A stretch of 64,000 nucleotides of DNA from Mesorhizobium sp. Its GTDB lineage: Bacteria; Pseudomonadota; Alphaproteobacteria; Rhizobiales; Rhizobiaceae. Location: assembly GCA_004020545.1 (NCBI GenBank), contig SAQE01000012.1, positions 1 to 64,000 of the forward strand, written 5' to 3'. The position numbers and the translations under genes were made by a program. Shown here piece after piece: positions 1 through 64,000 of the stretch. A model generated the notes under the pieces. It saw only the letters and a program-made list of their open reading frames with translations, was not told the DNA's origin and did no database searches. Each line of letters begins with the position of its first letter. Position 1 is the stretch's first letter.

Positions 1-307
1 CGACATGACTTTCGATGCCTTCCTTCTCAAGCACCCGGTGAATCCAAAAGCCGTCGAGGCCTGCCTCCTGAATGGAGACGATCGGATAATCGCACCCGGT
101 TTTTGCTTCGCATCTCTCTCGCATCTTCCCGAACAGCGTCAACAGGCCGACCAGGTCTCAAGCCGGTACGGAATGCTTCGACATCTTCTCGCCGTTCCCC
201 GGCGACAATGACGTCATAAGCCAGCTCGATCGACTGAGTTCCAGTGAAACGAAAATTGCGCCAAGATCAGTGCGGATGGCGGTCGGTTGTGCGGGTCGTG
301 CAGTCAT
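1..307 (-). pseudogene. IS110-family transposase, N-terminal fragment with in-frame stop
   Basis: Read on the minus strand from the ATG at 307, this frame gives the N-terminal half of an IS110-type (DEDD) transposase, with phrases typical of the family such as VSLELSRSSW, GEKMSKHSV, IQEAGLDGFWIHR and EGIESHV. The frame is broken by a TGA at 160-158, where relatives have glycine (the A-G-D stretch), so a single GGA-to-TGA change would explain it. Reading continues in the same frame on both sides of the stop. The gene runs off the left edge, so the catalytic C-terminal half is not seen. Family assignment is by recognition of these motifs. Inactivation is inferred from the stop codon, unless it is read through. 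Confidence 0.75.
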
Positions 308-432
308 ATGCATGGGTCGCTTTCAGAAGGAGTTGAGACGACCTCATTCTGCAAAAGCGCCGGCCGTCATCCAGCCCATGGGATCTCCTGACGCCGATAC
401 TGAGCAACCGTGTCGCTGTCCGGGCTATCGGA
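308..432. other. Non-coding flank of the IS110 fragment
   Basis: This stretch lies upstream of the transposase start and ends at the stop codon of the neighbouring hydrolase. IS110-group elements carry a non-coding end upstream of the transposase that encodes the bridge RNA, so part of this segment may be the element's left end. No terminal inverted repeat is visible, as expected for the family, and the exact IS boundary cannot be placed from one copy. Confidence 0.3.
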
Positions 433-1395
433 TCACGGAATCACGCCCGCTCCCTCCAAGAACACGCGGACTGCTTTGCGAACCTGCTGCGCGTGTCCAA
501 CCAAAAGATGTCCACCGGTGTCGTAGACGACCAGCTTTGCACCGGGGATCTTACCCGCCGCGAATTCGGCTGCCGGCAGCGTGTTGAACAGGTCGTCGCG
601 CGCGGAGATGATCATTGTCGGTGCAGTGATTTCTTCCAACGGCAGTTCATGCAGCTCGGGGGCGCTGTCGATATTGATTCCGGAAAAACGCAGCGACAGC
701 GGTTCGACGCTTCTGACGAAGCTCATGACGCGGTCCCTCTCGGCCTGGGGCGCAGCCGTTACCAGCGCCGGTCGAACGCCGAGAAACCGAATGAGTATCG
801 ACGGCGCGATAGTCTCGGCGGCCCACCAGGCGAAATCGCCGCCAGCATTGACAGCCCAGAACGCGAACTTGTTGCCGCGGCCCACGTCGATCGAGACCGG
901 ACTGGTGGGCGAATAAAGGGCTGGGACGATCAGAATGAGAGCGGCGACCTTGTCAGGGTGCCGGAGTGTCAGCTCGACCGCTGAACGGGCGCCGGCCGAA
1001 ACGCCGACAACAACCGCTTTGGGGACGTTCAGTCTGGAGAGCAACGCCGCGTGCGCATCGCCCTGCGCGGCTGGAGAGGGGTCCCGCGGAACGGGCGTGC
1101 GCAGATAGCCGAAGCGCGACGGCGCGATGACCCGAAAGCCCCCACCCGCTAGATCGGCAGCAAGGGCGAGGCCTTGGTCAAAGCCGCCGCCGGCGCCGTG
1201 GATCGACAGCAGCGGAATGCCCGCGCCGCTGTCGGCGTATTCGATCGGCCCGATGTTGAGGTTGGCGACCAGACTGCCTTGGCTGACGGCGTCGCGTAAA
1301 CGACCAAGCTCGTTCCTGTAAAGCAAGAAAGCCATACCGGTCGTGGTCGCCATGGCGATGAGCATGACCAGCAGGAAACCGCCAATTCGACTCAT
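433..1395 (-). CDS. Alpha/beta-fold hydrolase, membrane-anchored
   Basis: This 320-residue protein has an N-terminal hydrophobic segment (about residues 4-26), suggesting a membrane anchor with the catalytic domain outside the cytoplasm. Alpha/beta-hydrolase motifs follow: the oxyanion stretch LLSIHGAGGGFDQG, the nucleophile elbow GVSAGA with Ser, a late acidic residue in SARDDLF and the histidine in GGHLLVG. The start at 1395 is chosen because GGAGGAG sits seven bases upstream. Longer in-frame starts lack a ribosome site and would run into the next gene. The substrate cannot be told; esterase or peroxidase-like members share these motifs. It lies between the IS110 fragment and the conserved gene at 1500-2009. 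Confidence 0.8.
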   Translation of the reverse strand: MSRIGGFLLVMLIAMATTTGMAFLLYRNELGRLRDAVSQGSLVANLNIGPIEYADSGAGIPLLSIHGAGGGFDQGLALAADLAGGGFRVIAPSRFGYLRTPVPRDPSPAAQGDAHAALLSRLNVPKAVVVGVSAGARSAVELTLRHPDKVAALILIVPALYSPTSPVSIDVGRGNKFAFWAVNAGGDFAWWAAETIAPSILIRFLGVRPALVTAAPQAERDRVMSFVRSVEPLSLRFSGINIDSAPELHELPLEEITAPTMIISARDDLFNTLPAAEFAAGKIPGAKLVVYDTGGHLLVGHAQQVRKAVRVFLEGAGVIP

Positions 1396-1499
1396 TGCGA
1401 AAGCTCCTCCAAGGGACGAGCGAAGATCGACCCGCATCACCTGAAAGCAAGTGGATATCTCAATCCCTTGAGTGACCGCAACGCGTTGACCTGCGGGCG

Positions 1500-2009
1500 C
1501 TAAGCTATGGCCGCAACGCCAACGATATAGTTCTTTCCATAGGCCTTGGCGCATTTCGGGCACGTCGTATAGAAGAAATAGACGTCGCCCGGCTCCGATT
1601 TTCGATCGCGCGCGATCTGCCGCATCTCCTCGTGCCACTGGCTTGCCTGGCTATATGGGCCTTCGAACACCTTTGTCAGAAAGTCGCCGCTCAGCGTGGT
1701 CATTTCTTCCTCGGGAACGGCTTTCGAGACTGAGAAAAGATGTTCGCTGGTCCAGGGGGAGAGATCGCGGCTGAGAACGATGAACTGGCCATCGGCCGAA
1801 GCACCGGCATCGTCGATGTGCTGGTTAACTCTGGCGAAAACGCTGCCCATGTTCACGGGGACATGCATGACGCTGCGGGTCGTCGCTCTCACGAATGGTT
1901 TGTCGCGGAAGTGCAGCTCCTGATCGTCCCAGCCGCCTGGATTGAATTTGGGACAGCAGCCAGTCGTGTTCACGCTGGCATCGTAATGCGGCGTCTCGTT
2001 CCTCTGCAT
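1500..2009 (-). CDS. Conserved protein, rhizobial family sometimes labelled hydrolase
   Basis: This 169-residue soluble protein contains an early TGCCPKFNPGGWDDQ stretch and a late FYTTCPKCAKAYGKNY stretch. The two cysteine clusters (CC and CPKC) suggest metal or redox chemistry, but no catalytic function is established. Relatives occur in many alphaproteobacteria. The ATG at 2009 is preferred over the one at 2015 because GGGAG then lies six bases upstream. An FNR/FixK box centred 62 bp upstream and the divergent groEL suggest induction under low oxygen (inference). Confidence 0.7.
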   Translation of the reverse strand: MQRNETPHYDASVNTTGCCPKFNPGGWDDQELHFRDKPFVRATTRSVMHVPVNMGSVFARVNQHIDDAGASADGQFIVLSRDLSPWTSEHLFSVSKAVPEEEMTTLSGDFLTKVFEGPYSQASQWHEEMRQIARDRKSEPGDVYFFYTTCPKCAKAYGKNYIVGVAAIA

Positions 2010-2064
2010 GGCCATCTCCCGATGTGAGCAGATGGCAGCAGAGCAGCGGAAGACTTAACCATCA

Positions 2065-2078
2065 TTGATTCCGGTCAA
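2065..2078. promoter_or_regulatory. FNR/FixK-type box upstream of the 2009 gene
   Basis: TTGATTCCGGTCAA matches TTGA-N6-TCAA. Its centre is 62 bp upstream of the minus-strand start at 2009. It is paired with a second box 42 bp away that faces groEL. Confidence 0.7.
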
Positions 2079-2106
2079 AACGGCGAACATGTCGGCGGAA
2101 CCGGAA

Positions 2107-2120
2107 TTGATGCACATCAA
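2107..2120. promoter_or_regulatory. Perfect FNR/FixK-type box upstream of groEL
   Basis: TTGATGCACATCAA is a perfect palindrome of the FNR type (TTGAT-N4-ATCAA). Its centre is 62 bp upstream of the groEL ATG, which suits class II activation near -41 with a short leader. Confidence 0.8.
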
Positions 2121-2175
2121 GGCCGATCGATGACAACGCGGCTAGGTGAACGATCAGCTAGTTTCGGAGACGATC

Positions 2176-3798
2176 ATGGCCCACAAACAGGTACTGTTCC
2201 GTTCGGCGGCGCGCGAAAAGATCCTCCGCGGCGCCACCCAGCTAGCCGACGCCGTGCGTGTGACGCTCGGTCCGCGCTCGAAGTCGGTTCTGATCGAGAA
2301 GAAATGGGGCGCGCCTATCGTCTGCAACGACGGGGTCACGATCGCCAAGGAATTCGACCTGAAGGACCCGGAAGAAAATCTCGGCGCGCGGATGTTGAGA
2401 CAGGCGGCCGAAAAGACGGGCGACATGGTCGGTGACGGAACGAGCACCTCGACCATCCTCGCCCATGCGATATTCGCCGACGGCGTGCGCAATGTCGTCG
2501 CGGGCGCGAGCGCTATCGACATCAAGCGCGGTCTCGATCGTGCGACGAAGCGCGTCATCGAAACGCTCAAACAGATATCGCGGCCGGTCTCGACCCGGCG
2601 CGAGAAGGAACAGGTGGCGACGATCTCCGCCCACAACGATCCGCTGATCGGCGAACTGGTCGGCGAGGCCATGGAGAAGGTCGGTGGCGAAGGCGTCATC
2701 ACGGTCGAGGAATCGAAGACCACCGAAACGGTCCTCGATGTGGTCGAAGGCATGCAGTTCGACCGCGGCTTCCTGTCCCCCTACTTCGTGACCGACACCG
2801 AGAAGATGGAGGCGGTGCTGGAAGACGCGCTCGTGCTCATCGTCGAGAAGAAGATCTCTTCGCTCAACGACCTGATCAAGCTGCTCGAGGCCGTGGCGAA
2901 ATCAGGATCGCCACTGCTTGTGATCGCGGAGGATGTCGAGGGCGAGGCACTGGCTACGCTGATCGTCAATCAGATCCGCGGCACGTTCAAGAACTGCGCC
3001 GTGAAGGCGCCGGGCTTCGGCGACCGTCGCAAGGCCATGCTGCAGGACATCGCCATCCTGACGGGCGGGCAGGTCATTTCAGAGGATATCGGCCTCAAGC
3101 TCGAAAATGTGACGATGGCGCAATTGGGACGCGCGAAGCGCGTGGTCGTCGACAAAGACAACACCACCATCATCGGCGGTGGCGGCGAGCAGAAGACCAT
3201 CAAGGCACGCGTCGAGCAGATCCGGCGTGAGGTCAGCGATACGACCAGCGACTACGACCGGGAGAAGCTTCAGGAGCGGCTGGCCAAGCTCGCCGGCGGC
3301 GTGGCCGTCATCAAGGTCGGCGCGCCGACCGAGGCCGAGATGAAATCCAAGAAGGAGGCGCTCGACGACGCCATCAGCGCCACCAAGGCCGCTGTCGCGG
3401 AGGGCATAGTGCCTGGCGGCGGACTGGCCCTGTTGCGCTGCATCGGTACGGTCACGGAGGAGGAAGCGCGTTGCGAAGGCGACGAACGCACCGGCGTCCA
3501 GATCCTCAAGCGCGCTCTCGAAGTGCCTGTGCGCCAGATCGCCGAGAATTCGGCTGTCGACGGCGGCGTGGTCGTCGCCAGGATGATCGAGGGCACGGGA
3601 AATTTCGGCTTCGACGCCGGCCGCAAGGAATATGTCGACCTTGTCGAGGCCGGTATCATCGACCCGACCAAGGTCGTGCGTATCGCTCTTGAGAATGCCG
3701 TCTCCGTCGCCAGCGTCCTGCTCCTGACGGAAGCGACCATGACCGAGATTCCGGAGCCGACAAAGGAGCGGCCGCTTGAACCGGAAATGTCGATGTAG
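2176..3798 (+). CDS. groEL: Chaperonin GroEL (extra copy, without groES)
   Basis: This is a full-length 540-residue Hsp60 chaperonin that folds proteins in a cytoplasmic double ring using ATP. Family motifs are intact: the ATP loop VTLGPRS, the catalytic Asp in [21 protein letters not shown] (classical GDGTTT region, slightly altered), and [16 protein letters not shown] near residue 400. The start at MAHKQV fits the usual GroEL N-terminus. The C-terminus ends in charged residues (EPEMSM) rather than the usual Gly-Gly-Met tail. No groES lies upstream, so this is an accessory copy that must use GroES from elsewhere. A perfect FNR box upstream implies low-oxygen expression (inference). Confidence 0.95.
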
Positions 3799-3919
3799 GC
3801 AGCGACAAATCCGGCGACCGCCCAGGCGCGCCCTACACAAATTCTTCCGTGTCGGCGGAAGTAAGGCTCAAATGCAAGTTCGCGAGCGCTGTTCCAGCTT
3901 GGCGATGGTTGGACAAGTT

Positions 3920-3937
3920 GCGCGCCTTTCGGCGCGC
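3920..3937. terminator. Hairpin between convergent groEL and ATPase genes
   Basis: GCGCGCC and GGCGCGC pair perfectly around a TTTC loop, between the two convergent stop codons. There is no T-run on either side, so it is at best a weak or bidirectional terminator. Confidence 0.35.
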
Positions 3938-3946
3938 ATTGCCCCA

Positions 3947-6532
3947 TCAAACGCTCAGCCGCCCCGCCCAGCGATATTTGAGGAACTCGAGCAAGGCGAC
4001 CAACCCGATTGCCGTCGCCAGCACCGCGGCCAGATCGCTCAGCCCCGGCGGTCCAAATTGGAAGATGACGTTCGCGGGCGGCCACAGGAGCACCAGTCCG
4101 AGCACCATCGAGTCGACGGCGATGACGGCGCCGAGGACGCGATTGGGTCTTGACAGCGCTGAAATCAGCGAGGCGCTGAACGCACGATTGACCAGAACCA
4201 GGCCGACTATGCTCACCACCAGGGCAAAGAAAGTCAGGGCGCGGACCTCACTTTCCGGAATTCCCGAGTGAAGGCCAAGCAGGAAGATAGCGGCGACGAC
4301 TGCCCATGCCAGCACGCCCTGGACCAGGCTCCATGCCATCAACGGGCGCGTAAATAGCGCTTCTTCCGAATCCCGAGCCGGCCGTTCCATTATGTCCTCT
4401 TCCTCGGTCTCCGATTCAAAGACGAGCGAGCAGACCGGGTCTATCACCATCTCCAGAAAAGCGATGTGAATTGGACCGAAAAGAATGGGCAGGCCGAACA
4501 CCAAGGGCATCAGAGCCAACCCTGCGATCGGCACGTGCACGGCGAAGATGAAGCTCATCGCCTTTCGCAAATTGTCGTAGATGCGCCGTCCAAGCCGGAT
4601 TGTCTTGACGATCGAACCGAAGTCGTCGTCCAGAAGGACGATGGAGGAGGCTTCACGCGCGACGTCCGTGCCGCGTCCGCCCATGGCGATGCCGATATCC
4701 GCAGTCTTCAGCGAGGGAGCATCGTTGACCCCGTCCCCGGTCATGGCGACAACTTCGCCGTTCGCTTTCAGGGCATTCACGATGGCCAGTTTCTGGTCGG
4801 GCATGATGCGCGCGAACACGGTCGTCGTCTTCACCGCCCTGCGAAGGTCTGCGGCGCTCAGCACCCTCAGCTCTTCTCCCGTGACGACATCCGCGACATT
4901 CAGTCCGGCCTCGTGCGCTATGGCCTTTGCGGTGGCAGGGTAGTCCCCGGTGATCATGACCACACGGATACCCGCCGACCGGCAAGAGGCCACGGCATCC
5001 CGAACCCCCGGCCGTATCGGATCAGCCAGACCGACCAGGCCCATGAATTCGAAAGCAAAGCCGGTTTGCTCGTCGGCCAATCCGCTCTCGGCATGTCGCG
5101 CGCGTGCCACCCCAAGGACCCTTAGCCCCTCGACCGCCATGGCATCGGCGTCTTTCCGGATCGATGCGGCCCGTTCTGTGCCCAAGCGACAAAGCTTTAG
5201 GATCGCTTCCGGCGAGCCTTTGGCGGCGACAAGGCAGTCCGGATCGCCTGCGTTCGTCCGCCAGACGTTCGACATTGCCAGCAGCTCTGGCCGAAGTCCG
5301 TAGGAGCGAACCAGCTGCCGGTCTCCTGCATCCGAACGCCTCGGCAGTCTTTCGGCCGAGAGCTCGAAAAACGCCTTTTCCATAGGATCGAAAGGAACCT
5401 CGGCACTCGCAAGCACTCCAAGTTCGACCAGATCGCGGAATGCCTCGGGAACGACATCTGAGGTCTTCAGAAGCGGGAAGATGCCTCCGCCCGGCGTCCT
5501 CAACTCCGCAATGGCCATCTGGTTCCTGGTCAGCGTTCCGGTCTTGTCGGTGCAGAGCACAGTCGCGGATCCAAGCGTTTCAATTGCCGCGGCTCGGCGG
5601 GTCAGCACGCGCACCTGGGATATGCGCCAGGCGCCCATGGCCATGAAAATCGTCAACACCATCGGAAACTCTTCCGGCAGCATCGACATGCCCAAAGCAA
5701 TACCCGCCAATATCCCGTCAAGCCATCCGCCTCGCAGCCAGCCATATAGCAGCACCGCCAGCGCGCTGACGGTAGCGCCGGCCAAGGCGAACAGTCTTAC
5801 AAGATGCCTTGTCTGCATTTGCAGACGAGGCGCTTCGCTCTCCAAGCTGCTCAGCGCCTGCCCGATCGCCCCGATTTCCGTTCGTGCTCCGGTCGCCACC
5901 GCTTCACCGAGGCCCGAGCCGCGAACGACAAGCGATCCGGAAAATACGGCAGGGATGTTATCGCCGCCCGGCCGGTGTTTGACCGTACGATCCAACGGGA
6001 CGGCGGCTACCTTTCTCACCGGAACGGATTCGCCGGTGAGCAAGGATTCGTCGACTTGGAGATCACGGCTTTGGATCAGCAGCAGATCGGCGGGAATACG
6101 GTCTCCCTCGGCAAGCATGACGATGTCGCCGCGCGCCACCTCACGACCGGCAACGCGCCGGCGTTCGCCATCGCGCACGACCAGGGCACGAGGGCTTGTG
6201 AGATCGCGAAGGGCTTCCAGGACGCGCTCCGTGCGCGCTTCCTGGATGATGGTTATTGCAACCGACAAAGTGGCGAAACACAGCAGGATCAATGCCTCCC
6301 GCAGATCGCCAAGCAGGAGATAGACCGCGCCACCACCCAGCAGGAGCGCAAGCATCGGCTCGCGCATGACCTCGAGGGCGATCCGCAACGGTGTACGGCG
6401 TCCGGATCTGGGTAGCTCGTTCGGCCCCTCGGCCAGTAGCCTGGCTCGTGCTTCGGACTCGCTCAGGCCGCAAGACGTCGCGGCACCCGGTTCTATTTCG
6501 TTCGCTTGATGCTTGGCTGCTGCCCTCGGCAT
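3947..6532 (-). CDS. P-type cation-transporting ATPase (P2-like)
   Basis: This 861-residue membrane pump uses ATP to move a cation. It has the P-type hallmarks in order: an N-terminal cation ATPase domain, LLTGESVPV (actuator loop), the TM4 motif PEEFP, the phosphorylated Asp in DKTGTLT, the nucleotide-binding KGSPE, MITGD, and TGDGVNDAPSL. Hydrophobic segments before PEEFP and in the last 200 residues form the channel. The TM4 motif is PEEFP rather than the PEGLP of calcium pumps, so the ion is uncertain; calcium, magnesium or a monovalent cation are all possible. It follows the universal stress gene by 41 bp on the same strand, probably as one operon. The start codon has only a weak ribosome site. 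Confidence 0.9.
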   Translation of the reverse strand: MPRAAAKHQANEIEPGAATSCGLSESEARARLLAEGPNELPRSGRRTPLRIALEVMREPMLALLLGGGAVYLLLGDLREALILLCFATLSVAITIIQEARTERVLEALRDLTSPRALVVRDGERRRVAGREVARGDIVMLAEGDRIPADLLLIQSRDLQVDESLLTGESVPVRKVAAVPLDRTVKHRPGGDNIPAVFSGSLVVRGSGLGEAVATGARTEIGAIGQALSSLESEAPRLQMQTRHLVRLFALAGATVSALAVLLYGWLRGGWLDGILAGIALGMSMLPEEFPMVLTIFMAMGAWRISQVRVLTRRAAAIETLGSATVLCTDKTGTLTRNQMAIAELRTPGGGIFPLLKTSDVVPEAFRDLVELGVLASAEVPFDPMEKAFFELSAERLPRRSDAGDRQLVRSYGLRPELLAMSNVWRTNAGDPDCLVAAKGSPEAILKLCRLGTERAASIRKDADAMAVEGLRVLGVARARHAESGLADEQTGFAFEFMGLVGLADPIRPGVRDAVASCRSAGIRVVMITGDYPATAKAIAHEAGLNVADVVTGEELRVLSAADLRRAVKTTTVFARIMPDQKLAIVNALKANGEVVAMTGDGVNDAPSLKTADIGIAMGGRGTDVAREASSIVLLDDDFGSIVKTIRLGRRIYDNLRKAMSFIFAVHVPIAGLALMPLVFGLPILFGPIHIAFLEMVIDPVCSLVFESETEEEDIMERPARDSEEALFTRPLMAWSLVQGVLAWAVVAAIFLLGLHSGIPESEVRALTFFALVVSIVGLVLVNRAFSASLISALSRPNRVLGAVIAVDSMVLGLVLLWPPANVIFQFGPPGLSDLAAVLATAIGLVALLEFLKYRWAGRLSV

Positions 6533-6572
6533 TCGCTCAGGTCCAAATGTTCGAGGGTGGGCTCCGCCTAAA

Positions 6573-7409
6573 TCAATGCGACATCAAGACCGGCAAGCGC
6601 AGATCCGACAGAATGCCTTCCGTTGCCCCGCCGAGCACAACGTCCCTGAGGCGAGAGTGGCCCCAGCCACCCATGACCAGCAGGTTGCCGCCGATCTTGA
6701 GGGCATGCTCCTGAAGAGCGATGCCAATTTCATTATTGCCGATTTGAATTGACCCTGCCTTCGCCCGCAGCCCGCGCGCCGCAAATCCATGCGCAAGACG
6801 TTCAGCAATATCCTTGCCTGGCAGCACCTTCTCATCTGTCACGGTAAGGATCGATATTGCCGATGCCCGCTCCAGGAACGGCCTGGCATCGGCCACCGCC
6901 CTTGCAGCCACGCGACTGCCGTCCCAGGCGATCACCACATGGTCAAGAGCGCCGACATCCCTCCCGTCCGGAAGAATTAAGGTCGGGCGACCGGAGCTGA
7001 ACACGACCTCCTCGACAGTCATTCGGGCAGTTTCATTGTTCGCGGTCCATCCCACCAGGCAGAGATCGAAATAGCGCCCTTCCCGCGCGGCAGCCTCTCC
7101 GATCAGGGCTGGCTGGGCTTTCAGCTCCTGTCTGGTCAAGGTCACGTTGCATCGCGCGGCCTCAGCCGCGACTGTCTCCAGCAAAGCCTTGCCGCTGTTG
7201 CGACTGGCCGCCTCCACCTCCCGGATCTTGGCCGGAAGGTCGAGCAGGAAGCTGGACAGCGCGTTCGAAACGTCCGGGATATCGACGTTGATGACCGCTG
7301 CATCCAGCGTGGCGGCGATCTGCTTGGCCACCGCCACCGCGTTCGACGCAACCTTCGGCCCCGGCGGGTCCGGATAAGTCGGCAAGAACAGGGACGCCAA
7401 CAACTGCAT
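6573..7409 (-). CDS. Universal stress protein, tandem UspA domains
   Basis: At 278 residues this is two UspA domains in one chain. The second ends with the ATP-binding signature GGWGHSRLRDVVLGG (G-x2-G-x9-G type), and the first is more degenerate. Such cytoplasmic proteins help survival under starvation or low oxygen. It is likely co-transcribed with the P-type ATPase downstream. A perfect FNR box lies 227 bp upstream, leaving a long leader if that box drives it. It resembles the second Usp gene at 11819. Confidence 0.9.
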   Translation of the reverse strand: MQLLASLFLPTYPDPPGPKVASNAVAVAKQIAATLDAAVINVDIPDVSNALSSFLLDLPAKIREVEAASRNSGKALLETVAAEAARCNVTLTRQELKAQPALIGEAAAREGRYFDLCLVGWTANNETARMTVEEVVFSSGRPTLILPDGRDVGALDHVVIAWDGSRVAARAVADARPFLERASAISILTVTDEKVLPGKDIAERLAHGFAARGLRAKAGSIQIGNNEIGIALQEHALKIGGNLLVMGGWGHSRLRDVVLGGATEGILSDLRLPVLMSH

Positions 7410-7582
7410 TTGCTTGTCTCCCTCAATGTTACGCCTACTGGCGACGCCGATATCGGTTCACCTCGGGACGCTCGGCTGTTGTCCTCGTTGTCGCGTGCGG
7501 CGTCCAAAGTGCATGCGATCAAGCCATCGGATGCGCTGCGCTCCGCTCACTGCATCCACGCGTCCGAAAATCGATAGGCGCT

Positions 7583-7600
7583 CCGGCCTCATAAGGCCGG
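7583..7600. other. Perfect inverted repeat in the usp leader
   Basis: CCGGCCT and AGGCCGG pair around a CATA loop. It sits about 45 bp from the FNR box at 7630 on the usp side. It could be a leader hairpin at the start of the usp transcript or the terminator of the upstream DUF3775 gene. Confidence 0.4.
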
Positions 7601-7629
7601 CAAATCAGCACGATCGAGAGTTTCGTGCC

Positions 7630-7643
7630 TTGATGCGCATCAA
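7630..7643. promoter_or_regulatory. Perfect FNR/FixK-type box between DUF3775 gene and usp
   Basis: TTGATGCGCATCAA is a perfect TTGAT-N4-ATCAA palindrome. The only gene it can serve by position is the minus-strand usp at 7409. Confidence 0.75.
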
Positions 7644-7650
7644 CTTCGGT

Positions 7651-8076
7651 TCACTCGGGGCAAGACAGGCCGAGAGCGTCAAGACCCGCCTCGAGGTGAT
7701 CGCCGAGAAGCGGGTTGCCGCAGAGATAGCCGGCTGTGTGTTTGTTGTGAGCGTAGGCGGCCTGCTGGCGGACCTCCTCCCAATCGGCCGCCTCACCGTC
7801 ATCCCGGCCGAGCCACATCAACGCCACGAGGTCGATCTGCTCGTCGATAGAGAGCTCCGAGATCAGCGAACCAAGCTCCTCACGCACAGGATCGTCATCA
7901 TGGTCCTGAAGCACTGCAATCTCATTGTCGTCCGTGGGATTGGACCCCGCGTCAGGTTCGGTAACGGCAACCTTGACGTCGAATTCATGTGCCTTGGCGA
8001 CTATGAAGCAGATTTTCCGGACGGCAATTGCCAGTTCAGGCGTCTCGGCGTCCTCACTTCCAATTCCGCGTTTCAT
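7651..8076 (-). CDS. DUF3775 domain protein
   Basis: This 141-residue acidic cytoplasmic protein carries the DUF3775 pattern: an N-terminal helix (ELAIAVRKICFIVAKAHEF), a linker rich in Asp and Glu, then LSIDEQIDLVALMWLGR and a C-terminal segment containing NPLLGDHLEAGLDAL. Its function is unknown. The start at 8076 has AGGAG seven bases upstream. It follows the cytochrome gene by 61 bp on the same strand, so the two are probably co-transcribed from the FNR-like box at 8499. Confidence 0.8.
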   Translation of the reverse strand: MKRGIGSEDAETPELAIAVRKICFIVAKAHEFDVKVAVTEPDAGSNPTDDNEIAVLQDHDDDPVREELGSLISELSIDEQIDLVALMWLGRDDGEAADWEEVRQQAAYAHNKHTAGYLCGNPLLGDHLEAGLDALGLSCPE

Positions 8077-8137
8077 CCGACATCTCCTCTTCGTCTTCAG
8101 CGCTCCCTCTATGAAATGCAGGTCTGGATGGCCATCA

Positions 8138-8464
8138 TCATCGATCGAGGCTCCCGATGTAGGCGATGATGGCCTCGATCTGGTCGGGAGCTGCCACGAA
8201 CTCGGGCATGTCCGGGTGGCCGGTGGAGATTCCCTCGGCGAGGGCTTCCTGCAAGTCTTCGATCGGATAGCGGCGATGCAATGAACGAAACGGCGGAGCA
8301 TCAGGGTGGGTGCTTGCGCCGGCCGCACCAACCGCATGGCAACGCGCGCAGTTTGCTTCGACCAGCCTCTTGCCATAGGCGATCTGCGAACTGTCGCCCG
8401 CCCAGGCAGGCAATGCGAAGGCGACTGCAAACGGCAGGATCTGGAGCGCTGTTCGACGTTTCAT
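8138..8464 (-). CDS. Small c-type cytochrome
   Basis: This 108-residue periplasmic protein has a signal peptide (cleavage likely after AWA, about residue 22). It has one haem site, CARCH, and a distal methionine candidate in HPDMPEF, as in class I cytochromes c. It would carry single electrons in the periplasm, possibly to a terminal oxidase. It lies between phaC and the DUF3775 gene, with an FNR-like box centred 41 bp upstream of the ATG. Confidence 0.88.
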   Translation of the reverse strand: MKRRTALQILPFAVAFALPAWAGDSSQIAYGKRLVEANCARCHAVGAAGASTHPDAPPFRSLHRRYPIEDLQEALAEGISTGHPDMPEFVAAPDQIEAIIAYIGSLDR

Positions 8465-8498
8465 GTGTGAAGATTACGCCGCGAACGGACGCTGAACC

Positions 8499-8512
8499 TT
8501 GACCTGGCTCAA
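8499..8512. promoter_or_regulatory. FNR/FixK-like box upstream of the cytochrome gene
   Basis: TTGACCTGGCTCAA fits TTGA-N6-TCAA but the inner bases are asymmetric. Its centre is 41 bp from the ATG at 8464, leaving almost no leader if used as a class II site. Confidence 0.5.
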
Positions 8513-8526
8513 ACTGCCGAAACGCA

Positions 8527-10404
8527 CTATCGTTCAAGGACATACGCACCGGGCGCCGCGCAAATCGCCTTCAAGTCGCCCGCGGCGCCGGACCGGTCGG
8601 CTGTGACCTCACGACCGGAGTGCCGCGCCAGCCATTCCACCCAGGCTGGCCACCAGGAGCCATATGTCACAGTCGCGCTGTTCGCCCATTTATCCGCGTC
8701 CGGACGGATATCCGCGTGGCGGCAGCTGAGTCGCCGGTAGGAACGGCCCGGGTGACCGGGCTCGGAAACGATGCCCGCATTGTGTCCGCCGCTTGTCAGG
8801 ACGAAGTCGATGTCGGTGTCGAGCAGGTAAGTCAGCTTGAAAACCGAGCGCCACGGCGCAACGTGATCCGTCTCGGTGCCGACCGCGAACACCGGCGATC
8901 GAATGTCTTCCAGATGGATGGGCCTGCCCCCGACACGAAAGCGCCCTTCGACAAGATCGTTGTCCAGATAAAGCTGCCGCAAATATTGCGACTGCATACG
9001 GAACGGCATCCGGGTGGAGTCGGCGTTCCAGGCCATGAGGTCGGTCATCGGAGCGCGCTGGCCGAGCAGGTATTCGCGCACGATGCGTGACCAGATCAGG
9101 TCCTGCGAGCGAAGCATTTGGAAAGCTCCAGCCATGCGGCGCTGATCGAGGGTGCCCTCGACCCACATCATGTCCTCGATCAGGGTGATCTGGCTCTCGT
9201 CCATGAAAAGGCCGAGTTCGCCTGGTTCTTCGAAATCGACCTGCGCAGCGAAAAGCGACAGGCTGGCAAATCGGTGATCGCCGTCGCGGGCCATTGCCGA
9301 CGCGGCAATCGACAGCAGTGTCCCGCCAAGGCAGTAGCCCACCCCGTGGATCCGGCTGCTCCCAGTCGCCTTCCCGACCTCATCCAAGGCCGCCATCACG
9401 CCGAGGCGGCGGTAGTCGTCCAGGGACAGTCCACTCTGATCGCTACTCGGATTGCGCCAGGAGATGCAGAAAACCGTATAGCCGCTCTGCACAAGGTAGC
9501 GGACCAGCGAGTTCCGCGGCGAAAGATCGAGAATGTAGTATTTCATGATCCAGGCGGGGGCTATGAGGATCGGCTCCTCCTTCACCGTGCCCGTCATTGG
9601 GGCATAGCGGATCAACTCGATCAGCTCGTTTCGGAAGATCACCTCGCCCGGCGTGATGGCGACCTCGATGCCTGGCCGAAACCGTTCCGCGCCGGCCGGG
9701 GGTTTGCCGTCGATCAGCCGAAGCAGGTCCTCGACGAAGTTGTTGGCCCCGCTTATGAAATTGGCGCCGTTTTCCTTAAAGGTCTTGTCGATGACCTCCG
9801 GGTTCAGCGAAGGGAAATTCGAAGGCGAAACGGTGTCCAGGATTTGCCGGCTGTAGAACTCGACGAGGCGCTCGTGCCTCCTGGTGACTCCCGGAAACCC
9901 GATGGTCGCATTGTGCCACCATTGCTGGGAGAGCAGGAAGGCTTGCTGCATGGCGTTGAAGGGGAAAACCTGCCACGCCTGGTGCTGGAACCTTCTATCT
10001 TGCGGCAAGGGCACGATCGTTGGCGCCGCCGCGCCCATTCCAAGCCCGCAGCGAAAGACAAAATCACTCAGCCTCGCAACCTTTTCGATCGCTTTGGCAC
10101 GGACCTCCCACTGCTTGCCCGGTGACGAGGACAGGTGCAGCAGCCAGTCCTGCCAGGCTTGCACGAGGCTGATCGGCGAAATGCCTCCAGTGAAGGCCGC
10201 CAGCAAGGCATGCAAGAACCGATCGACGTCGCGAAAGATGCCCCCGGCTTCATCGTCCGGCAGCGGCAGCACCGAGGCGCCGGTCGCAGTCACCGCGCCA
10301 TGCCCCGACTTTCGTCGCGCGCCCCCGTTCCCCGCCTCGTCGTAAACGCTCGGGACGGAGGACCGATCAGCAGGTTTCCGCCCCTTCTTCCTTGATCGCA
10401 ACAT
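8527..10404 (-). CDS. phaC: Poly(3-hydroxyalkanoate) synthase, class I-like
   Basis: This 625-residue enzyme polymerises hydroxyacyl-CoA into storage polyester at the granule surface. It has a PhaC N-terminal domain, then the lipase-like box GYCLGG with the catalytic Cys near residue 358, Asp near 513 (ETDHVAPW) and His near 541 (SGGHNAG), so the triad is complete. The ATG at 10404 is one base after the phasin stop codon, indicating translational coupling. Longer frames would overlap the phasin. It is probably expressed with the phasin from the perfect FNR box at 11037, which would link polymer storage to low oxygen. Confidence 0.93.
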   Translation of the reverse strand: MLRSRKKGRKPADRSSVPSVYDEAGNGGARRKSGHGAVTATGASVLPLPDDEAGGIFRDVDRFLHALLAAFTGGISPISLVQAWQDWLLHLSSSPGKQWEVRAKAIEKVARLSDFVFRCGLGMGAAAPTIVPLPQDRRFQHQAWQVFPFNAMQQAFLLSQQWWHNATIGFPGVTRRHERLVEFYSRQILDTVSPSNFPSLNPEVIDKTFKENGANFISGANNFVEDLLRLIDGKPPAGAERFRPGIEVAITPGEVIFRNELIELIRYAPMTGTVKEEPILIAPAWIMKYYILDLSPRNSLVRYLVQSGYTVFCISWRNPSSDQSGLSLDDYRRLGVMAALDEVGKATGSSRIHGVGYCLGGTLLSIAASAMARDGDHRFASLSLFAAQVDFEEPGELGLFMDESQITLIEDMMWVEGTLDQRRMAGAFQMLRSQDLIWSRIVREYLLGQRAPMTDLMAWNADSTRMPFRMQSQYLRQLYLDNDLVEGRFRVGGRPIHLEDIRSPVFAVGTETDHVAPWRSVFKLTYLLDTDIDFVLTSGGHNAGIVSEPGHPGRSYRRLSCRHADIRPDADKWANSATVTYGSWWPAWVEWLARHSGREVTADRSGAAGDLKAICAAPGAYVLER

Positions 10405-10405
10405 T

Positions 10406-10789
10406 TCAGGTCGCGAGAGTTGCGGCAGCCATGTCGTCGATCGTCGTTTCCGCCTCTTTCCGAACCCGCCCGGCGGCTTCGGAAGCCAGCTTGGCGCCGA
10501 TGGACGCGAACTTGCCGACCTCGCCGGCATAGTCGGAGGTGGCGTTCTGGACAAAGTTCGCGAACACGTCGAAGGCATCGACGAATTCATCGCCGCCCGT
10601 CAGTTTTTCGAGGAGCTTCAGATCATCCTCGAACCGCCGCTTGAGGAAGGATGCCCCTTCGATCTGGCAGCGCAGCGTCGCGCGCAGCGAATGGGCCTGC
10701 AGAGCGACAACCGCTCGCATGAATTTCTGCCCGGCACTGGCAAAAGGGGGCAGTTCCGACGCAGCAAATTCGTCTGCATTCCAGATCAT
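10406..10789 (-). CDS. Phasin (PHA granule-associated protein)
   Basis: This 127-residue protein has the phasin pattern: amphipathic helices without cysteine-rich or catalytic motifs, with FVDAFDVFANFVQNA and a long Ala/Glu/Lys helix (VRKEAETTIDD). Phasins coat polyhydroxyalkanoate granules and control their size. The start at 10789 has AGGA about seven bases upstream. It directly precedes phaC, which supports the call. Confidence 0.85.
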   Translation of the reverse strand: MIWNADEFAASELPPFASAGQKFMRAVVALQAHSLRATLRCQIEGASFLKRRFEDDLKLLEKLTGGDEFVDAFDVFANFVQNATSDYAGEVGKFASIGAKLASEAAGRVRKEAETTIDDMAAATLAT

Positions 10790-10813
10790 GATGTCTTCCT
10801 TTCGCTCTTGGCT

Positions 10814-10981
10814 TCAATGTCTTGTTTTCGGCTGGCGATGCCGAGAGTGGCGTCCGAAGCCGTAGCTTGCCGGCGGGTGTCTGCCTCTCCTGGACGGAGG
10901 CAGCTCGATATAGATCGCGGCCCCGGCGACAAAGGCGAGGCAGAGCACGGCACCCAAAAGGAGAATGTCTTCAGCAGACAT
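10814..10981 (-). CDS. Possible 55-residue single-span membrane protein
   Basis: A short frame opens with MSAEDILLLG, followed by a hydrophobic run to about residue 25 (AVLCLAFVAGAAIYI), then a basic, histidine- and arginine-rich tail. It would be a small inner-membrane protein. A perfect FNR box is centred 62 bp upstream of its ATG, the same spacing as for the genes at 2009 and 2176, and the phasin gene follows by 24 bp. There is no strong ribosome site. Coding status is therefore tentative. Confidence 0.4.
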   Translation of the reverse strand: MSAEDILLLGAVLCLAFVAGAAIYIELPPSRRGRHPPASYGFGRHSRHRQPKTRH

Positions 10982-11036
10982 GGCATCAGCGCCTGTTGGT
11001 TCCGATCAAACATCGCAGCATCCGTTGAAGCTGACA

Positions 11037-11050
11037 TTGATCGAGATCAA
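11037..11050. promoter_or_regulatory. Perfect FNR/FixK-type box upstream of the phasin-phaC operon
   Basis: TTGATCGAGATCAA is a perfect TTGAT-N4-ATCAA palindrome. By position it serves the minus-strand small ORF, phasin and phaC genes. Confidence 0.8.
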
Positions 11051-11104
11051 CCGGATTAAGTTGCATGCCCTCGGGCACCGTCCCAACGACCTCGCATCTC
11101 GGCT

Positions 11105-11118
11105 TTGACCGTGATCAA
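11105..11118. promoter_or_regulatory. FNR/FixK-type box upstream of the flavin-reductase-like gene
   Basis: TTGACCGTGATCAA matches TTGA-N6-TCAA. Its centre is about 80 bp upstream of the ATG at 11191. It forms a divergent pair with the box at 11037. Confidence 0.7.
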
Positions 11119-11190
11119 GGCGTGCGGCGGCATTGGGGGCAACAAGTCGATCCGAACGGTGTGTCGCGGATGCCTAGCGAGGTGACGGAG

Positions 11191-11724
11191 ATGAAGGAAC
11201 TGCCGCTTGCCGATGTGTATCGGCTGATTGAACCTGGCCCAGTCGTCCTGCTGTCGACCAGATCCAGCGGAGGCCGCGCCAACGTCATGACCATGTCATG
11301 GCACATGATGGTTGAGGTCGCGCCGCCGAGGATTGCCTGCATCGTGTCCAGCGGCGACCTCTCGTTCTTCACGTTGCGGAAAACAAAGGAATGCGTGATT
11401 GCGGTCCCCGCCGTCGAGCTGGCGGAGAAGGTCGTCAAGGTCGGCAACTGCTCCGGTCGGGATACCGACAAGTTCGCGACCACCTGGCTGACGCCGCTGC
11501 GCGCCGAGCGGGTGTCGGCGCCCCTGATCGCCGAGTGCTTCGCCAACCTCGAGTGCCGCGTCGTCGATACGAGACTGGTCAACAGATACAATCTGTTCGT
11601 CCTGGAAGTCCTCAAAGCCTGGATCGATCCGGCACAGCCGAAGCCGAAGACAATCCATCACATCGGGAACGGCGGCTTCATCGTGGATGGGGAAGTGATC
11701 CATTTCGAGTCCCGCATGCCCTGA
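11191..11724 (+). CDS. Flavin reductase-like (FMN-binding split-barrel) protein
   Basis: This 177-residue protein resembles the flavin reductase / FMN-binding split-barrel family: VVLLSTRSSGGRANVMTMSWHM near the N-terminus, a RIACIVSSGDLSFFTLRKTKE segment that would contact FMN, and NCSGRDTDKFATTW in the middle. It probably binds FMN and reduces a flavin or small substrate in the cytoplasm; the partner is not evident. The ATG at 11191 is chosen because GAGGTG lies six bases upstream; an ATG at 11170 is possible. An FNR-type box precedes it. Confidence 0.8.
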   Translation: MKELPLADVYRLIEPGPVVLLSTRSSGGRANVMTMSWHMMVEVAPPRIACIVSSGDLSFFTLRKTKECVIAVPAVELAEKVVKVGNCSGRDTDKFATTWLTPLRAERVSAPLIAECFANLECRVVDTRLVNRYNLFVLEVLKAWIDPAQPKPKTIHHIGNGGFIVDGEVIHFESRMP

Positions 11725-11742
11725 AGGCCATACGGCATCACT

Positions 11743-11756
11743 TTGATCGGCATCAA
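11743..11756. promoter_or_regulatory. Perfect FNR/FixK-type box upstream of the second usp
   Basis: TTGATCGGCATCAA is a perfect TTGAT-N4-ATCAA palindrome, centred 70 bp upstream of the ATG at 11819. Confidence 0.8.
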
Positions 11757-11818
11757 GGCGAGTTCGTCTCGGCAAATTAGCTTCGGACATCGAAACACTC
11801 GAACCGAAAGCCATATCG

Positions 11819-12643
11819 ATGAGCTACAAATCCATTCTCCTGAACCTTGGCATCGACGGTCCGATCGAACCGCTCGCTCTGGTCGGTATCGACCTTGCCA
11901 GGCGTTTCGACGCCCGCCTGATCGGATTCTGCGCCGCCGATGCTCCGTTGCCGGTGACGATGGCGCCGGAGGGAGCGGCAATTGCGGCCGAGCTCTGGGA
12001 GCAATCGCGGGATGAAATCCGGCAGCGGCTGAAGGACCTGCGCGGCAAGTTCGAGAATCTCGTCGCCGGGGCAGTCGAGACGGACTGGCGCGGCGCGGTC
12101 GAAAGTCCGGATGCCGCCATGGCGAGGAGTTCTCGTCTCGCCGACCTCATCGTTACCGGTGCCGCCCAGGGCGCGTCCACGGGCGATTCCTATCGCGCAG
12201 CCGATCCGGGCAGTTTGGTGTTGCGCGCCGGCAGACCCGTGCTGGTCGTGGCAAATGGCTCGGCGAGTCTGCCGACAGGCAGGGTCGTGGTGGCTTGGAA
12301 GGACACGCGTGAAGCGAGGCGTGCCGTGGCGGACGCTGTGCCGCTGATGGCCATGGCCAGTGAAGTCACGATCGCCGCGGTCGATCGCAATCCGGATGAT
12401 TGGATCAGGGACGGCGTCAAGGACGTTGCGCGTTTCCTCGACGGCCACGGCATCAAGGCGCGTACCGAAATCCTGAAGTCCGACGATGAAGGCAACCGCC
12501 TTGTCGATTTCCTCGCCTCGGTCCGTGCCGAACTGGTCGTCTCGGGCGCCTACGGACACAGCCGGTTGCGGGAATGGGTGTTCGGTGGGGTTACCCGCTC
12601 GTTGCTCGACGAGGTCTGGCTCAATCGGCTGATGTCGAGCTGA
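11819..12643 (+). CDS. Universal stress protein, tandem UspA domains
   Basis: This is a 274-residue tandem UspA protein with MSYKSILLNLG at the start of domain one, GRVVVAWKDTREARRAV opening domain two, and the nucleotide-binding signature GAYGHSRLREWVFGGVTRSLL near the end. It is expected to act in the cytoplasm as a stress-survival factor. It has its own perfect FNR box and is transcribed away from the phaC operon. It is clearly related to the 6573 gene but diverged, so it is not a recent duplicate. Confidence 0.9.
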   Translation: MSYKSILLNLGIDGPIEPLALVGIDLARRFDARLIGFCAADAPLPVTMAPEGAAIAAELWEQSRDEIRQRLKDLRGKFENLVAGAVETDWRGAVESPDAAMARSSRLADLIVTGAAQGASTGDSYRAADPGSLVLRAGRPVLVVANGSASLPTGRVVVAWKDTREARRAVADAVPLMAMASEVTIAAVDRNPDDWIRDGVKDVARFLDGHGIKARTEILKSDDEGNRLVDFLASVRAELVVSGAYGHSRLREWVFGGVTRSLLDEVWLNRLMSS

Positions 12644-12794
12644 TGCTGCGCCAGAAATCTCGCGCAAGCTGTTCACCTGGTCGCTGGGCCGGTGAAGCGC
12701 CGCCAGAATGTTGAAAGGTGGGGGCTCGCCAAGAGGCGTGACTTACCATACCGGCGCTTGGGCATGATCGAATCGACGTTTTCTTCTGGCGGGA

Positions 12795-12808
12795 TTGACC
12801 GAGATCAA
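12795..12808. promoter_or_regulatory. FNR/FixK-type box upstream of a 71-residue ORF
   Basis: TTGACCGAGATCAA matches TTGA-N6-TCAA. Its centre is about 67 bp upstream of the ATG at 12868, the only plus-strand frame that follows. Confidence 0.7.
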
Positions 12809-12867
12809 ACCCGACCTGCCCAATCAGTCACTATGGTTTGCCATTTGGCATTCGGGTACCCCACTTA

Positions 12868-13083
12868 ATGAGAAGCGCTGCTGCGAAGCTTGTCGATGTT
12901 TGCAATGCCCAAAGAAACAAGGGGGCGGACTTTCCAACGATCTGGAGGGACGTGCTGAAGACGCATCCGTGTGTGCGCGGACTGCCGATCCAAGACAGCC
13001 ACGAAGGTGGCCCGATCTTGAAGGTTCCCCTGATTACCGGCCAGTTTCTCGTGTTCCTCGGCTCGCATTTTTCTCTTTTGTAG
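12868..13083 (+). CDS. Small conserved-looking protein, 71 residues
   Basis: This frame starts MRSAAAKLVDVCNAQRNKGA and continues with DFPTIWRDVLKTHP and a C-terminal VPLITGQFLVFLG. The composition (Trp, Asp, regular hydrophobics) looks like a folded protein, and similar short proteins are recalled from rhizobia. Function is unknown. An FNR-type box is centred 67 bp upstream. There is no strong ribosome site. It fills an otherwise empty 529-bp gap between the usp gene and the host-attachment gene. Confidence 0.5.
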   Translation: MRSAAAKLVDVCNAQRNKGADFPTIWRDVLKTHPCVRGLPIQDSHEGGPILKVPLITGQFLVFLGSHFSLL

Positions 13084-13172
13084 ATTCTGCCCCATGCAGG
13101 CGGGTCCAACGTGGCCGCATTCGGTGCCCCGCTCCACAAGGCAAAGGGGCACCGATCAAAGCAGTTCGTCGG

Positions 13173-13577
13173 TCAGACCGTCAAAACGGCGTCCTTGATC
13201 GACTCGAGCGAATGTTTGACGAAGTCTTTGCCGATCTCGCCCGCGAGTTTCGCATTCAGTGAAGGCCGATAATGTTTTCGCATTTCGCCGAGCGTCCGGG
13301 GATCGGCGATCACCAGGATATGCTCATACGATTCCTCGAGCGCCTGATGGTTGAGATAGTTTGCAACGGATCCGGCGAAATTATCTTCTCGCAGCCGTGA
13401 CTCATCCGGATTGGCGGTGGAACTGCGATGCCTGCCGCCGGATCCGGTGTCAGCCACCTCGAGAACGGGATCCTCGATTTCGACCCAATCGAGATGAGGT
13501 TCGTGGCCTTTGGTGTGGAACAGCCGCAGCCTCTCGCCATCCGTGACCGCGACAAGGGTGGCATTGTTCAGGATCAT
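13173..13577 (-). CDS. Host attachment family protein
   Basis: This 134-residue protein is of the family named for attachment to host cells in Agrobacterium. It shows the family pattern: ATLVAVTDGERLRLF near the start, a charged middle (STANPDESRLREDNFAGSVANYL) and EHILVIADPRTLGEMRKHY, which resembles bacterial eRF1-like folds. The molecular function is not established. The ATG at 13577 has GGAG seven bases upstream. An FNR-type box at 13676 is centred 105 bp upstream, so it probably belongs to the same regulon. Confidence 0.85.
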   Translation of the reverse strand: MILNNATLVAVTDGERLRLFHTKGHEPHLDWVEIEDPVLEVADTGSGGRHRSSTANPDESRLREDNFAGSVANYLNHQALEESYEHILVIADPRTLGEMRKHYRPSLNAKLAGEIGKDFVKHSLESIKDAVLTV

Positions 13578-13675
13578 TGTGTTTCTCCGCAAACGGATCA
13601 GCTGGGATTTAGGGCGCTGTCCGATGAATTCATTGCTGTCGCGAGGCAGAAGATTCCAGATCCGGTCGCCTCGCC

Positions 13676-13689
13676 TTGACTTTGATCAA
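13676..13689. promoter_or_regulatory. FNR/FixK-type box upstream of the host-attachment gene
   Basis: TTGACTTTGATCAA matches TTGA-N6-TCAA. It lies between the minus-strand attachment gene and the stop of the ArsR gene. Confidence 0.65.
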
Positions 13690-13732
13690 AGGGACAGAGG
13701 CATGATCCGTTCACGACGCGCAGCGAGCAGCG

Positions 13733-14029
13733 TTAACTCGGGCAGAAGGCGGAATGTAATGCCTCGATCACGGTGAGCACCTCCGGCCGCGTAATCCGAT
13801 AGTAGACCGTCGTGCCCTCCCGGCGCGCCTCGACCAGCCCGTCCGCCCTCAACCGCATGAGCTGCTGCGACATCGGCACCTGGTCGATGTCAAGCAGGTC
13901 GCGCAACTCCGCCACCGAGCGCTCCTCGCCTCCCAGGGCGCAAAGCACGAGCAGCCGCTGCGGATGGGACAGGCTCTTGAGCAGTTCAGCCGCCTCTCCC
14001 GAGGCGGGGATCATTTCTCTTACATTCAT
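13733..14029 (-). CDS. ArsR-family thiol-switch repressor, BigR/SqrR type
   Basis: This is a winged-helix regulator of about 98 residues from the ATG at 14029. It contains LSHPQRLLVLC, the recognition region VPMSQQLMRLRADGLVEARREG and TVYYRI. Two cysteines, C30 (VLCAL) and C96 (SAFCPS), are 66 residues apart, the same spacing as the sulfide-sensing pair of SqrR and BigR. Those proteins form a polysulfide bridge and release DNA. It is divergent from an SQR-like gene, which fits sulfide control. Upstream ATGs in frame could add up to 43 residues; the start is uncertain because an inverted repeat overlaps it. Confidence 0.8.
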   Translation of the reverse strand: MNVREMIPASGEAAELLKSLSHPQRLLVLCALGGEERSVAELRDLLDIDQVPMSQQLMRLRADGLVEARREGTTVYYRITRPEVLTVIEALHSAFCPS

Positions 14030-14056
14030 GTTCTTGAATTTATGATTTTTGAATGT
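14022..14056. promoter_or_regulatory. AT-rich inverted repeat, candidate ArsR operator
   Basis: ACATTCA (14022-14028) and TGAATGT (14050-14056) are perfect inverted arms around a 21-bp AT-rich core that itself contains TTCTTGAA. It lies in the divergent promoter region and overlaps the likely start of the ArsR gene, as expected for autoregulation. Confidence 0.5.
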
Positions 14057-14122
14057 TACATGCAACCTGTGGATCGAGCTCATTTCGGCCTCACCATACA
14101 TTCGAGCCCGCCCATTGGGAAA

Positions 14123-14136
14123 TTGAGCCTGGTCAA
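14123..14136. promoter_or_regulatory. FNR/FixK-like box upstream of the SQR gene
   Basis: TTGAGCCTGGTCAA matches TTGA-N6-TCAA, centred about 70 bp upstream of the ATG at 14200. Together with the inverted repeat at 14022 it suggests dual control by sulfide and oxygen. Confidence 0.55.
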
Positions 14137-14199
14137 TGCGCCCGTGTGGCTTGCCCACACAATGGCGCGAGGATGAACTCCACGGGGAGGAAACCCATC

Positions 14200-15492
14200 A
14201 TGTCTCACATCGTCGTTCTCGGCGCCGGCCTCGGCGGCACCATTATGGCCTATGAAATGCGCGACAAGCTGCGCCGTGAGGACAGTTTGACCGTCGTCAA
14301 TCTCGGCACATCCTATTCCTTTGTGCCTTCCAACCCTTGGGTGGCCGTCGGCTGGCGGCAGCGCGATGACATCACCGTCGACCTGGCGGATACCTTCAAA
14401 CGGCGTGGCATAGCGCTGCGCCCGGAAGGCGCGAAGAAGGTGCATCCGAAGGAGAACCGCGTCGAGCTCAATGACGGTTCCTTCCTCGACTACGACTATC
14501 TCATCATCGCCACCGGCCCGGACCTCGCCTTCGACGAAGTGCCCGGCCTCGGGCCGTCGGGCCACACCCAGTCGATCTGCCACATCGACCACGCCGTCGC
14601 GACGAAGGACAAGTTCGACGAGTTGGTCCGCAAGCCAGGGCCTGTGATCATCGGCGCCGTCCAGGGCGCCTCCTGCTACGGGCCGGCCTACGAGTTCGCC
14701 TTCATCCTCGATACCGCGCTGCGCAAGGCCAGGGTGCGCGACCAGGTGCCGATGACGTTCGTGACGCCCGAGCCCTATATCGGACATCTCGGCCTCGACG
14801 GCGTCGGCGACACCAAGGGGCTGCTCGAAAGCGCCATGCGCGAGCGCCACATCAAGTGGATCACCAACGCCAAGGTAGCCTCGGTCGAGGCCGGCACGAT
14901 GCATGTCGAAGAGGTCAATGACGACGGCACGGTCAAGGCCAGGCACGATCTGCCTTTCGCCTTCTCGATGATGCTGCCGGCGTTCCGCGGGGTTTCCGCA
15001 CTGACGGGGGTCGAAGGCCTGGTCAATCCGCGCGGCTTCGTCACCATCGACAGATATCAGCGCAACCAGGCGCACCCGAACGTCTTCGCGATCGGCGTCT
15101 GCGTCGCCATCCCGCCTGTCGGCAAGACGCCGCTTCCGGTCGGCGTTCCCAAGACCGGCTTCATGATCGAATCCATGGTCACGGCCACCGCCGAAAACAT
15201 CGGCGCGCTGCTGCGTGGCGGGCAGCCCAGGGCCGTCGCCACGTGGAACGCGGTCTGCCTCGCCGACTTCGGCGACGAAGGCATCGCCTTCGTGGCGCAG
15301 CCGCAGATCCCGCCGCGCAACGTCAACTGGTCCTCGCAGGGCAAATGGGTCCACGCGGCCAAGGTCGGGTTCGAGAAATATTTCCTGCACAAGGTCCGGC
15401 AGGGGAAGAGCGAGACCTTCTACGAAGGGCTGGCGCTCGACATGCTCGGCATCAAGAAGCTCAAGGCGATCCATACCGAGCCGGCCGAATAG
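14200..15492 (+). CDS. Sulfide:quinone oxidoreductase-like flavoprotein
   Basis: This is a 430-residue FAD-dependent disulfide oxidoreductase. It has the dinucleotide fold at the N-terminus (VVLGAGLGG), LIIATGPDLAFDEVPGL, and three cysteines, C127, C159 and C353, close to the catalytic trio of known SQRs (about 124/156/347 in Aquifex). The enzyme oxidises sulfide to polysulfide and passes electrons to quinone at the inner face of the membrane. A GGGGAGG ribosome site precedes the ATG. It is followed by a DUF2892 membrane protein gene and is divergent from a BigR/SqrR-type repressor. Other flavocytochrome or NDH-2 relatives are less likely given the cysteines. Confidence 0.85.
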   Translation: MSHIVVLGAGLGGTIMAYEMRDKLRREDSLTVVNLGTSYSFVPSNPWVAVGWRQRDDITVDLADTFKRRGIALRPEGAKKVHPKENRVELNDGSFLDYDYLIIATGPDLAFDEVPGLGPSGHTQSICHIDHAVATKDKFDELVRKPGPVIIGAVQGASCYGPAYEFAFILDTALRKARVRDQVPMTFVTPEPYIGHLGLDGVGDTKGLLESAMRERHIKWITNAKVASVEAGTMHVEEVNDDGTVKARHDLPFAFSMMLPAFRGVSALTGVEGLVNPRGFVTIDRYQRNQAHPNVFAIGVCVAIPPVGKTPLPVGVPKTGFMIESMVTATAENIGALLRGGQPRAVATWNAVCLADFGDEGIAFVAQPQIPPRNVNWSSQGKWVHAAKVGFEKYFLHKVRQGKSETFYEGLALDMLGIKKLKAIHTEPAE

Positions 15493-15519
15493 GCAGGCTC
15501 ACATCCAAGGAGACATGAA

Positions 15520-15723
15520 ATGACCATCGACAAAGCCGTGCTGATGTTCGCCGGGTTCGTTGTGCTGATCTCGCTGGCGCTCGGCATCTACCATTCGCCC
15601 TACTGGTTCCTGCTGACCGCCTTCGCCGGCCTCAACATGATCCAGGCCTCCGTCACCGGCTTCTGCCCGGCGGCGATCGTGTTCAAGAAGCTCGGCTGCA
15701 AGTCGGGCGTCGCGTTCAAGTAG
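15520..15723 (+). CDS. DUF2892 (YgaP-type) membrane protein
   Basis: This 67-residue protein has two hydrophobic segments (about residues 6-24 and 28-45) and the family ending VTGFCPAAIVFKKLGCKSG with two cysteines. DUF2892 proteins form the membrane part of YgaP-type rhodaneses and often sit in sulfide/sulfane-sulfur operons. It is 27 bp downstream of the SQR gene on the same strand, so it is probably co-transcribed and may handle sulfane sulfur at the membrane (inference). Confidence 0.85.
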   Translation: MTIDKAVLMFAGFVVLISLALGIYHSPYWFLLTAFAGLNMIQASVTGFCPAAIVFKKLGCKSGVAFK

Positions 15724-15754
15724 CAGCCCGCCTTTCAGGAACCGCCGCCACGAA

Positions 15755-15781
15755 CCAGGAGGCGCATCATGCGCCTCCTGG
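15755..15781 (+). terminator. Perfect 13-bp inverted repeat after the SQR operon
   Basis: CCAGGAGGCGCAT and ATGCGCCTCCTGG flank a single C. The hairpin lies 32 bp after the DUF2892 stop and before the efflux operon. No long T-run follows, so termination is likely but not textbook. Confidence 0.55.
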
Positions 15782-15809
15782 ACCATTTCAACCGACCGGA
15801 ACAAGCGCA

Positions 15810-16820
15810 ATGCGAACCATGAGATCGGCCGTCGCCAACATTCTTCTGATCGGCACCGCGTGCCTTGCGGTATCGAATACGAAAGCCGCGGAATTCACGG
15901 TGAAGGCCACGACCGTCACCGAAATGAAAGCCGTCTACGGGCAGGTCGAAAGCCGCACCGTGGTGCCGGCGCGCGCTCGCATTTCCGGCACCATCAGCGA
16001 GGTCCGCGTCTCGGAAGGCCAGGAGGTGCGCCAGGGCGACCTGATCGCAACCGTGGCCGACGACAAGCTCGCGCTCCAGCTTCGCGCAGCCGACGCCAAG
16101 ATCGCCGCGCTCAACTCGCAGCTCGACAACGCCCGCACCGACATGCAGCGCGCCCAGGACCTGCTGGCCAAGGGCGCGGCGGCGCAGAGCCGGGTCGACG
16201 CCGCGCGGCTGCAGCTCGACGTCACCACAAACCAGCTCGCGGCGGCCGTCGCCGACAAAGCGGTCATCGAGCAGAGCACCAGGGAGGGACAGACGCTCGC
16301 GCCCGCCAACGGACGGGTGCTCACCGTTCCGGTCACGACCGGCTCGGTGGCCATGGCCGGCGAACCGATCGCCCGCATCGCGTCAGGCCAGTACTATCTG
16401 CGTCTGTCGCTGCCGGAGCGCCACGCCGTCGAGATCGCGGAAGGCGCCACGGTCGACATCGGCGAGCGCGGCACCGGATCGAACGCCGGCTTCGTCAAGG
16501 CCCGCGAGGGGCGCATCGCCAAAGTCTATCCCGAAATCGAAAGCGGGCGGGTGATCGCCGATGTCGAGGTGGCTGATATCGGCACCTATTTCGTCAACGA
16601 GCGCACGCTGGTGTCGATCCCGGTCGGCAGTCGCGCCATGCTCGGCGTTCCGCCCCAGGCGGTGCGCACGATCCATGGCGTCGACTATGTCAGGGTCGAA
16701 ACGGCAAACGGGCCGCTCGACGTGGCGGTGGTGCTCGGCGAGCGGTTCGAGGATGCCGGCGAGCAGCGCATCGAGGTGCTGACCGGCCTCGCCGAAGGCG
16801 ACCAGGTCATCGTGCCATGA
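15810..16820 (+). CDS. RND efflux periplasmic adaptor (HlyD/MFP family)
   Basis: This 336-residue periplasmic adaptor links an inner-membrane RND pump to the outer membrane. A signal peptide covers about residues 1-26 (ending NTKAAE). The biotinyl-lipoyl-like part (ARISGTISEVRVSEGQEVRQGD), a coiled coil rich in Ala/Gln/Asp, and a beta-barrel region (NGRVLTVPVTTGSVAMAGEP) follow in the usual order. Its stop overlaps the start of the pump gene by four bases. No outer-membrane factor gene lies next to it. Confidence 0.9.
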   Translation: MRTMRSAVANILLIGTACLAVSNTKAAEFTVKATTVTEMKAVYGQVESRTVVPARARISGTISEVRVSEGQEVRQGDLIATVADDKLALQLRAADAKIAALNSQLDNARTDMQRAQDLLAKGAAAQSRVDAARLQLDVTTNQLAAAVADKAVIEQSTREGQTLAPANGRVLTVPVTTGSVAMAGEPIARIASGQYYLRLSLPERHAVEIAEGATVDIGERGTGSNAGFVKAREGRIAKVYPEIESGRVIADVEVADIGTYFVNERTLVSIPVGSRAMLGVPPQAVRTIHGVDYVRVETANGPLDVAVVLGERFEDAGEQRIEVLTGLAEGDQVIVP

Positions 16821-19800
16821 AGCTCGGCATTGCCGGCGGGCTCACCCGCTCCTTCATCGGCTCGCCGCTGACGCCGCTCTTCCTGCTGGCCGCGCTTGCC
16901 CTCGGCCTGGTGGCGCTGGTGACGCTGCCGCGCGAGGAGGAGCCGCAGATCTCCGTGCCGATGGTCGATATCCACGTCAGGGCTGACGGGCTCAGGGCCG
17001 AGGATGCGGTCAAGCTGGTCACCGAGCCGCTGGAGACGATCATCAAGAGCATCGACGGCGTCGAACACGTCTATTCGCAGACCTCGGATGACGGCGCGCT
17101 GGTCACGGCCCGCTTCAAGGTGGGCACCAGTTCGGACTCGGCGGTGCTGCGCGTGCACGACAAGGTGCGCGCCAACCTCGACCGGATTCCGGTCGGCATT
17201 CCCGAGCCGCTGATCGTCGGGCGCGGCATCGACGACGTCGCCATCGTGGTGGTGACGCTGACGCCGACGCCGGAGGCCGCCGGCCGCTATTCCTCGGCCG
17301 ACCTGACCCGGTTGGCGCGCGAGCTTCAGGTCGAGGTCGCCAAGCTCCCCGACATCGGCCTGACCTACATCGTCGGCGAGCAGCCGGAGGAAATCCAGGT
17401 CGAGCCCGATCCGGAGAAACTCTCGCTCTATGGGATCACGCTGCAGCAACTGACGGCGAAGATCGCAGGCGCCAACCGCTCCTTTCAGCTCGGCACGGTG
17501 CGCGAGCAGGGCAAGCAGCAGGTGCTGGTCGCCGGTCAGACGTTGCAGGGGTTCTCCGACATAGGCAACCTGTTGCTCACCGCCCGCGATGGCCGGCCGG
17601 TCTATGTGCGCGACGTGGCCAGCATCGTGCTGGCGACGGCGCCGGCGGAAAATCGTGTCATGAGCGTCACCAAGACCGCCGACGGGCTGCAGCGCGCTCC
17701 CGCCGTCTCGCTCGCCGTCGCCAAGCGGCCCGGCACCAACGCCGTCCTCATTGCCGATGCCGTCGGCAAGCGGCTGGAGCAGACGCGCGGACAGATATTC
17801 CCCAAGGACGTCGGGATGACCGTCACCCGCGACTATGGCGAGACCGCCAACGAGAAGGCGAACGAGCTTCTCTTCCATCTTGGCCTGGCGACGATCTCGA
17901 TCGTCGTGCTGGTCGCCGTCGCCATCGGCTGGCGCGAGGCGCTGGTGGTGGCGGTCGTTATCCCGACGACGATCCTGCTCACGCTCTTTGCCTCCCGCAT
18001 CATGGGTTACACGTTGAACCGCGTCAGCCTGTTCGCGCTGATCTTCTCCATCGGCATCCTTGTCGACGACGCCATCGTCGTCATCGAGAACATTGCCCGT
18101 CACTGGGCCATGAACGACGGGCGCTCGCGGAGCGCCGCCGCCGTCGACGCCGTGGCCGAGGTCGGCAATCCGACCATCGTCGCCACGCTGACCGTCGTCG
18201 CGGCGCTGCTGCCGATGCTTTTCGTGTCGGGCATGATGGGACCGTATATGAGCCCGATTCCGGCCAACGCCTCGGCCGCGATGCTGTTCTCCTTCTTCGT
18301 CGCTGTGATGCTGACACCCTGGCTGATGATGAAGCTTGGCCGCAGGCAAGAGGCGGCGGATGGATGGACCGGCCATCACGACGGACATATAGGAGCGCTC
18401 AGCCGCGCCTATGTCGCGGCCGCCCGGCCGATCCTGAAGTCGCGCCTGCGTGCCTGGATGTTCCTGCTCGTCGTCGGCGTCGCGACGCTGTCGTCCATGG
18501 CGCTGATCTACACCAGGCATGTGACGGTGAAGCTGCTTCCGTTCGACAACAAGACCGAACTGCAGGTGGTCGCTGACCTGCCCAAGGGCTCCTCCGTCGA
18601 GGACACGAACCGGCTGCTGCAAGCAGCGGTCGACCGCCTGGCCGGCGTGCCGGAGGTCGTCTCCTTCCAGACCTATGCCGGCTCCGCCGCGCCCTTCAAC
18701 TTCAATGGACTGGTGCGCCATTATTATCTGCGCTCCAGCCCCGAGCAGGGCGATGTGGCGGTGAACCTGGCGCCGAAGGGCGAGCGCGGCCGCGCCAGCC
18801 ACGCCATCGCGCTCGACATACGCGAGCGCCTGAAAGGCATCGCCATGCCGGCTGGCACCGTCATCAAGGTGGTCGAACCGCCGCCCGGACCACCAGTGCT
18901 GGGCACGCTGCTGGCCGAAATCTACGGGCCGGACGCCGAAACCCGCCGCGCCGTCGCGGCCAAGGTGCGCGAGACCTTCTCGAGCGTCCCGTTCATCGTC
19001 GACGTCGACGACAGCTTCCACAACCAACCCGGACGGCAGCGGCTGGCGATCGACCAGGACAATCTCGAATATTACAAGGTCGAGCAGTCGGACGTTTACG
19101 ACACGCTGAGCTATCTCTTCGGCGGCACCACTGTCGGCTATTCGCACCGCGGCGGCGGCCGTTATCCGATCCCGATCCGCATCGCCTTGTCGAAGGGCGG
19201 CGGCGTCGTCGACCAGCGCGCGCTGGCGACGCCGGTGCCGGCCAATGCCTTGCCAGGCGCTCGCGACGTGGTCGAGCTCGGCGACGTGGTGCGCCTTGCG
19301 AGCGAGCCCGCCTCGTACCCGATCTTCCGCCACAACGGCCGCCCCGCCGAAATGGTGATGGGCGAGTTGGCCGGCGCCTTCGAGGCGCCTGTCTACGGCA
19401 TGCTCGCCGTCGACGACGCGATCGCTCGGGCGGACTGGGGGGCGCTGCCGAAGCCGGCGATCGCGCTGCATGGCCAGCCGGACGACGAATCGAAGCCGAC
19501 GCTTCTGTGGGACGGCGAATGGGAGGTGACCTGGGTGACCTTCCGCGACATGGGCGCCGCCTTCATGGTGGCGATCCTCGGCATCTATATCCTGGTCGTC
19601 GCGCAGTTCGGCTCCTTCCGGCTGCCGCTGGTGATCCTCACCCCGATCCCGCTGACGCTGATCGGCATCATGCTCGGCCACTGGGCTTTCGCCGCGCCCT
19701 TCACGGCCACCTCGATGATCGGCTTCATCGCGCTGGCCGGCATCATCGTGCGCAACTCGATCCTGCTGGTCGATTTCATCCGCCACTCCCGCGGCACCGA

Positions 19801-20011
19801 CCGGCCATTGGTCGACATCCTGCTCGAGGCCGGCGCGATCCGCTTCAAGCCCATCCTGCTCACCGCGCTGGCCGCGATGATCGGCGCGGCGGTGATCCTG
19901 ACGGACCCGATCTTCCAGGGTCTCGCCATCTCGCTGCTGTTCGGGCTTGCCTCCTCGACGCTGCTGACGGTGCTCGTCATTCCGGCGATCTATGTGGCGC
20001 TGCGGAGTTGA
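16817..20011 (+). CDS. RND-family efflux transporter permease
   Basis: At 1064 residues this is a full inner-membrane RND pump driven by protons. TM1 lies at the N-terminus. TM4 carries the paired aspartates in GILVDDAIVVIEN, essential for proton relay. Two large periplasmic loops are present. GIIVRNSILLVDFI is the TM10 region, with Arg where many members have Lys. The gene starts within the adaptor stop (ATGA) and forms a two-gene operon. The substrate class (drug, lipid or metal) cannot be told; heavy-metal-type features such as a methionine cluster are not evident. Confidence 0.92.
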   Translation: MKLGIAGGLTRSFIGSPLTPLFLLAALALGLVALVTLPREEEPQISVPMVDIHVRADGLRAEDAVKLVTEPLETIIKSIDGVEHVYSQTSDDGALVTARFKVGTSSDSAVLRVHDKVRANLDRIPVGIPEPLIVGRGIDDVAIVVVTLTPTPEAAGRYSSADLTRLARELQVEVAKLPDIGLTYIVGEQPEEIQVEPDPEKLSLYGITLQQLTAKIAGANRSFQLGTVREQGKQQVLVAGQTLQGFSDIGNLLLTARDGRPVYVRDVASIVLATAPAENRVMSVTKTADGLQRAPAVSLAVAKRPGTNAVLIADAVGKRLEQTRGQIFPKDVGMTVTRDYGETANEKANELLFHLGLATISIVVLVAVAIGWREALVVAVVIPTTILLTLFASRIMGYTLNRVSLFALIFSIGILVDDAIVVIENIARHWAMNDGRSRSAAAVDAVAEVGNPTIVATLTVVAALLPMLFVSGMMGPYMSPIPANASAAMLFSFFVAVMLTPWLMMKLGRRQEAADGWTGHHDGHIGALSRAYVAAARPILKSRLRAWMFLLVVGVATLSSMALIYTRHVTVKLLPFDNKTELQVVADLPKGSSVEDTNRLLQAAVDRLAGVPEVVSFQTYAGSAAPFNFNGLVRHYYLRSSPEQGDVAVNLAPKGERGRASHAIALDIRERLKGIAMPAGTVIKVVEPPPGPPVLGTLLAEIYGPDAETRRAVAAKVRETFSSVPFIVDVDDSFHNQPGRQRLAIDQDNLEYYKVEQSDVYDTLSYLFGGTTVGYSHRGGGRYPIPIRIALSKGGGVVDQRALATPVPANALPGARDVVELGDVVRLASEPASYPIFRHNGRPAEMVMGELAGAFEAPVYGMLAVDDAIARADWGALPKPAIALHGQPDDESKPTLLWDGEWEVTWVTFRDMGAAFMVAILGIYILVVAQFGSFRLPLVILTPIPLTLIGIMLGHWAFAAPFTATSMIGFIALAGIIVRNSILLVDFIRHSRGTDRPLVDILLEAGAIRFKPILLTALAAMIGAAVILTDPIFQGLAISLLFGLASSTLLTVLVIPAIYVALRS

Positions 20012-20063
20012 TGGCTCCCGGGGGGCAGGATTGCCGCTTGAGCCGTCTCGCCGGCAGACGCGC

Positions 20064-20672
20064 TTAGGCGGTCTTCATCGCGTTGCAGATTTCTTCGACC
20101 AGCATCGCGGCCGAAACCGAGCCGGGGTCCGGATGGCCCAGCGAGCGCTCGCCGAGCCGCGCGGCGCGGCCGACCGTTGCGATCATATCGCGTGTCGCTT
20201 CCGCGCCCTGGCGGGCGGCGGCGGCTATGGCATCGGCGCTCTGGCCATTGACTGCCGCGTCCGCGGCCGGAGCCCAGGTATCGAGCATCGTCTTCTGGCC
20301 GGGTTCCGCCTTGCCGCGCTGGACGATGCCGTCGCGCATCGCCACAATGACGGTCCGCAGCTCGCCGCTCGGCATCGACCCGCGCGGACCCGCGGCCTTG
20401 CCGGCGCGCAGAAGGGCGGTCGCATAGAGTGGTCCGGAGGAGGCGCCGACTGCGTTCAGAAAGCCCTTGGCGGCGGCATTGAACACATCCTGCAGCGTGC
20501 CCTCGGCAGCCTGGGCTGCATCGGCCGCGGCCTTCATGCCTTGTTCCATGGCAATGCCGTGATCGGCGTCCCCTATTACCCCGTCGAGCGCGCAGAGCCT
20601 GTCGCGCTCGCTCGCCATCCGTGCGGAGAAGGCGTCGAAAAGGGCCTTCAGATCCCTGGTCGTAAACTCCAT
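20064..20672 (-). CDS. dhaL: Dihydroxyacetone kinase subunit DhaL
   Basis: This 202-residue all-alpha ADP/ATP-binding subunit carries the metal-nucleotide motif GDADHGIAMEQG, plus ASSGPLYATALLRAG and HPDPGSVSA. It supplies the phosphoryl group to the DhaK-bound substrate. It starts six bases after the dhaK stop. No dhaM gene is near, so the pair may use ATP directly, as proposed for several stand-alone DhaKL kinases, or act on another C3/C4 ketose. Confidence 0.9.
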   Translation of the reverse strand: MEFTTRDLKALFDAFSARMASERDRLCALDGVIGDADHGIAMEQGMKAAADAAQAAEGTLQDVFNAAAKGFLNAVGASSGPLYATALLRAGKAAGPRGSMPSGELRTVIVAMRDGIVQRGKAEPGQKTMLDTWAPAADAAVNGQSADAIAAAARQGAEATRDMIATVGRAARLGERSLGHPDPGSVSAAMLVEEICNAMKTA

Positions 20673-20677
20673 CTCGC

Positions 20678-21685
20678 TCAGCTCCGGAACATGGCGCAGT
20701 CGCAGGGATGGTCGATCATGCGCTGCAGTTCGTCATCGAGATGCATGATGGTGATCGAGGCGCCGGCCATGTCGAGCGACGTGCAGTAGGGGCCGACCAG
20801 CGTTTTGTGGACGACCAGCCCGACAGCCTTCAGGCGTTCCGCGATCCGGGCGTTCAAAATGTAGAGTTCCATCAGCGGCGTCGCGCCGAGCGAATTGACC
20901 AGCACCGCGACACGATCGCCGGCCGGCGCCTTCATTTCCGCCAGGATCGCGTCCATGATCTCGTCGGCGACATCGTTGGCCGGCCGCAACGGCCCGCGCC
21001 GCACGCCGGGCTCGCCATGGATGCCCATGCCGATCTCCATCTCGCCGGCGGGCAGATCGAAGCTCGGCCGCCGCGTCTGCGGCAGGGAGCAGGACGAGAG
21101 CGCCACGCCCATCGTGAAGGTGCGGTCGTTGGCGTGACGGGCGATCCGCTCCACCTCGTCGAGCGGCATCATCATGTCGGCGGCCGCGCCCGCGGCCTTG
21201 AAGATGAACACGTTGCCGGCAACGCCGCGGCGCTTTTGCCGTTGGTCGCGTGGCGCTGATGCGATGTCGTCGGTGGTCAGCACCGTGCGTGCCTCGATGC
21301 CTTCCATCTCCAGAAGCTCGGCGGCCATGTCGAAATTCATCACGTCGCCGGCATAGTTGCCATACATGAACAGGACGCCGGCCCCGCCGCTCGCGGCCAT
21401 CGCCGCGTCGACCGCCGGCTGCGGAGGGGGCGAAGCGAAGACGTTGCCGATCGCGGCGGCATCCGCCAGCCCCTTGCCGACATAACCCAGGAAGGTCGGC
21501 TCGTGGCCCGAGCCGCCGCCGATGATCAGCGCTACCTTGCCTGTCCGCGGACCGTGTTTGGCGACGACCGCACGCGGCGCGTTGTCCGGGCGCCAAAGAT
21601 GCTCAGGATGCGCGGCCATGATGCCGATCAGCATTTCGTCGACCGCCGCGTTGCCATCGTTGATCAGCTTCTGGCTCAGGCTCAT
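20678..21685 (-). CDS. dhaK: Dihydroxyacetone kinase subunit DhaK
   Basis: This 335-residue substrate-binding subunit has GGGSGHEPTFLGYVGKG near residue 60 and MGIHGEPGVRR, which holds the histidine that binds the ketose as a hemiaminal. It acts in the cytoplasm with DhaL. Upstream, separated by 144 bp, is a broken four-carbon sugar-acid kinase. This suggests the locus once handled C4 sugar acids or erythrulose as well as dihydroxyacetone (inference). Confidence 0.92.
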   Translation of the reverse strand: MSLSQKLINDGNAAVDEMLIGIMAAHPEHLWRPDNAPRAVVAKHGPRTGKVALIIGGGSGHEPTFLGYVGKGLADAAAIGNVFASPPPQPAVDAAMAASGGAGVLFMYGNYAGDVMNFDMAAELLEMEGIEARTVLTTDDIASAPRDQRQKRRGVAGNVFIFKAAGAAADMMMPLDEVERIARHANDRTFTMGVALSSCSLPQTRRPSFDLPAGEMEIGMGIHGEPGVRRGPLRPANDVADEIMDAILAEMKAPAGDRVAVLVNSLGATPLMELYILNARIAERLKAVGLVVHKTLVGPYCTSLDMAGASITIMHLDDELQRMIDHPCDCAMFRS

Positions 21686-21829
21686 GCGCTTCTCCCCTGC
21701 ACTATTGTCGGCGGCGAGACTAAAGCGTTTCCCGGCCGCTTGGAACGTTCTGTTTTACAGCCGGAAGGTCGCGAGGCGCGGCACGGTGCATTGTGCGGAA
21801 TTTCGGAACGGTGGTGCGGCACGGCGCTG

Positions 21830-22539
21830 TCAACCGCCGAGGCCGTCCCCGATGGCTGAGGAATAGCGGTCGGCCCCGACCTGCCCGCCCTTCAGCGCGA
21901 CTTCCAGCCCGTCGACTGCCGCGACGCTGGAATGGGCGACGCAGAGCGGCGAGCCCGGCGACGCGGGCAGCGGCATCCTGACCGTCAGCGCGTCGACGCC
22001 CATCTCGCCGAGCGCATGGCTTGACGTATCGCCGCCGGCGATGATCACACGCTTCAATTTCTGCTCCACCGTCAATGCGCCAAGCAATCGCCGAGCCCGC
22101 GACCAAGCTTGTGCCGGGCGCCCTCCTGCCGGTCGATCTCGGCGCCGCGATCGGCGGTCGGGCCAAGCGCCGTATAGAGGATCACACTGCGCCCGGCTTC
22201 CAGGCTGGCGCGGCCGGACGCCGCCGCGCGGGCGATCGCCGTGTCGGAGTGCTCCGAGACCAGCTCGATCGGGTCGACCTCGATCCCGTCGAAGCCGTCG
22301 CTCATCGCATGCCGGATCTGCCGTTCCGTCGTTGGCGAACAACTGCCCGACACCACCGCGATGCGGTCCGCCGCACCCGGCGGCGTGAAGCGGGAGCCCT
22401 CACCCGAAGCCGCGCTCTGCTCCCATTCGCCAAGCAGCGCATATTCGATGCCGGAGGAGCCGACGACGAAATATCCCCCCGGCAAATAGGCAAGCGCTTT
22501 GCTGATCCAATCGGGCGAGGATGAGCTGCCACTCATCAA
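21830..22539 (-). pseudogene. Four-carbon acid sugar kinase (OtnK/DUF1537), truncated and frameshifted
   Basis: Only the C-terminal nucleotide-binding half remains. The first part (from 22539) reads FVVGSSGIEYALLG and AVVSGSCSPTTERQIRHA. Around 22088-22090 one base appears lost, and the rest continues in a neighbouring frame with VIIAGGDTSSHALGEMGVDAL and LKGGQVGADRYS up to a stop at 21830. The N-terminal substrate domain (about 220 residues) is absent, with the aminotransferase stop only 27 bp away. The family normally phosphorylates threonate, erythronate or similar acids. Both the missing N-terminus and the frameshift point to a pseudogene. Confidence 0.8.
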
Positions 22540-22566
22540 GGCGCTGGAAGGTGAGATGGGGCCTGT

Positions 22567-23943
22567 TCAGCCCTGCGGCCGGACCTGCGGCAGCGCGGCG
22601 TCGAGCGACCGTTCGAACGCGTCAACCAGGGCGTCGACCTCAGCCTCGGTGATGATCAGCGGCGGGCAGAAGGCAATCGCATCGCCCATGTTGCGCGAGA
22701 TGACGCCATTCTGCTGCAGCAAGCCGTTGACCAGCGCGCCGAGCGCGGCCGGCTTGCCCCACGGCGCCTTGCTGGCCTTGTCGGCGACCAGCTCGACGGC
22801 GGCGATGAGGCCGACGCCGCGCACCTCGCCCACCAGCGGATGGGAATCCAGCTTGCGCAGCCGTGCCTGCAGGTGCGCGCCGACCTTGCGCGCATTGCCG
22901 ACGAGGTCGCGCTCCTCGATCAGCTTGATGTTTTCCAGCGCGACGGCAGCAGCCACCGGATGGCCACCGCCGGTAAAGCCATGGCCGAAAGTGCCGATGC
23001 GGTTGCTCTCATCGGCGATCGGCTCGAACACCTTGTCGTTGATGAGCAGCGCCGAGATCGGCAGGTAGGAGGACGAGATCTGCTTCGACAGCACCATGAT
23101 GTCGGGCTTGATGCCGAAGGTCTGCGAGCCGAACATCTCGCCGGTGCGGCCGAAGCCGCAGATCACCTCGTCCGCCACCAAAAGGATGCCATATTTCGAC
23201 AGCACCGCCTGGACCTTTTCCCAATAGCCGGCTGGAGGAACAATGACGCCGCCGGCACCCATGATCGGCTCGCCGATGAAGGCGGCGATCGTCTCCGGCC
23301 CCTCGGCAAGGATCAGCGTCTCGAGATCGTCGGCCAGACGGCTGGAGAACTGCTCCTCGCTTTCGCCCGGCTCGGCGTCGCGCCAGTGGTGCGGCGTCGA
23401 GGTGTGCAGGATATTGGCGATCGGCAGGTCGAAGGAGAGATGATTGTTCGGCAGGCCGGTCAGGCTGGCGGAAGCGATGGTGACGCCGTGATAGCCGCGC
23501 TTGCGGCTGATGATCTTCTTGCGCGCCGGCTGGCCAAGCGCGTTCGACCGGTACCAGATCATCTTGATCGCCGTGTCGTTGGCCTCGGAACCGGAATTGG
23601 TGAAATAGGCCTTGCTCATCGGCACCGGCGCCATCTTCACCAGCTTCTCGGCAAGGTCGATCAGCGGCGAATGCGCCTTCGAGCCGAAGTCATGGTAGAA
23701 AGGCAGCTTGGACATCTGTCTTGTGGCCGCCTCGACCAGCCGCTTTTCCGAAAAGCCGACCGCGACGCTCCACAAGCCCGCCATCGCCTCGATGTAGCGG
23801 TTGCCGGCGATGTCCTCGACATAGATGCCGTCGCCCTTTTCGATGACCAGCGGACCCGTTTCCTGGTGCTTGCGGGCGTTGGTGTAGGCATGCACGTGGT
23901 AGCGGATGTCGCGGGCTTCAGGGGAATTCGGTCTGGCGTCCAT
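22567..23943 (-). CDS. Class III PLP-dependent aminotransferase
   Basis: This 458-residue omega-aminotransferase-type enzyme is PLP-dependent and cytoplasmic. It shows YFTNSGSEANDTAIKM (PLP phosphate contacts), SRKRGYHGVT, the acidic residue in LLVADEVICGFGRTG that pairs with the ring nitrogen, and the Schiff-base lysine in VLSKQISSSYLPI. It resembles putrescine-, taurine- or beta-alanine-pyruvate transaminases. The start at 23943 has AGGAG five bases upstream. Neighbours (sox genes, FAD oxidoreductase) suggest catabolism of an amine or N-methyl amino acid. Confidence 0.9.
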   Translation of the reverse strand: MDARPNSPEARDIRYHVHAYTNARKHQETGPLVIEKGDGIYVEDIAGNRYIEAMAGLWSVAVGFSEKRLVEAATRQMSKLPFYHDFGSKAHSPLIDLAEKLVKMAPVPMSKAYFTNSGSEANDTAIKMIWYRSNALGQPARKKIISRKRGYHGVTIASASLTGLPNNHLSFDLPIANILHTSTPHHWRDAEPGESEEQFSSRLADDLETLILAEGPETIAAFIGEPIMGAGGVIVPPAGYWEKVQAVLSKYGILLVADEVICGFGRTGEMFGSQTFGIKPDIMVLSKQISSSYLPISALLINDKVFEPIADESNRIGTFGHGFTGGGHPVAAAVALENIKLIEERDLVGNARKVGAHLQARLRKLDSHPLVGEVRGVGLIAAVELVADKASKAPWGKPAALGALVNGLLQQNGVISRNMGDAIAFCPPLIITEAEVDALVDAFERSLDAALPQVRPQG

Positions 23944-24153
23944 GACGGCTCCTGTCTGCGGGTGTGCAAGCGAAGATAGGACCGTCTCGCTTGTCGAGAA
24001 GTCTCTGGTTCCGTCCTCGCGTTCGGCTGTTTGATGCATCATCGCGCAACCCGTCCGCAAGAGCCGCCGTGTCACGATCGACAGCGCCATGCGATCCGAA
24101 CCCCGACCGGAACCGATCCGATATCGCGGCGCGGCACATAAACGCCGACACTG

Positions 24154-24164
24154 ATAGACACAGG
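24154..24164. promoter_or_regulatory. ATAGACACAGG motif upstream of the FAD oxidoreductase gene
   Basis: The same 11 bases occur at 25398-25408 before soxB, where they extend into a palindrome. The location in the divergent region between the aminotransferase and FAD-oxidase genes suggests a shared operator. Confidence 0.4.
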
Positions 24165-24221
24165 CGATATGATCCTTGAAGAAACTGTGACGCGCCGCTG
24201 GCGTAACTGAATGGACTGGGC

Positions 24222-25343
24222 ATGGAACAGGTCGACTGCATAATTGCCGGCGCCGGCGTGATCGGTCTTGCAATCGCGCGCGGCATGGCCGCTCAAGGTC
24301 TCGACACGCTGATCCTCGAAGCGACGGACGCTATCGGCACCGAGACAAGCTCACGCAATTCGGAAGTCATCCATGCCGGCATCTACTACCCTGAAGGCTC
24401 GCTGAAGGCCCGGCTCTGCGTTGCTGGACGCGATATGATCTATCGCTATGCGGCAGAGCGCTCGATCCCGCACCGGCGCTGCGGCAAGCTGATCGTCGCC
24501 ACCGGCGCAGCGCAGGAGCCGGTGCTTGCCGCCATCCGCGCCAATGCCATCGCTTGCGGTGTCGGCGACCTGCGTTTTCTCTCCTCTGCCGAGGCGCAAG
24601 CGCTGGAATCGGCACTGCATTGCACGAAGGCGCTGCTCTCGCCTTCAACCGGCATCGTCGACAGCCACGCCTTGATGCTGACGTTACTCGGCGACGCCGA
24701 GGAAAGCGGCGCGATGCTGTCGCTCAACACGCGCATCGTTTCGGGCCGTATCGAGGCCGGCCAAATCGTTCTCCAGACAACCGACACGGCGACCGGTGAA
24801 GGTTTCGAGATCGCCACATCCCGTTTCGTCAACGCAGCCGGCCTCGGAGCGGTCGCGCTGGCTGGCTCGCTCGAAGGATTCGACCGACGGCTCCTGCCGA
24901 CGCTCCGCTACGCCAAGGGCAACTACTTCTCGGTGGCGTGCCGGGCGCCCTTTTCGCGGCTCGTCTATCCAGTGCCTGAACGCGGTGGGCTCGGCGTCCA
25001 TCTGACGCTCGACCTTGGCGGAACAGCTCGATTCGGACCTGACGTCGAATGGACCGAAGCGCTCGATTACCGCGTCGATCCGGCGCGCGGCGAGCGCTTT
25101 TACACCGCGATCCGCAAATACTGGCCGGAGCTGGCCGACGGCGCCCTGCAGCCGGCATACAGCGGCATTCGGCCGAAACTCTCCGGCCCGGATGAAGCCA
25201 ACAGCGATTTCGTCATCCAGGGTGCCGCGACCCACGGCGTCGCGGGCCTTGTCAATCTGTTCGGCATCGAAAGCCCCGGGCTGACCTCCAGCCTGGCGAT
25301 CGCCGAGCGTGTGACGCGCATCCTCGCACCGCAAAAGCGCTGA
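24222..25343 (+). CDS. FAD-dependent oxidoreductase, L-2-hydroxyglutarate oxidase-like
   Basis: This is a 373-residue DAO-family flavoprotein. The N-terminal dinucleotide motif [18 protein letters not shown] is followed by [16 protein letters not shown], a hallmark of the LhgO/L2HGDH group, and a C-terminal [27 protein letters not shown]. It would oxidise an L-2-hydroxyacid such as L-2-hydroxyglutarate with quinone or oxygen. It is divergent from the aminotransferase and upstream of the sox operon; a short motif shared with the soxB promoter suggests common control. Confidence 0.88.
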
Positions 25344-25397
25344 TGGACGACCCCGACGCTGAAACTGCCGGAAAACGGTAGATTGTCTTCGCATCTA

Positions 25398-25412
25398 ATA
25401 GACACAGGTGTC
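25398..25412. promoter_or_regulatory. Palindrome upstream of soxB, candidate TetR operator
   Basis: ATAGACACAGGTGTC contains the 12-bp dyad GACAC-AG-GTGTC (25401-25412). The first 11 bases repeat at 24154. A related GATAGACCT occurs on the minus strand just before the TetR gene (near 30552-30560). It lies about 190 bp upstream of the soxB ATG. Confidence 0.5.
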
Positions 25413-25604
25413 CATTCGAGCTAAGTTCGGGCTCCGCGATGGTCGACGGCCTTCGTCAATCCGCAGCGAAACGGGATGGATCATGGACCTTCGAAAGCGG
25501 GGGCAAATTGATTGCGCCAGTTTGGCGCCCGACCACCAACGCAGCGTTTCGATCCCCTTCGCGCCGACGCAATCTCCGTCATACGACGATGCGGGCTTGA
25601 GCGC

Positions 25605-26858
25605 ATGACAAGACACTATTCAGCGCTTTCGCTCTTCAAGGAAGGCGTCACCGGCCAGACCGGCTGGGAAAAGGCCTGGCGCTCGCCCGAGCCGAAGCCG
25701 CGCTATCACGCCATCATCATCGGCGGCGGCGGCCACGGCCTCGCCACGGCGTATTATCTCGCCAAGAACCACGGCGTCACCAACGTGGCCTTGCTCGAGA
25801 AGGGCTGGATCGGCGGCGGCAATACCGGCCGCAACACCACTGTGGTGCGCTCCAACTACTTCTATCCCGAAAGCGCGGCGATCTACGGACTGGCCCACAG
25901 CCTCTACAAAACCCTTTCGAAGGACCTGAACTACAATGTGATGTTTTCCGCGCGCGGCATCCTCACGCTCGCGCACAGCGAAGCGGCAATGGAAACCGCC
26001 GCGCGCTCCGTCAACGCCATCCAGGTCAACGGCATCGACTGCGAATTGTTCTCCGTCGAGGACGTGCGTCGTGTCGTGCCGATCTACAATTTCGACCCGG
26101 ATGCCCGCTATCCGGTCTATGGCGGCACCTGGCAACCGAGCGGCGGCACCGCCCGTCACGACGCCGTGGCCTGGGGCTATGCGCGCGCGGCCAGCCGTCT
26201 CGGCATCGACATCATCCAGAATTGCGAGATTTCCGACTTCATCATCGAAAACGGACGCTGCCGCGGCGTCGTCACGTCGCGCGGCGCAATCCGGGCCGAG
26301 CGCACGGGAATGGCAGTGGCCGGCCATTCGTCGGTGCTGGCGGCGAAGGCGGGATTTCGGCTGCCAATCAACTCCTACGCGCTGCAAGCCTGTGTGTCCG
26401 AGCCGGTCAAGCCGATCCTCGATACGGTGGTGATCTCGCCGGACACGGGTGTGTACGTCAGCCAGTCGGATAAGGGCGAATTGGTGATCGGCGGCGCGCT
26501 CGACCGCATCCCGTCCTATGGCCAGCGCGGCAATCTGCCGGTGCTGGAGGGCGTGATCGCCGGCATGCTCGACATGTATCCGATCTTCGGCCAGTTGAAG
26601 ATGATGCGGCAATGGGCGGGCATCGTCGATGTCGTCCCGGATTCCTCGCCCATCATCGGCGAATCGCCGCTGCCCGGCCTCTTCCTCAATTGCGGCTGGG
26701 GCACGGGCGGCTTCAAGGCTATCCCCGCCGGCGGCACGCTGCTTGCCCATCTGCTTGCCACCGGCACGCACCACGACATCAGCCGGCCTTTCGATCTCGA
26801 CCGCTTCGCCCGCGGCCGGCTGATCGACGAGGCGGCCGGCTCCGGCATTGCCCATTGA
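25605..26858 (+). CDS. soxB: Heterotetrameric sarcosine oxidase subunit beta
   Basis: At 417 residues this matches the usual SoxB length. It binds FAD at GGGGHGLATAYYLAK (near residue 38) and has GGTARHDAVAWGYAR, where the histidine is the covalent FMN attachment site in known SoxB. The C-terminal GWGTGGFKAIPAGG is also typical. The complex demethylates sarcosine or a related N-methyl amine to glycine and formaldehyde or methylene-THF. It is the first gene of a soxBDAG operon with 14-bp or smaller gaps. Confidence 0.93.
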   Translation: MTRHYSALSLFKEGVTGQTGWEKAWRSPEPKPRYHAIIIGGGGHGLATAYYLAKNHGVTNVALLEKGWIGGGNTGRNTTVVRSNYFYPESAAIYGLAHSLYKTLSKDLNYNVMFSARGILTLAHSEAAMETAARSVNAIQVNGIDCELFSVEDVRRVVPIYNFDPDARYPVYGGTWQPSGGTARHDAVAWGYARAASRLGIDIIQNCEISDFIIENGRCRGVVTSRGAIRAERTGMAVAGHSSVLAAKAGFRLPINSYALQACVSEPVKPILDTVVISPDTGVYVSQSDKGELVIGGALDRIPSYGQRGNLPVLEGVIAGMLDMYPIFGQLKMMRQWAGIVDVVPDSSPIIGESPLPGLFLNCGWGTGGFKAIPAGGTLLAHLLATGTHHDISRPFDLDRFARGRLIDEAAGSGIAH

Positions 26859-26872
26859 AGGTTTGGAAGAAG

Positions 26873-27142
26873 ATGCAGCTCTTTCCCTGTCCGTTTTGCG
26901 GGCCGCGCGAAGAAAGCGAATTTCACTTCGGCGGCGAGGCCGGCAATTTGAGGCCCGACGGCACCGACGTGACGGCCGAGCGCTGGGCCGGCTATCTTCA
27001 CATGCGCGACAATCCGAAGGGTCCGACCCGCGAGATCTGGATGCACCTGACCTGCGGCGAGTTCTTCGCGATGAGCCGCGACAGCGTCGATCACAAGGTG
27101 TCGGGTTCTTCCATGCTTGGCGAAACGGAGCACGGCGCATGA
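26873..27142 (+). CDS. soxD: Sarcosine oxidase subunit delta
   Basis: This is an 89-residue small subunit. It opens MQLFPCPFCGPREESEF, with the two cysteines of the zinc site, and continues with RDNPKGPTREIWMHLTCGEFF, typical of SoxD. It binds zinc and stabilises the tetramer. It lies 14 bp after soxB and overlaps soxA by four bases. Confidence 0.93.
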   Translation: MQLFPCPFCGPREESEFHFGGEAGNLRPDGTDVTAERWAGYLHMRDNPKGPTREIWMHLTCGEFFAMSRDSVDHKVSGSSMLGETEHGA

Positions 27143-30021
27143 GCGCGTCCCGTCTCGCCAATGGCGGCATCGACATCGATCGCGCCCGCCCGCTGACCTT
27201 CACCTTCGACGGCAAACGCATCGAGGGCTTCGCAGGCGATACGATCGCCTCTGCGTTGCTCGCGAGCGGCCAGGCCATTGTCGGCCGCAGCTTCAAATAT
27301 CACCGGCCGCGCGGCATCTGGGGCTCCGGCGTGGAGGAGCCCAACGCGCTGGTCGATATCGAAGGCGCCGACGGTCGCGCGCCGAATGCGCGGGCAACGA
27401 CCGCGCCGGCGAGCGACGGCATCATAGTCAAGAGCGTCAACGCTTCGCCGACGGCGCTGGCCGACCGCAACGCGGTGCTCGACCGCTTTGCCCGCTTCCT
27501 GCCTGCCGCCTTCTACTACAAGACCTTCATGTGGCCGGACTGGCACCTGTTCGAGCCGCGCATCCGCGCCATGGCCGGACTTGGCATCGTCGACCCTGAC
27601 TGGAGGCCGCGTCCGGTCGCCGACCAGGTCAACCACCATTGCGACGTCCTGGCGGTCGGCGCCGGACCGGCGGGCCTCGCCGCGGCGGCCGGCGCGGCGG
27701 CGGCCGGACACTCGGTCGTCCTGGTCGACGACCGGACGCACCCCGGCGGATCGCTGCGCCACCGCGCGGGCGAGGTCGACGGTGTAGAGGGTGCGGAATG
27801 GGCCGAGGCAGTCGTGGCCAAGTTGAAGAGCGGCGGCCAGCTCGTGCTGATGGAAACGACCGCCTTCGGCCTTTACGATCATAATCTGGTCGCGCTCAAC
27901 CAGCGGCACAGCGACGGCCGGCCCGATACGTTGTGGCGGGTGCGGCCGCGCTGCATCGTGCTGGCGACGGGCGCGATCGAACGGCCCGTTCCGTTCGCCA
28001 ACAACGATCTTCCTGGAATCCTCTCCGCTGATGCGGCGCTCAGCTACCTGCGCCGGCATGGCGTGCTCGTGGGCCGACAGGTGGTCGTCGCGACCAACAA
28101 CGACAGCGCCTACGAGCCGGCTTCGGCGCTCGCCGCGGCCGGCGCCTCGGTGACCGTGGTCGATTGCCGGCGTGACGGCGGCGCGCAAGCGGGGACCGGT
28201 GTTCGCGTCCTGGCAGGGCGTATGGTGGCGACGGCGTGTGGGCGCAATGCCGTCCAGGGTGTCCTGCTTGACGATGGAACGGCCCTTGCAGCCGATTGCG
28301 TGCTCGTCTCGGGCGGCTGGACACCCACCGTGCACCTGTTTTCGCAGGCAAAGGGCAAACTCGCCTGGAGCGATCAACTGGCGGCTTTCATTCCGGGAGA
28401 GTCTATCGACCGGATCGGCGTGGCCGGCGCCATGGCGGGCACGGTCCCGCTTTCCGAGACCTTGGCCAGCGGCGCGGCGGCCCTCGGTCCATTCGGCTCC
28501 TCGTCGTCGCCCGTGCCCCGCAGCACGGGCGCGGAGGCAACACTGGGCGTTGTCAACCTATGGCCGAAGCCCAAGGCCAAAGGCCGCGTCTGGATAGACT
28601 ATCAGAGCGACGTCACCGCCAAGGACGTCGAGCTCGCGGCGCGGGAGAACTTCGTCTCCGTCGAGCACCTGAAACGCTACACGACGCTCGGCATGGCGAC
28701 GGACCAGGGAAAGACGTCGAACCTGAACGGCCTGGCGCTGCTTGCCGATGTCACCGGCCGCGCCATCGCGGAGGTCGGCACCACGACCTACCGGCCGCCA
28801 TTCACGCCTGTCCCGTTCGCCAGCCTGGCGGGCGCGCGACGGGGAAGCATGCACGCCCCGGTCCGCCGTCTGCCGCTGGAAGCAAACCATCGCGCGGCAA
28901 GAGGAGTGTTCCAGGAATATGGCGGCTGGTTGAGGCCGGCCTATTACGGAAACGGCGAAGCCAGGGCTTCAATCCAGGAGGAAGCGCGGCGCGCCCGGCA
29001 GTCCGTCGCGCTCTTCGACGGCTCGACGCTCGGCAAGATCGAGGTGATCGGCCCGCGCGCGGCCGAATTCGTCGACTTCATCTATTACAACACCATGTCG
29101 ACCTTGAAGCCGGGCCATTGCCGCTACGGTTTCATGCTGTCGGAAAATGGCGTCGTGTTCGACGACGGCGTGCTGGTTCGCCTGGACGAACATCGCTTCA
29201 TCGTCTCCTGCTCGTCGTCGCATGTCGCATCCGTCCATGCCCGGCTGGAAGAGTGGCGGCAGGACCGCTTCGGCCGCGATGCCGTCTATATCCACAACGC
29301 CACCGCCCAATACGCCACCTTGACCGTGTCGGGGCCGAACGCGCGCGGGCTGGTGGAAGCGCTCGATCTGGGTGCCGCGCCGGACGATGCCAACCTGCCG
29401 CACATGGCCGTCGGCGCCGGCCGTTTTGCCGGCGACGAGGTGCGTATAACCCGGGTCTCCTTCACCGGGGACAGGAGCTACGAAATCTCCATCCGCGCGG
29501 ATCGGGCCGAGGCGCTGTGGGAGCGCATGCGGCGGGAGGGTCGGGCGTTCGACGCCGTTCTGCTCGGGCTGGAATCCCTGATGATCCTGCGCGCCGAGAA
29601 GGGGTATATCGTCATCGGCAAGGACACCGACGGCAACGTCATGCCGCACGACCTGGGTGTCGCGGGGCCGCGGACCAAACGTGCAGGTGAGTATGTCGGC
29701 CGGCGCTCGCTTTTCACCGAAGCGGCGAACCGAACCGATCGCAATCAGCTTGTCGGCCTGGCGGTCCGCGAAGGCGAGGCGCCGCTGGCGACCGGCGCGC
29801 ATGGCGTCGAGAAAAGTCAGGGCCGCCTCCGAAGCATCGGCTTCGTCACCTCCAGCTATCAAAGTCCAACCTTGGGGCGCCCGGTCGCCCTGGCGCTCAT
29901 CGAACGAGGCGCCGCGCGGCACGGGGAAACGATCGACGTTCAACATCTCGGCGTTATGCGGCAGGCAACCATCGTCCCGCCCTGCGCCTTCGATCCGGAA
30001 GGGAGGCGCCTGCATGCGTAA
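27139..30021 (+). CDS. soxA: Sarcosine oxidase subunit alpha
   Basis: This 960-residue subunit has an N-terminal ferredoxin-like domain (LTFTFDGKRIEGFAGDTIASAL), an NAD-binding fold around residue 170 (AVGAGPAGLAAAAGAAAAGH), and a C-terminal aminomethyltransferase (GcvT-like) domain with ALFDGSTLGKIEV and GYIVIGKDTDGNVMP. The GcvT part transfers the methylene group to tetrahydrofolate. The start overlaps the soxD stop. The domain order and length match the family and no frameshift is seen. Confidence 0.93.
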   Translation: MSASRLANGGIDIDRARPLTFTFDGKRIEGFAGDTIASALLASGQAIVGRSFKYHRPRGIWGSGVEEPNALVDIEGADGRAPNARATTAPASDGIIVKSVNASPTALADRNAVLDRFARFLPAAFYYKTFMWPDWHLFEPRIRAMAGLGIVDPDWRPRPVADQVNHHCDVLAVGAGPAGLAAAAGAAAAGHSVVLVDDRTHPGGSLRHRAGEVDGVEGAEWAEAVVAKLKSGGQLVLMETTAFGLYDHNLVALNQRHSDGRPDTLWRVRPRCIVLATGAIERPVPFANNDLPGILSADAALSYLRRHGVLVGRQVVVATNNDSAYEPASALAAAGASVTVVDCRRDGGAQAGTGVRVLAGRMVATACGRNAVQGVLLDDGTALAADCVLVSGGWTPTVHLFSQAKGKLAWSDQLAAFIPGESIDRIGVAGAMAGTVPLSETLASGAAALGPFGSSSSPVPRSTGAEATLGVVNLWPKPKAKGRVWIDYQSDVTAKDVELAARENFVSVEHLKRYTTLGMATDQGKTSNLNGLALLADVTGRAIAEVGTTTYRPPFTPVPFASLAGARRGSMHAPVRRLPLEANHRAARGVFQEYGGWLRPAYYGNGEARASIQEEARRARQSVALFDGSTLGKIEVIGPRAAEFVDFIYYNTMSTLKPGHCRYGFMLSENGVVFDDGVLVRLDEHRFIVSCSSSHVASVHARLEEWRQDRFGRDAVYIHNATAQYATLTVSGPNARGLVEALDLGAAPDDANLPHMAVGAGRFAGDEVRITRVSFTGDRSYEISIRADRAEALWERMRREGRAFDAVLLGLESLMILRAEKGYIVIGKDTDGNVMPHDLGVAGPRTKRAGEYVGRRSLFTEAANRTDRNQLVGLAVREGEAPLATGAHGVEKSQGRLRSIGFVTSSYQSPTLGRPVALALIERGAARHGETIDVQHLGVMRQATIVPPCAFDPEGRRLHA

Positions 30022-30538
30022 CCTAGCCGAAAAGTGGCCGGCAGTGCCCGACTGGACCACAGCAGTGCTGTACCAGGGCGGCGTCCGCGTGCGCACGCTT
30101 GGCGGGTTGAACCAGCTCCTGGTCAGCGGCGACCTGACGGCCTGGTCGCAGGTTTCCGGCCTTGCTGGCGAGGGCGCGGGGGCCGGCGCGGTTGCAAGCG
30201 GCGACACCTACATGGCGCGGATCGCGCGCGATCGCATTCTTGCCGTTGGCGAACGGCCTTTTCCCATCGCGGCCGGCTGGCATGAGACCGGTTTCGCGGT
30301 CTCGGCCATGGATGCCGGGCTGCATGTGTTCGAAATCGAGGGACCGGGTCTGGCCGGTCTGGTCGCAAGGGGCACGACGCTCGATCCGGACCAGACAAGC
30401 CGCTCGGCTTCGGTGCTTTTTGCCGGCGTCAATGTGCTCTTCTATCGCTTCGGCAACCGCAACCAGGCGCGTCTCCACGTCGACCGGGGCCTCGCGCCTT
30501 ATCTTTGGGAATGGCTCGAACAATCCCCAGCATTGTAG
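30014..30538 (+). CDS. soxG: Sarcosine oxidase subunit gamma
   Basis: This 174-residue last subunit of the complex has FPIAAGWHETGFAVSAMDAGLHVFEIEGPG and SRSASVLFAGVNVLFYR, both typical of SoxG, which resembles the N-terminal GcvT fold. Its start overlaps the soxA stop by eight bases. No glyA, purU or folD gene follows, unlike many sox operons. Confidence 0.9.
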   Translation: MRNLAEKWPAVPDWTTAVLYQGGVRVRTLGGLNQLLVSGDLTAWSQVSGLAGEGAGAGAVASGDTYMARIARDRILAVGERPFPIAAGWHETGFAVSAMDAGLHVFEIEGPGLAGLVARGTTLDPDQTSRSASVLFAGVNVLFYRFGNRNQARLHVDRGLAPYLWEWLEQSPAL

Positions 30539-30588
30539 CGGTTCGGTTTCAGGTCTATCTAGCCGCGGTTGAATTTGTCTGGCCCGTT

Positions 30589-31263
30589 ATGCTTTCCGAT
30601 TCCAGTGCTGATGAAGTCATGCGACGGTCCGGTCTGACCGGCAACACCAAGGTGACGCGCGAGGACTGGATGAAGCTCGCGCTGGAGACGCTGATCTGCG
30701 AGGGCGTCGAGGCGGTACGCGTGCTTGCGCTCGGGCAGAAACTGAACGTCTCCCGCTCCAGCTTCTACTGGTATTTCAAGAGCCGCCAGGACCTGCTGGA
30801 TCAACTTCTGGACCATTGGCGCAACAACAACACCCGTTTCATCGTCGAGCAGGCCGGCCTGCCCGCCGCGTCGATAACGCAGGCCGTGCTCAACGTCTTC
30901 GAGTGCTGGCTGGATGAGAAGCTGTTCAATCCGCGGCTGGATTTCGCCGTGCGCGCTTGGTCGCGCCAGTCCGCCGAAGTGCGTCGGATCGTGAACGAGG
31001 AGGACGACGCGCGTGTCGATGCCATCCGCGCGATGTTTTCACGGCACGGCTATGAAGCCACGGAAGCGTTCGTACGGGCGCGCGTGCTGTATTTCACGCA
31101 GATCGGCTATTACTCGCTCGAGATCGTCGAGCCGGTGAGCAACCGTCTGTCGCTCACGCCGGCTTACCTGCTCACGCACACGGGCGAAGCACCTCGCGAA
31201 GGAGAGGTGGAAGCCTTTGCCGAAAAGGTGCGGCGAACCCCGCAACTGAGCAAGGCCGGCTGA
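30589..31263 (+). CDS. TetR/AcrR-family regulator of the sox region
   Basis: This DNA-binding repressor has about 224 residues. The helix-turn-helix covers VEAVRVLALGQKLNVSRSSFYWYFKSRQDLL (about residues 45-75). The C-terminal ligand domain has no recognised signature. It follows soxG by 50 bp on the same strand and probably controls the sox, FAD-oxidase and aminotransferase genes through the ATAGAC-containing motifs (inference). The start is uncertain; ATGs at 30589 and 30619 both lack a clear ribosome site. Confidence 0.82.
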   Translation: MLSDSSADEVMRRSGLTGNTKVTREDWMKLALETLICEGVEAVRVLALGQKLNVSRSSFYWYFKSRQDLLDQLLDHWRNNNTRFIVEQAGLPAASITQAVLNVFECWLDEKLFNPRLDFAVRAWSRQSAEVRRIVNEEDDARVDAIRAMFSRHGYEATEAFVRARVLYFTQIGYYSLEIVEPVSNRLSLTPAYLLTHTGEAPREGEVEAFAEKVRRTPQLSKAG

Positions 31264-31774
31264 TCGACGGTGCGGAGCGCCGCGCACCACCCTCGCCTCA
31301 ATTCAGATTGCGTGGAAACTCCTTGGCAGCCCACCAGGCAGTCGAAATAAATTCACGCGACAGCTACTTTTTGCGCGGGCGCCTATACGACTAACCGCCG
31401 CTGACGTCACGCTCGGTTGGTACGTCTGGCCGGTCCGCCGGCATCGCCGGTCGCGCTGCAGCTTCATCGAGGTCGACATGCCCCACATGTCCGACAGCAC
31501 ATAGCTTTGCGGGCAAGGGTCCGTCGGATCGAGATCGCGGCTGTGCTCGCCCGTGCTCCAGGCGCGGCCGGTGATCTGCGGAACGATCGCTTTGCAGCCG
31601 GCGATTTCAGTCTTCCATATCGTGAGCCGCGCCCGCGGCAGGACGCCGCCGACGACGCGAATGCTGGCTTCGTACGCGTCGTTTCTCCCGGTCGACCATG
31701 ATTATCCGCTTGGCAAGCGGTACCGCTCCGGGACAAACTGACCAACCTGCGTGTCAGCCTCGAGGAGAATCCGA
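31264..31774. other. Intergenic region holding a proline racemase remnant
   Basis: This 511-bp stretch contains no intact gene. On the minus strand, 31445-31701 encodes a recognisable C-terminal piece of a proline racemase-type enzyme (separate entry). The rest shows nothing clear. The ribosome site GAGGAG before the DapA-family gene lies at its right end. Confidence 0.6.
31445..31701 (-). pseudogene. Proline racemase / hydroxyproline epimerase, C-terminal remnant
   Basis: The minus-strand translation includes AIVPQITGRAWSTGEH, LDPTDPCPQSYVLSD and MWGMSTS. This matches the C-terminal end of the proline racemase family (typically VPEITGRAWITG then LDPxDPxPxGYxLSD). A TAA at 31704-31702 cuts the frame upstream and nothing of the N-terminal two thirds is found, so this is a decayed gene. 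It lies head-to-head with a HypD-like gene whose pathway normally includes such an epimerase. Confidence 0.65.
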
Positions 31775-32734
31775 ATGAATGCCACTGTCTTTTCCGGCTG
31801 CATGCCGGCGCTGATGACGCCTTGCACGAGCGATCGCCTTCCCGATTTCGACCCGCTCGTGCGCAAGGGACGCGAGTTGATCGCCGCCGGCATGTCGGCG
31901 GTCGTCTATTGCGGCTCCATGGGCGACTGGCCATTGCTGAGCGACGAGCAGCGCATGGAAGGCGTCGAGCGGCTGGTGAAAGCCGGCGTCCCGGTGATCG
32001 TCGGCACCGGAGCGGTCAACACCGCCAGTGCCGTAGCCCACGCCGCCCATGCCCAGAAGGTCGGCGCTCGCGGCCTGATGGTGATCCCGCGCGTCTTGTC
32101 GCGCGGACCATCGGTGACGGCGCAGCGCCACCACTTCAAGGCGATCCTCGCCGCAGCCCCAGATCTGCCGGCCGTCATCTACAACAGCCCCTATTACGGC
32201 TTTGCCACGCGCGCCGATCTGTTCTTCGCGCTGCGCGCCGAACACCCGAACCTGGTCGGCTTCAAGGAATTCGGCGGACCGGCGGATTTGCGCTACGCGG
32301 CGGAAAACATCACCAGCCGCGATGATGAGGTTGCGCTGATGATCGGCGTCGACACCGCCGTCTTCCACGGCTTCGTCAATTGCGGCGCCTCAGGCGCCAT
32401 CACCGGCATCGGCAATGTGCTGCCCAAGGAAGTGCTGCATCTCGTGGGTCTCAGCCGGGCGGCGGCGAAGGGCGACGCCGAAGCGCGCCGGCTGGCGCAG
32501 GAGCTGGACGCCGCGCTTGGCGTGCTCTCGTCCTTCGACGAGGGTCCGGACCTGGTGCTCTATTTCAAGCACATGATGGTGCTCAAGGGTAACCCCGAAT
32601 ACCGGCTGCACTTCAACGAGACGGACGCGCTGAGCGACAGCCAGCGCGGCTATGCCGAGGCGCAACTCAAGCTGTTCGACGCCTGGTACGCCCAGTGGTC
32701 GAGGCAGCCCGTGATGGCGAGATACGCTGCCTGA
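31775..32734 (+). CDS. DapA-family lyase, probable hydroxyproline catabolism enzyme
   Basis: This 319-residue TIM-barrel aldolase forms a Schiff base. The catalytic lysine is in LVGFKEFGG and the tyrosine in VIYNSPYYG. The sequence (FSGCMPALMTPCT, AVVYCGSMGDWPLL, HFNETDALSDSQRGYAE) closely resembles rhizobial 1-pyrroline-4-hydroxy-2-carboxylate deaminase (HypD), which acts late in hydroxyproline breakdown. A proline racemase remnant next to it supports that role. The other hyp genes are absent from the window, so it may work with enzymes elsewhere. GAGGAG lies seven bases before the ATG. Confidence 0.85.
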   Translation: MNATVFSGCMPALMTPCTSDRLPDFDPLVRKGRELIAAGMSAVVYCGSMGDWPLLSDEQRMEGVERLVKAGVPVIVGTGAVNTASAVAHAAHAQKVGARGLMVIPRVLSRGPSVTAQRHHFKAILAAAPDLPAVIYNSPYYGFATRADLFFALRAEHPNLVGFKEFGGPADLRYAAENITSRDDEVALMIGVDTAVFHGFVNCGASGAITGIGNVLPKEVLHLVGLSRAAAKGDAEARRLAQELDAALGVLSSFDEGPDLVLYFKHMMVLKGNPEYRLHFNETDALSDSQRGYAEAQLKLFDAWYAQWSRQPVMARYAA

Positions 32735-32787
32735 CCGGCCGGCATGGTGGCGGGGAGCCACCTGAACCATCCGCGCTTCCTCCGCCA

Positions 32788-33999
32788 TCAATTCGGAGCC
32801 GACTTGTCTTCCAGGGCAACGAGCAGGCCCTCGAAAGCCTGCTCGAACACCTTGGCCATCTCGGCGTAGCCGTTGTCGGACGGATGCAGGCCGTCGCCGC
32901 AGTCGAAGGCGGGAAGCAGCCTGGACGGATTGGCGGGATCGGCCAGCGCGCGCTCGAAATCGGCCACGGCATCGGCTTCGCCTGATGTCCTGATCCAGGC
33001 GTTCACCGCCTGGCGGTCGCGCTCCTTGGACGCCGAGTAGAAGGTCTTTAGCGGCAGGCCCTCGAACGCGCCGCCGAAGGGCGGCAGCGTGCCGAGCAGC
33101 ACCTTGATGCCGTTGAGGCGGGCGCGGGCGATGATCTGCCGGTAGGCCGCGATCAGGCTTTCGACAGCGACTGCCTCTTGGCTTCCGGCAAGCATGGTTT
33201 CCGGCCAGCCGATGTCGTTGATGCCTTCCAGCACCGAAATCCATTTGACGTTCGGGAAGCTGAGCACGTCGCGATCGAAGCGGGCGAGCGCGTTGGCGCC
33301 GCGGGCGCGGCTGGCGAGCACGCGGTTGCCGCCGATCCCCTGGTTGAGGACGCCGATGCCCGACAGCCGGCCGCTTTTCGCGAGCCGCTCCGCCAGCCGG
33401 TCCGGCCAGCGCGCATCGCCGTCGATGGTCGAGCCGAAGCCGTCGGTGATGGAATCGCCGAGGCAAACCAGCGAGCCGCCGCCCGGCCCGCTCTCGACCA
33501 GGACGGCGCTAAGGAAATAACGGCTGGTCGAGGTCTGCTGCACCGGCAGTTCGGGCGCTTCGGCGAAATCGCCGAACTCGGAGACATAGGCGGTCTGCTG
33601 CGCCTCGTAGTGGTAGGTCTCGATCGGCGCGAAGTCGGGGAAATAGAGGCTGATCGCGATCTGCCCGAGATCGGGAACCGCGAGTTCGACCACATCGCTG
33701 AGCAGTGGCGCGCCGGGCACGAGATCGGTCTGCCTCTCACCGCCGAATGTCAACTGCCGGATGCTGGCGGCGTCGACCGCTCCACCCTTCGCGGCAAGCG
33801 CCACGGTGGCGACACCGATCCGGATCGGAGAGGCGCCATATTCGTTGGAAAGCCTCAATCGCAACCTCTCGCCGCCCTTGCTGACGCGCAACACCTGGCG
33901 CACCGTCTGCTGGTGGAAGCCGTAGAGCACGGCGTCTCCGGGCCAGACATTCATCGGGCTGGCGCTCCAGGTTCCGATCCAGTGTTCCATCTTCTCCAT
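32788..33999 (-). CDS. SGNH/GDSL-family hydrolase
   Basis: This 403-residue esterase-type enzyme has an N-terminal beta-rich region (IGTWSASPMNVWPGD) and then the SGNH blocks: GDSITDGFGS (serine), GIGGNRV (glycine), EGINDIG (asparagine) and DGLHPSDNGY (aspartate/histidine). Such enzymes deacylate carbohydrates or lipids. No signal peptide is evident from the ATG at 33999; the upstream in-frame extension reads arginine-rich and looks non-coding. It is convergent with the HypD-like gene. Confidence 0.87.
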   Translation of the reverse strand: MEKMEHWIGTWSASPMNVWPGDAVLYGFHQQTVRQVLRVSKGGERLRLRLSNEYGASPIRIGVATVALAAKGGAVDAASIRQLTFGGERQTDLVPGAPLLSDVVELAVPDLGQIAISLYFPDFAPIETYHYEAQQTAYVSEFGDFAEAPELPVQQTSTSRYFLSAVLVESGPGGGSLVCLGDSITDGFGSTIDGDARWPDRLAERLAKSGRLSGIGVLNQGIGGNRVLASRARGANALARFDRDVLSFPNVKWISVLEGINDIGWPETMLAGSQEAVAVESLIAAYRQIIARARLNGIKVLLGTLPPFGGAFEGLPLKTFYSASKERDRQAVNAWIRTSGEADAVADFERALADPANPSRLLPAFDCGDGLHPSDNGYAEMAKVFEQAFEGLLVALEDKSAPN

Positions 34000-34177
34000 C
34001 CCTTCGATTTTCGGCGTAGCCCGCGAGAACACAGATAGCCGCGGCGCGCGACGCAGGCTACCGGTTGCGCTTTCCGCGACACATACATTTTTGACTCGCC
34101 GCACCGCACGCCGGCAGTCCAGCCCTTCGCTTTCCGAAATGATGGCGCAGCCGCAACATCGGTTTTCCCGAGCGGAA

Positions 34178-34193
34178 TCAAAAAAGTACTAAC
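34178..34193. promoter_or_regulatory. TCAAAAAAGTAC motif upstream of the ABC operon
   Basis: TCAAAAAAGTACTAAC occurs here, and TCAAAAAAGTACCAAT occurs before the AraC gene at 38081. Fourteen of sixteen bases match. The 366-bp gap 34000-34365 holds no gene, so this is the best candidate promoter/operator within it. Confidence 0.5.
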
Positions 34194-34365
34194 ACCCGCT
34201 CCGGAACGTGGTGGCTGGCCGGACAGCGCGCGCCTAGCCTGAAATCGACATCAGATCGCCGGGGGAGGAGACGTCCGGAAGATGTCCAGGGCTGCGTGCC
34301 CCGTCGGGCGGTTTCGTGGAAAAGCCGCGTCGGCAACGGATTCCAACCATTCTAGGGAGCGAGAC

Positions 34366-35478
34366 ATGGGTTCCGAAACCAAGAGCTTTATGATGAACCG
34401 CCGCACGCTTTTGCAGGGCGCGGCAGCCACCGCCGGCGGCCTGTTGCTGGCGAGTGGCGAGCGCGCCGCGGCGCAAGGTGCAGCCTCCAAAATTGTGGCA
34501 TGGGAGACCGGCTATCTCGGGTTCTTCTTCTTCGTCGTGCTGCAGGAGGCGCTGAAGCGCAAGGTCGAAGGCCTCGGCCTGGAGTTCGTCGGCAAGGACG
34601 CCAATGGCGATGCCAACGCGCAGGTGAACGACTGGAACAGCCTTCTCCTGCAGAAGCCGCGCTACCTCATTTCCGACGCGCTGGACTCGGAACTGCTCAT
34701 CCCGCTGAGCAAGAAGGCGAAGTCGCTCGGCGTGCCGCTCGGCATGGTCGACACCGTGCTCACCGGCGGCGAGGTGGCCGCCTCCGTCACCTTCGACAAC
34801 AAGCAGTCGGGCGTCATGGCGGCCGAGAAGACCGCCGAGCTGCTCACCAAGAAGCACGGCTCGCCGAAGGGCAGTGTGCTCAACAACTACGGCTCGCTGA
34901 CGGCGGTCGCACTGCGCGACCGCAAGGATGGTTTCGAGGACACGCTGAAGAGCAAGTACCCCAACATTGAGATCATCTCGCGGCCGCAGAACAACCAGCA
35001 TGAGCAGGCGCTTGCCGTGGTCTCGGCGACGCTGCGCGAACGGCCGGACCTCGACGCCATCCACATGCCCACCGACATCTTCGTCGTTGACGCGCGCAAG
35101 GCGCTCGAAACGCAGCAGCGGCTGTTCCCGGTCGGGCACGAGAAGCACATCATCCTCACCAGCATCGACGCCTCGCCGAACGCGCTGGAATGGGTGAAGG
35201 CCGGCGAGATCGACGCCGATATCGCGCAGGACCCGATCGCCTATGTCGAGATCGCCGTCGATCTGCTGGAAGAATATACGCTGAAGGGCAAGCCGGTTCC
35301 GACCGGACCTTACGAGAACAAGAAGTATTTCTGGGAGAAGGGCACGATCGCCGACAGTCCGTCCGGGCCGCTGCTCACCATCCCGCCCTACTTCCTCACC
35401 AAGGAAAACGCCGACGATCCGCGTCACTGGGCCAATGTCGTGACCCAGGTGTGGAAGATGCAGCAGAACGCCGGCTGA
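34366..35478 (+). CDS. Sugar ABC transporter substrate-binding protein
   Basis: This 370-residue periplasmic binding protein of the ribose type starts with an apparent Tat-like leader (MNRRTLLQGAAATAGG, cleavage near AAAQ). The two-lobed domain follows, with NDWNSLLLQKPRYLISDALDSELLIPL and TPTDIFVV-like sugar-contact regions (here HMPTDIFVVDA). The ligand cannot be named; neighbouring SDR and FGGY kinase genes point to a polyol or pentitol. AGGGAG precedes the ATG. It is the first gene of a transport operon. Confidence 0.88.
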   Translation: MGSETKSFMMNRRTLLQGAAATAGGLLLASGERAAAQGAASKIVAWETGYLGFFFFVVLQEALKRKVEGLGLEFVGKDANGDANAQVNDWNSLLLQKPRYLISDALDSELLIPLSKKAKSLGVPLGMVDTVLTGGEVAASVTFDNKQSGVMAAEKTAELLTKKHGSPKGSVLNNYGSLTAVALRDRKDGFEDTLKSKYPNIEIISRPQNNQHEQALAVVSATLRERPDLDAIHMPTDIFVVDARKALETQQRLFPVGHEKHIILTSIDASPNALEWVKAGEIDADIAQDPIAYVEIAVDLLEEYTLKGKPVPTGPYENKKYFWEKGTIADSPSGPLLTIPPYFLTKENADDPRHWANVVTQVWKMQQNAG

Positions 35479-35498
35479 GATCGCAGCCGACGAGACGG

Positions 35499-35524
35499 GT
35501 GGGAACGCGCCGTCGCGTTCTCAC
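35499..35524 (+). terminator. Hairpin after the binding-protein gene (attenuator candidate)
   Basis: GTGGGAACGCG and CGCGTTCTCAC form an 11-bp stem with one G-T pair and a CCGT loop. It lies between the binding-protein stop and the ATPase start and could protect the 5' message or partly terminate transcription. Confidence 0.5.
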
Positions 35525-35551
35525 TCCATTTCGGAATTACCGGTTATCCAG

Positions 35552-37072
35552 ATGAATGTCGCCGAAGGCACGATCGTGCCCGATAGTCTTGCGCCGGACA
35601 ACGCCGGTGTTGTTCTGACCGTCGACAATGTCTTCAAGCGCTTTGGACCGCTTGCGGTGTTGGACGGCGTCTCGCTGACCGTCTCGAAAGGCGCGATCCA
35701 CGGCCTGCTCGGCAAGAACGGCGCCGGCAAGTCGACGCTGTCCAACATCATCGCCGGCCTCTTGCACCATGACGGCGGTTCGATCCTGTTGGACGGCGAG
35801 GACGTATCGGCCCTGCCGCTGACGGCGCGCAGGAAGCGCGGGCTCCATCTTCTGTCGCAGCATTCGGAGATCTTCGAGGACCTGTCGATCGGCGAGAACC
35901 TTCTTTTGCCTGAATTGCCGAAGCGTTTCGGCCTGACCAACTGGCCTGCGCTCCACCGCCTGGCGACGCGCCAGCTCGAAAGCCACGGCATGCCGGTCGA
36001 TCCAAGGCGACGCGCCGGCGACCTCGGCGCCAGCGACAGGCGTAGGCTCGCCATTATCAAAGCGGTCGCGGCGGACGCCTCGCTGATCATTCTTGACGAG
36101 CCGACGGCGGGCCTTGCCGCCGCGGAACGGCTGCATCTTCTCGAATGGGTCGAAAGCCTCACCGAAAAAGGCACGTCCTTCATCTACATCTCGCACCACA
36201 ATGACGAGGTGCGTCAGCTTTGTTCCGAATACACGGTTTTGCGCGACGGCAAGGTCACCGCCAGTGGCAAGGCGCAGGAGCTGTCGGCCGATGCCATGGC
36301 GCGTGTCATCACCGGCGCCGATGTCGCCGAATTCCACCGCAGCCGCGAGGATCATCCCGCCGCCATCGAGCTCAGCGGACTTGCCTTTCCCGGCGGCGGG
36401 CGGGTCGATCTGACGATCGGACGCGGCGAGATCGTCGGCCTCGTCGGCCTGCTTGGCGAAGGACCGCAGGAACTGATGCGGGCGCTTGGCGGCCTGCTGC
36501 CGATCGAAGCCGGCGTCGTTGTCATCGACGGATACCAGATGCATCTCGGCTCGCCGAGGCAAAGTCTCGACTCGGGCGTCGCCTATCTCACCCATGACCG
36601 CATCGGCGAAGGCCTGGTCGGCTCGATGTCGGTAACCGAGAACCTCAACCTCGGCAATTGGCCGCGGTCGCTCGGCTGGCTGGTCAGCGGCGCCGGCATG
36701 AACCGCCGCATGCACGAGGCGCGCGGCGCCATGGATATCGTCATGGGCAGCGGCGGCCAGGAGATCGGCGAACTGTCCGGCGGCAACCAGCAGAAGGTAC
36801 TGCTCGGCCGGCTGCTGGAACGCAAGCCAAGGCTGCTTCTGCTCGATGAGCCGACCGTCGGTGTCGACGTCGCCGCCAAGGAACAGATCCATCGCCTGAT
36901 CGACGATGCGACGAAGAAGGGCGTCAGCGTGCTGCTGCTCGCCCAGGACCCGGAAGAGATGCAGCGCCTCGTCGACCGCGTGGTGATCTTCTCCAAGGGT
37001 CGTATCGCGCGCACGCTGCAGGGCGCCGAGATAACCATCGACGCGATCGCCGAAGCGAGAACGGCGCGATGA
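35552..37072 (+). CDS. Sugar ABC transporter ATP-binding protein (double NBD)
   Basis: This 506-residue protein is a tandem ATPase of the RbsA/MglA type on the cytoplasmic side. NBD1 has Walker A GKNGAGKST and Walker B LIILDEPTAGL, but its signature is LGASDRRRLAI instead of LSGGQ. NBD2 lacks a true Walker A (VGLLGEGPQ), as is usual for this family, and keeps ELSGGNQQKV and LLLLDEPTVGVD. It pairs with the single permease at 37096. Confidence 0.92.
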   Translation: MNVAEGTIVPDSLAPDNAGVVLTVDNVFKRFGPLAVLDGVSLTVSKGAIHGLLGKNGAGKSTLSNIIAGLLHHDGGSILLDGEDVSALPLTARRKRGLHLLSQHSEIFEDLSIGENLLLPELPKRFGLTNWPALHRLATRQLESHGMPVDPRRRAGDLGASDRRRLAIIKAVAADASLIILDEPTAGLAAAERLHLLEWVESLTEKGTSFIYISHHNDEVRQLCSEYTVLRDGKVTASGKAQELSADAMARVITGADVAEFHRSREDHPAAIELSGLAFPGGGRVDLTIGRGEIVGLVGLLGEGPQELMRALGGLLPIEAGVVVIDGYQMHLGSPRQSLDSGVAYLTHDRIGEGLVGSMSVTENLNLGNWPRSLGWLVSGAGMNRRMHEARGAMDIVMGSGGQEIGELSGGNQQKVLLGRLLERKPRLLLLDEPTVGVDVAAKEQIHRLIDDATKKGVSVLLLAQDPEEMQRLVDRVVIFSKGRIARTLQGAEITIDAIAEARTAR

Positions 37073-37095
37073 AAGTTTTGAGGTAAGGCTCGCAA

Positions 37096-38046
37096 ATGGC
37101 CAGCAAGAAATTCCTTCTCGACAATGTGGTCTGGATCCTGATCGTCGTGTTCAGCATCCTCGCCGGCTTTCTCAATCCGTTCTTCCTCTCGGAAGGCAAT
37201 TTGCAGAACGTGCTGGTGCAGGCGACCACGCTGGGCGTCCTTGTGCTTGCGGTTTCCTTCACGCTTCTGATCGGCGAGATCGATCTGTCGGTGGTCGGCA
37301 ATCTCGTCTTCTCGAGCATGGTCGGCGCCTACGCCATGCAGCAGTTCGGCGTCCACTGGACGCTTGCCGTGCTCATCACCATCGCCGCCGGTGTCCTCGT
37401 CGGCCTGCTCAACGGCTACTTCGTCGCCTATCTGCGCATGAACTCGCTGATCGCGACGCTGGCGATGGGGCTTTTCCTGCAAGGCGCGGTGCTCGGCGCC
37501 ACGCAGGCGCGCACCATGGTGGTCACCGACGAGGGCTACAGCTACATAGGCAGCGCCACCATCGGCAACTGGCCGGTGATGCCGATCGCGCTGTTCGTCG
37601 CCTATCTGCTGGCGCATGTCGTGCTTGCCTATTCGGCCTGGGGCCGGAACCTCTATGCCACCGGCGGCAATCGCCGGGCGGCCAATGCCGCCGGCATCAA
37701 CGTCAAGCGCGCAAGGCTCGGCGCCTTCACTGCCTCGGGCTTCCTCGCGGGACTCGCCGGCTTCCTTTACACCTCCTATCTCGGCGGCGTCAGCGTCACC
37801 GTCGGCAGCACCACGCTGCTCTATGCCGTGGCGGCACCCGTCATCGGCGGCGTCTCGCTGTTCGGCGGCCGCGGCCGCGTCATCGGCATGCTCGGCGGCA
37901 CGCTGCTCATCACCGTCATCCAGACCGGCCTGCAGCTCATCAACGTCTCGGCCTATTACATCCAGATGATCGGCGGGGCGATGATCCTGCTCGCGATCGC
38001 CGTCGACGCCTTCCGCATCAGAAGCGAGGAGCGCGGCGTTGTCTGA
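37096..38046 (+). CDS. Sugar ABC transporter permease
   Basis: This is a 316-residue inner-membrane permease with about nine hydrophobic segments. The family segment GEIDLSVVGNLVFSSM and GGVSLFGGRGRVIGMLGGTLL mark the BPD_transp_2 (RbsC-like) group. It starts 23 bp after the ATPase gene. Only one permease gene is present, so it probably forms a homodimer. Confidence 0.92.
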   Translation: MASKKFLLDNVVWILIVVFSILAGFLNPFFLSEGNLQNVLVQATTLGVLVLAVSFTLLIGEIDLSVVGNLVFSSMVGAYAMQQFGVHWTLAVLITIAAGVLVGLLNGYFVAYLRMNSLIATLAMGLFLQGAVLGATQARTMVVTDEGYSYIGSATIGNWPVMPIALFVAYLLAHVVLAYSAWGRNLYATGGNRRAANAAGINVKRARLGAFTASGFLAGLAGFLYTSYLGGVSVTVGSTTLLYAVAAPVIGGVSLFGGRGRVIGMLGGTLLITVIQTGLQLINVSAYYIQMIGGAMILLAIAVDAFRIRSEERGVV

Positions 38047-38080
38047 ACGCTCGAGTTGGAGTCGTGGAGGCTCAGTATAG

Positions 38081-38096
38081 TCAAAAAAGTACCAAT
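38081..38096. promoter_or_regulatory. TCAAAAAAGTAC motif upstream of the AraC gene
   Basis: This is a near copy of the motif at 34178. It lies about 120 bp upstream of the AraC start. A shared site upstream of regulator and transporter suggests binding by the AraC protein. Confidence 0.5.
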
Positions 38097-38217
38097 GATC
38101 GGATGGGAACATGGTGGCGCCGGTTTTGTCGGCTCAGTAGTTTGGCTGGCATGAGGCCGATGACAAATAACGCATCGATGAGGGCGATGACGTTGAAGGC
38201 TTCGAGGAGGAACAGCG

Positions 38218-39102
38218 ATGAAACCTGATCTCGAAGTTGTGCAGATCAGGCCTGGCGAGTCGTTCACCGCCTGGTCGCACGGCTATCCGTTCCGCACCGT
38301 GCGCTGGCATTTCCATCCGGAATACGAGCTGCATCTCATCGTCGCCACACGCGGCCGCTACTTCGTCGGTGATTTCATCGGCGAGTTCGAGCCGGGCAAT
38401 CTGGTGCTGACCGGCCCCAACCTGCCGCACAACTGGGTGAGCGATGTGCCGAAGGACGCGACGGTGCCGCTGCGCTGCCGCATCATCCAGTTCAACGAGG
38501 GCTTCATCGACAGCGCCATCAACACCTTCCCCGAGCTTGGTGCCCTGACGCCGGTGCTGGAGGCCTCGCGCCGCGGCGTGCTGTTCAGCCGGCAGACCAG
38601 CCGGCAGCTCGCCCCGCTGATGGAAGAGATCATGAATTCGCAAGGCGTGCGCCGCATCGAGCTGTTCATGATGATGATGGGCCTGCTCAGCCGTGCGGAG
38701 GGCGCGCGGATGCTCGCCAGCGCAAGCTACCTGCCCGACCCCTCGGGCTATATGTCGGCCGGCATCAACAAGGCGCTCGCCTATCTGCGCGAGAACCTGA
38801 CCCAGCCCTTCAGCGAGACGGACCTGGCCGCCATCGCCGGCCAGTCGCCCAGCGTCTTTTCACGCTCCTTCCGCCAGCACACCGGCATGACCCTGGTGCA
38901 ATATGTGAAACGGCTGCGCATCAATCTGGCCTGCCAGATGCTGATGAGCGACGAGCAGGCCTCGATCACCAATATCTGCTTCGAGGTCGGCTACAACACC
39001 CTTTCCAACTTCAACCGGCAGTTCCTCGCCGAGAAAGGCATGACGCCTTCGCATTTCCGGCGGCTGACACTGCACAACATCAACCTGGCGAAAGCGGCCT
39101 AG
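38218..39102 (+). CDS. AraC-family transcriptional regulator
   Basis: This 294-residue regulator has an N-terminal cupin sugar-sensing domain ([24 protein letters not shown]) and a C-terminal double helix-turn-helix ([25 protein letters not shown] and [20 protein letters not shown]). It probably activates the transport and catabolic genes around it. GAGGAGG precedes the ATG. Confidence 0.92.
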
Positions 39103-39214
39103 CCAGCCGGCACGACAGACAGCGGAAGACGGTAGCCGGGAGCAAGCCGACCCCGGCGAGGCAAAGCGTTGCCTGCGTGCGGACTGGAACGGCAAGACGG
39201 AACATGAGGACTCC

Positions 39215-39943
39215 ATGGCTCAGAAACTGATCGACAAGGTCGCCGCGGTCACCGGAGCCGCCTCCGGCATCGGACTCGAATGCGCCCTCATGATGGTCTC
39301 GGAAGGCGCGCGCGTGGTGCTGGTCGACCGCGACGGAGAGGCGCTGCGCGCCGTCTGCGAGGAACTTGGCCCGGCGGCGATCCCGTTGCGGGTCGATCTG
39401 ACGGATACCGCCGATGCAGCCCGCATGATGCCCGGGATCCTCGACCGTGCCGGCCGGCTCGATATCTTCCACGCCAATGCCGGCGCCTATATCGGCGGCG
39501 AGGTGGTGAGTGGCGACCCCGATGCCTGGGACCGCATGCTGAACCTCAACATCAACGCCGCCTTCCGCTCCATACGGGCCGTGCTGCCGCATATGGTCGA
39601 ACGCAAGACGGGCGACATCGTCATGACCAGCTCGATCGCCGGCCTGGTGCCCGTCGTGTGGGAGCCGATCTACACCGCTTCCAAGCACGCCGTGCAGGCC
39701 TTCGTGCACACAGTCCGGCGGCAGGTCGCCAGATACGGCTTGCGCGTCGGCGCCGTCGCGCCCGGTCCGGTGGTCACCGCGCTCATCAAGGACTGGCCGA
39801 AGGACAAGCTCGAGCAGGAGCTCGCCGCCGGCGGGCTGATGCAACCGGTCGAGGTGGCGGAAGCCGTCATGTTCATGCTGACCAGGCCGCGCACCGTCAC
39901 GATTCGCGACCTTGTCATCCTGCCGCAAAGCAATGACCTTTAA
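39215..39943 (+). CDS. Short-chain dehydrogenase/reductase (polyol dehydrogenase-like)
   Basis: This is a 242-residue classical SDR. The cofactor motif [21 protein letters not shown], the catalytic serine in MTSSIAG and YTASKHAVQ (Tyr-x3-Lys) are all intact. An Asp after the second strand (LVDRDGE) suggests NAD over NADP. It probably oxidises a polyol to a ketose that the downstream kinase phosphorylates. Confidence 0.9.
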
Positions 39944-39976
39944 GAAAACCGGCGCAAACAGCCGCGGAGTTGAGTC

Positions 39977-41584
39977 ATGAGCAGCCATTTCATCGGCATC
40001 GACATCGGAACGGGAAGCGCGCGCGCTGGCGTCTTCGACGAACAGGGCACGCTGCTTGCATCCGCCAAGGCCGACATCGCCATCTGGCATGCCGAGGGCC
40101 ATATCGTCGAGCAGTCGAGCAACGACATTTGGCGCACCGTCGCGGCCACTGTCCGCGAGGCCGTGTCGCTCGCCGGCATTTCAGCGCAATCGGTGCATGG
40201 CATCGGCTTCGATGCGACCTGCTCGCTTGTCGTCCTGGGGCCGGGCGGCGCGCCGCTGGCGGTCAGCCCGTCGGGCGATCCGGAGCGCAACATAATCGTC
40301 TGGATGGATCACCGCGCCACCGAGCAGGCGCGCCGGATCAACGACACCGGCGAGGATGTGCTGCGCTATGTCGGCGGCGCCATCTCGCCGGAGATGGAAA
40401 CGCCGAAACTCCTGTGGCTCGCCGAGAACATGCCACGGACTTTTGCGGCGGCATGGCAGTTCATGGACCTTGCCGATTTCCTCACCTGGCGGGCCACCGG
40501 CAGCCTGGCGCGCTCGACCTGCACCGTGACCTGCAAATGGACCTATCTCGCGCATGAGGCGCGCTGGGACGACGCCTATTTCCGCAAAGTCGGGCTGGGC
40601 GCGCTTGCGGACGAGAAATTCGCGCGGATCGGCACCGAGATCGTGGCGCCCGGGAGCGCGCTCTCCAACGGCCTGACGGACGAGGCAGCGGCCGAGCTCG
40701 GCCTGCTGCCGGGAACGCCGGTCGCTGCCGGCATGATCGATGCCCATGCCGGCGGCATCGGCTCGGTCGGCGCGCGCGGCGGCGCCGGCGATGTGACGAC
40801 GCGCATGGCCTATGTCTTCGGCACCTCGGCCTGCACCATGACGACGACGGAGCAGGCGGCCTTCGTGCCGGGCGTATGGGGTCCCTATTTCTCCGCCATG
40901 GTGCCAGGCCTGTGGCTGAACGAAGGCGGTCAGTCGGCCGCCGGCGCCGCCATCGATCGCCTGGTCGGCATGCACCCTGCCGCCGTCGAGCTTGCCGGCA
41001 TCGCGGCGCGTAGCGGCCAGAGCCTCAGCCAATGGCTGGCGCAGGAAGCCGAACGGCACGGCGGCGCCACCAGGGCCGATAGACTTATCGACGGCCTGCA
41101 CGTCGTTCCCGAATTTCTCGGCAACCGCGCGCCTTTGGCCAATCCCGAAGCGCGCGGGCTCATTGCCGGGCTGGACATGGCGACCGGCGCCGACAGCCTC
41201 GTCGCGCTCTATCTCGCCGGCCTGTGCGGCCTCGGCTACGGCGCGCGCCAGATCCTCGAAGCCATGCGTGCCTGCGGCATCAGGATCGATACGATCGCCA
41301 TCAGCGGCGGCGCGGGACAAAGCCCGCTCGTGCGGCAGCTCATCGCCGACGCGACCGGCAAGGTGGTCTACGCGCCGACGTCCCCCGAGCCGGTGCTGCT
41401 CGGCTCGGCGATGCTCGGCGCCGTGTCCGCCGGCCGCTACCCCGACCTCCCCGCCGCCATGGCGGCGATGTCGGAGGTGGGCGAGGTCTATTCACCCAAC
41501 CCCTCGCTCGCCGCCTGGCACGACAGGCGCTTTGCCGCGTTCGCACGCCTGCAGGCCGCCGCGCTTTCGGTGCTGGCCGTGTGA
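39977..41584 (+). CDS. FGGY-family carbohydrate kinase (ribulokinase-like)
   Basis: This 535-residue sugar kinase opens with the phosphate-binding GIDIGTGSARAGVFDE. Motifs of the ribulokinase/pentulose kinase branch follow: WMDHRATEQARRIN, ETPKLLWLAENMP, and the C-terminal ISGGAGQSPLVRQLIADATG with GSAMLGAV. It would phosphorylate a ketopentose in the cytoplasm. GGAG lies seven bases upstream of the ATG. The SDR upstream and the transporter fit a pentitol or similar pathway (inference). Confidence 0.9.
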   Translation: MSSHFIGIDIGTGSARAGVFDEQGTLLASAKADIAIWHAEGHIVEQSSNDIWRTVAATVREAVSLAGISAQSVHGIGFDATCSLVVLGPGGAPLAVSPSGDPERNIIVWMDHRATEQARRINDTGEDVLRYVGGAISPEMETPKLLWLAENMPRTFAAAWQFMDLADFLTWRATGSLARSTCTVTCKWTYLAHEARWDDAYFRKVGLGALADEKFARIGTEIVAPGSALSNGLTDEAAAELGLLPGTPVAAGMIDAHAGGIGSVGARGGAGDVTTRMAYVFGTSACTMTTTEQAAFVPGVWGPYFSAMVPGLWLNEGGQSAAGAAIDRLVGMHPAAVELAGIAARSGQSLSQWLAQEAERHGGATRADRLIDGLHVVPEFLGNRAPLANPEARGLIAGLDMATGADSLVALYLAGLCGLGYGARQILEAMRACGIRIDTIAISGGAGQSPLVRQLIADATGKVVYAPTSPEPVLLGSAMLGAVSAGRYPDLPAAMAAMSEVGEVYSPNPSLAAWHDRRFAAFARLQAAALSVLAV

Positions 41585-41693
41585 GATCTCCAGCCGTCTC
41601 CCGCCAACGTTATCGTCACTTGCTCTCTTGGCCGGAACCATCGCCGGGCGGAGGGGTTGTGTCGTCAGACTTCGAGACATGGAAGGAAAGACG

Positions 41694-42089
41694 ATGCGGA
41701 CGTTGACGATGATGCTCGCTCTTTCGACCTTTGCCTTGGCGCAGCCGGTCTCGGCTCAACGCGCCGATCCGCAACCGCCCCAGGCTTTGCCGCCGGCCGA
41801 ACAACCTCTGCCCGACCAGGTGCAACCCGATCCGGGAAATTCCGGCCAGAGCGTCACCAATGTTGTGGTGGTGGCGATGGAGGACCTGCCCGCGGAGATC
41901 AAGACCCAGGCCGAAGCCGTGGTCACCAGGACGACCGCCAAGGACCTAGCCAAGCTGCAGAAATCGATCGATGCCTCGCCCGAGGCGGTATCGGTGCTGC
42001 ATGCAAACGGGCTGAATTCCTCGCAGGTCGTTGCGGCCAACATCGACGGCGACGGCACGCTGACGCTGATCATCCAGACCACGACGTGA
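41694..42089 (+). CDS. Small secreted protein of unknown function
   Basis: This 131-residue protein has a signal peptide ([21 protein letters not shown]), a proline- and glutamine-rich linker, and a folded C-terminal part ([22 protein letters not shown] and [16 protein letters not shown]). It is not recognised. AAGGA precedes the ATG at 41694; an ATG at 41679 is possible but lacks the site. It sits alone between the kinase gene and nuoD. Confidence 0.7.
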
Positions 42090-42159
42090 CCGGCGTCGTC
42101 AGACGCGGCTGACCCGACCGTCACGGCCAAACAAGACCAGATTCCGCGGAGGGGCCGCC

Positions 42160-43350
42160 ATGGCCGAAACCGCCGTCCGCAATTTCACCCTCAACTTCGG
42201 ACCGCAGCATCCGTCGGCGCATGGCGTGCTCAGGCTGGTGCTGGAGCTGGACGGGGAGATCGTCGACCGCGCCGATCCGCATATCGGCCTGCTGCACCGC
42301 GGCACGGAAAAGCTGATCGAATACAAGAACTACCTGCAGGCCCTGCCGTACTTCGACCGGCTCGACTATGTGGCGCCGATGAACCAGGAGCATGCCTTCT
42401 GCCTCGCCGCCGAGAAGCTGCTCGAAATATCGGTTCCCCGGCGCGGGCAGCTCATCCGCGTCCTGTTTTGCGAGATCGGCCGGCTCTTGTCGCATCTGCT
42501 CAACGTCACCACGCAGGCCATGGATATCGGCGCCCTGACGCCGCCGCTCTGGGGCTTCGCCGAGCGCGAGAAGCTGATGGTGTTCTATGAGCGTGCGTCC
42601 GGCGCTCGCATGCATGCCAATTACTTTCGGGTCGGCGGCGTGCACCAGGACCTGCCGGGGCAATTGCTCGACGACATCTGGGATTTCTGCGATCCGTTCC
42701 TGAAGGTCTGCGACAATCTCGAGGAACTCCTCACCGACAATCGCATCTTCAAGCAGCGCAACGTCGACATCGGCGCGATCTCTCTCGACGACGCCTGGGC
42801 CTGGGGTTTCTCCGGCCCGATGGTGCGCGGCTCGGGCGCTGCCTGGGATCTGCGCAAGGCGCAGCCCTACGAGTGCTACCCCGAGATGGAATTCGACATT
42901 CCGGTCGGCAAGCACGGCGACTGCTACGACCGCTATCTCGTGCGCATGGAGGAGATGCGGCAGTCGGTGCGGATCATGAGGCAGTGCCTGGAAAAACTGC
43001 GCTCGACCGATGGGCAGGGGCCGGTCGCGGTGCCCAACCAGAAGATCACCCCGCCGCCGCGCGCCACGATGAAGCGCTCGATGGAGGCGACGATCCACCA
43101 TTTCAAGCTCTATACCGAGGGGCATCGCGTGCCGCCCGGCGAGGTCTATGCCGCGGTGGAAGCGCCGAAAGGGGAATTCGGCGTCTATCTGGTCTCGGAC
43201 GGCAGCAATGTCCCGTATCGCTGCAAGATACGCGCGCCGTCTTTCGCCCACCTCCAGGCGATGGACTATCTGTCGCGTGGGCACATGATCGCCGATGTCG
43301 CGGCCATCATCGGCTCGCTGGACATCGTGTTCGGCGAGATCGATCGCTGA
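42160..43350 (+). CDS. nuoD: NADH-quinone oxidoreductase subunit D, isolated copy
   Basis: This 396-residue 49-kDa-type subunit is intact, with [38 protein letters not shown] and the C-terminal [22 protein letters not shown]. It lines the quinone site of complex I in the peripheral arm. No other nuo gene lies in the window, so it is an orphan paralogue, probably additional to the main nuo operon. GCGGAGGGG precedes the ATG. Confidence 0.93.
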
Positions 43351-43367
43351 CTGATGGTGTAAAGTGG

Positions 43368-43402
43368 AAGCGGCGGGAGAGCATGCAACTCCCCCGCCGC
43401 TT
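43368..43402. terminator. Hairpin between convergent nuoD and the 43453 gene
   Basis: AAGCGGCGGG and CCCGCCGCTT pair perfectly across a 15-base loop. It lies 17 bp after the nuoD stop. It has no T-run but its position fits a bidirectional terminator. Confidence 0.5.
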
Positions 43403-43452
43403 CGGGTCCGGTATTGAGCCTTCCGCGCGGTTCCGCGAACCGCGGCCATTGC

Positions 43453-43887
43453 TCAGTACGTGAACAGGCCTCTCAGCCAGGCAAGAATGCCTGAGCCCGG
43501 CGAGATGGCCGCACGGACACGGGACGCCGCCCAGCGTGCCGGCAGGTTGGCGCCGACATGGCAATGGCAGACGACCTCGTGCAGTTGCCAGTCGCTGAGC
43601 TCGAAGAAGCGCTTCGCTTCGCCGTAACTGTCGTCCTGCAAACCTTGAGCACGAAAGATCGGGTCTTCGAAAGCGACAGTGATCGGCGATCCGGCCGCAC
43701 GCATTCTTTCGCGCACTTCTGGAGTGGCGTATTCGGTACCCGCAAGCGCCATGAGACGCCGGCCGGGGTCTTGCTCTAGAAGTTGCGCCCAGCGTTCGAG
43801 GCGCTGGCCTCGACTGGCGATGAGAACCGCTGCTTCAGCATGAACGTCGGCAACGGCATTGAGTTGGTCTACGGTTTGGTGCTTCAA
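43453..43887 (-). CDS. Hypothetical protein with TTG start
   Basis: This 144-residue soluble protein includes LERWAQLLEQDPGRRLMALAGTEY, ITVAFEDPIFRAQGLQDDSYGEAKRFFELS and a CHCHVGANLPA cluster near residue 115. The start is a TTG at 43887, chosen because AGGAGG lies five bases upstream and no ATG fits. Function is unknown. It resembles short rhizobial hypothetical proteins. Confidence 0.7.
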   Translation of the reverse strand: MKHQTVDQLNAVADVHAEAAVLIASRGQRLERWAQLLEQDPGRRLMALAGTEYATPEVRERMRAAGSPITVAFEDPIFRAQGLQDDSYGEAKRFFELSDWQLHEVVCHCHVGANLPARWAASRVRAAISPGSGILAWLRGLFTY

Positions 43888-44200
43888 GGCCGCCTCCTAT
43901 GTCGGCAGATGATCACCCGCCCTACTACGGAACTAAGGCGCTGCATGGCGCCGGCAAGAGCCGAAACGGGTTACGGGAATCATTTGATCGGCATTCGCGT
44001 CCCGCACCACCGGAATGCGACGGATTCGCATTGGAACCATTCGCGGGCGTGACCGTTCTGCCAGCGTCAGCCGTCCCTCGGACGCTCGATGAGCGCCAGG
44101 GAAGGCGGCGATCAATCCATCATGTTCTGGTCGAGCGGATATCCGGTTGCCGGAAACCCCATCACGCCGACGGCCGCCAGCGCAACGCGGGAACCACTTT
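43888..44200. other. 313-bp gap without a clear gene
   Basis: No supported gene was found. A degenerate half FNR-like site, TTGATCGGCATTCG, starts near 43987. It matches the left half of the perfect box at 11743 but has lost the right half. Confidence 0.4.
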
Positions 44201-44428
44201 ATGGCCATTCTCCCCAACCCCGACCCGACGCCTGCACCGATGCCCACGCCGCCGCCGTTCCCCGACCCGAAGCCGATGCGCGAGCCGGATCCGGAGCGAC
44301 TGCCGGACGAGGCCCCTGTCCCCAATCCGGATGAAAACGACGTGCCACCCAAGCACTCGGCGAAGCTCGGCGGCGCCGATCGGCGCGAGCAGTCTTCCCC
44401 CAGCGCTCCTTCGTCGACTCGATCGTAG
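44201..44428 (+). CDS. Small proline-rich protein
   Basis: This 75-residue frame is very rich in Pro, Asp and Glu (PDPTPAPMPTPPPFPDP, ERLPDEAPVPNPDENDVPPKHS). It looks unstructured. Similar short proteins are recalled from rhizobia. No good ribosome site precedes the ATG and an upstream ATG at 44147 is possible. The function is not known. Confidence 0.5.
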   Translation: MAILPNPDPTPAPMPTPPPFPDPKPMREPDPERLPDEAPVPNPDENDVPPKHSAKLGGADRREQSSPSAPSSTRS

Positions 44429-44502
44429 GTTCCGCAATCACAGAAACCGCTTACTGTGCCGCCTTTGGGCACTCACGCCCGCCATCGGCCCGGCCGCAAT
44501 CT

Positions 44503-45168
44503 TCATACCCTGATGCCGCGCAGGTAATGCAGGCCGAGCCAGTTGAGCGGGCCGCCTTCGATGCGCTCGAATCCGACTGCCGCCAGCGGTTGGCGAAGAC
44601 GGTGCAGGTCGAACTGGCCATGCAGGCCGTGCTTTGCCGACATGTGTCCGCGCTCACTAACGGGGCCTGCATAGTCGATCAGCAACAACCGTCCGCCCGG
44701 AGGCAGAACGCGCGCCGCCTCGCGCAGGCAAAGGCTGCGTCTTGCTTCCGGCACCATATGCAGCACCGTCGTGAAGGTGACCGCATCGAAGCGTCCGTCC
44801 TCAAACGGCAATTCGGCCGCATCGGCATGGTGAAACGCGATGTCGAGGCCTGCCCGGCTGGCCTTTCGGCGAGCCGCGGCAAGCATCTTTTCGGAGACGT
44901 CGACGCCAACCACCGATCCGCCGGGCTGCACGCGGCGCCATGCCGAAATCGCCTGCGTGCCCGTGCCGCATCCGACGTCCAGCAGTTGGAAGCCTGGCGC
45001 CAGACCGGCCAGATCGAGCAGAGCCTCGCGATAGGCCCGGTCGCGCCCGCGGGTCAGGACAAGGACCAGCAGGTCATAGAGGCGCGGAAAGCCGATGCCC
45101 TTGTTGGCGTCCGGGCCGATTACGGCTCCAGCGGCATGCTTTTCGCGTCGCATATGGTGCATGTTCAT
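44503..45168 (-). CDS. SAM-dependent class I methyltransferase
   Basis: This 221-residue protein has motif I LLDVGCGTGTQA, the acidic end of strand two in VVGVDVSEKML, HHADAAELPFEDGRFDAVT and a post-III region. It resembles UbiE/COQ5-type methyltransferases. The substrate is unknown. The ATG at 45168 has GGAAGG five bases upstream. It is divergent from a TetR-type regulator that probably represses it. Confidence 0.87.
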   Translation of the reverse strand: MNMHHMRREKHAAGAVIGPDANKGIGFPRLYDLLVLVLTRGRDRAYREALLDLAGLAPGFQLLDVGCGTGTQAISAWRRVQPGGSVVGVDVSEKMLAAARRKASRAGLDIAFHHADAAELPFEDGRFDAVTFTTVLHMVPEARRSLCLREAARVLPPGGRLLLIDYAGPVSERGHMSAKHGLHGQFDLHRLRQPLAAVGFERIEGGPLNWLGLHYLRGIRV

Positions 45169-45387
45169 CACGTCCTTCCTTCAACAGGCAGTTCGAGAAA
45201 CCCGCGAACGCCGGCACAGCGGCTGACGGCTGGCGGAACTTCGAAACAGTCCGTATGATAATGGACACCCTGTCCGGGATTTTCGACGGACGATGCAGGC
45301 GGAACGTTCGTTAACGGACAATCCGCGCCTGCCGTCCTGAAAAAGGCGGGCCAGGGAAGACGCTCCGTGGACCGGCGAAGGAGATTC

Positions 45388-45990
45388 ATGTCGCGCGAGA
45401 TTGATCGGCGAGCGGCCCGCACGCGCAAAGCCCTTCACCAGGCGCTGCTGACGCTCATGCTGCGAAAGGGCTACGAGGCTCTCTCGGTGCAGGACATCAT
45501 CGATGAAGCCGATGTCGGCCGCTCGACATTCTACGCGCACTATACCGGCAAGGAGGATCTCCTGCGCAGCGGCTTCCAGATGCTTCGGGAGGAGCTCAAG
45601 GAGGCGCAATCGACGGCGCGCGCAGGAGCCAAAGCCTCACACGACGACCCGCTCGGCTTCAGCACGGCCATGTTCGAGCATGCCGCCCGGTATGCCGACC
45701 ACTATCGGACGATGATTGGCGGGCGCGGCGGCGCCGTGACTGAGAACGAAATCCGCCTGATCCTGTCGGAAATGGTGCGGCAGGATCTGTCTTCCTCTCT
45801 CCATGACGACACCATTCCGCGCGACTTCGTCGTGCAATTCATCGTCAGCGCCTTCTTGACCGCTCTGAACTGGTGGTTCGAGCGGAAGCCGAAACTATCG
45901 CCGTCCCAGGTCGACGCCATGTTCCGGAGCCTTGTGCTCGACGGGCTTTCTCCGTTGATGGGCGACGAGAGCCGGTCGTCGGCGGATTAG
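45388..45990 (+). CDS. TetR/AcrR-family regulator
   Basis: This 200-residue repressor has its helix-turn-helix at about residues 25-50 (ALSVQDIIDEADVGRSTFYAHYTGKEDLL). The C-terminal domain contains FIVSAFLTALNWWFERKPKLSP, common in TetR members of this size. AAGGAG precedes the ATG at 45388. It is divergent from the methyltransferase gene, the most likely target. Confidence 0.87.
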   Translation: MSREIDRRAARTRKALHQALLTLMLRKGYEALSVQDIIDEADVGRSTFYAHYTGKEDLLRSGFQMLREELKEAQSTARAGAKASHDDPLGFSTAMFEHAARYADHYRTMIGGRGGAVTENEIRLILSEMVRQDLSSSLHDDTIPRDFVVQFIVSAFLTALNWWFERKPKLSPSQVDAMFRSLVLDGLSPLMGDESRSSAD

Positions 45991-46041
45991 CCTGCGACAC
46001 ATCGCGACACGGATTGACCGATCTGCAGGATCCGGCCGGGC

Positions 46042-47226
46042 TTACTCGAACCGAGCAGCCGTCCACGCTCCGCCTGCCGCATTCGACTCCACCGCGGCTG
46101 CTACGAACTTCACGCCGCGCGCGCCGTCGACCACGTCCGGCACCTGCGCGACGCGGGCGGCATCGATTGTGCCGCCCGCGCGATGCGCGCGGATGATGTC
46201 GGCGGCGTCGCGGTAGAAATTGGCGAAGGCCTCGATATAGCCTTCCGGATGCGCGGCCGGCATGCGCGAGACGCGCCGCGCTTCCGTGGTCGAGCTATGG
46301 CCGCCGCGCACCAGCGTGCGGGTCTCCTCGCCATAGGGCGAGAAGCGCAGCTCCTCCGGCCGCGTGCCCGACCATTCGAGCCCGGCCTTTTCGCCATAGA
46401 TGCGCACCGAGAGATCGTTGTAGTGGCCGGGCGAGGTCTGGCTGGCGAGGATCGTGCCGCGCGCCCCGCCCGTCCAGCGCACCAGGACATGCGCATTGTC
46501 GTCGAGCCGCCGTCCGGGCACGGCGGTGAAGAGATCCGCCGAGACCGCCTCCGCCTCGAAGCCCGAAATGAAGCTTGCCAGGTTGAAGGCGTGCACGCCG
46601 ATGTCGGCGAGCACCGCCGACTGTCCGGCGCGCGCCGGGTCGGTGCGCCATTCGGCCTGCTTCTGCCCTTGCGCGTCGATCGGCTGCGTCAGCCAGTCCT
46701 GGATATAGGCGCCATGCACGGAGACGATGCGGCCGAGCGCGCCCGCCGCCACCATCTCGCGCGCCTGCCGCACCATGGCGTAGCCGGTGTTGTTGAGGGT
46801 CACGACGAAGCGGCGCTTCCTCGCTTTTGTCAGCGCCACCAGGGCTTCGGCCTCGGCTAGCGTGATCGACAGCGGCTTATCGCAGATGACGTCGATGCCG
46901 GCCTCGAGGAAGGCGGTGGCGATCGGCGCGTGCAGATGGTTGGGCGTGACGACGACCACCGCCTCGATGCCATCCGGCCGCGCCGCTTCGGCTTTCGCCA
47001 TGGCATGATAGTCGGCATAGCTGCGCTCCGGCGTTATATCGATCTCGGCGGCCGAGGCCGCCGCGTTCTCCGGATCCGAGGAAAGCGCACCCGCCACGAG
47101 GGCGATCTGGTCGTCGAGCCGCATGGCGAGGCGGTGCACCGCGCCGATGAAGGCGTTGCGGCCACCGCCGACCATGCCGACCGCCAGGCGTTGGCGCGAG
47201 ATTCCGTCAGCAGTTGCATAGACCAT
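46042..47226 (-). CDS. Gfo/Idh/MocA-family oxidoreductase
   Basis: This 394-residue NAD(P)-dependent sugar dehydrogenase has a Rossmann motif VGMVGGGRNAFIGAVHR, VVVTPNHLHAPIATAFLEAG, and CDKPLSITLAEAEAL in place of the usual EKP. The lysine there is probably catalytic. It belongs to the polyol/inositol-type dehydrogenases. It is transcribed away from the RpiR gene and sugar operon, so it is likely part of the same pathway. GGGAGGA precedes the ATG. Confidence 0.9.
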   Translation of the reverse strand: MVYATADGISRQRLAVGMVGGGRNAFIGAVHRLAMRLDDQIALVAGALSSDPENAAASAAEIDITPERSYADYHAMAKAEAARPDGIEAVVVVTPNHLHAPIATAFLEAGIDVICDKPLSITLAEAEALVALTKARKRRFVVTLNNTGYAMVRQAREMVAAGALGRIVSVHGAYIQDWLTQPIDAQGQKQAEWRTDPARAGQSAVLADIGVHAFNLASFISGFEAEAVSADLFTAVPGRRLDDNAHVLVRWTGGARGTILASQTSPGHYNDLSVRIYGEKAGLEWSGTRPEELRFSPYGEETRTLVRGGHSSTTEARRVSRMPAAHPEGYIEAFANFYRDAADIIRAHRAGGTIDAARVAQVPDVVDGARGVKFVAAAVESNAAGGAWTAARFE

Positions 47227-47473
47227 GGTTCGATTCCTCCCGGATGGCTGTCGTTGACAGCGCAGGACTATAGGGGGCTCCTCGCCAATTTCGAACGGCT
47301 TTTCCAAATTTTGTTTTGTAAAACGATCGTGCCGCACTAGCCTTGCGCGAAAACCGTAGAGGAGGGTTCAGGCAATGAAACGCCGCATGGCTGTCGGTTG
47401 GCTCATCAAGGTTATGGAAACACGACAATCGCTTCAGGTTTTGAGTTCGCCCTTTTTTCCGGACGTTGGTGCT
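47227..47473. other. AT-rich promoter region with an orphan start codon
   Basis: The region includes TTTTGTTTTGTAAAACGATC, unusually AT-rich here. It also has an ATG at 47375 behind a strong GAGGAGGG ribosome site. The frame from that ATG (MKRRMAVGWLIKVMETRQ) runs straight into the palindromic repeat and does not look like a normal protein. It may be the broken start of a lost gene. Confidence 0.4.
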
Positions 47474-47644
47474 GCCCCTCACCTGCCTGCCGGCATCCTC
47501 TCCCCGTATAGGGACGGGGAGAGGGGTGCTCCCATCGCCGGTTTCGCTAGTCGCCAGCGTTGCAGGAAAGGCGCCGAGGCTGCAGCCAGCCTCCTTCTCC
47601 CCGTCACTAAACGGGGAGAAGGTGCCGGCAGGCGGATGAGGGGC
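47474..47644. repeat. Rhizobial intergenic palindromic element (RIME-like)
   Basis: The 171-bp segment is a large inverted repeat. The left arm contains CCTGCCGGCATCCTCTCCCC and the right arm has GGGGAGAAGGTGCCGGCAGG in inverse. Each arm also holds its own small hairpin (CTCCCCGT ... ACGGGGAG). This arrangement matches the intergenic mosaic elements common in Rhizobiaceae and Mesorhizobium. Confidence 0.8.
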
Positions 47645-47724
47645 GGTGCCGACTTTGACAATTGGTGGTCTCCACCAAAGGTTGGGGTCCCCTCATACGC
47701 GACAGCTCAAACCCGGCCCATCCC

Positions 47725-48612
47725 ATGAGCGGCGCGCGAACCTCACCCAGCCGGGCCGCCGGCGAGAGTGCTCCCCGCAAACAAAGCCGTTCGCTGGCAG
47801 CACTTGGCTACACGAAACCACAAACCTATGAGGAACTGCGCGCCGTGCTCTCTTCCGGCACCGTGCATTTCCCGAAGCGGCTGCGCCAGGTCGCCATCTT
47901 CCTGTGGCAGCATCCGAGCGACGTGGCGCTCGGCACCATTGCGCAGGTGGCCGACCAGGCCGGCGTGCAGCCCTCAACGCTGGTGCGCTTCGCGCAGATC
48001 TTCGGCTATGCCGGATTTTCCGATTTCCAGGGCCTGTTCAAGGACCACATGAAAGGCTCATGGCCGGAGGGGCGCAGCCACGAGCCCGCGGCCGAACCCA
48101 ACGCCAACCTGCATTTCCTCAACGGCATGGTCGGCGCCTCGCAAGCCTCGCTCAGCCGCATCGGCAACGGCTTCGACATCGACAGTTTCGAGAAGATGGT
48201 CGAACTGCTGGCCAGCGCCGAACTGATCTATGTCATCGGCAGCAAGCGGGCCTTTCCCGTCACCACCTATCTGTCGCTGACGCTGTCGCAGCAGGGGGTG
48301 CGCAACGTGCTGGTCGACAATGCCGGCTCGACCGCAATCGACCAGGTCGGCTGCATAACGCCGCGCGACGCGGTGCTGGCGGTCTCCTTCAGCCCCTACA
48401 ATTCGATCACGCCAGACCTCGTCGCCGTCGCGCATGAGCGCAAGGCGCGCATCGTCACCATCACCGACAGCACCTTTTCGCCGCTGGTGAAGCTCTCGGA
48501 CACATGGCTGGAAGTTGTGGAGTCGGATTTCGCCGGTTTCCGCTCGCTGGCCGCATCACTCGCCGTCGGCATGGCTTTGGCCCACGGCGTTGTCGCGCGC
48601 CGGACAGGCTGA
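47725..48612 (+). CDS. RpiR-family (MurR/RpiR) transcriptional regulator
   Basis: This 295-residue regulator has an N-terminal HTH_6 domain (VADQAGVQPSTLVRFAQIFGYAGFSDFQ) and a C-terminal SIS sugar-phosphate domain (LIYVIGSKRAFPVTTYLSLTL). It senses a phosphorylated sugar and probably controls the operon 48680-56630. The start at 47725 lacks a clear ribosome site; a further upstream start is possible. Confidence 0.88.
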   Translation: MSGARTSPSRAAGESAPRKQSRSLAALGYTKPQTYEELRAVLSSGTVHFPKRLRQVAIFLWQHPSDVALGTIAQVADQAGVQPSTLVRFAQIFGYAGFSDFQGLFKDHMKGSWPEGRSHEPAAEPNANLHFLNGMVGASQASLSRIGNGFDIDSFEKMVELLASAELIYVIGSKRAFPVTTYLSLTLSQQGVRNVLVDNAGSTAIDQVGCITPRDAVLAVSFSPYNSITPDLVAVAHERKARIVTITDSTFSPLVKLSDTWLEVVESDFAGFRSLAASLAVGMALAHGVVARRTG

Positions 48613-48679
48613 CCGGGTTGACTATCGGGAATTATTGTTCCATATTTGAAAAAATAGAAACTTTATTCCAGGAGGAGGA

Positions 48680-49462
48680 ATGGAGGTTCGGCTCGACAAC
48701 AAGGTGGTGCTGGTCACCGGCGCGACGCAGGGCATTGGCCGCGCGATCGCCGAGACCGCTGCGCGCTCTGGCGCCGAAGGCCTTGTGATCACCGGCCGCG
48801 ACCGCAAACGCGGCGACGCTGTCGCCGCGGAACTTTCCGCCATGGGCACCCCGACCGCCTTTGCCGCGGCCGACCTCGGCGATCCCGAGGCTCCGGCAAT
48901 GCTCGCCCGGGCCTGCATCGAGCGCTTCGGCCGCATCGACGCACTCGTGAATGCCGCCGGCCTTACCGACCGCGCCTCCTTCGTCGATGCCAGCCTCGAA
49001 GACTGGGCATCGCTGTTCGCCGTCAATGCGCGCGCGCCCTTCTTCCTGATGCAGGCGGCGATCGCCGACATGAGGAAGCGCGGTGGGGGCGGCGCCATCG
49101 TCAACATCCTGTCGATCAACGCGCATTGCGGCTCGCCCGAGCTTGCCGTCTATTCCGCCACCAAAGGCGCGTTGGCGACGCTGACCAAGAATGCCGCCAA
49201 TGCCCACCGCTTCGACCGCATCCGCGTCAACGGCATCAATGTCGGCTGGACCGACACGCCGGCGGAACGCGTCATGCAGGCCGAAACGCTTGGCCAAGGG
49301 CCGGGCTGGCTCGATGCGGCCAATGCGGCCCAGCCCTTCGGCCGGCTGTTCTCGGTGAACGACATCGCGAACCTCGCCGTCTTCCTGCTCTCCGACGCGG
49401 CCGGACCGATGACCGGCGCGCTGATCGACCAGGAGCAATGGGTGATCGGAGCGAACCGGTGA
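48680..49462 (+). CDS. Short-chain dehydrogenase/reductase
   Basis: This 260-residue classical SDR has VTGATQGIGRAIAE, NAAGLTDRASFVD, and the catalytic Ser and YSATKGALATLTK. It is probably a sugar or polyol dehydrogenase. GGAGGAGGA precedes the ATG, and the stop overlaps the next start. An AT-rich stretch with short inverted repeats (48630-48670) precedes it and may be the RpiR operator. Confidence 0.9.
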   Translation: MEVRLDNKVVLVTGATQGIGRAIAETAARSGAEGLVITGRDRKRGDAVAAELSAMGTPTAFAAADLGDPEAPAMLARACIERFGRIDALVNAAGLTDRASFVDASLEDWASLFAVNARAPFFLMQAAIADMRKRGGGGAIVNILSINAHCGSPELAVYSATKGALATLTKNAANAHRFDRIRVNGINVGWTDTPAERVMQAETLGQGPGWLDAANAAQPFGRLFSVNDIANLAVFLLSDAAGPMTGALIDQEQWVIGANR

Positions 49463-50985
49463 GTGCCGAAAGCCTCGGCCCTGCCCTGCTCAGTTGCTTG
49501 CCGTCCGAGGTCCGCAAGCCGGCTTACGATCGCGCAGCACTGAGACCGGGTATCGCGCATATCGGTGTCGGCGCCTTCCATCGCTGCCATCAAGCCGAAT
49601 ATACCGACGATCTCCTTGCAAGCCATTTCGACCGCTGGGGGCTGGTCGGCATCAACATCCGCCCACCCCGTCTTGCCGAAACGCTCGGCCGGCAGCACGG
49701 CCTCTACACGCGGCTGATCCGCCAGAATGACGAGGTCGAAGCGCGCGTCATCGGCAGCATCGTCCGCGTCGTCGACAGCCAGGACAGTGCCGCGCCGGCG
49801 CTCGAGGTGCTGGCCTCGCCCGACATCGAGATGGTCACAATGACAGTGACCGAGAAAGGCTATTGCCACGTTCCGTCGAACGGCACGCTCGACCTCGACC
49901 ATCCCGACATCGTGCACGACCTCGCCAACCCGCAAGCGCCGCGCAGCGTGCCCGGCATCCTGGCGAGGGCGCTGGAGCTGCGCATGGGCTCGCATGGCCG
50001 GCCGGTGACGCTGCTGTCCTGCGACAACATCCCGACCAATGGCATCATCCTCGGCAATGTCGTGCGGGCGTTCGCCGAGCAGCGCGGCAATGGGCTGGCG
50101 GATTGGATCGCCGCCAATGTCGCATTCCCCTCGGCCATGGTCGATCGCATCGCGCCGGCAACGACAGAGGCCGATATCGACACCGTCGAAGACCGCTTCG
50201 GCTATCGCGACAGCGCCGTGGTTGTCGGCGAACGGTTCCGCCAATGGGTGATCGAGGACCGTTTCGCCGGCCGCGTGCCGCGCTGGGACCTCGTCGGAGC
50301 GACCTTCGTAAACGACGTCACGCCGTTCGAGCACCTCAAGATGCGGGTGCTGAACGGTGCCCAGACCACGCTCGCCTATCTCGGCGTTCTAGGCGGCTTC
50401 GAACATACATCGGACGCCATGGCCGACCCGCTGCTGGCAGCCTTCGTTCGCCGCATGCTGATGGAAGAGACGCTGCCGACGCTGATGCCGGTGCCCGGCA
50501 TCTCGCCGGCCGCCTATGTCGAGCAGAGCCTGGCTCGCCTCACCAACACGGCGATCCGCCACCGCAACCACCAGATCGCCACCGACGGCTCGCAGAAGAT
50601 CGTGCAGCGCCTGCTCAGCCCGATCCGCGACCGCCTGGCGAAAGGCGACAGCATCACGCTGCTGTCGGTCCCGGTCGCCGGCTGGATGGCCTATCTGATC
50701 AAGGCATCGGCACGCTTCGGCCAGGCCTGGCAGGTGTCCGATCCCTTTGCCGAAAAGATCGCGGAGATTGCCGACCGCGTGGGCGCCGACAGCAAGGAAT
50801 TGGCCAATGCAATCCTTGCGATCGACGCCATCTTCGATCGTTCGCTCGCCGCCAGCGACATGTTCCGCGCAAATGTCGTCGCCGGCCTCGATGGACTGCT
50901 CTCAGACGATCCGATGACCTTTGTCAGACATGTCCGCGCTGACCTAATAGATGCGCGGTTGAAGCGACCAGCGCGATCTGCATAG
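49459..50985 (+). CDS. Mannitol dehydrogenase-family oxidoreductase, GTG start
   Basis: This 508-residue long-chain polyol dehydrogenase (mannitol 2-dehydrogenase, fructuronate or tagaturonate reductase group) has HIGVGAFHRCHQAEY, the family signature MVDRIAPAT and LKMRVLNGAQTTLAYLG. In the last, the lysine and asparagine are present but the usual histidine (NGSH) is glutamine. The start is GTG at 49459, overlapping the SDR stop, with GGAG seven bases upstream. Confidence 0.88.
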   Translation: MSAESLGPALLSCLPSEVRKPAYDRAALRPGIAHIGVGAFHRCHQAEYTDDLLASHFDRWGLVGINIRPPRLAETLGRQHGLYTRLIRQNDEVEARVIGSIVRVVDSQDSAAPALEVLASPDIEMVTMTVTEKGYCHVPSNGTLDLDHPDIVHDLANPQAPRSVPGILARALELRMGSHGRPVTLLSCDNIPTNGIILGNVVRAFAEQRGNGLADWIAANVAFPSAMVDRIAPATTEADIDTVEDRFGYRDSAVVVGERFRQWVIEDRFAGRVPRWDLVGATFVNDVTPFEHLKMRVLNGAQTTLAYLGVLGGFEHTSDAMADPLLAAFVRRMLMEETLPTLMPVPGISPAAYVEQSLARLTNTAIRHRNHQIATDGSQKIVQRLLSPIRDRLAKGDSITLLSVPVAGWMAYLIKASARFGQAWQVSDPFAEKIAEIADRVGADSKELANAILAIDAIFDRSLAASDMFRANVVAGLDGLLSDDPMTFVRHVRADLIDARLKRPARSA

Positions 50986-51003
50986 TACGAAGAGGGAGGC
51001 ATC

Positions 51004-51918
51004 ATGAAGCTTGGACTGCTCACGGCACCATTTCCCGATACTGCGCTTAGCGAGGTCGCCGACTGGGCGCGCTCGGTCGGCTTCGAAGCGCTGGAGATCG
51101 CCTGCTGGCCGAAGACTTCGGGTGCCAGCCGACGCTATGCCGGCACCAGCCATATCGACGCCGCCGGCATCTCGGCCTCGGAAGCCAAGGACATCGCAGC
51201 CTCGCTTGCCGGCAAGGGCCTGACCATCTCCGGCCTCGGCTTCTATCCCAATCCCCTGCATCCGGATCAGGCGCATCGCGAGGCGGTGATCGATCACCTG
51301 AGGAAGGTGATCGTGCTGGCGAGCCGCATGGGTGTTTCGCTGGTCAACACCTTCTGCGGTGGCGATGCCTCGAAGACGATCGACGCCAACTGGGAAGACG
51401 CTCAAAAGGTCTGGCCCTCGATCATCGCCCATGCGCGCGAGCATGGCGTCAAGCTCGCCTTCGAGAACTGCCCGATGATCTTCAGCTATGACGAATGGCC
51501 GGGCGGGCACAACATCGCCTACTCGCCATACGTCTGGCGCCGCATCCTGGAGGCCTGGGGCGGCGACGTTGGCATGAATTTCGATCCCTCGCATCTCGTC
51601 TGGCAGATGATCGACAAGCAGCGCTTCATCCGCGAGTTCGGCCCACACATGCTGCATGTGCATGCCAAGGACCTGATGATTGATCATGATGGTTTGTACG
51701 AGCGCGGAATTCTTTCCGCCGGCATAGGCTGGCAGGTGCCGCGCATGCCGGGGCTGGGCGACATCAACTGGAGCACCATCTTTTCGGGCCTCTACCGGGC
51801 CGGATATGACGGGCCGGTCATCATCGAGCATGAGGACCGCCGGTTCGAGGGGAGCGACGAAAAGGTGAAGCGCGGTTTGCTGCTGGCCCGCGACGTGCTG
51901 CGCCCCTTCGTCAAATGA
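51004..51918 (+). CDS. Sugar phosphate isomerase/epimerase (xylose isomerase-like TIM barrel)
   Basis: This 304-residue protein has the AP_endonuc_2 fold: GFEALEIACWPKTS at the start, KLAFENCPMIF, GMNFDPSHLVWQMID and the C-terminal VIIEHEDRRFEG, which supply the metal-binding acids and histidines. It probably isomerises or epimerises the sugar made by the neighbouring dehydrogenases. GAGGGAGG precedes the ATG. Confidence 0.88.
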   Translation: MKLGLLTAPFPDTALSEVADWARSVGFEALEIACWPKTSGASRRYAGTSHIDAAGISASEAKDIAASLAGKGLTISGLGFYPNPLHPDQAHREAVIDHLRKVIVLASRMGVSLVNTFCGGDASKTIDANWEDAQKVWPSIIAHAREHGVKLAFENCPMIFSYDEWPGGHNIAYSPYVWRRILEAWGGDVGMNFDPSHLVWQMIDKQRFIREFGPHMLHVHAKDLMIDHDGLYERGILSAGIGWQVPRMPGLGDINWSTIFSGLYRAGYDGPVIIEHEDRRFEGSDEKVKRGLLLARDVLRPFVK

Positions 51919-51981
51919 CGAAAAACTTGGCTCCGGTCGCAGCAGAGCCTGGAACTGAAATCAATGTGGAGGAGTACTGAA

Positions 51982-53016
51982 ATGAAGAAATACCTGACCA
52001 TGGCCCCGCTGCTGGCAGGTGCCGCCTTGCTTGCCTCGGTGGGCGTCTCGTCCGCCGAAGGCAAATACACGATTGGCATTTCCAACACCGTGCAGGGCAA
52101 TGGCTGGCGCGAGGAGATGATCTGCGCGATGAAGGCGCAGGCGCTCGCTTCCGGCGAGGTGGCGAAGCTCAACATCGCCCACCGCAACACCGACGCCGCC
52201 GGCCAGCTCGAGGACATCCGCAACCTGATCAGCGCCAAGGTCAACGCCATCGTCGTCAATCCGGCCGATCCGGCCGGCATCAAGGCCGGCCTCGAAGAAG
52301 CGACCAAGGCCGGCATCGTCGTCGTCGCCGTCGACCAGGCGGTAACCGAGCCGTCTGCCTACATCATCTCCAACAACCAGGAGCAGTACGCCTATCTCGG
52401 CGCCAAGTGGCTGTTCCAGCAGATGGGCGGCAAGGGCGATGTGCTTTATATGCGCGGCGCCGCCGGCGCCTCGGCCGACAGCGATCGCGACAAGGGCTTC
52501 AAGAAGGCTCTCGCCGAATTCCCCGACGTGAAGGTCGCGCAGGAGGTCTTCACCGGCTGGCAGCAGGACCAGGGCAAACAGCAGATCCTGTCCTTCCTCG
52601 CCACGGGGGCGCCGATCAACGGCATCTGGACCTCCGGCATCGACAACGTCATCGTCGACGCGCTGGTCGAGCAGCAGGCGCCGATGGTGCCGGTTGTCGG
52701 CGCCGACAACGCCGGCTTTGTCGGCCAGCTGAACACGGTCAAGGATCTTGTCGGCGCCGCCGTCACCAACCCCGGCTCGATCGGCGGCGCCGGCGTCACG
52801 CTGGCGCTGCAGATCCTCGACGGCAAGAAGCCGGCGCAGCAGACGGTTCTGGTCGAGCCGCAGCTTTGGGAAAACGCCACCGATGAGGGCAAGGCCAAGC
52901 TGAAATCGGCCGCCGATCCGTCGCTCAGCCCCGAATGGCCGGTCTCCATCTCGATCCCGGACTGGACCAGCTACACCAAGGACCAGATCGTCGCCTGCAA
53001 GGGCCCGGGCGAATAA
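51982..53016 (+). CDS. Sugar ABC transporter substrate-binding protein
   Basis: This 344-residue periplasmic protein has a signal peptide (MKKYLTMAPLLAGAALLASV, cleaved near SSAEG). The ribose-type domain has NTVQGNGWREEM, AIVVNPADPAGIKAG, VDQAVTEPSAYIISNNQ and GVTLALQILDGKKP. It delivers the sugar to the two permeases downstream. GGAGGAG precedes the ATG. Confidence 0.93.
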   Translation: MKKYLTMAPLLAGAALLASVGVSSAEGKYTIGISNTVQGNGWREEMICAMKAQALASGEVAKLNIAHRNTDAAGQLEDIRNLISAKVNAIVVNPADPAGIKAGLEEATKAGIVVVAVDQAVTEPSAYIISNNQEQYAYLGAKWLFQQMGGKGDVLYMRGAAGASADSDRDKGFKKALAEFPDVKVAQEVFTGWQQDQGKQQILSFLATGAPINGIWTSGIDNVIVDALVEQQAPMVPVVGADNAGFVGQLNTVKDLVGAAVTNPGSIGGAGVTLALQILDGKKPAQQTVLVEPQLWENATDEGKAKLKSAADPSLSPEWPVSISIPDWTSYTKDQIVACKGPGE

Positions 53017-53035
53017 TCGCCCGATCTGAACGGAA

Positions 53036-53071
53036 GGCGAGGACGTCGGACCAAGGTCTGGCGTCCTTGCC
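53036..53071 (+). terminator. Hairpin after the binding-protein gene (attenuator candidate)
   Basis: GGCGAGGACG and CGTCCTTGCC form a 10-bp stem with one G-T pair, followed by ATTTGAATT. It resembles the hairpin at 35499 in position and shape. Confidence 0.5.
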
Positions 53072-53092
53072 ATTTGAATTAGGCCCCATAAT

Positions 53093-54664
53093 TTGAGCCG
53101 TTGGATCGAGAACGCTTTGACCACCAACCCTCTCCTCGACGCCTCCGGCGTGGCGAAGAACTACGGCGCTGTCGCCGCGCTGCGCAACGCCTCGCTTTCG
53201 GTGCTGCCGGGCGAGGTCCATGCGCTGATGGGCGCCAATGGCGCCGGCAAGTCGACACTGGTGAAGATCCTGACCGGCGCCATCCAGGCGGACGCCGGCC
53301 GCGTCCTGATCCGTGGCGAGGCCCGCGATGTCCGCTCTCCGGCCGCCGCGCGCCGCGCCGGTCTGTTGCCGGTCTACCAGGAGCCGGCGCTGATCCCCGA
53401 TCTCGATGTCCTTTCCAATTTGCGGCTGACCGGCACGCCTGTCGAGCCGTTCCGCGCGTGGGTGCGCGAGCTCGGCATCCCCAATCTCGATATACGCGAG
53501 ACCGCGCGTGACATTCCACTCGCCGTGCTGCGCGTGCTGGACCTTGCATGCGCGCTCGCCGTCGAACCCGACGTGCTGCTGCTTGACGAGATGACCGCGG
53601 CGCTGCCCGCCAACCTCGCCGAAAAGGTGCTGGAAGTCGTGCGCCGCCAGGGCGACAGCGGCCGCTCGGTCATCTTCATCTCGCACCGTTTCGTCGAAAT
53701 CTCCGCGCTCTGCGACCGCGCCACGGTGCTGCGCGACGGCGCCACCGTCGGCGTCGTCGACATCGAGCCGGGCGTCGAGGAAAAGATCGTCGAGATGATG
53801 CTCGGCGCCCGCATCGAGAAGGTCAGCGTCGCCGCCGCGCGTGTGGCAAGCCAGGCTGCCGCCGCGCAAGACAGCCGCCCTCGGCTTGTCGTACGCAACC
53901 TGCAGCTCGGCACCAAGCTCAACGACGTGTCCTTCGATCTCGCCAATGGCGAGGTGGCCGGCGTCGTCGCGCTCGAGGGCCAGGGCCAGGACGAGCTCTT
54001 CGCCGCGCTTGCCGGCTCCATCCGGCCGGGCGGCGGCACGATCGCCGTCGACGGCTCGCCGGTACAATTCTCGCATCCGAGCGATGCCATCCAGGCCGGC
54101 ATCGCCTATGTGCCCGGCGACCGTACCGAAGCGCTCGCCATGCAGCGCTCTGTACGCGAGAACATCGCGCTTCCTTTCAGCGCAGCGCTCCGCAAATGGG
54201 GGCCGATCCGGGTGCGCAGAGAGCACATGGTCGTCTCCAGCGCCATCGCCCGGCTGCAGATCGACACTCGCGCGCAAAGCGAGGTGCAGCGCCTTTCCGG
54301 CGGCAACCAGCAGAAGGTGACCATCGCCCGCTGGATCGCGGCCGACGCCCGCACCATCCTCTGCTTCGACCCGACGCGCGGCATCGATGTCGGCACCAAG
54401 CAGGAGATCTACAAATTGCTGCGCGAGCTCGCAGGCCTCGGCAAGTCGGTTCTGTTCTACACATCCGAGCTGGAGGAGGTGCAGCGTGTCTGCGACCGCG
54501 TCATCGTCATCTTCGGCGGCCGTGTCGTCGACACGCTCCCGGTCGAGCTGGCCGACGAGCCGGCGTTGATGCGGGCCGCCTACGGCCTGCCGCGCGGCGC
54601 TAGGGAGGATGTCGGCTTCCTCGCCGATGTCAGGCCTGCCTCCGATGCGGAGGCCGCGCCATGA
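53093..54664 (+). CDS. Sugar ABC transporter ATP-binding protein (double NBD)
   Basis: This is a tandem ATPase of 523 residues from the TTG at 53093. NBD1 has Walker A GANGAGKST and Walker B LLLDEMTAALP, but no signature: the place is taken by DIPLAVLRVLDLACALA. NBD2 has RLSGGNQQKVTIARW and CFDPTRGIDVG. The start is uncertain; TTG codons at 53093 and 53116 are candidates with weak sites. Its stop overlaps the first permease. Confidence 0.9.
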   Translation: MSRWIENALTTNPLLDASGVAKNYGAVAALRNASLSVLPGEVHALMGANGAGKSTLVKILTGAIQADAGRVLIRGEARDVRSPAAARRAGLLPVYQEPALIPDLDVLSNLRLTGTPVEPFRAWVRELGIPNLDIRETARDIPLAVLRVLDLACALAVEPDVLLLDEMTAALPANLAEKVLEVVRRQGDSGRSVIFISHRFVEISALCDRATVLRDGATVGVVDIEPGVEEKIVEMMLGARIEKVSVAAARVASQAAAAQDSRPRLVVRNLQLGTKLNDVSFDLANGEVAGVVALEGQGQDELFAALAGSIRPGGGTIAVDGSPVQFSHPSDAIQAGIAYVPGDRTEALAMQRSVRENIALPFSAALRKWGPIRVRREHMVVSSAIARLQIDTRAQSEVQRLSGGNQQKVTIARWIAADARTILCFDPTRGIDVGTKQEIYKLLRELAGLGKSVLFYTSELEEVQRVCDRVIVIFGGRVVDTLPVELADEPALMRAAYGLPRGAREDVGFLADVRPASDAEAAP

Positions 54665-55647
54665 TGCGCTTCCTGCGCCGCCAGGGCTGGGTCGCCGGCC
54701 TGCTCGCTTTGCTCTTCTTCCTGTTCGTCGTCACGAAACTAATCCAGCCGGGTTATGGCAGCGGCGACTTCGGCTCGCTCGCGCGGGCAGTTTTGCCTTA
54801 TGCCTTCGCCGTCGCCGCCCAGACCGTCGTCGTCATTGCCGGTGGCATCGACCTCTCGGTTGCCGCCATGATGGCGCTGACCAGCGTCACCGCCGCCTCT
54901 ATGATGAACGGCGCCAGCGAGGAATATGCGTACTTCGTGGTGCCTTTCGTGCTTGCCATGGGGTTGGCGCTCGGGGCGCTGAACGGGTTGCTCATCGTCG
55001 TCACCCGCGTTCCGGATATCGTCGTCACCTTGGCCACTTTGTTCGTGCTGCAGGGCGCGGCGCTTCTGGTGCTCGAGGCGCCCGGCGGCGCCGCCGCCGA
55101 ATGGCTGAAGGCAAGCATTGTCGGCACCATGCCGATACCCGGCCTGCCGGATTGGGCCCAGGCCTGGGTTCCGAAGGCGTTGGTGCTGCTTGCCGTCTGC
55201 CTAGGCATTGTCTGGATTCCGCTCAGGCGCTCGCGCCTCGGGCTTTCCATCTACGCCATCGGCAGCGATGAGCTCGCCGCCTTCCGCAGCGGCGTGCCGG
55301 TGGCGCGCACCAGGATCGTCGCCTACGCGCTCTCCGGCCTGTTCGCGGCGCTCGGCGGGCTCTCGCTCACCATCAGCACCGGCATCGGCGCGCCGATCCC
55401 CGGTCCCTATCTGCTCGCCAGCGTCGCGGCGGTGGTGCTGGGCGGCGTCGCGCTCGGCGGCGGCAAGGGCGGGCTGCTCGGGCCGATCATTGCCGTCTTC
55501 GTGCTCAGGCTGGTGCGTACCGACCTCACGCTGCTGGCCATCGATCCCAATGTCACCGCCATCATCGAGGGTGCGATCATGGTCGCCGTGGTGATGTTCG
55601 GCGCCTTCATCACCATCCGGGGCCGCCCGGCGGGAGCAACGCCATGA
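54661..55647 (+). CDS. Sugar ABC transporter permease 1
   Basis: This 328-residue RbsC-like inner-membrane permease has GGIDLSVAAMMALTSV and GGVALGGGKGGLLGPIIAVFVLRL and about eight to ten membrane segments. The start overlaps the ATPase stop (ATGA) and the stop overlaps the next permease. It probably forms a heterodimer with the gene at 55644. Confidence 0.92.
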   Translation: MMRFLRRQGWVAGLLALLFFLFVVTKLIQPGYGSGDFGSLARAVLPYAFAVAAQTVVVIAGGIDLSVAAMMALTSVTAASMMNGASEEYAYFVVPFVLAMGLALGALNGLLIVVTRVPDIVVTLATLFVLQGAALLVLEAPGGAAAEWLKASIVGTMPIPGLPDWAQAWVPKALVLLAVCLGIVWIPLRRSRLGLSIYAIGSDELAAFRSGVPVARTRIVAYALSGLFAALGGLSLTISTGIGAPIPGPYLLASVAAVVLGGVALGGGKGGLLGPIIAVFVLRLVRTDLTLLAIDPNVTAIIEGAIMVAVVMFGAFITIRGRPAGATP

Positions 55648-56630
55648 CAAGCACCGCGACGATGCCCCAGCCGGCCTCGTTCGGCCGCCGCCTCAAACGC
55701 TTCATGGCGGACCGGCCGCTCATACCGCTGATCATCCTGCTCGTCATCCTGGTGTTGATCCTGCAGGTCCTTCGCCCCGGCATCGTCAACGAGCGCTGGA
55801 TCGCCAACACCGCGAAATTCGCCATCCCGCTGGCGATCCTCGCCGGCTGCCAGACCATGACCATGCTCACCAGCGGCATCGACCTTTCCGTCGGTACGGT
55901 GGCGACGATGAGCGCCTTCATCATGGCGACCCAGATCGTCAATCAGGACCCGACGGTGGCCTTCATCCTCGCCATGTTGCCGGCGGTGCTGATCGGCCTT
56001 GTCAACGGCATCGGCGTCGGCGTCTTTCGCGTCCATCCGCTGATCATGACGCTGGGCACCAGCCTGATCGGCACCGGCTTCCTGCAGGTCTACCAGCGCA
56101 CCGTCATCGCCTCCGGCGCCAGGATCCCGGATTTCCTCAACTGGCTGGGCACCGGCCTCACCTATGGCTTCCCCAACGCGCTTTTCCTGTTCGTGCCGGT
56201 GGCGGTGCTGATCGTCTTCACGCTCAACCGCACCGGCTTCGGCCGCCTGCTCTACGCCGTCGGCGACAATGAGCGCGCGGCGCGCCTCTCCGGCGTCCGC
56301 TACTGGCAGGTGATCACGGCGCTCTACGTCATCTCCAGCCTGCTCGCCGGCATCACTGGCCTGCTCTATATCGGTCTGATCAAGGCGCCTTCGCTGTCGC
56401 TCGCCGAGCCGCTGGTGCTGCCTTCGGTGGCCGCCGCCGTCATTGGCGGCACCTCGATCTTCGGCGGCCGCGGCGGCTATACCGGCACCATAGTCGGCGC
56501 GCTGATCCTGACCGTGCTGACGACGCTGCTCACCATCCTGCACATGCCCGAAGGCGGCCGCCGCATCCTCTTCGGCTTCATCGTGCTGTTCGTGACCGCG
56601 GCTTATCTGAGGATCATCGAGGATCGGTAG
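55644..56630 (+). CDS. Sugar ABC transporter permease 2
   Basis: This 328-residue RbsC-like permease has SGIDLSVGTVATMSAFI and GGTSIFGGRGGYTGTIVGALIL. It overlaps the first permease by four bases and ends the operon. It differs enough from permease 1 to be a separate subunit rather than a fresh duplicate. Confidence 0.92.
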   Translation: MTSTATMPQPASFGRRLKRFMADRPLIPLIILLVILVLILQVLRPGIVNERWIANTAKFAIPLAILAGCQTMTMLTSGIDLSVGTVATMSAFIMATQIVNQDPTVAFILAMLPAVLIGLVNGIGVGVFRVHPLIMTLGTSLIGTGFLQVYQRTVIASGARIPDFLNWLGTGLTYGFPNALFLFVPVAVLIVFTLNRTGFGRLLYAVGDNERAARLSGVRYWQVITALYVISSLLAGITGLLYIGLIKAPSLSLAEPLVLPSVAAAVIGGTSIFGGRGGYTGTIVGALILTVLTTLLTILHMPEGGRRILFGFIVLFVTAAYLRIIEDR

Positions 56631-56697
56631 GAAACGCAAGCTTCGTCGGGGCAAGCGCGCGGGCTGCGACGCTATTGCGCCCTGGCGTGCATTGCTG

Positions 56698-56735
56698 GCG
56701 CACGACGGGAACACTATAGGTGTTCCATCGTGCGC
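56698..56735. promoter_or_regulatory. Long dyad covering the fnrN start codon
   Basis: Inner arms GGAACAC (56708-56714) and GTGTTCC (56720-56726) surround TATAG. Outer arms GCGCACGA (56698-56705) and TCGTGCGC (56728-56735) extend the stem with a 2/1-base bulge. The GTG start at 56730 lies in the outer arm. It may be an operator, an mRNA hairpin that hides the start, or the terminator of the ABC operon. Confidence 0.6.
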
Positions 56736-57452
56736 GAAGACATTCACACGACGGGCATTCCGGTTCTCTGCGCTTCATGCGAAGCGCGGCATCGCGGCAT
56801 TTGCGGCGCGCTCGGCCCCGACCAGCTCCTGGCCCTTTCCAAATCGACGATGCGGCACAAGGCCGACGCCGGCAAGGAACTGGTGAGCGATTCCAGGAGC
56901 GTCGAGCGCTTCTCCAACGTGCTCTCGGGCGTCGTAAAGCTTACCAAGACGCTTTCCGACGGCCGCCAGCAGATCGTCGGCCTGCAGTTCGCCCCGGATT
57001 TCCTCGGCAGGCCGTTCCAGGCCGAGAGCTCGCTGACCGCCGAGGCCGCGACCGAGGTCGAGCTGTGCTCGTTCCCGCGCCAGGCGCTGGAGCGATTGAT
57101 GAAGGAGCAGCCGGATCTCGAGCATCGCCTGCTCGAGCAGAAGCTGCGCGAGCTCGACCAGGCACGCGACTGGATGGTGGCGCTCGGCCGCAAGACCGCA
57201 GCCGAGAAGATCGCGAGCTTCCTTTTGATGATCGCGCGCAACATCGATCCCGGAGCCGGACCGGAGCGCCGGCGCGCCGCTTTCGAACTGCCGCTATCGC
57301 GCGCCGAGATCGCGGATTTTCTCGGCCTTACCATTGAGACGGTAAGTCGGCAGATCACGCGCCTGCGGGGCGAAAGCGTGATCCGGATCGAGAACAACCG
57401 TCACGTGATCGTCGACGACATCGGGCGACTGGCCGCACGGGCCGGAGACTGA
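56730..57452 (+). CDS. FNR-type (FnrN/FnrL) Crp-family oxygen regulator
   Basis: This 240-residue global regulator has the oxygen-sensing cysteines C14, C17 and C25 (CASCEARHRGIC) plus C113 (ELCSFPR), the four ligands of the [4Fe-4S] cluster. A cAMP-like beta-roll and the C-terminal helix-turn-helix EIADFLGLTIETVSRQITRLR follow. It binds TTGA-N6-TCAA when anaerobic. The start is a GTG; no ATG fits upstream. It probably controls the eleven boxes seen in this window. No such box precedes its own gene. Confidence 0.93.
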   Translation: MREDIHTTGIPVLCASCEARHRGICGALGPDQLLALSKSTMRHKADAGKELVSDSRSVERFSNVLSGVVKLTKTLSDGRQQIVGLQFAPDFLGRPFQAESSLTAEAATEVELCSFPRQALERLMKEQPDLEHRLLEQKLRELDQARDWMVALGRKTAAEKIASFLLMIARNIDPGAGPERRRAAFELPLSRAEIADFLGLTIETVSRQITRLRGESVIRIENNRHVIVDDIGRLAARAGD

Positions 57453-57482
57453 TCCCCCCGCGGCTCAGTACGGCAAGCCGCG

Positions 57483-57950
57483 TCACGCACCTTCCTTTGA
57501 ATTGCCTTTGCAGGCCTCAACGACCGCGGGCAGCACATGGTCGCGCTCGAAGGCGATGTGGCGGCGCGTCGATTCGAAAAACGCGCGTAGCATGTAGCCG
57601 AAGGCTTCGGGGTTCTCGATGGGCCGGCCATGGCCGTAGGCAAGCAACGCCTCGCTGAGGTCCGTCGCCGCGCTCTCGTCCTCCAGATGCTCGAGCTTGA
57701 GCCTCGCCACGATCTCGTCCCCGCCTGTCCGCCGCGCGAAAGCGGGGAAGACGACCTCCTCCTCGAAGCGGTGGCACTGGCGCAGAAGCGGCAAGAGGTC
57801 GGCCGCCACGGCGAGGCACTGGAGTCGGTCGACGCGCGACGGCAGATCGTCGGCGATGCCTTCAAGCATGTGGCAGAGCGCCAGCAGATGCAAATGCGCC
57901 CGCTTCATGTCCGCCGGGCTGCTGAACGGCTCGTGGTTTGCACCCGTCAT
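57483..57950 (-). CDS. Hemerythrin HHE-domain protein
   Basis: This 155-residue cytoplasmic four-helix protein has candidate di-iron ligands at H27, H60, E64, H88, H131, E135 and H138 (CHRFEEE, LEHLEDE, RRHIAFERDH). It probably binds oxygen or NO, or senses iron or redox state. GGAGGAG precedes the ATG at 57950. It follows a 37-codon ORF and an FNR box, which places it in the low-oxygen regulon. Confidence 0.88.
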   Translation of the reverse strand: MTGANHEPFSSPADMKRAHLHLLALCHMLEGIADDLPSRVDRLQCLAVAADLLPLLRQCHRFEEEVVFPAFARRTGGDEIVARLKLEHLEDESAATDLSEALLAYGHGRPIENPEAFGYMLRAFFESTRRHIAFERDHVLPAVVEACKGNSKEGA

Positions 57951-57975
57951 GATGGCTCCTCCGCCAAGGCCGGGC

Positions 57976-58089
57976 TCACGGGGTGGGCAAGGCAACGGTG
58001 CCTTCAGCGAGCTCTTCGCGAACGGTGCGCGGCTTGCTCCACAGCGCGAATCGCGGCCGGGACAAGTCAACGAGCAGAACGTCGGGCAT
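57976..58089 (-). CDS. Very short ORF (37 residues) in the hemerythrin operon
   Basis: The frame reads MPDVLLVDLSRPRFALWSKP and then a basic-acidic tail ending VALPTP. An AGGA site lies eight bases before the ATG, the hemerythrin gene follows 26 bp later, and an FNR-type box is centred 58 bp upstream. Coding is supported by the ribosome site and operon position rather than homology. Confidence 0.55.
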   Translation of the reverse strand: MPDVLLVDLSRPRFALWSKPRTVREELAEGTVALPTP

Positions 58090-58140
58090 GGTAGGTATCC
58101 TTTGAGATATGTTTCATAACGCCGTGACGGTCGTCGTGAG

Positions 58141-58154
58141 TTGACGTGGATCAA
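58141..58154. promoter_or_regulatory. FNR/FixK-type box between the hemerythrin operon and cydDC
   Basis: TTGACGTGGATCAA matches TTGA-N6-TCAA. It is centred 42 bp upstream of the cydD ATG and 58 bp upstream of the short minus-strand ORF, so it could serve both directions. Confidence 0.75.
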
Positions 58155-58189
58155 CCCGTTCTGCCGCTGCGCGTGCCAACAAATGCGGC

Positions 58190-59794
58190 ATGAAAAAGCT
58201 GTCTGCCCCGCCCCAACGTCCCGATCCCGCCGCATCGCTCGCCTTTCAGGCTCTGACCGCCGCTGAGCGGCTGGCAAAATCCGGATTGCGCGGCCTGCTC
58301 ATCTGGCAGATTGCGCGCACCGCGCTGCGGCTCGGCTTCGCCGCGACGGCGGCGATGCTCGCGGGACGGCTCGTGATGGGCGGTGCCGTCGATCCGGGGC
58401 TCACTGCAGCGACGATTGTTCTTTTGGCGGCCTCCTGCCTCGCCGGCCTTGCCGCCGATAGAGTGCAGGCTTCCGCGGAAAACACTGTGTCGACCGGCCT
58501 GCGCGGGTCGGCGGGCGACCGGCTGAACGAAATGCCGGCGAGGCTTCTGCAATCGCTCCCGGTCGGCAGCGTCATCGTCTCCATGCAGCGTCATCCGGAG
58601 CAGGTGGCGGCACTGGTCGTGGGCCACCGTGCCGCCACGGCTATGATGGCGGCAGGCCCGCTGCTGGCGGCGGGAGCGCTGGGCTTCGTCTCCTGGCAGG
58701 CGGCGCTGCTGATCGCCGGCCTGACGCCGGTCATGATCCTGTTCTTCGCGCTGGTGGGCAAGGCCATGCGCCGGCGCGCCGACGCGCAGGAACGCGCGTT
58801 TGGACGGCTGGCCGACCAGTTCGCTGACCGTATCCGCACGTTGCCCACGACCCTGGCGAACCACGCAACGGCAGGGGAAGCGGCGAAGCTTGCCCGGCGT
58901 CTCGATACCTATGCCGGCAAGACGATCGGCCTGCTGCGCATCGCCTTCGTGAATGCCGGCATCATCGATTTCTTCGCCTCGCTGTCGATCGCCATCCTGG
59001 CCGTCTTCCTCGGTCTCGGACATCTGAAGCTCGCGACAATCCCGGGCTTTTCCAATCTCGAGCTCTGGCAAAGCCTGTTCATCCTGATGATCGCGCCGGA
59101 ATTTTTCGCGCCGTTCAGGCGCTTTTCCGAACAGTACCACGCCAAGGCGGAAGGGCTGGCGGCGGCCGCGGCGCTCGATCGCCTGCTCGGCGCCGAACCG
59201 GTTGCGGCGAAGACCTTGCCGTCGCTCGAGCGCCTGCGCCTGACGCTGCCTGCAAAAGGCCTTGTCGCCATTGTCGGCCCAAGCGGATCGGGCAAGTCGA
59301 CATTGCTGCGCCGTCTCGCCGGCCTGGAACACGGCGGAATGCAGGGCGCTCAACCGCTCGCCGGCACAGGGATCGCCTGGGTTTCGACCGACAGCTACGT
59401 GCCCGAGGGGACCCTCGGTGAGGCCATCGCCTGGAATGCCGTCGCCGTGACCCGGGACCGGCTGGAAGACTCCGCCCGAGCGATCGGGCTGCTCGACGAC
59501 GCGCTCTTGCCGGGCGGCCTCGATGCCAGGCTCGACAAGGGCGGGGCCAACCTTTCGGGAGGCCAGCGGCTTCGCATCGCAGTCGCCCGCGCAACACTCG
59601 CCGGACGCGCCGTGCTGGCCGACGAGCCGACGGCGAAGCTCGACCGTGAGACAGCCGAAGCCGTGCGCAGAACGCTGCTTGCGATTTCACGGTCGCGACT
59701 GGTCGTCTTGGCCACCCATGACCGCGATTTGGCCGCGGCCGCGGATATTACGGTCGATCTCACCCAAGGCGACGCCGTCGAGGTGGCGGCATGA
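58190..59794 (+). CDS. cydD: Thiol reductant ABC exporter subunit CydD
   Basis: This is a 534-residue half-transporter with six membrane segments, then an ATPase domain: Walker A GPSGSGKSTLL, signature ANLSGGQRLRIAVARA, Walker B VLADEPTAKLD. With CydC it exports cysteine/glutathione to the periplasm, which is needed to assemble cytochrome bd. It has an FNR box upstream. No cydAB lies in the window. Confidence 0.92.
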   Translation: MKKLSAPPQRPDPAASLAFQALTAAERLAKSGLRGLLIWQIARTALRLGFAATAAMLAGRLVMGGAVDPGLTAATIVLLAASCLAGLAADRVQASAENTVSTGLRGSAGDRLNEMPARLLQSLPVGSVIVSMQRHPEQVAALVVGHRAATAMMAAGPLLAAGALGFVSWQAALLIAGLTPVMILFFALVGKAMRRRADAQERAFGRLADQFADRIRTLPTTLANHATAGEAAKLARRLDTYAGKTIGLLRIAFVNAGIIDFFASLSIAILAVFLGLGHLKLATIPGFSNLELWQSLFILMIAPEFFAPFRRFSEQYHAKAEGLAAAAALDRLLGAEPVAAKTLPSLERLRLTLPAKGLVAIVGPSGSGKSTLLRRLAGLEHGGMQGAQPLAGTGIAWVSTDSYVPEGTLGEAIAWNAVAVTRDRLEDSARAIGLLDDALLPGGLDARLDKGGANLSGGQRLRIAVARATLAGRAVLADEPTAKLDRETAEAVRRTLLAISRSRLVVLATHDRDLAAAADITVDLTQGDAVEVAA

Positions 59795-61395
59795 ACATCT
59801 CATTCCAGTCCTCCCAATCCTCGAGCCGAACGTCGTGGCGACTGGCGACCGGCTTCGCGTTCGCGGCGCTTTTCTGCGCCATACTGCTCGGCGGCGTTTC
59901 CGCATGGCTGCTGGGCTCGGTGGCGATCGCCGGCCTCTCGGCAGCGGCCTTGACCTTCAACTTTCACATGCCGGCGGCCTTCATCAGGCTGTTCGCTATC
60001 GGCCGCACGGCGGCCCGCTACGGTGAGCGCCTGACGGGTCACCGGGCGGCGCTCGCGGACCAGGTTGCGCATCGCGTCGAGCTCTTCGCCGCGATGGCGG
60101 CGGCGCCCGCCGTGCGCCGGGCAGGATGGCAGCTCGGCGATGACGCCCGTCTTGCCGACTATCTCGACGACGTCGAGGACCTCGACTACGCCCGGCTGCG
60201 CGCCGGACTGCCGGCGCTGACGCTCGCATGCGGCCTCGCCGCCCTGATTGCCGGGTCGGCGGTGCTCGCGCCGCTGTCTCTTTTGCCGATCGTCCTCGTG
60301 CTGCTCGCCATCCTGTTCGTGGGGAATCGGGTGGCCAAGGCTGGCGCCATGGCATGGGACCGCGCCAGGTCGCTGCGCCGCGGGGGCGCAAGCCGGCTTG
60401 GAGCAGCCATGGCGTCAGCCGTTCCGCTCAAGGCTGAGTGCGCGTGGAACCGTGAGTGCGTTGCCGCGCTCGCCGCGCTCTCCAGCGCCGACGGCGAATT
60501 GCTTGCGCTCCGTCGGCTTCAGGCCCGGCTGGATATGATCGGCGCGGCCTTCGGCCCGGTCGCAGGCATCAGCGTCATGGCTGCGGCCTGGCATCCAGGG
60601 CGGCAAGGCCCTGAGCTTCTATTGCCCATGCTGCTTGCCTTCTCCTGGCTGGCACTGGGCGAAGCCGTGAATGGCGCATCGCGCATGCTCGTGGCCGTGC
60701 TGCGCCGCAACGCGGCACGGGCCGAGATCGATCAGTGGACGAGAGACGCTTCGGATGGCAGGCGTGTGTCCACGCTGCAGTCGATCGAGCCGCGCCTGCT
60801 GCTCCACGGCGGGCTGCAGCGCCGCGCGCCCGACGGACGGGCGATCGGAACGCTGGTCGCTCTGCTCTTCGAAAGGGGTCGGCCGACGATGCTCGCCGGG
60901 GCAAGCGGTTCGGGCAAGACCAGCCTGCTCAAGCAGATAGCAGGCTGGATCGGCGAGGATGGTTTTGCCGCGGACGACCGCATCCTGTCCGCAAGCGAGC
61001 GGCGGGCGCTGGCGGCACTCGTCCTGCACGACGCGGTCATCCTGGAAGACACCGTCCGCGCCAACCTCTCTGCCGCCGGCGTCCCGGACGCCGCGCTCTG
61101 GCGCGCGCTCGAAGCCGTCGAGATGGACGGCCGCGTCCGCGAGGCCGGCGGGCTTGACGCCTGGATCAGGCAGGACAGGTTCTCGCTGGGCGAGGTGCAG
61201 CGCATCAATCTCGCGCGCGCCTGGCTGTCGTCGCGGCCGCTCGTTCTGCTCGACGAGCCGACGGAGCATCTCGACGACGAGCAGGGCCAGCGCATTCTTG
61301 AGCGGCTGCTCGCCCACCTCGATGACCGGATCGTCGTCGTCTCCACCCATCGCACGCCGCTTCGCGACGCCCGCATCATCGAGTTGCAGGCATGA
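59791..61395 (+). CDS. cydC: Thiol reductant ABC exporter subunit CydC
   Basis: This 534-residue partner half-transporter overlaps cydD by four bases. Walker A ASGSGKTSLL and Walker B LVLLDEPTEHLD are intact, but the signature is FSLGEVQRINLARAW instead of LSGGQ, so ATP hydrolysis may be asymmetric. The membrane part covers about residues 20-320. It acts in the inner membrane with CydD. Confidence 0.9.
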   Translation: MNISFQSSQSSSRTSWRLATGFAFAALFCAILLGGVSAWLLGSVAIAGLSAAALTFNFHMPAAFIRLFAIGRTAARYGERLTGHRAALADQVAHRVELFAAMAAAPAVRRAGWQLGDDARLADYLDDVEDLDYARLRAGLPALTLACGLAALIAGSAVLAPLSLLPIVLVLLAILFVGNRVAKAGAMAWDRARSLRRGGASRLGAAMASAVPLKAECAWNRECVAALAALSSADGELLALRRLQARLDMIGAAFGPVAGISVMAAAWHPGRQGPELLLPMLLAFSWLALGEAVNGASRMLVAVLRRNAARAEIDQWTRDASDGRRVSTLQSIEPRLLLHGGLQRRAPDGRAIGTLVALLFERGRPTMLAGASGSGKTSLLKQIAGWIGEDGFAADDRILSASERRALAALVLHDAVILEDTVRANLSAAGVPDAALWRALEAVEMDGRVREAGGLDAWIRQDRFSLGEVQRINLARAWLSSRPLVLLDEPTEHLDDEQGQRILERLLAHLDDRIVVVSTHRTPLRDARIIELQA

Positions 61396-61450
61396 ATGCC
61401 ATGCCGAGCCACCGGTCTATCGAAGCTCAGATCGGTTCAACCTCGGCTCG

Positions 61451-62944
61451 TCACGCGGCTGAACTGTCGTGCTCGCCAGCATTCGGATCGCCCGGCGCTG
61501 TTGCCCAGGCGAGCTCGACCAGCGTCACCGTGCGACGGCCCGCACCGTCGACCTGGCAGACGATGAGGCCTTGCTCCTCGATATAGTCGAGCAGCCTGCG
61601 CGCGCGGCGCAGCGAATGCGAGCCATAGGCGCGGGCGATCGCAGCGTCGCTCGGGCAGGGCCAGCCTTCCTTTGCCGCCCTCGCGATCATCATGAACACG
61701 CCCTGCATGTCCTCGGGCAGAAGCGAAGCGCGCACCGAAACGTCCCGCCACGCATCGTCCTCGGCCATGTCTGAGCCGACGCCGGCGCGGGCGCGCGTCA
61801 GCATGCGGCGGAATTCCGAAAGGTCGGGCACGACCGAGGCGAGCCCCTCGATCCGGCAGCGGACGACGAACTCCTGGTAGAGCACGCCGATCACGCGGAA
61901 CCCCGCATCGGGTTCGGCCAGGATGGCACGCAGGATGCGGTCCATCCGCTCGCGCCGCTCGGCGAGGTCCTCGGCGCTGGGCTGCGGCTCGGCCGGCTCG
62001 GGCCGGATATCCAACGGTGCCGCCTTCGCCGCCATCAATTGATCGAGCAGGTCGGGCGAAGGCCGGCGCTGCGGCCGGACAGTTTCTGGCGCCGGCGCGG
62101 CCAGGATGATCGAGCGAGCATCCTCCAGCGTCGCCTCCGGCAGCGGCATCAGCCGCGGCGTGCCGTTGCGTGGGCTCGTTTCGGTCGATCCGATGCGTAC
62201 GCTCAGCGGACGGCGCGAAAGAGCGGGACCCAGCGCCATGAAATGCCCGCGTTCCAGGTCGCGGAACGCCTCCGCCTGCCGCCGCTCCATGCCGAGCAGG
62301 TCGGCGGCGCGCGCCATGTCGATGTCCAGGAAAGTCCGGCCCATCAGGAAGTTGGAGGCCTCGGCGGCGACGTTTTTGGCGAGCTTCGCCAGCCGTTGCG
62401 TGGCGATGATGCCGGCAAGTCCGCGCTTGCGGCCGCGGCACATCAAATTGGTCATGGCGCCAAGCGAAAGCTTGCGCGCCTCGTCGGAAACCTCGCCGGC
62501 GGCGGCCGGCGCGAAGAGCTGCGCCTCGTCCACCACGACCAGCATCGGATACCAGTGGTCGCGCGCGACTTCGAACATGCCGCCGAGGAAGGCGGCGGCG
62601 CGCCGCATCTGGTTCTCGGCATCGAGCCCTTCGAGGTTGAGCACCGTCGAGACGCGGTGGATGCGCGCCCGCTCGCCGGCCGCTTGTAGGCCGCGCTCGG
62701 TATGGTCCTCCGCATCGATCACCAGATGGCCGTAGCGTTCGCCGAGCGACACGAAGTCGCCTTCCGGGTCAATGATGGTCTGCTGCACCCAGGGCGCGCT
62801 CTGCTCCAGCAGCCGGCGCAGAAGATGCGACTTGCCCGAGCCCGAATTGCCCTGCACCAGCAGGCGGGTCGCCAGCAATTCCTCAAGGTCGAGGGCCGCC
62901 GGCGCGCCCGCCGTCGTCTGCCCCATCTCGATCGCAACCGTCAT
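61451..62944 (-). CDS. HerA/FtsK-like ATP-binding protein (DUF87 type)
   Basis: This 497-residue P-loop ATPase has Walker A GNSGSGKSHLLRRLL at about residue 36, Walker B MLVVVDEAQLFAP, and a RecA-like core with IIATQRLAKLAKNVAAEASNFLMGR. The C-terminal part (about 350-497) includes helical, winged-helix-like segments (ARAYGSHSLRRARRLLDYIEEQGLI). Members translocate DNA or handle DNA ends; the partner nuclease NurA is not nearby. The start at 62944 is weakly supported. Confidence 0.85.
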   Translation of the reverse strand: MTVAIEMGQTTAGAPAALDLEELLATRLLVQGNSGSGKSHLLRRLLEQSAPWVQQTIIDPEGDFVSLGERYGHLVIDAEDHTERGLQAAGERARIHRVSTVLNLEGLDAENQMRRAAAFLGGMFEVARDHWYPMLVVVDEAQLFAPAAAGEVSDEARKLSLGAMTNLMCRGRKRGLAGIIATQRLAKLAKNVAAEASNFLMGRTFLDIDMARAADLLGMERRQAEAFRDLERGHFMALGPALSRRPLSVRIGSTETSPRNGTPRLMPLPEATLEDARSIILAAPAPETVRPQRRPSPDLLDQLMAAKAAPLDIRPEPAEPQPSAEDLAERRERMDRILRAILAEPDAGFRVIGVLYQEFVVRCRIEGLASVVPDLSEFRRMLTRARAGVGSDMAEDDAWRDVSVRASLLPEDMQGVFMMIARAAKEGWPCPSDAAIARAYGSHSLRRARRLLDYIEEQGLIVCQVDGAGRRTVTLVELAWATAPGDPNAGEHDSSAA

Positions 62945-63046
62945 AATCTCGACTCGACTGGTCTCCCTGCGCGGGAGGGGCTTAGCAACCCGAGCGCGAT
63001 GCGTCGAGCGCGCGGCGTGACCGCCGGCCCGGTGTTCCACACCTAA

Positions 63047-63152
63047 GGCATGTCGCCCGAAAAGTGCGCACCGGCTTTGGGAAAACGACATGCGTAAATA
63101 CAAAGACTTAAAGCGCGTCGCCTGAATCCATTTCAGCGCGACGCGCCTTAAG
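63047..63152. repeat. Dispersed rhizobial intergenic element with two hairpins
   Basis: The first part pairs GCATGTCG with CGACATGC around a GC-rich loop containing CCCGAAAAGTGCGCACCGG. The second pairs GCGCGTCGC with GCGACGCGC around CTGAATCCATTTCAG. This paired arrangement is a recognisable sequence found in many rhizobial intergenic gaps. Its role is unknown. Confidence 0.65.
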
Positions 63153-63267
63153 GAAACAATGGCGGTAGCTTGTCGCCAATCGCTCTGGTCGGACCACCAT
63201 TTCGCTGGCGCAATCCAACCATTGGCGTATCATCCTTTCAGGGAGGGTTCATGGCAGGAGGAGGCCA

Positions 63268-63522
63268 ATGAACGTCGCTGCGGAGGTGCCCGTCATGGAA
63301 CCGACGGTGCAAGATCTTGTTTTGTCCGCTCTTTCGAAATTTCGCGCCGGCGACACCATCTCGACCCGGGCGATGCTCGACGTCATCCGCCAAGGTGATC
63401 CTGCCTGCGAGGACAGCGACGACCATCTGGTCGAATTGATCGTCATGGCCGCGGTTGGTAAGACCATGGGGGTCGTGTTCGACCACCGCTCGTCGGACGA
63501 ACGGTTGCCGCGCCTGGCTTAG
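63268..63522 (+). CDS. Small hypothetical protein
   Basis: This 84-residue frame includes VQDLVLSALSKFRAGDTISTRAML and DDHLVELIVMAAVGKTMGVVFDHR. It looks like a small soluble helical protein. GGAGGAGG precedes the ATG. Short proteins of this type are common in Mesorhizobium. The function is unknown. Confidence 0.65.
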   Translation: MNVAAEVPVMEPTVQDLVLSALSKFRAGDTISTRAMLDVIRQGDPACEDSDDHLVELIVMAAVGKTMGVVFDHRSSDERLPRLA

Positions 63523-63560
63523 GATGCCCTCCGGAGGCGATTGCCTGCTGGGGTCCCAGT

Positions 63561-64000
63561 CTAGCTTCCCAGCGGATGCGGCATATAGCCGACGAAGCCA
63601 GCGATCTTCCAGCGGCCGCCGACCTTGCGGCAGAAGTAGAGCGTCTGCCATTTGAGCCTGTCGGCGCCACCGTCCGCCTTGGCCACGGAACCATCGAATT
63701 TCTTGTGCAGCACCGCGCGGTCGCCGTCGACGTCGATGTCGCGCATGTTGGTGACACGGAACAGCGCCTCGCGCAGCGGCTCGGCGAATTTCGTCGCCGC
63801 GGTTTCCTTGGCCTGCCGTAGCCATTCGTCGCGATATACGTCCAGCCTCGGGAATTGCAGGCGCCAGGCATCGGCATTGCCAAGGAAATGCGCATGCATG
63901 CCGAAGAAGCTTTCGGCGATGAAGTCGTCCTCGACCATCGACCAATCCTGGCCGAGGAAAGCATCGATGTCGCGCCGCACCAGCATTTCCCACAGCGCGT
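63561..64000 (-). CDS. NTF2/SnoaL-like protein, truncated by the window edge
   Basis: The frame includes DAFLGQDWSMVEDDFIAESFFGMHAH and VLHKKFDGSVAK and ends KIAGFVGYMPHPLGS. It resembles SnoaL-like NTF2-fold proteins, which often act as small enzymes or ligand-binding domains. An ATG at 63986 exists, but the open frame continues to the edge, so the true start lies outside. Confidence 0.7.
   Translation of the reverse strand, partial: ALWEMLVRRDIDAFLGQDWSMVEDDFIAESFFGMHAHFLGNADAWRLQFPRLDVYRDEWLRQAKETAATKFAEPLREALFRVTNMRDIDVDGDRAVLHKKFDGSVAKADGGADRLKWQTLYFCRKVGGRWKIAGFVGYMPHPLGS

Follow-up and report, generated by a model that had tools for sequence, protein, structure and literature searches.

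The lxa locus of Burkholderia cenocepacia J2315 (Sass 2013) is, in the passages of PMC6127331, PMC9104464 and PMC3759415 drawn on here, a single chromosomal block of some 50 genes that low oxygen induces and that have a role in persistence under anoxia. It encodes six universal stress proteins (Usp), a phosphofructokinase and a heat-shock protein of the alpha-crystallin type, has a proposed Anr/FixK-like regulator, and is absent in strain H111. For Bradyrhizobium diazoefficiens, the parts of PMC6515984 used here list the microoxia-induced genes bll4644-blr4659 and bll6060-blr6074, and name PhaC2, Usp and host attachment proteins, all microoxia-induced, among the putative direct targets of FixK2. 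In Herbaspirillum, phaC1, a phasin and Usp genes are under direct Fnr control, according to an excerpt of PMC5934665. Targets of the FnrN/FixK regulon of Rhizobiales include phbC (PMC4999443) and the sHSP gene rlv_1399 (PMC11784457), and the sections covered of these two accounts and of PMC7888657 name no such island; "universal stress" and "groEL" are absent from the main text of PMC4999443, and "stress", "usp", "groEL" and "phaC" from that of PMC7888657. An excerpt of PMC10901736 states that hypoxia activates Rv2629, a homologue of Balon. Neither FixK nor FnrN is mentioned in the main text of a paper on the bacteroid transcriptome of M. huakuii. Among the literature matches listed, none joined DosR, FNR, universal stress protein and Rhizobium, and none, by title or abstract start, described the present island in Mesorhizobium, which is a weak negative.

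Here, we analysed a stretch of 64 kb from a Mesorhizobium sp. genome (the window), for which a compact low-oxygen stress island, defined by ten FNR/FixK boxes in 12 kb, had been predicted. Our reading, to which we give a probability of roughly 80%, is that this stretch holds one end of a putative accessory island of about 42 kb, driven by FNR/FixK-type regulation and serving survival at low or no oxygen. The analysis provides the clustering, the box conservation, the promoter geometry, the gene families and the patchy marker orf71. A clustered island of FNR/FixK type is supported by the site statistics, by the kept distances from box to start, by promoters with a class II signature and by the genes it contains; its compactness did not hold, and its likeness to DosR regulons is one of gene families.

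The window contains 12 TTGA-N6-TCAA sites against 0.39 expected by chance, lower than the "about one" of the original prediction, and the largest count in 100 dinucleotide shuffles was two. The strict form TTGAY-N4-RTCAA accounts for ten of the 12 (0.11 expected), the others being 8499 and 14123. All 11 sites originally listed are present and, by gene models and listed frames, intergenic. The clustering was therefore seen correctly, but not completely, as a strict motif at 14287 had been overlooked. Because of its position inside the sulfide-quinone reductase (SQR) gene, we set it aside as a functional site; it is probably due to chance. Genome-wide (6.99 Mb), 81 strict sites compare with seven for a reversed-motif control, a density of one per 86 kb versus nine in 12.2 kb here (Poisson P 6e-14). 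Only seven of the 79 of these 81 sites that were located lie within predicted coding sequence, though the window is 86% coding. Chance clustering is ruled out by the site excess, the genome density and the Poisson probability. Box density in the 12 kb is far above the genome average, yet other dense stretches exist, with 15 boxes on contig C140, eight on C149, five on C117 and six within the first 23 kb of C100, so that clustering is not peculiar to the window.

Table 1. Genes and boxes of the window, with positions counted from its first nucleotide.
Feature	Position	Strand	Evidence and remarks
PF20603 "Bact_hydrolase" protein	1500..2009	-	Pfam 7e-77; box 2065 is 62 nt upstream
Two strict boxes (2065-2078, 2107-2120)	2065..2120		Divergent promoter, one per gene
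GroEL	2176..3798	+	Pfam, gene models; box 62 nt upstream
P-type cation ATPase	3947..6532	-	Pfam; no box within 320 nt of start
Usp 1	6573..7409	-	Pfam; box 7630 is 227 nt upstream
Strict box	7630..7643		Between Usp 1 and DUF3775 genes
DUF3775 protein	7651..8076	-	Pfam; no box within 320 nt
Small cytochrome c	8138..8464	-	Domain search
Asymmetric box TTGAG-N4-GTCAA (read towards cytochrome c)	8499..8512		41 nt before cytochrome c gene
PHA synthase PhaC	8527..10293	-	Domain searches; start uncertain, open frame extends to 10590
Phasin	10406..10789	-	Pfam Phasin_2, 24.3 bits, just below cut-off of 24.9
orf55, small protein with hydrophobic N-terminal stretch	10814..10981	-	First gene ahead of phasin-phaC
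Two strict boxes, divergent promoter	11037..11118		11037 for orf55-phasin-phaC (62 nt); 11105 for flavin reductase (79 nt)
Flavin reductase-like protein	11191..11724	+	Pfam
Strict box	11743..11756		69 nt before Usp 2
Usp 2	11819..12643	+	Pfam
Strict box	12795..12808		66 nt upstream of orf71
orf71, 71 residues	12868..13083	+	No Pfam, NCBIfam or PHROGs match
Host_attach / baeRF_family12 protein (archaeo-eukaryotic release-factor-like)	13173..13577	-	Pfam 2e-26 and 8e-24
Strict box	13676..13689		105 nt before baeRF12 gene
ArsR-family repressor	13733..14083	-	Domain search
Asymmetric box TTGAG-N4-GTCAA	14123..14136		70 nt before SQR gene, 46 nt before ArsR gene
SQR	14200..15492	+	phmmer 4e-142 to solved SQR 3sz0; Pfam
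Strict motif inside SQR gene	14287..14300		Also inside SQR gene of relative G011
YgaP-like membrane protein	15520-15723		Next after SQR
FnrN/FnrL-type regulator	56730..57452	+	Cysteines 14, 17, 25, 113; outside island
Strict box, outside island	58141..58154		42 nt before cydD- and cydC-like ABC transporter genes (58190-61395)

Domain searches bore out the identities of groEL, the two usp genes, phaC and the cytochrome c gene behind or near the boxes, and Pfam or phmmer the families of the flavin-reductase-like, host-attachment and SQR-like genes. For the phasin, the family match is slightly under the Pfam cut-off. The frames of orf71, orf55 and the cytochrome c start, all overlooked by the gene finder, were read by eye. 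No groES was found among the predicted genes adjoining groEL. Genes with no box of their own within 320 nt include the P-type ATPase gene, which was not found in the block of G011 (a complete relative), and the DUF3775 gene, which has no box in six of six matched loci either. Sequence searches of solved structures returned no relative up to E 1 for the PF20603 protein or for the baeRF12 protein (134 residues). The small orf55 is conserved in four Mesorhizobium loci, with a dN/dS of 0.36-0.64 (four pairs).

In the matched loci of relatives, which are not independent of one another, the distance from the box to the same start codon is kept for most boxes. The groEL box lies at -61 to -65 in all four loci of 94-96% identity, and the genome's own GroEL paralogue (56% identity) has no box before its gene. 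The box ahead of the PF20603 gene is found at -62 (L001), -65 (L008) and -56 (L012), that of the cytochrome c gene in the same place, 41 nt ahead, in 4/4 loci, that of SQR 66-68 nt ahead in 3/3, and that of Usp 2 at -69 to -73 in all six loci of its closest matches (67-85% identity). Other boxes are less constant. Among three relatives of Usp 1, L001 has a box at -75, and L002 and L008 have none within 320 nt; the flavin-reductase box is absent in three of seven relatives, and the baeRF12 box is present in three of seven, at -94 to -104, and missing in the other four.

Near copies of some genes occur between contigs, namely of hsp20 (C100 and C140), of the DUF3775 gene (94%, C149) and of orf71 (79%, C149). 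The cluster could have arisen by the copying of box-bearing promoter cassettes, as these near copies might suggest, and many boxes would then be passengers without regulatory effect. The kept box-to-start distances, and an orf71 box that is still present in homologues of as little as 36% identity while the surrounding DNA diverges, make this explanation very improbable.

Regulation through the boxes is also suggested by promoter geometry. Among the 40 promoters with a predicted start 35-130 nt from the site, 21 carry an A at position +30.5, counted from the centre of the box, against a background of 21% (P 1.4e-5, before correction for the 58 positions inspected). This would be, as an indirect sign, a -10-like signal at the place predicted by class II activation, with the box near -41.5. 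Two genes of this genome serve as positive controls: ccoN, of a cbb3 oxidase, and hemN exceed their NCBIfam cut-offs and have boxes at -86 and -42, respectively. At least seven of the 15 Usp genes of the genome (13 genes from 14 search rows, Usp 2, and one on C149) have a TTGA-N6-TCAA site no more than 230 nt upstream.

An FNR-type regulator with four cysteines is present in the window, as predicted; it sits 42 kb from the cluster and outside the island, and its NCBIfam FnrL match reaches 231 bits versus a cut-off of 300. It is one of three close homologues in the genome (100, 66 and 60% identity), with a fourth at 36%, so this gene cannot be named the sole regulator. The transporter genes behind the box at 58141 match CydD (278 of 435 bits) and CydC (201 of 329) best in NCBIfam, both under the cut-off.

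The DNR box closely resembles that of FNR. Another CRP/FNR member, such as an NO-responsive NnrR/DNR, could be the main user of the boxes, with the island answering nitrosative stress. The genome contains five further weak CRP/FNR matches, and a copper nitrite reductase gene on C117 (above the NCBIfam cut-off) has a box at -104, which indicates that the same box also serves denitrification genes; one plasmid-borne orf71 copy lies near nnrS and narGHJI. However, ccoN and hemN carry the same box, and no denitrification gene was recognised in a non-exhaustive reading of the island's annotations. We consider this explanation quite unlikely, and favour low-oxygen control by FnrN and/or FixK.

The complete relative G011 has 15 strict sites in 42 kb (3.05-3.09 Mb), in a block that adds genes for arginine deiminase, Hsp20, a cation ATPase and alcohol dehydrogenase. 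By this comparison, the 12 kb belongs to a larger island of about 42 kb, at one end of it, and is not a compact unit of its own, the pieces of our genome (C33, C16, C100) being joined by synteny only. This first island has three Usp genes, of which one is truncated in G011. As none of 185 plasmid records matching 2000-15800 covered 80% of that stretch, transfer of the entire island by a plasmid was rejected, and so was tRNA-flanked integration, with no tRNA in the 64 kb. A scan of eight loci found one tRNA-Ser (L065), about 2 kb past the point where the final Usp gene of the G011 block lies.

Judged by the marker orf71, which has strong matches in 13 of 37 Mesorhizobium genomes, the island appears to be patchily present among close relatives. 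The 13 genomes have a median of 42 boxes and the 24 without orf71 a median of 21 (P 2e-6; G022, with a weak match and 30 boxes, is counted among the latter). Such patchiness bears on a further explanation, that the island is simply the programme of the nodule bacteroid and its FixK regulon is there for nitrogen fixation. In the parts of the papers used here, FnrN/FixK regulons of Rhizobiales extend past redox functions, for example to phbC (PMC4999443), and 55 of 62 microoxia-induced B. diazoefficiens proteins are also nodule-induced at the gene level (PMC6515984). Yet besides the restricted occurrence of orf71, neither inspection by eye nor the Pfam scans run showed a nod or nif gene in the window or the G011 block, and the next box cluster noticed in G011 lies near 7.29 Mb, megabases from the island. 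A nodule programme is unlikely as the whole explanation, though the island may overlap with nodule use.

The newest part of the finding is orf71. A box lies 59-85 nt upstream in all 34 full-length homologues examined, whose starts were extrapolated from alignments (L007 has no ATG at that point), and is lacking in the three fragmentary copies. The alignment (A4) has 17 rows and omits L055, L056 and L058, as well as L054 and L057, which repeat L002 and L003. Two of the searches scored no more than 15 candidates per genome, and their counts are lower bounds. In six of only seven pairs, dN/dS is 0.07-0.20. The predicted structure (pLDDT 89.5) has two helices and a small sheet, and with a best Foldseek E of 0.78 against the PDB there is no fold match. 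We tentatively propose, as a possibility short of an even chance, that orf71 represents an undescribed family of small low-oxygen proteins, with an anaerobox before every intact copy, in at least six alphaproteobacterial families, and that it is a core survival effector travelling with such islands.

From the gene content and the boxes we infer which regulator binds, the low-oxygen induction, and the roles of the genes in survival. When oxygen drops, FnrN, an iron-sulfur sensor, and/or FixK would bind the boxes at about -41.5 as class II activators, and many operons would be turned on together. The chaperonin, Usp and Hsp20 proteins may take care of proteins, PHB synthase and phasin of carbon and electron storage, and cytochrome c and SQR of electron flow, while arginine deiminase could yield ATP without respiration; the release-factor-like protein and orf71 would also be switched on. 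Together, these products might let a respiring soil bacterium outlast low or no oxygen. An anoxia-survival island of the Burkholderia kind is thereby indicated in a rhizobial genus, with operator sites readable from the sequence. It offers a sharp test case for how soil rhizobia withstand waterlogging or nodule life, with orf71 and the release-factor-like protein as candidate effectors under putative low-oxygen control.

This kind of island is already known, and by analogy lxa of Burkholderia and the Bradyrhizobium genes induced by microoxia appear to be closer counterparts than DosR. The likeness to DosR holds for gene families: the passages used of PMC6127331 and PMC2914252 give Usp, alpha-crystallin and phosphofructokinase families and a low-oxygen trigger for the DosR/DevR regulon of mycobacteria. 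It does not extend to the regulator class and the box, which here is of FNR/FixK type. DosR is a response regulator with another box, in another phylum. With the FnrN/FixK regulon of Rhizobiales, the island shares the box and, presumably, the low-oxygen control (PMC4999443, PMC7888657 and PMC11784457, in the sections covered). With the B. diazoefficiens set, as far as the excerpts of PMC6515984 describe it, Usp, host attachment protein, CBS proteins, PEP synthase, glucokinase, 1-phosphofructokinase and PhaC2 are shared, a likeness at the family level, and adjacency in that set is deduced from locus-tag numbers. Compared with lxa by descriptions rather than sequences, the Mesorhizobium island appears to differ in having three Usp genes, PHB synthase, SQR, GroEL and arginine deiminase, and the PfkB and glucokinase genes of this genome lie on a separate contig (C140). 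Like lxa, it unites genes for stress, energy and transport, several Usp genes among them, in one block, as seen in G011, and, by the marker orf71, it appears to be patchily present.

The eleven TTGA-N6-TCAA sites (FNR/FixK boxes) of the original prediction are all present in the window, and a twelfth falls within the gene for sulfide-quinone reductase (SQR). Shuffled versions of the window held 0.39 such sites on average, and 2 at most. Ten of the twelve also follow the strict form, TTGAY-N4-RTCAA, for which 0.11 sites are expected. Equal density of the motif elsewhere in the genome had been named as speaking against a low-oxygen island, and it was not seen: one 12.2-kb stretch contains nine strict sites, for an expectation of 0.14 (P 6e-14). 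Across its 6.99 Mb in 188 contigs, the genome, which its relatives place in Mesorhizobium, holds 81 strict sites, versus 7 for a reversed control motif. Further box-dense stretches are found on contigs C140 (15), C149 (8), C100 (6, in its first 23 kb) and C117 (5). Predicted coding sequence contains 7 of the 79 located genome sites, compared with a coding share of 86% in the window.

Features of the box-rich region and its counterparts
Feature	Positions	Strand	Placement
Island genes compared with G011	433-15723		
orf55, small gene	10814-10981	-	before phasin-phaC
One-mismatch box	10996-11009		
orf71, 71-residue protein gene	12868-13083	+	
baeRF12 gene (Host_attach/baeRF_family12)	13173-13577	-	behind a box
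Twelfth box	14287		
FNR-type regulator gene	56730		
Hemerythrin-domain gene	57483-57950		between the FNR-type regulator and cyd-like genes
Counterpart of Usp 1 (L063)	3059017-3059250		G011
Stretch with orf71 copy (L079)	13157-25870		plasmid pB2-1-8

Three tests, all on sequence, argue that the boxes are used, with exceptions. Footprinting covered 12 Mesorhizobium loci, any given gene being matched in some of them only. A box was retained 41 nt upstream of cytochrome c (4/4 matched loci), 60-63 nt upstream of orf55 (4/4), 61-65 nt upstream of GroEL (4/4) and 66-68 nt upstream of SQR (3/3). The closest matches of the second universal stress protein, Usp 2, have it at 69-73 nt in six of six cases, and a 42% orf55 paralogue on contig C100 at 72 nt. 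No box was found in footprinting for the baeRF12 gene in four of seven relatives, for the flavin reductase in three of seven, and for Usp 1 in two of three. The P-type ATPase and DUF3775 genes of the window lack a box within 320 nt upstream, and the GroEL paralogue (56%) in the same genome has none.

Promoter geometry was assessed at the 40 sites that lie 35-130 nt from a predicted start, in one orientation per site. An A stands 30.5 nt downstream of the box centre in 21 of the 40, against a background of 21% (P 1.4e-5, uncorrected for 58 positions). This would be the -11 position if the box were centred at -41.5, i.e., the class II activator arrangement. As a positive control, boxes precede ccoN (cbb3 oxidase) and hemN, both classical FixK/FnrN targets; as a negative control, all 32 genes predicted in the 20-56 kb interval of the window lack a box within 160 nt. 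The one-mismatch box before orf55 lies about where class II control from the box at 11037 would put the transcription start. It is possibly a second, repressing site, such as the one reported for the R. leguminosarum fnrN gene (PMC7888657).

A candidate regulator is encoded in the window, and its four oxygen-sensor cysteines are present, as originally predicted. Downstream of the adjacent hemerythrin-domain gene, behind their own box, follow cydD/cydC-like genes, named after best NCBIfam matches below the cut-off. Homologues of the regulator occur on contigs C44 and C117 (66% and 60%), and another on C117 (36%) is, at a guess, FixK-like. The box does not discriminate between FnrN, FixK and a possible NnrR/DNR. 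The copper nitrite reductase gene on C117 also has a box.

By comparison with G011, a relative with a complete single-contig genome, the window holds one end of a larger island. Sixteen of 17 tested island genes (window 433-15723) lie within one 12-kb stretch of its single contig, at 71-99% identity. The sole gene not found in that stretch is the P-type ATPase, and the adjoining Usp 1 is shortened to a 77-residue frame with only 52 matching residues left; the island is therefore mosaic. In G011, 42 kb hold 15 of the 50 listed strict sites (53 in all), one of the 15 being the site within SQR. Beyond the left edge of the window, behind a box, Pfam identifies an amino acid kinase (by context a carbamate kinase), ornithine carbamoyltransferase, arginine deiminase and an amino acid permease. 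Next come pyridoxamine-oxidase-like, phosphoribosyltransferase, Hsp20, P-type cation ATPase and alcohol dehydrogenase genes, also named by Pfam. The block further contains cytochrome c and Usp genes (Pfam run on the copies on C100) and an acetyl-CoA synthetase-like gene named by eye. Its counterparts in the genome of the window are on contigs C16 and C100; since the window begins at a contig end, it is from synteny that we infer these to adjoin it.

A second box-rich set on C140 and C149 (L016-L019) comprises CBS-BON proteins, glucokinase, PfkB, a PEP-synthase-like enzyme, FtsH, a BON protein and more Usp; hsp20, DUF3775 and orf71 also occur there as near copies. Across the genome, a TTGA-N6-TCAA site lies no more than 230 nt before at least 7 of the 15 Usp genes, and strict sites lie about 240 nt before two of the five Hsp20 genes. 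The baeRF12 gene is release-factor-like, and a role at the ribosome at low oxygen is conceivable.

With orf71 as the marker, the distribution is patchy: among 37 genomes of the genus, 13 gave a strong match, the present one among them, and one more a weak match. Genomes with orf71 have a median of 42 boxes versus 21 without (P 2e-6, the weak match counted as without). The highest counts are those of G010 (90) and of the present genome (81). None of the plasmid records covers most of the island stretch.

The part that could prove new is orf71, which has no match in Pfam, NCBIfam or PHROGs. Its dN/dS of 0.07-0.20 in six of seven pairs indicates purifying selection; in the seventh pair (L010), synonymous sites are saturated. 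Upstream DNA was checked for every homologue found, many of them closely related and thus non-independent. A box was present in 23 of 24 distinct regions (all but that of L012, a fragment), in seven of seven further ones (six from other genera of the order, one Mesorhizobium), in L081, which comes from a different order within the class (85 nt, derived from coordinates), in the plasmid copy L079, and in two of a last four, the others being fragments. Altogether, it lies 59-85 nt upstream in all 34 copies that are full-length or nearly so (the window, L068-L079, L081, L083 and L084 among them), and in none of the three fragments. The gene is rare: it was found in at least 3 of 151 genomes at the level of the family, 8 of 397 at that of the order and 2 of 385 at that of the class (own genome in each), with copies in families f1, f14, f16, f23, f50 and f92. 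The plasmid copy lies near nnrS and narGHJI, its frame not being among the entries of the incomplete gene table. The confidently predicted structure (pLDDT 89.5) has two helices and then four short strands, and a Foldseek search of the PDB returned nothing significant. The conserved positions cluster around an F-P-x-I/V-W motif.

Comparable genes under comparable control are described in earlier publications. Microoxia-induced genes reported for B. diazoefficiens include Usp (bll4644, bll6069), host attachment (bll4645, bll5315), CBS proteins, PEP synthase, glucokinase, PfkB and PhaC2; bll5315, bll6069, blr6074 and phaC2 are named as putative direct targets of FixK2 (PMC6515984). In Herbaspirillum, phaC1, phasin, Usp genes, cytochromes and cydAB are described under direct Fnr control (PMC5934665), and Tsoy et al. 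proposed phbC under FnrN/FixK in some Rhizobiales (PMC4999443). As a locus, the closest known system is the low-oxygen-activated locus (lxa) of Burkholderia cenocepacia (PMC6127331, PMC9104464, PMC3759415), which PMC6127331 itself compares with DosR. The earlier comparison with DosR regulons is therefore fair as a likeness, and does not hold as membership.
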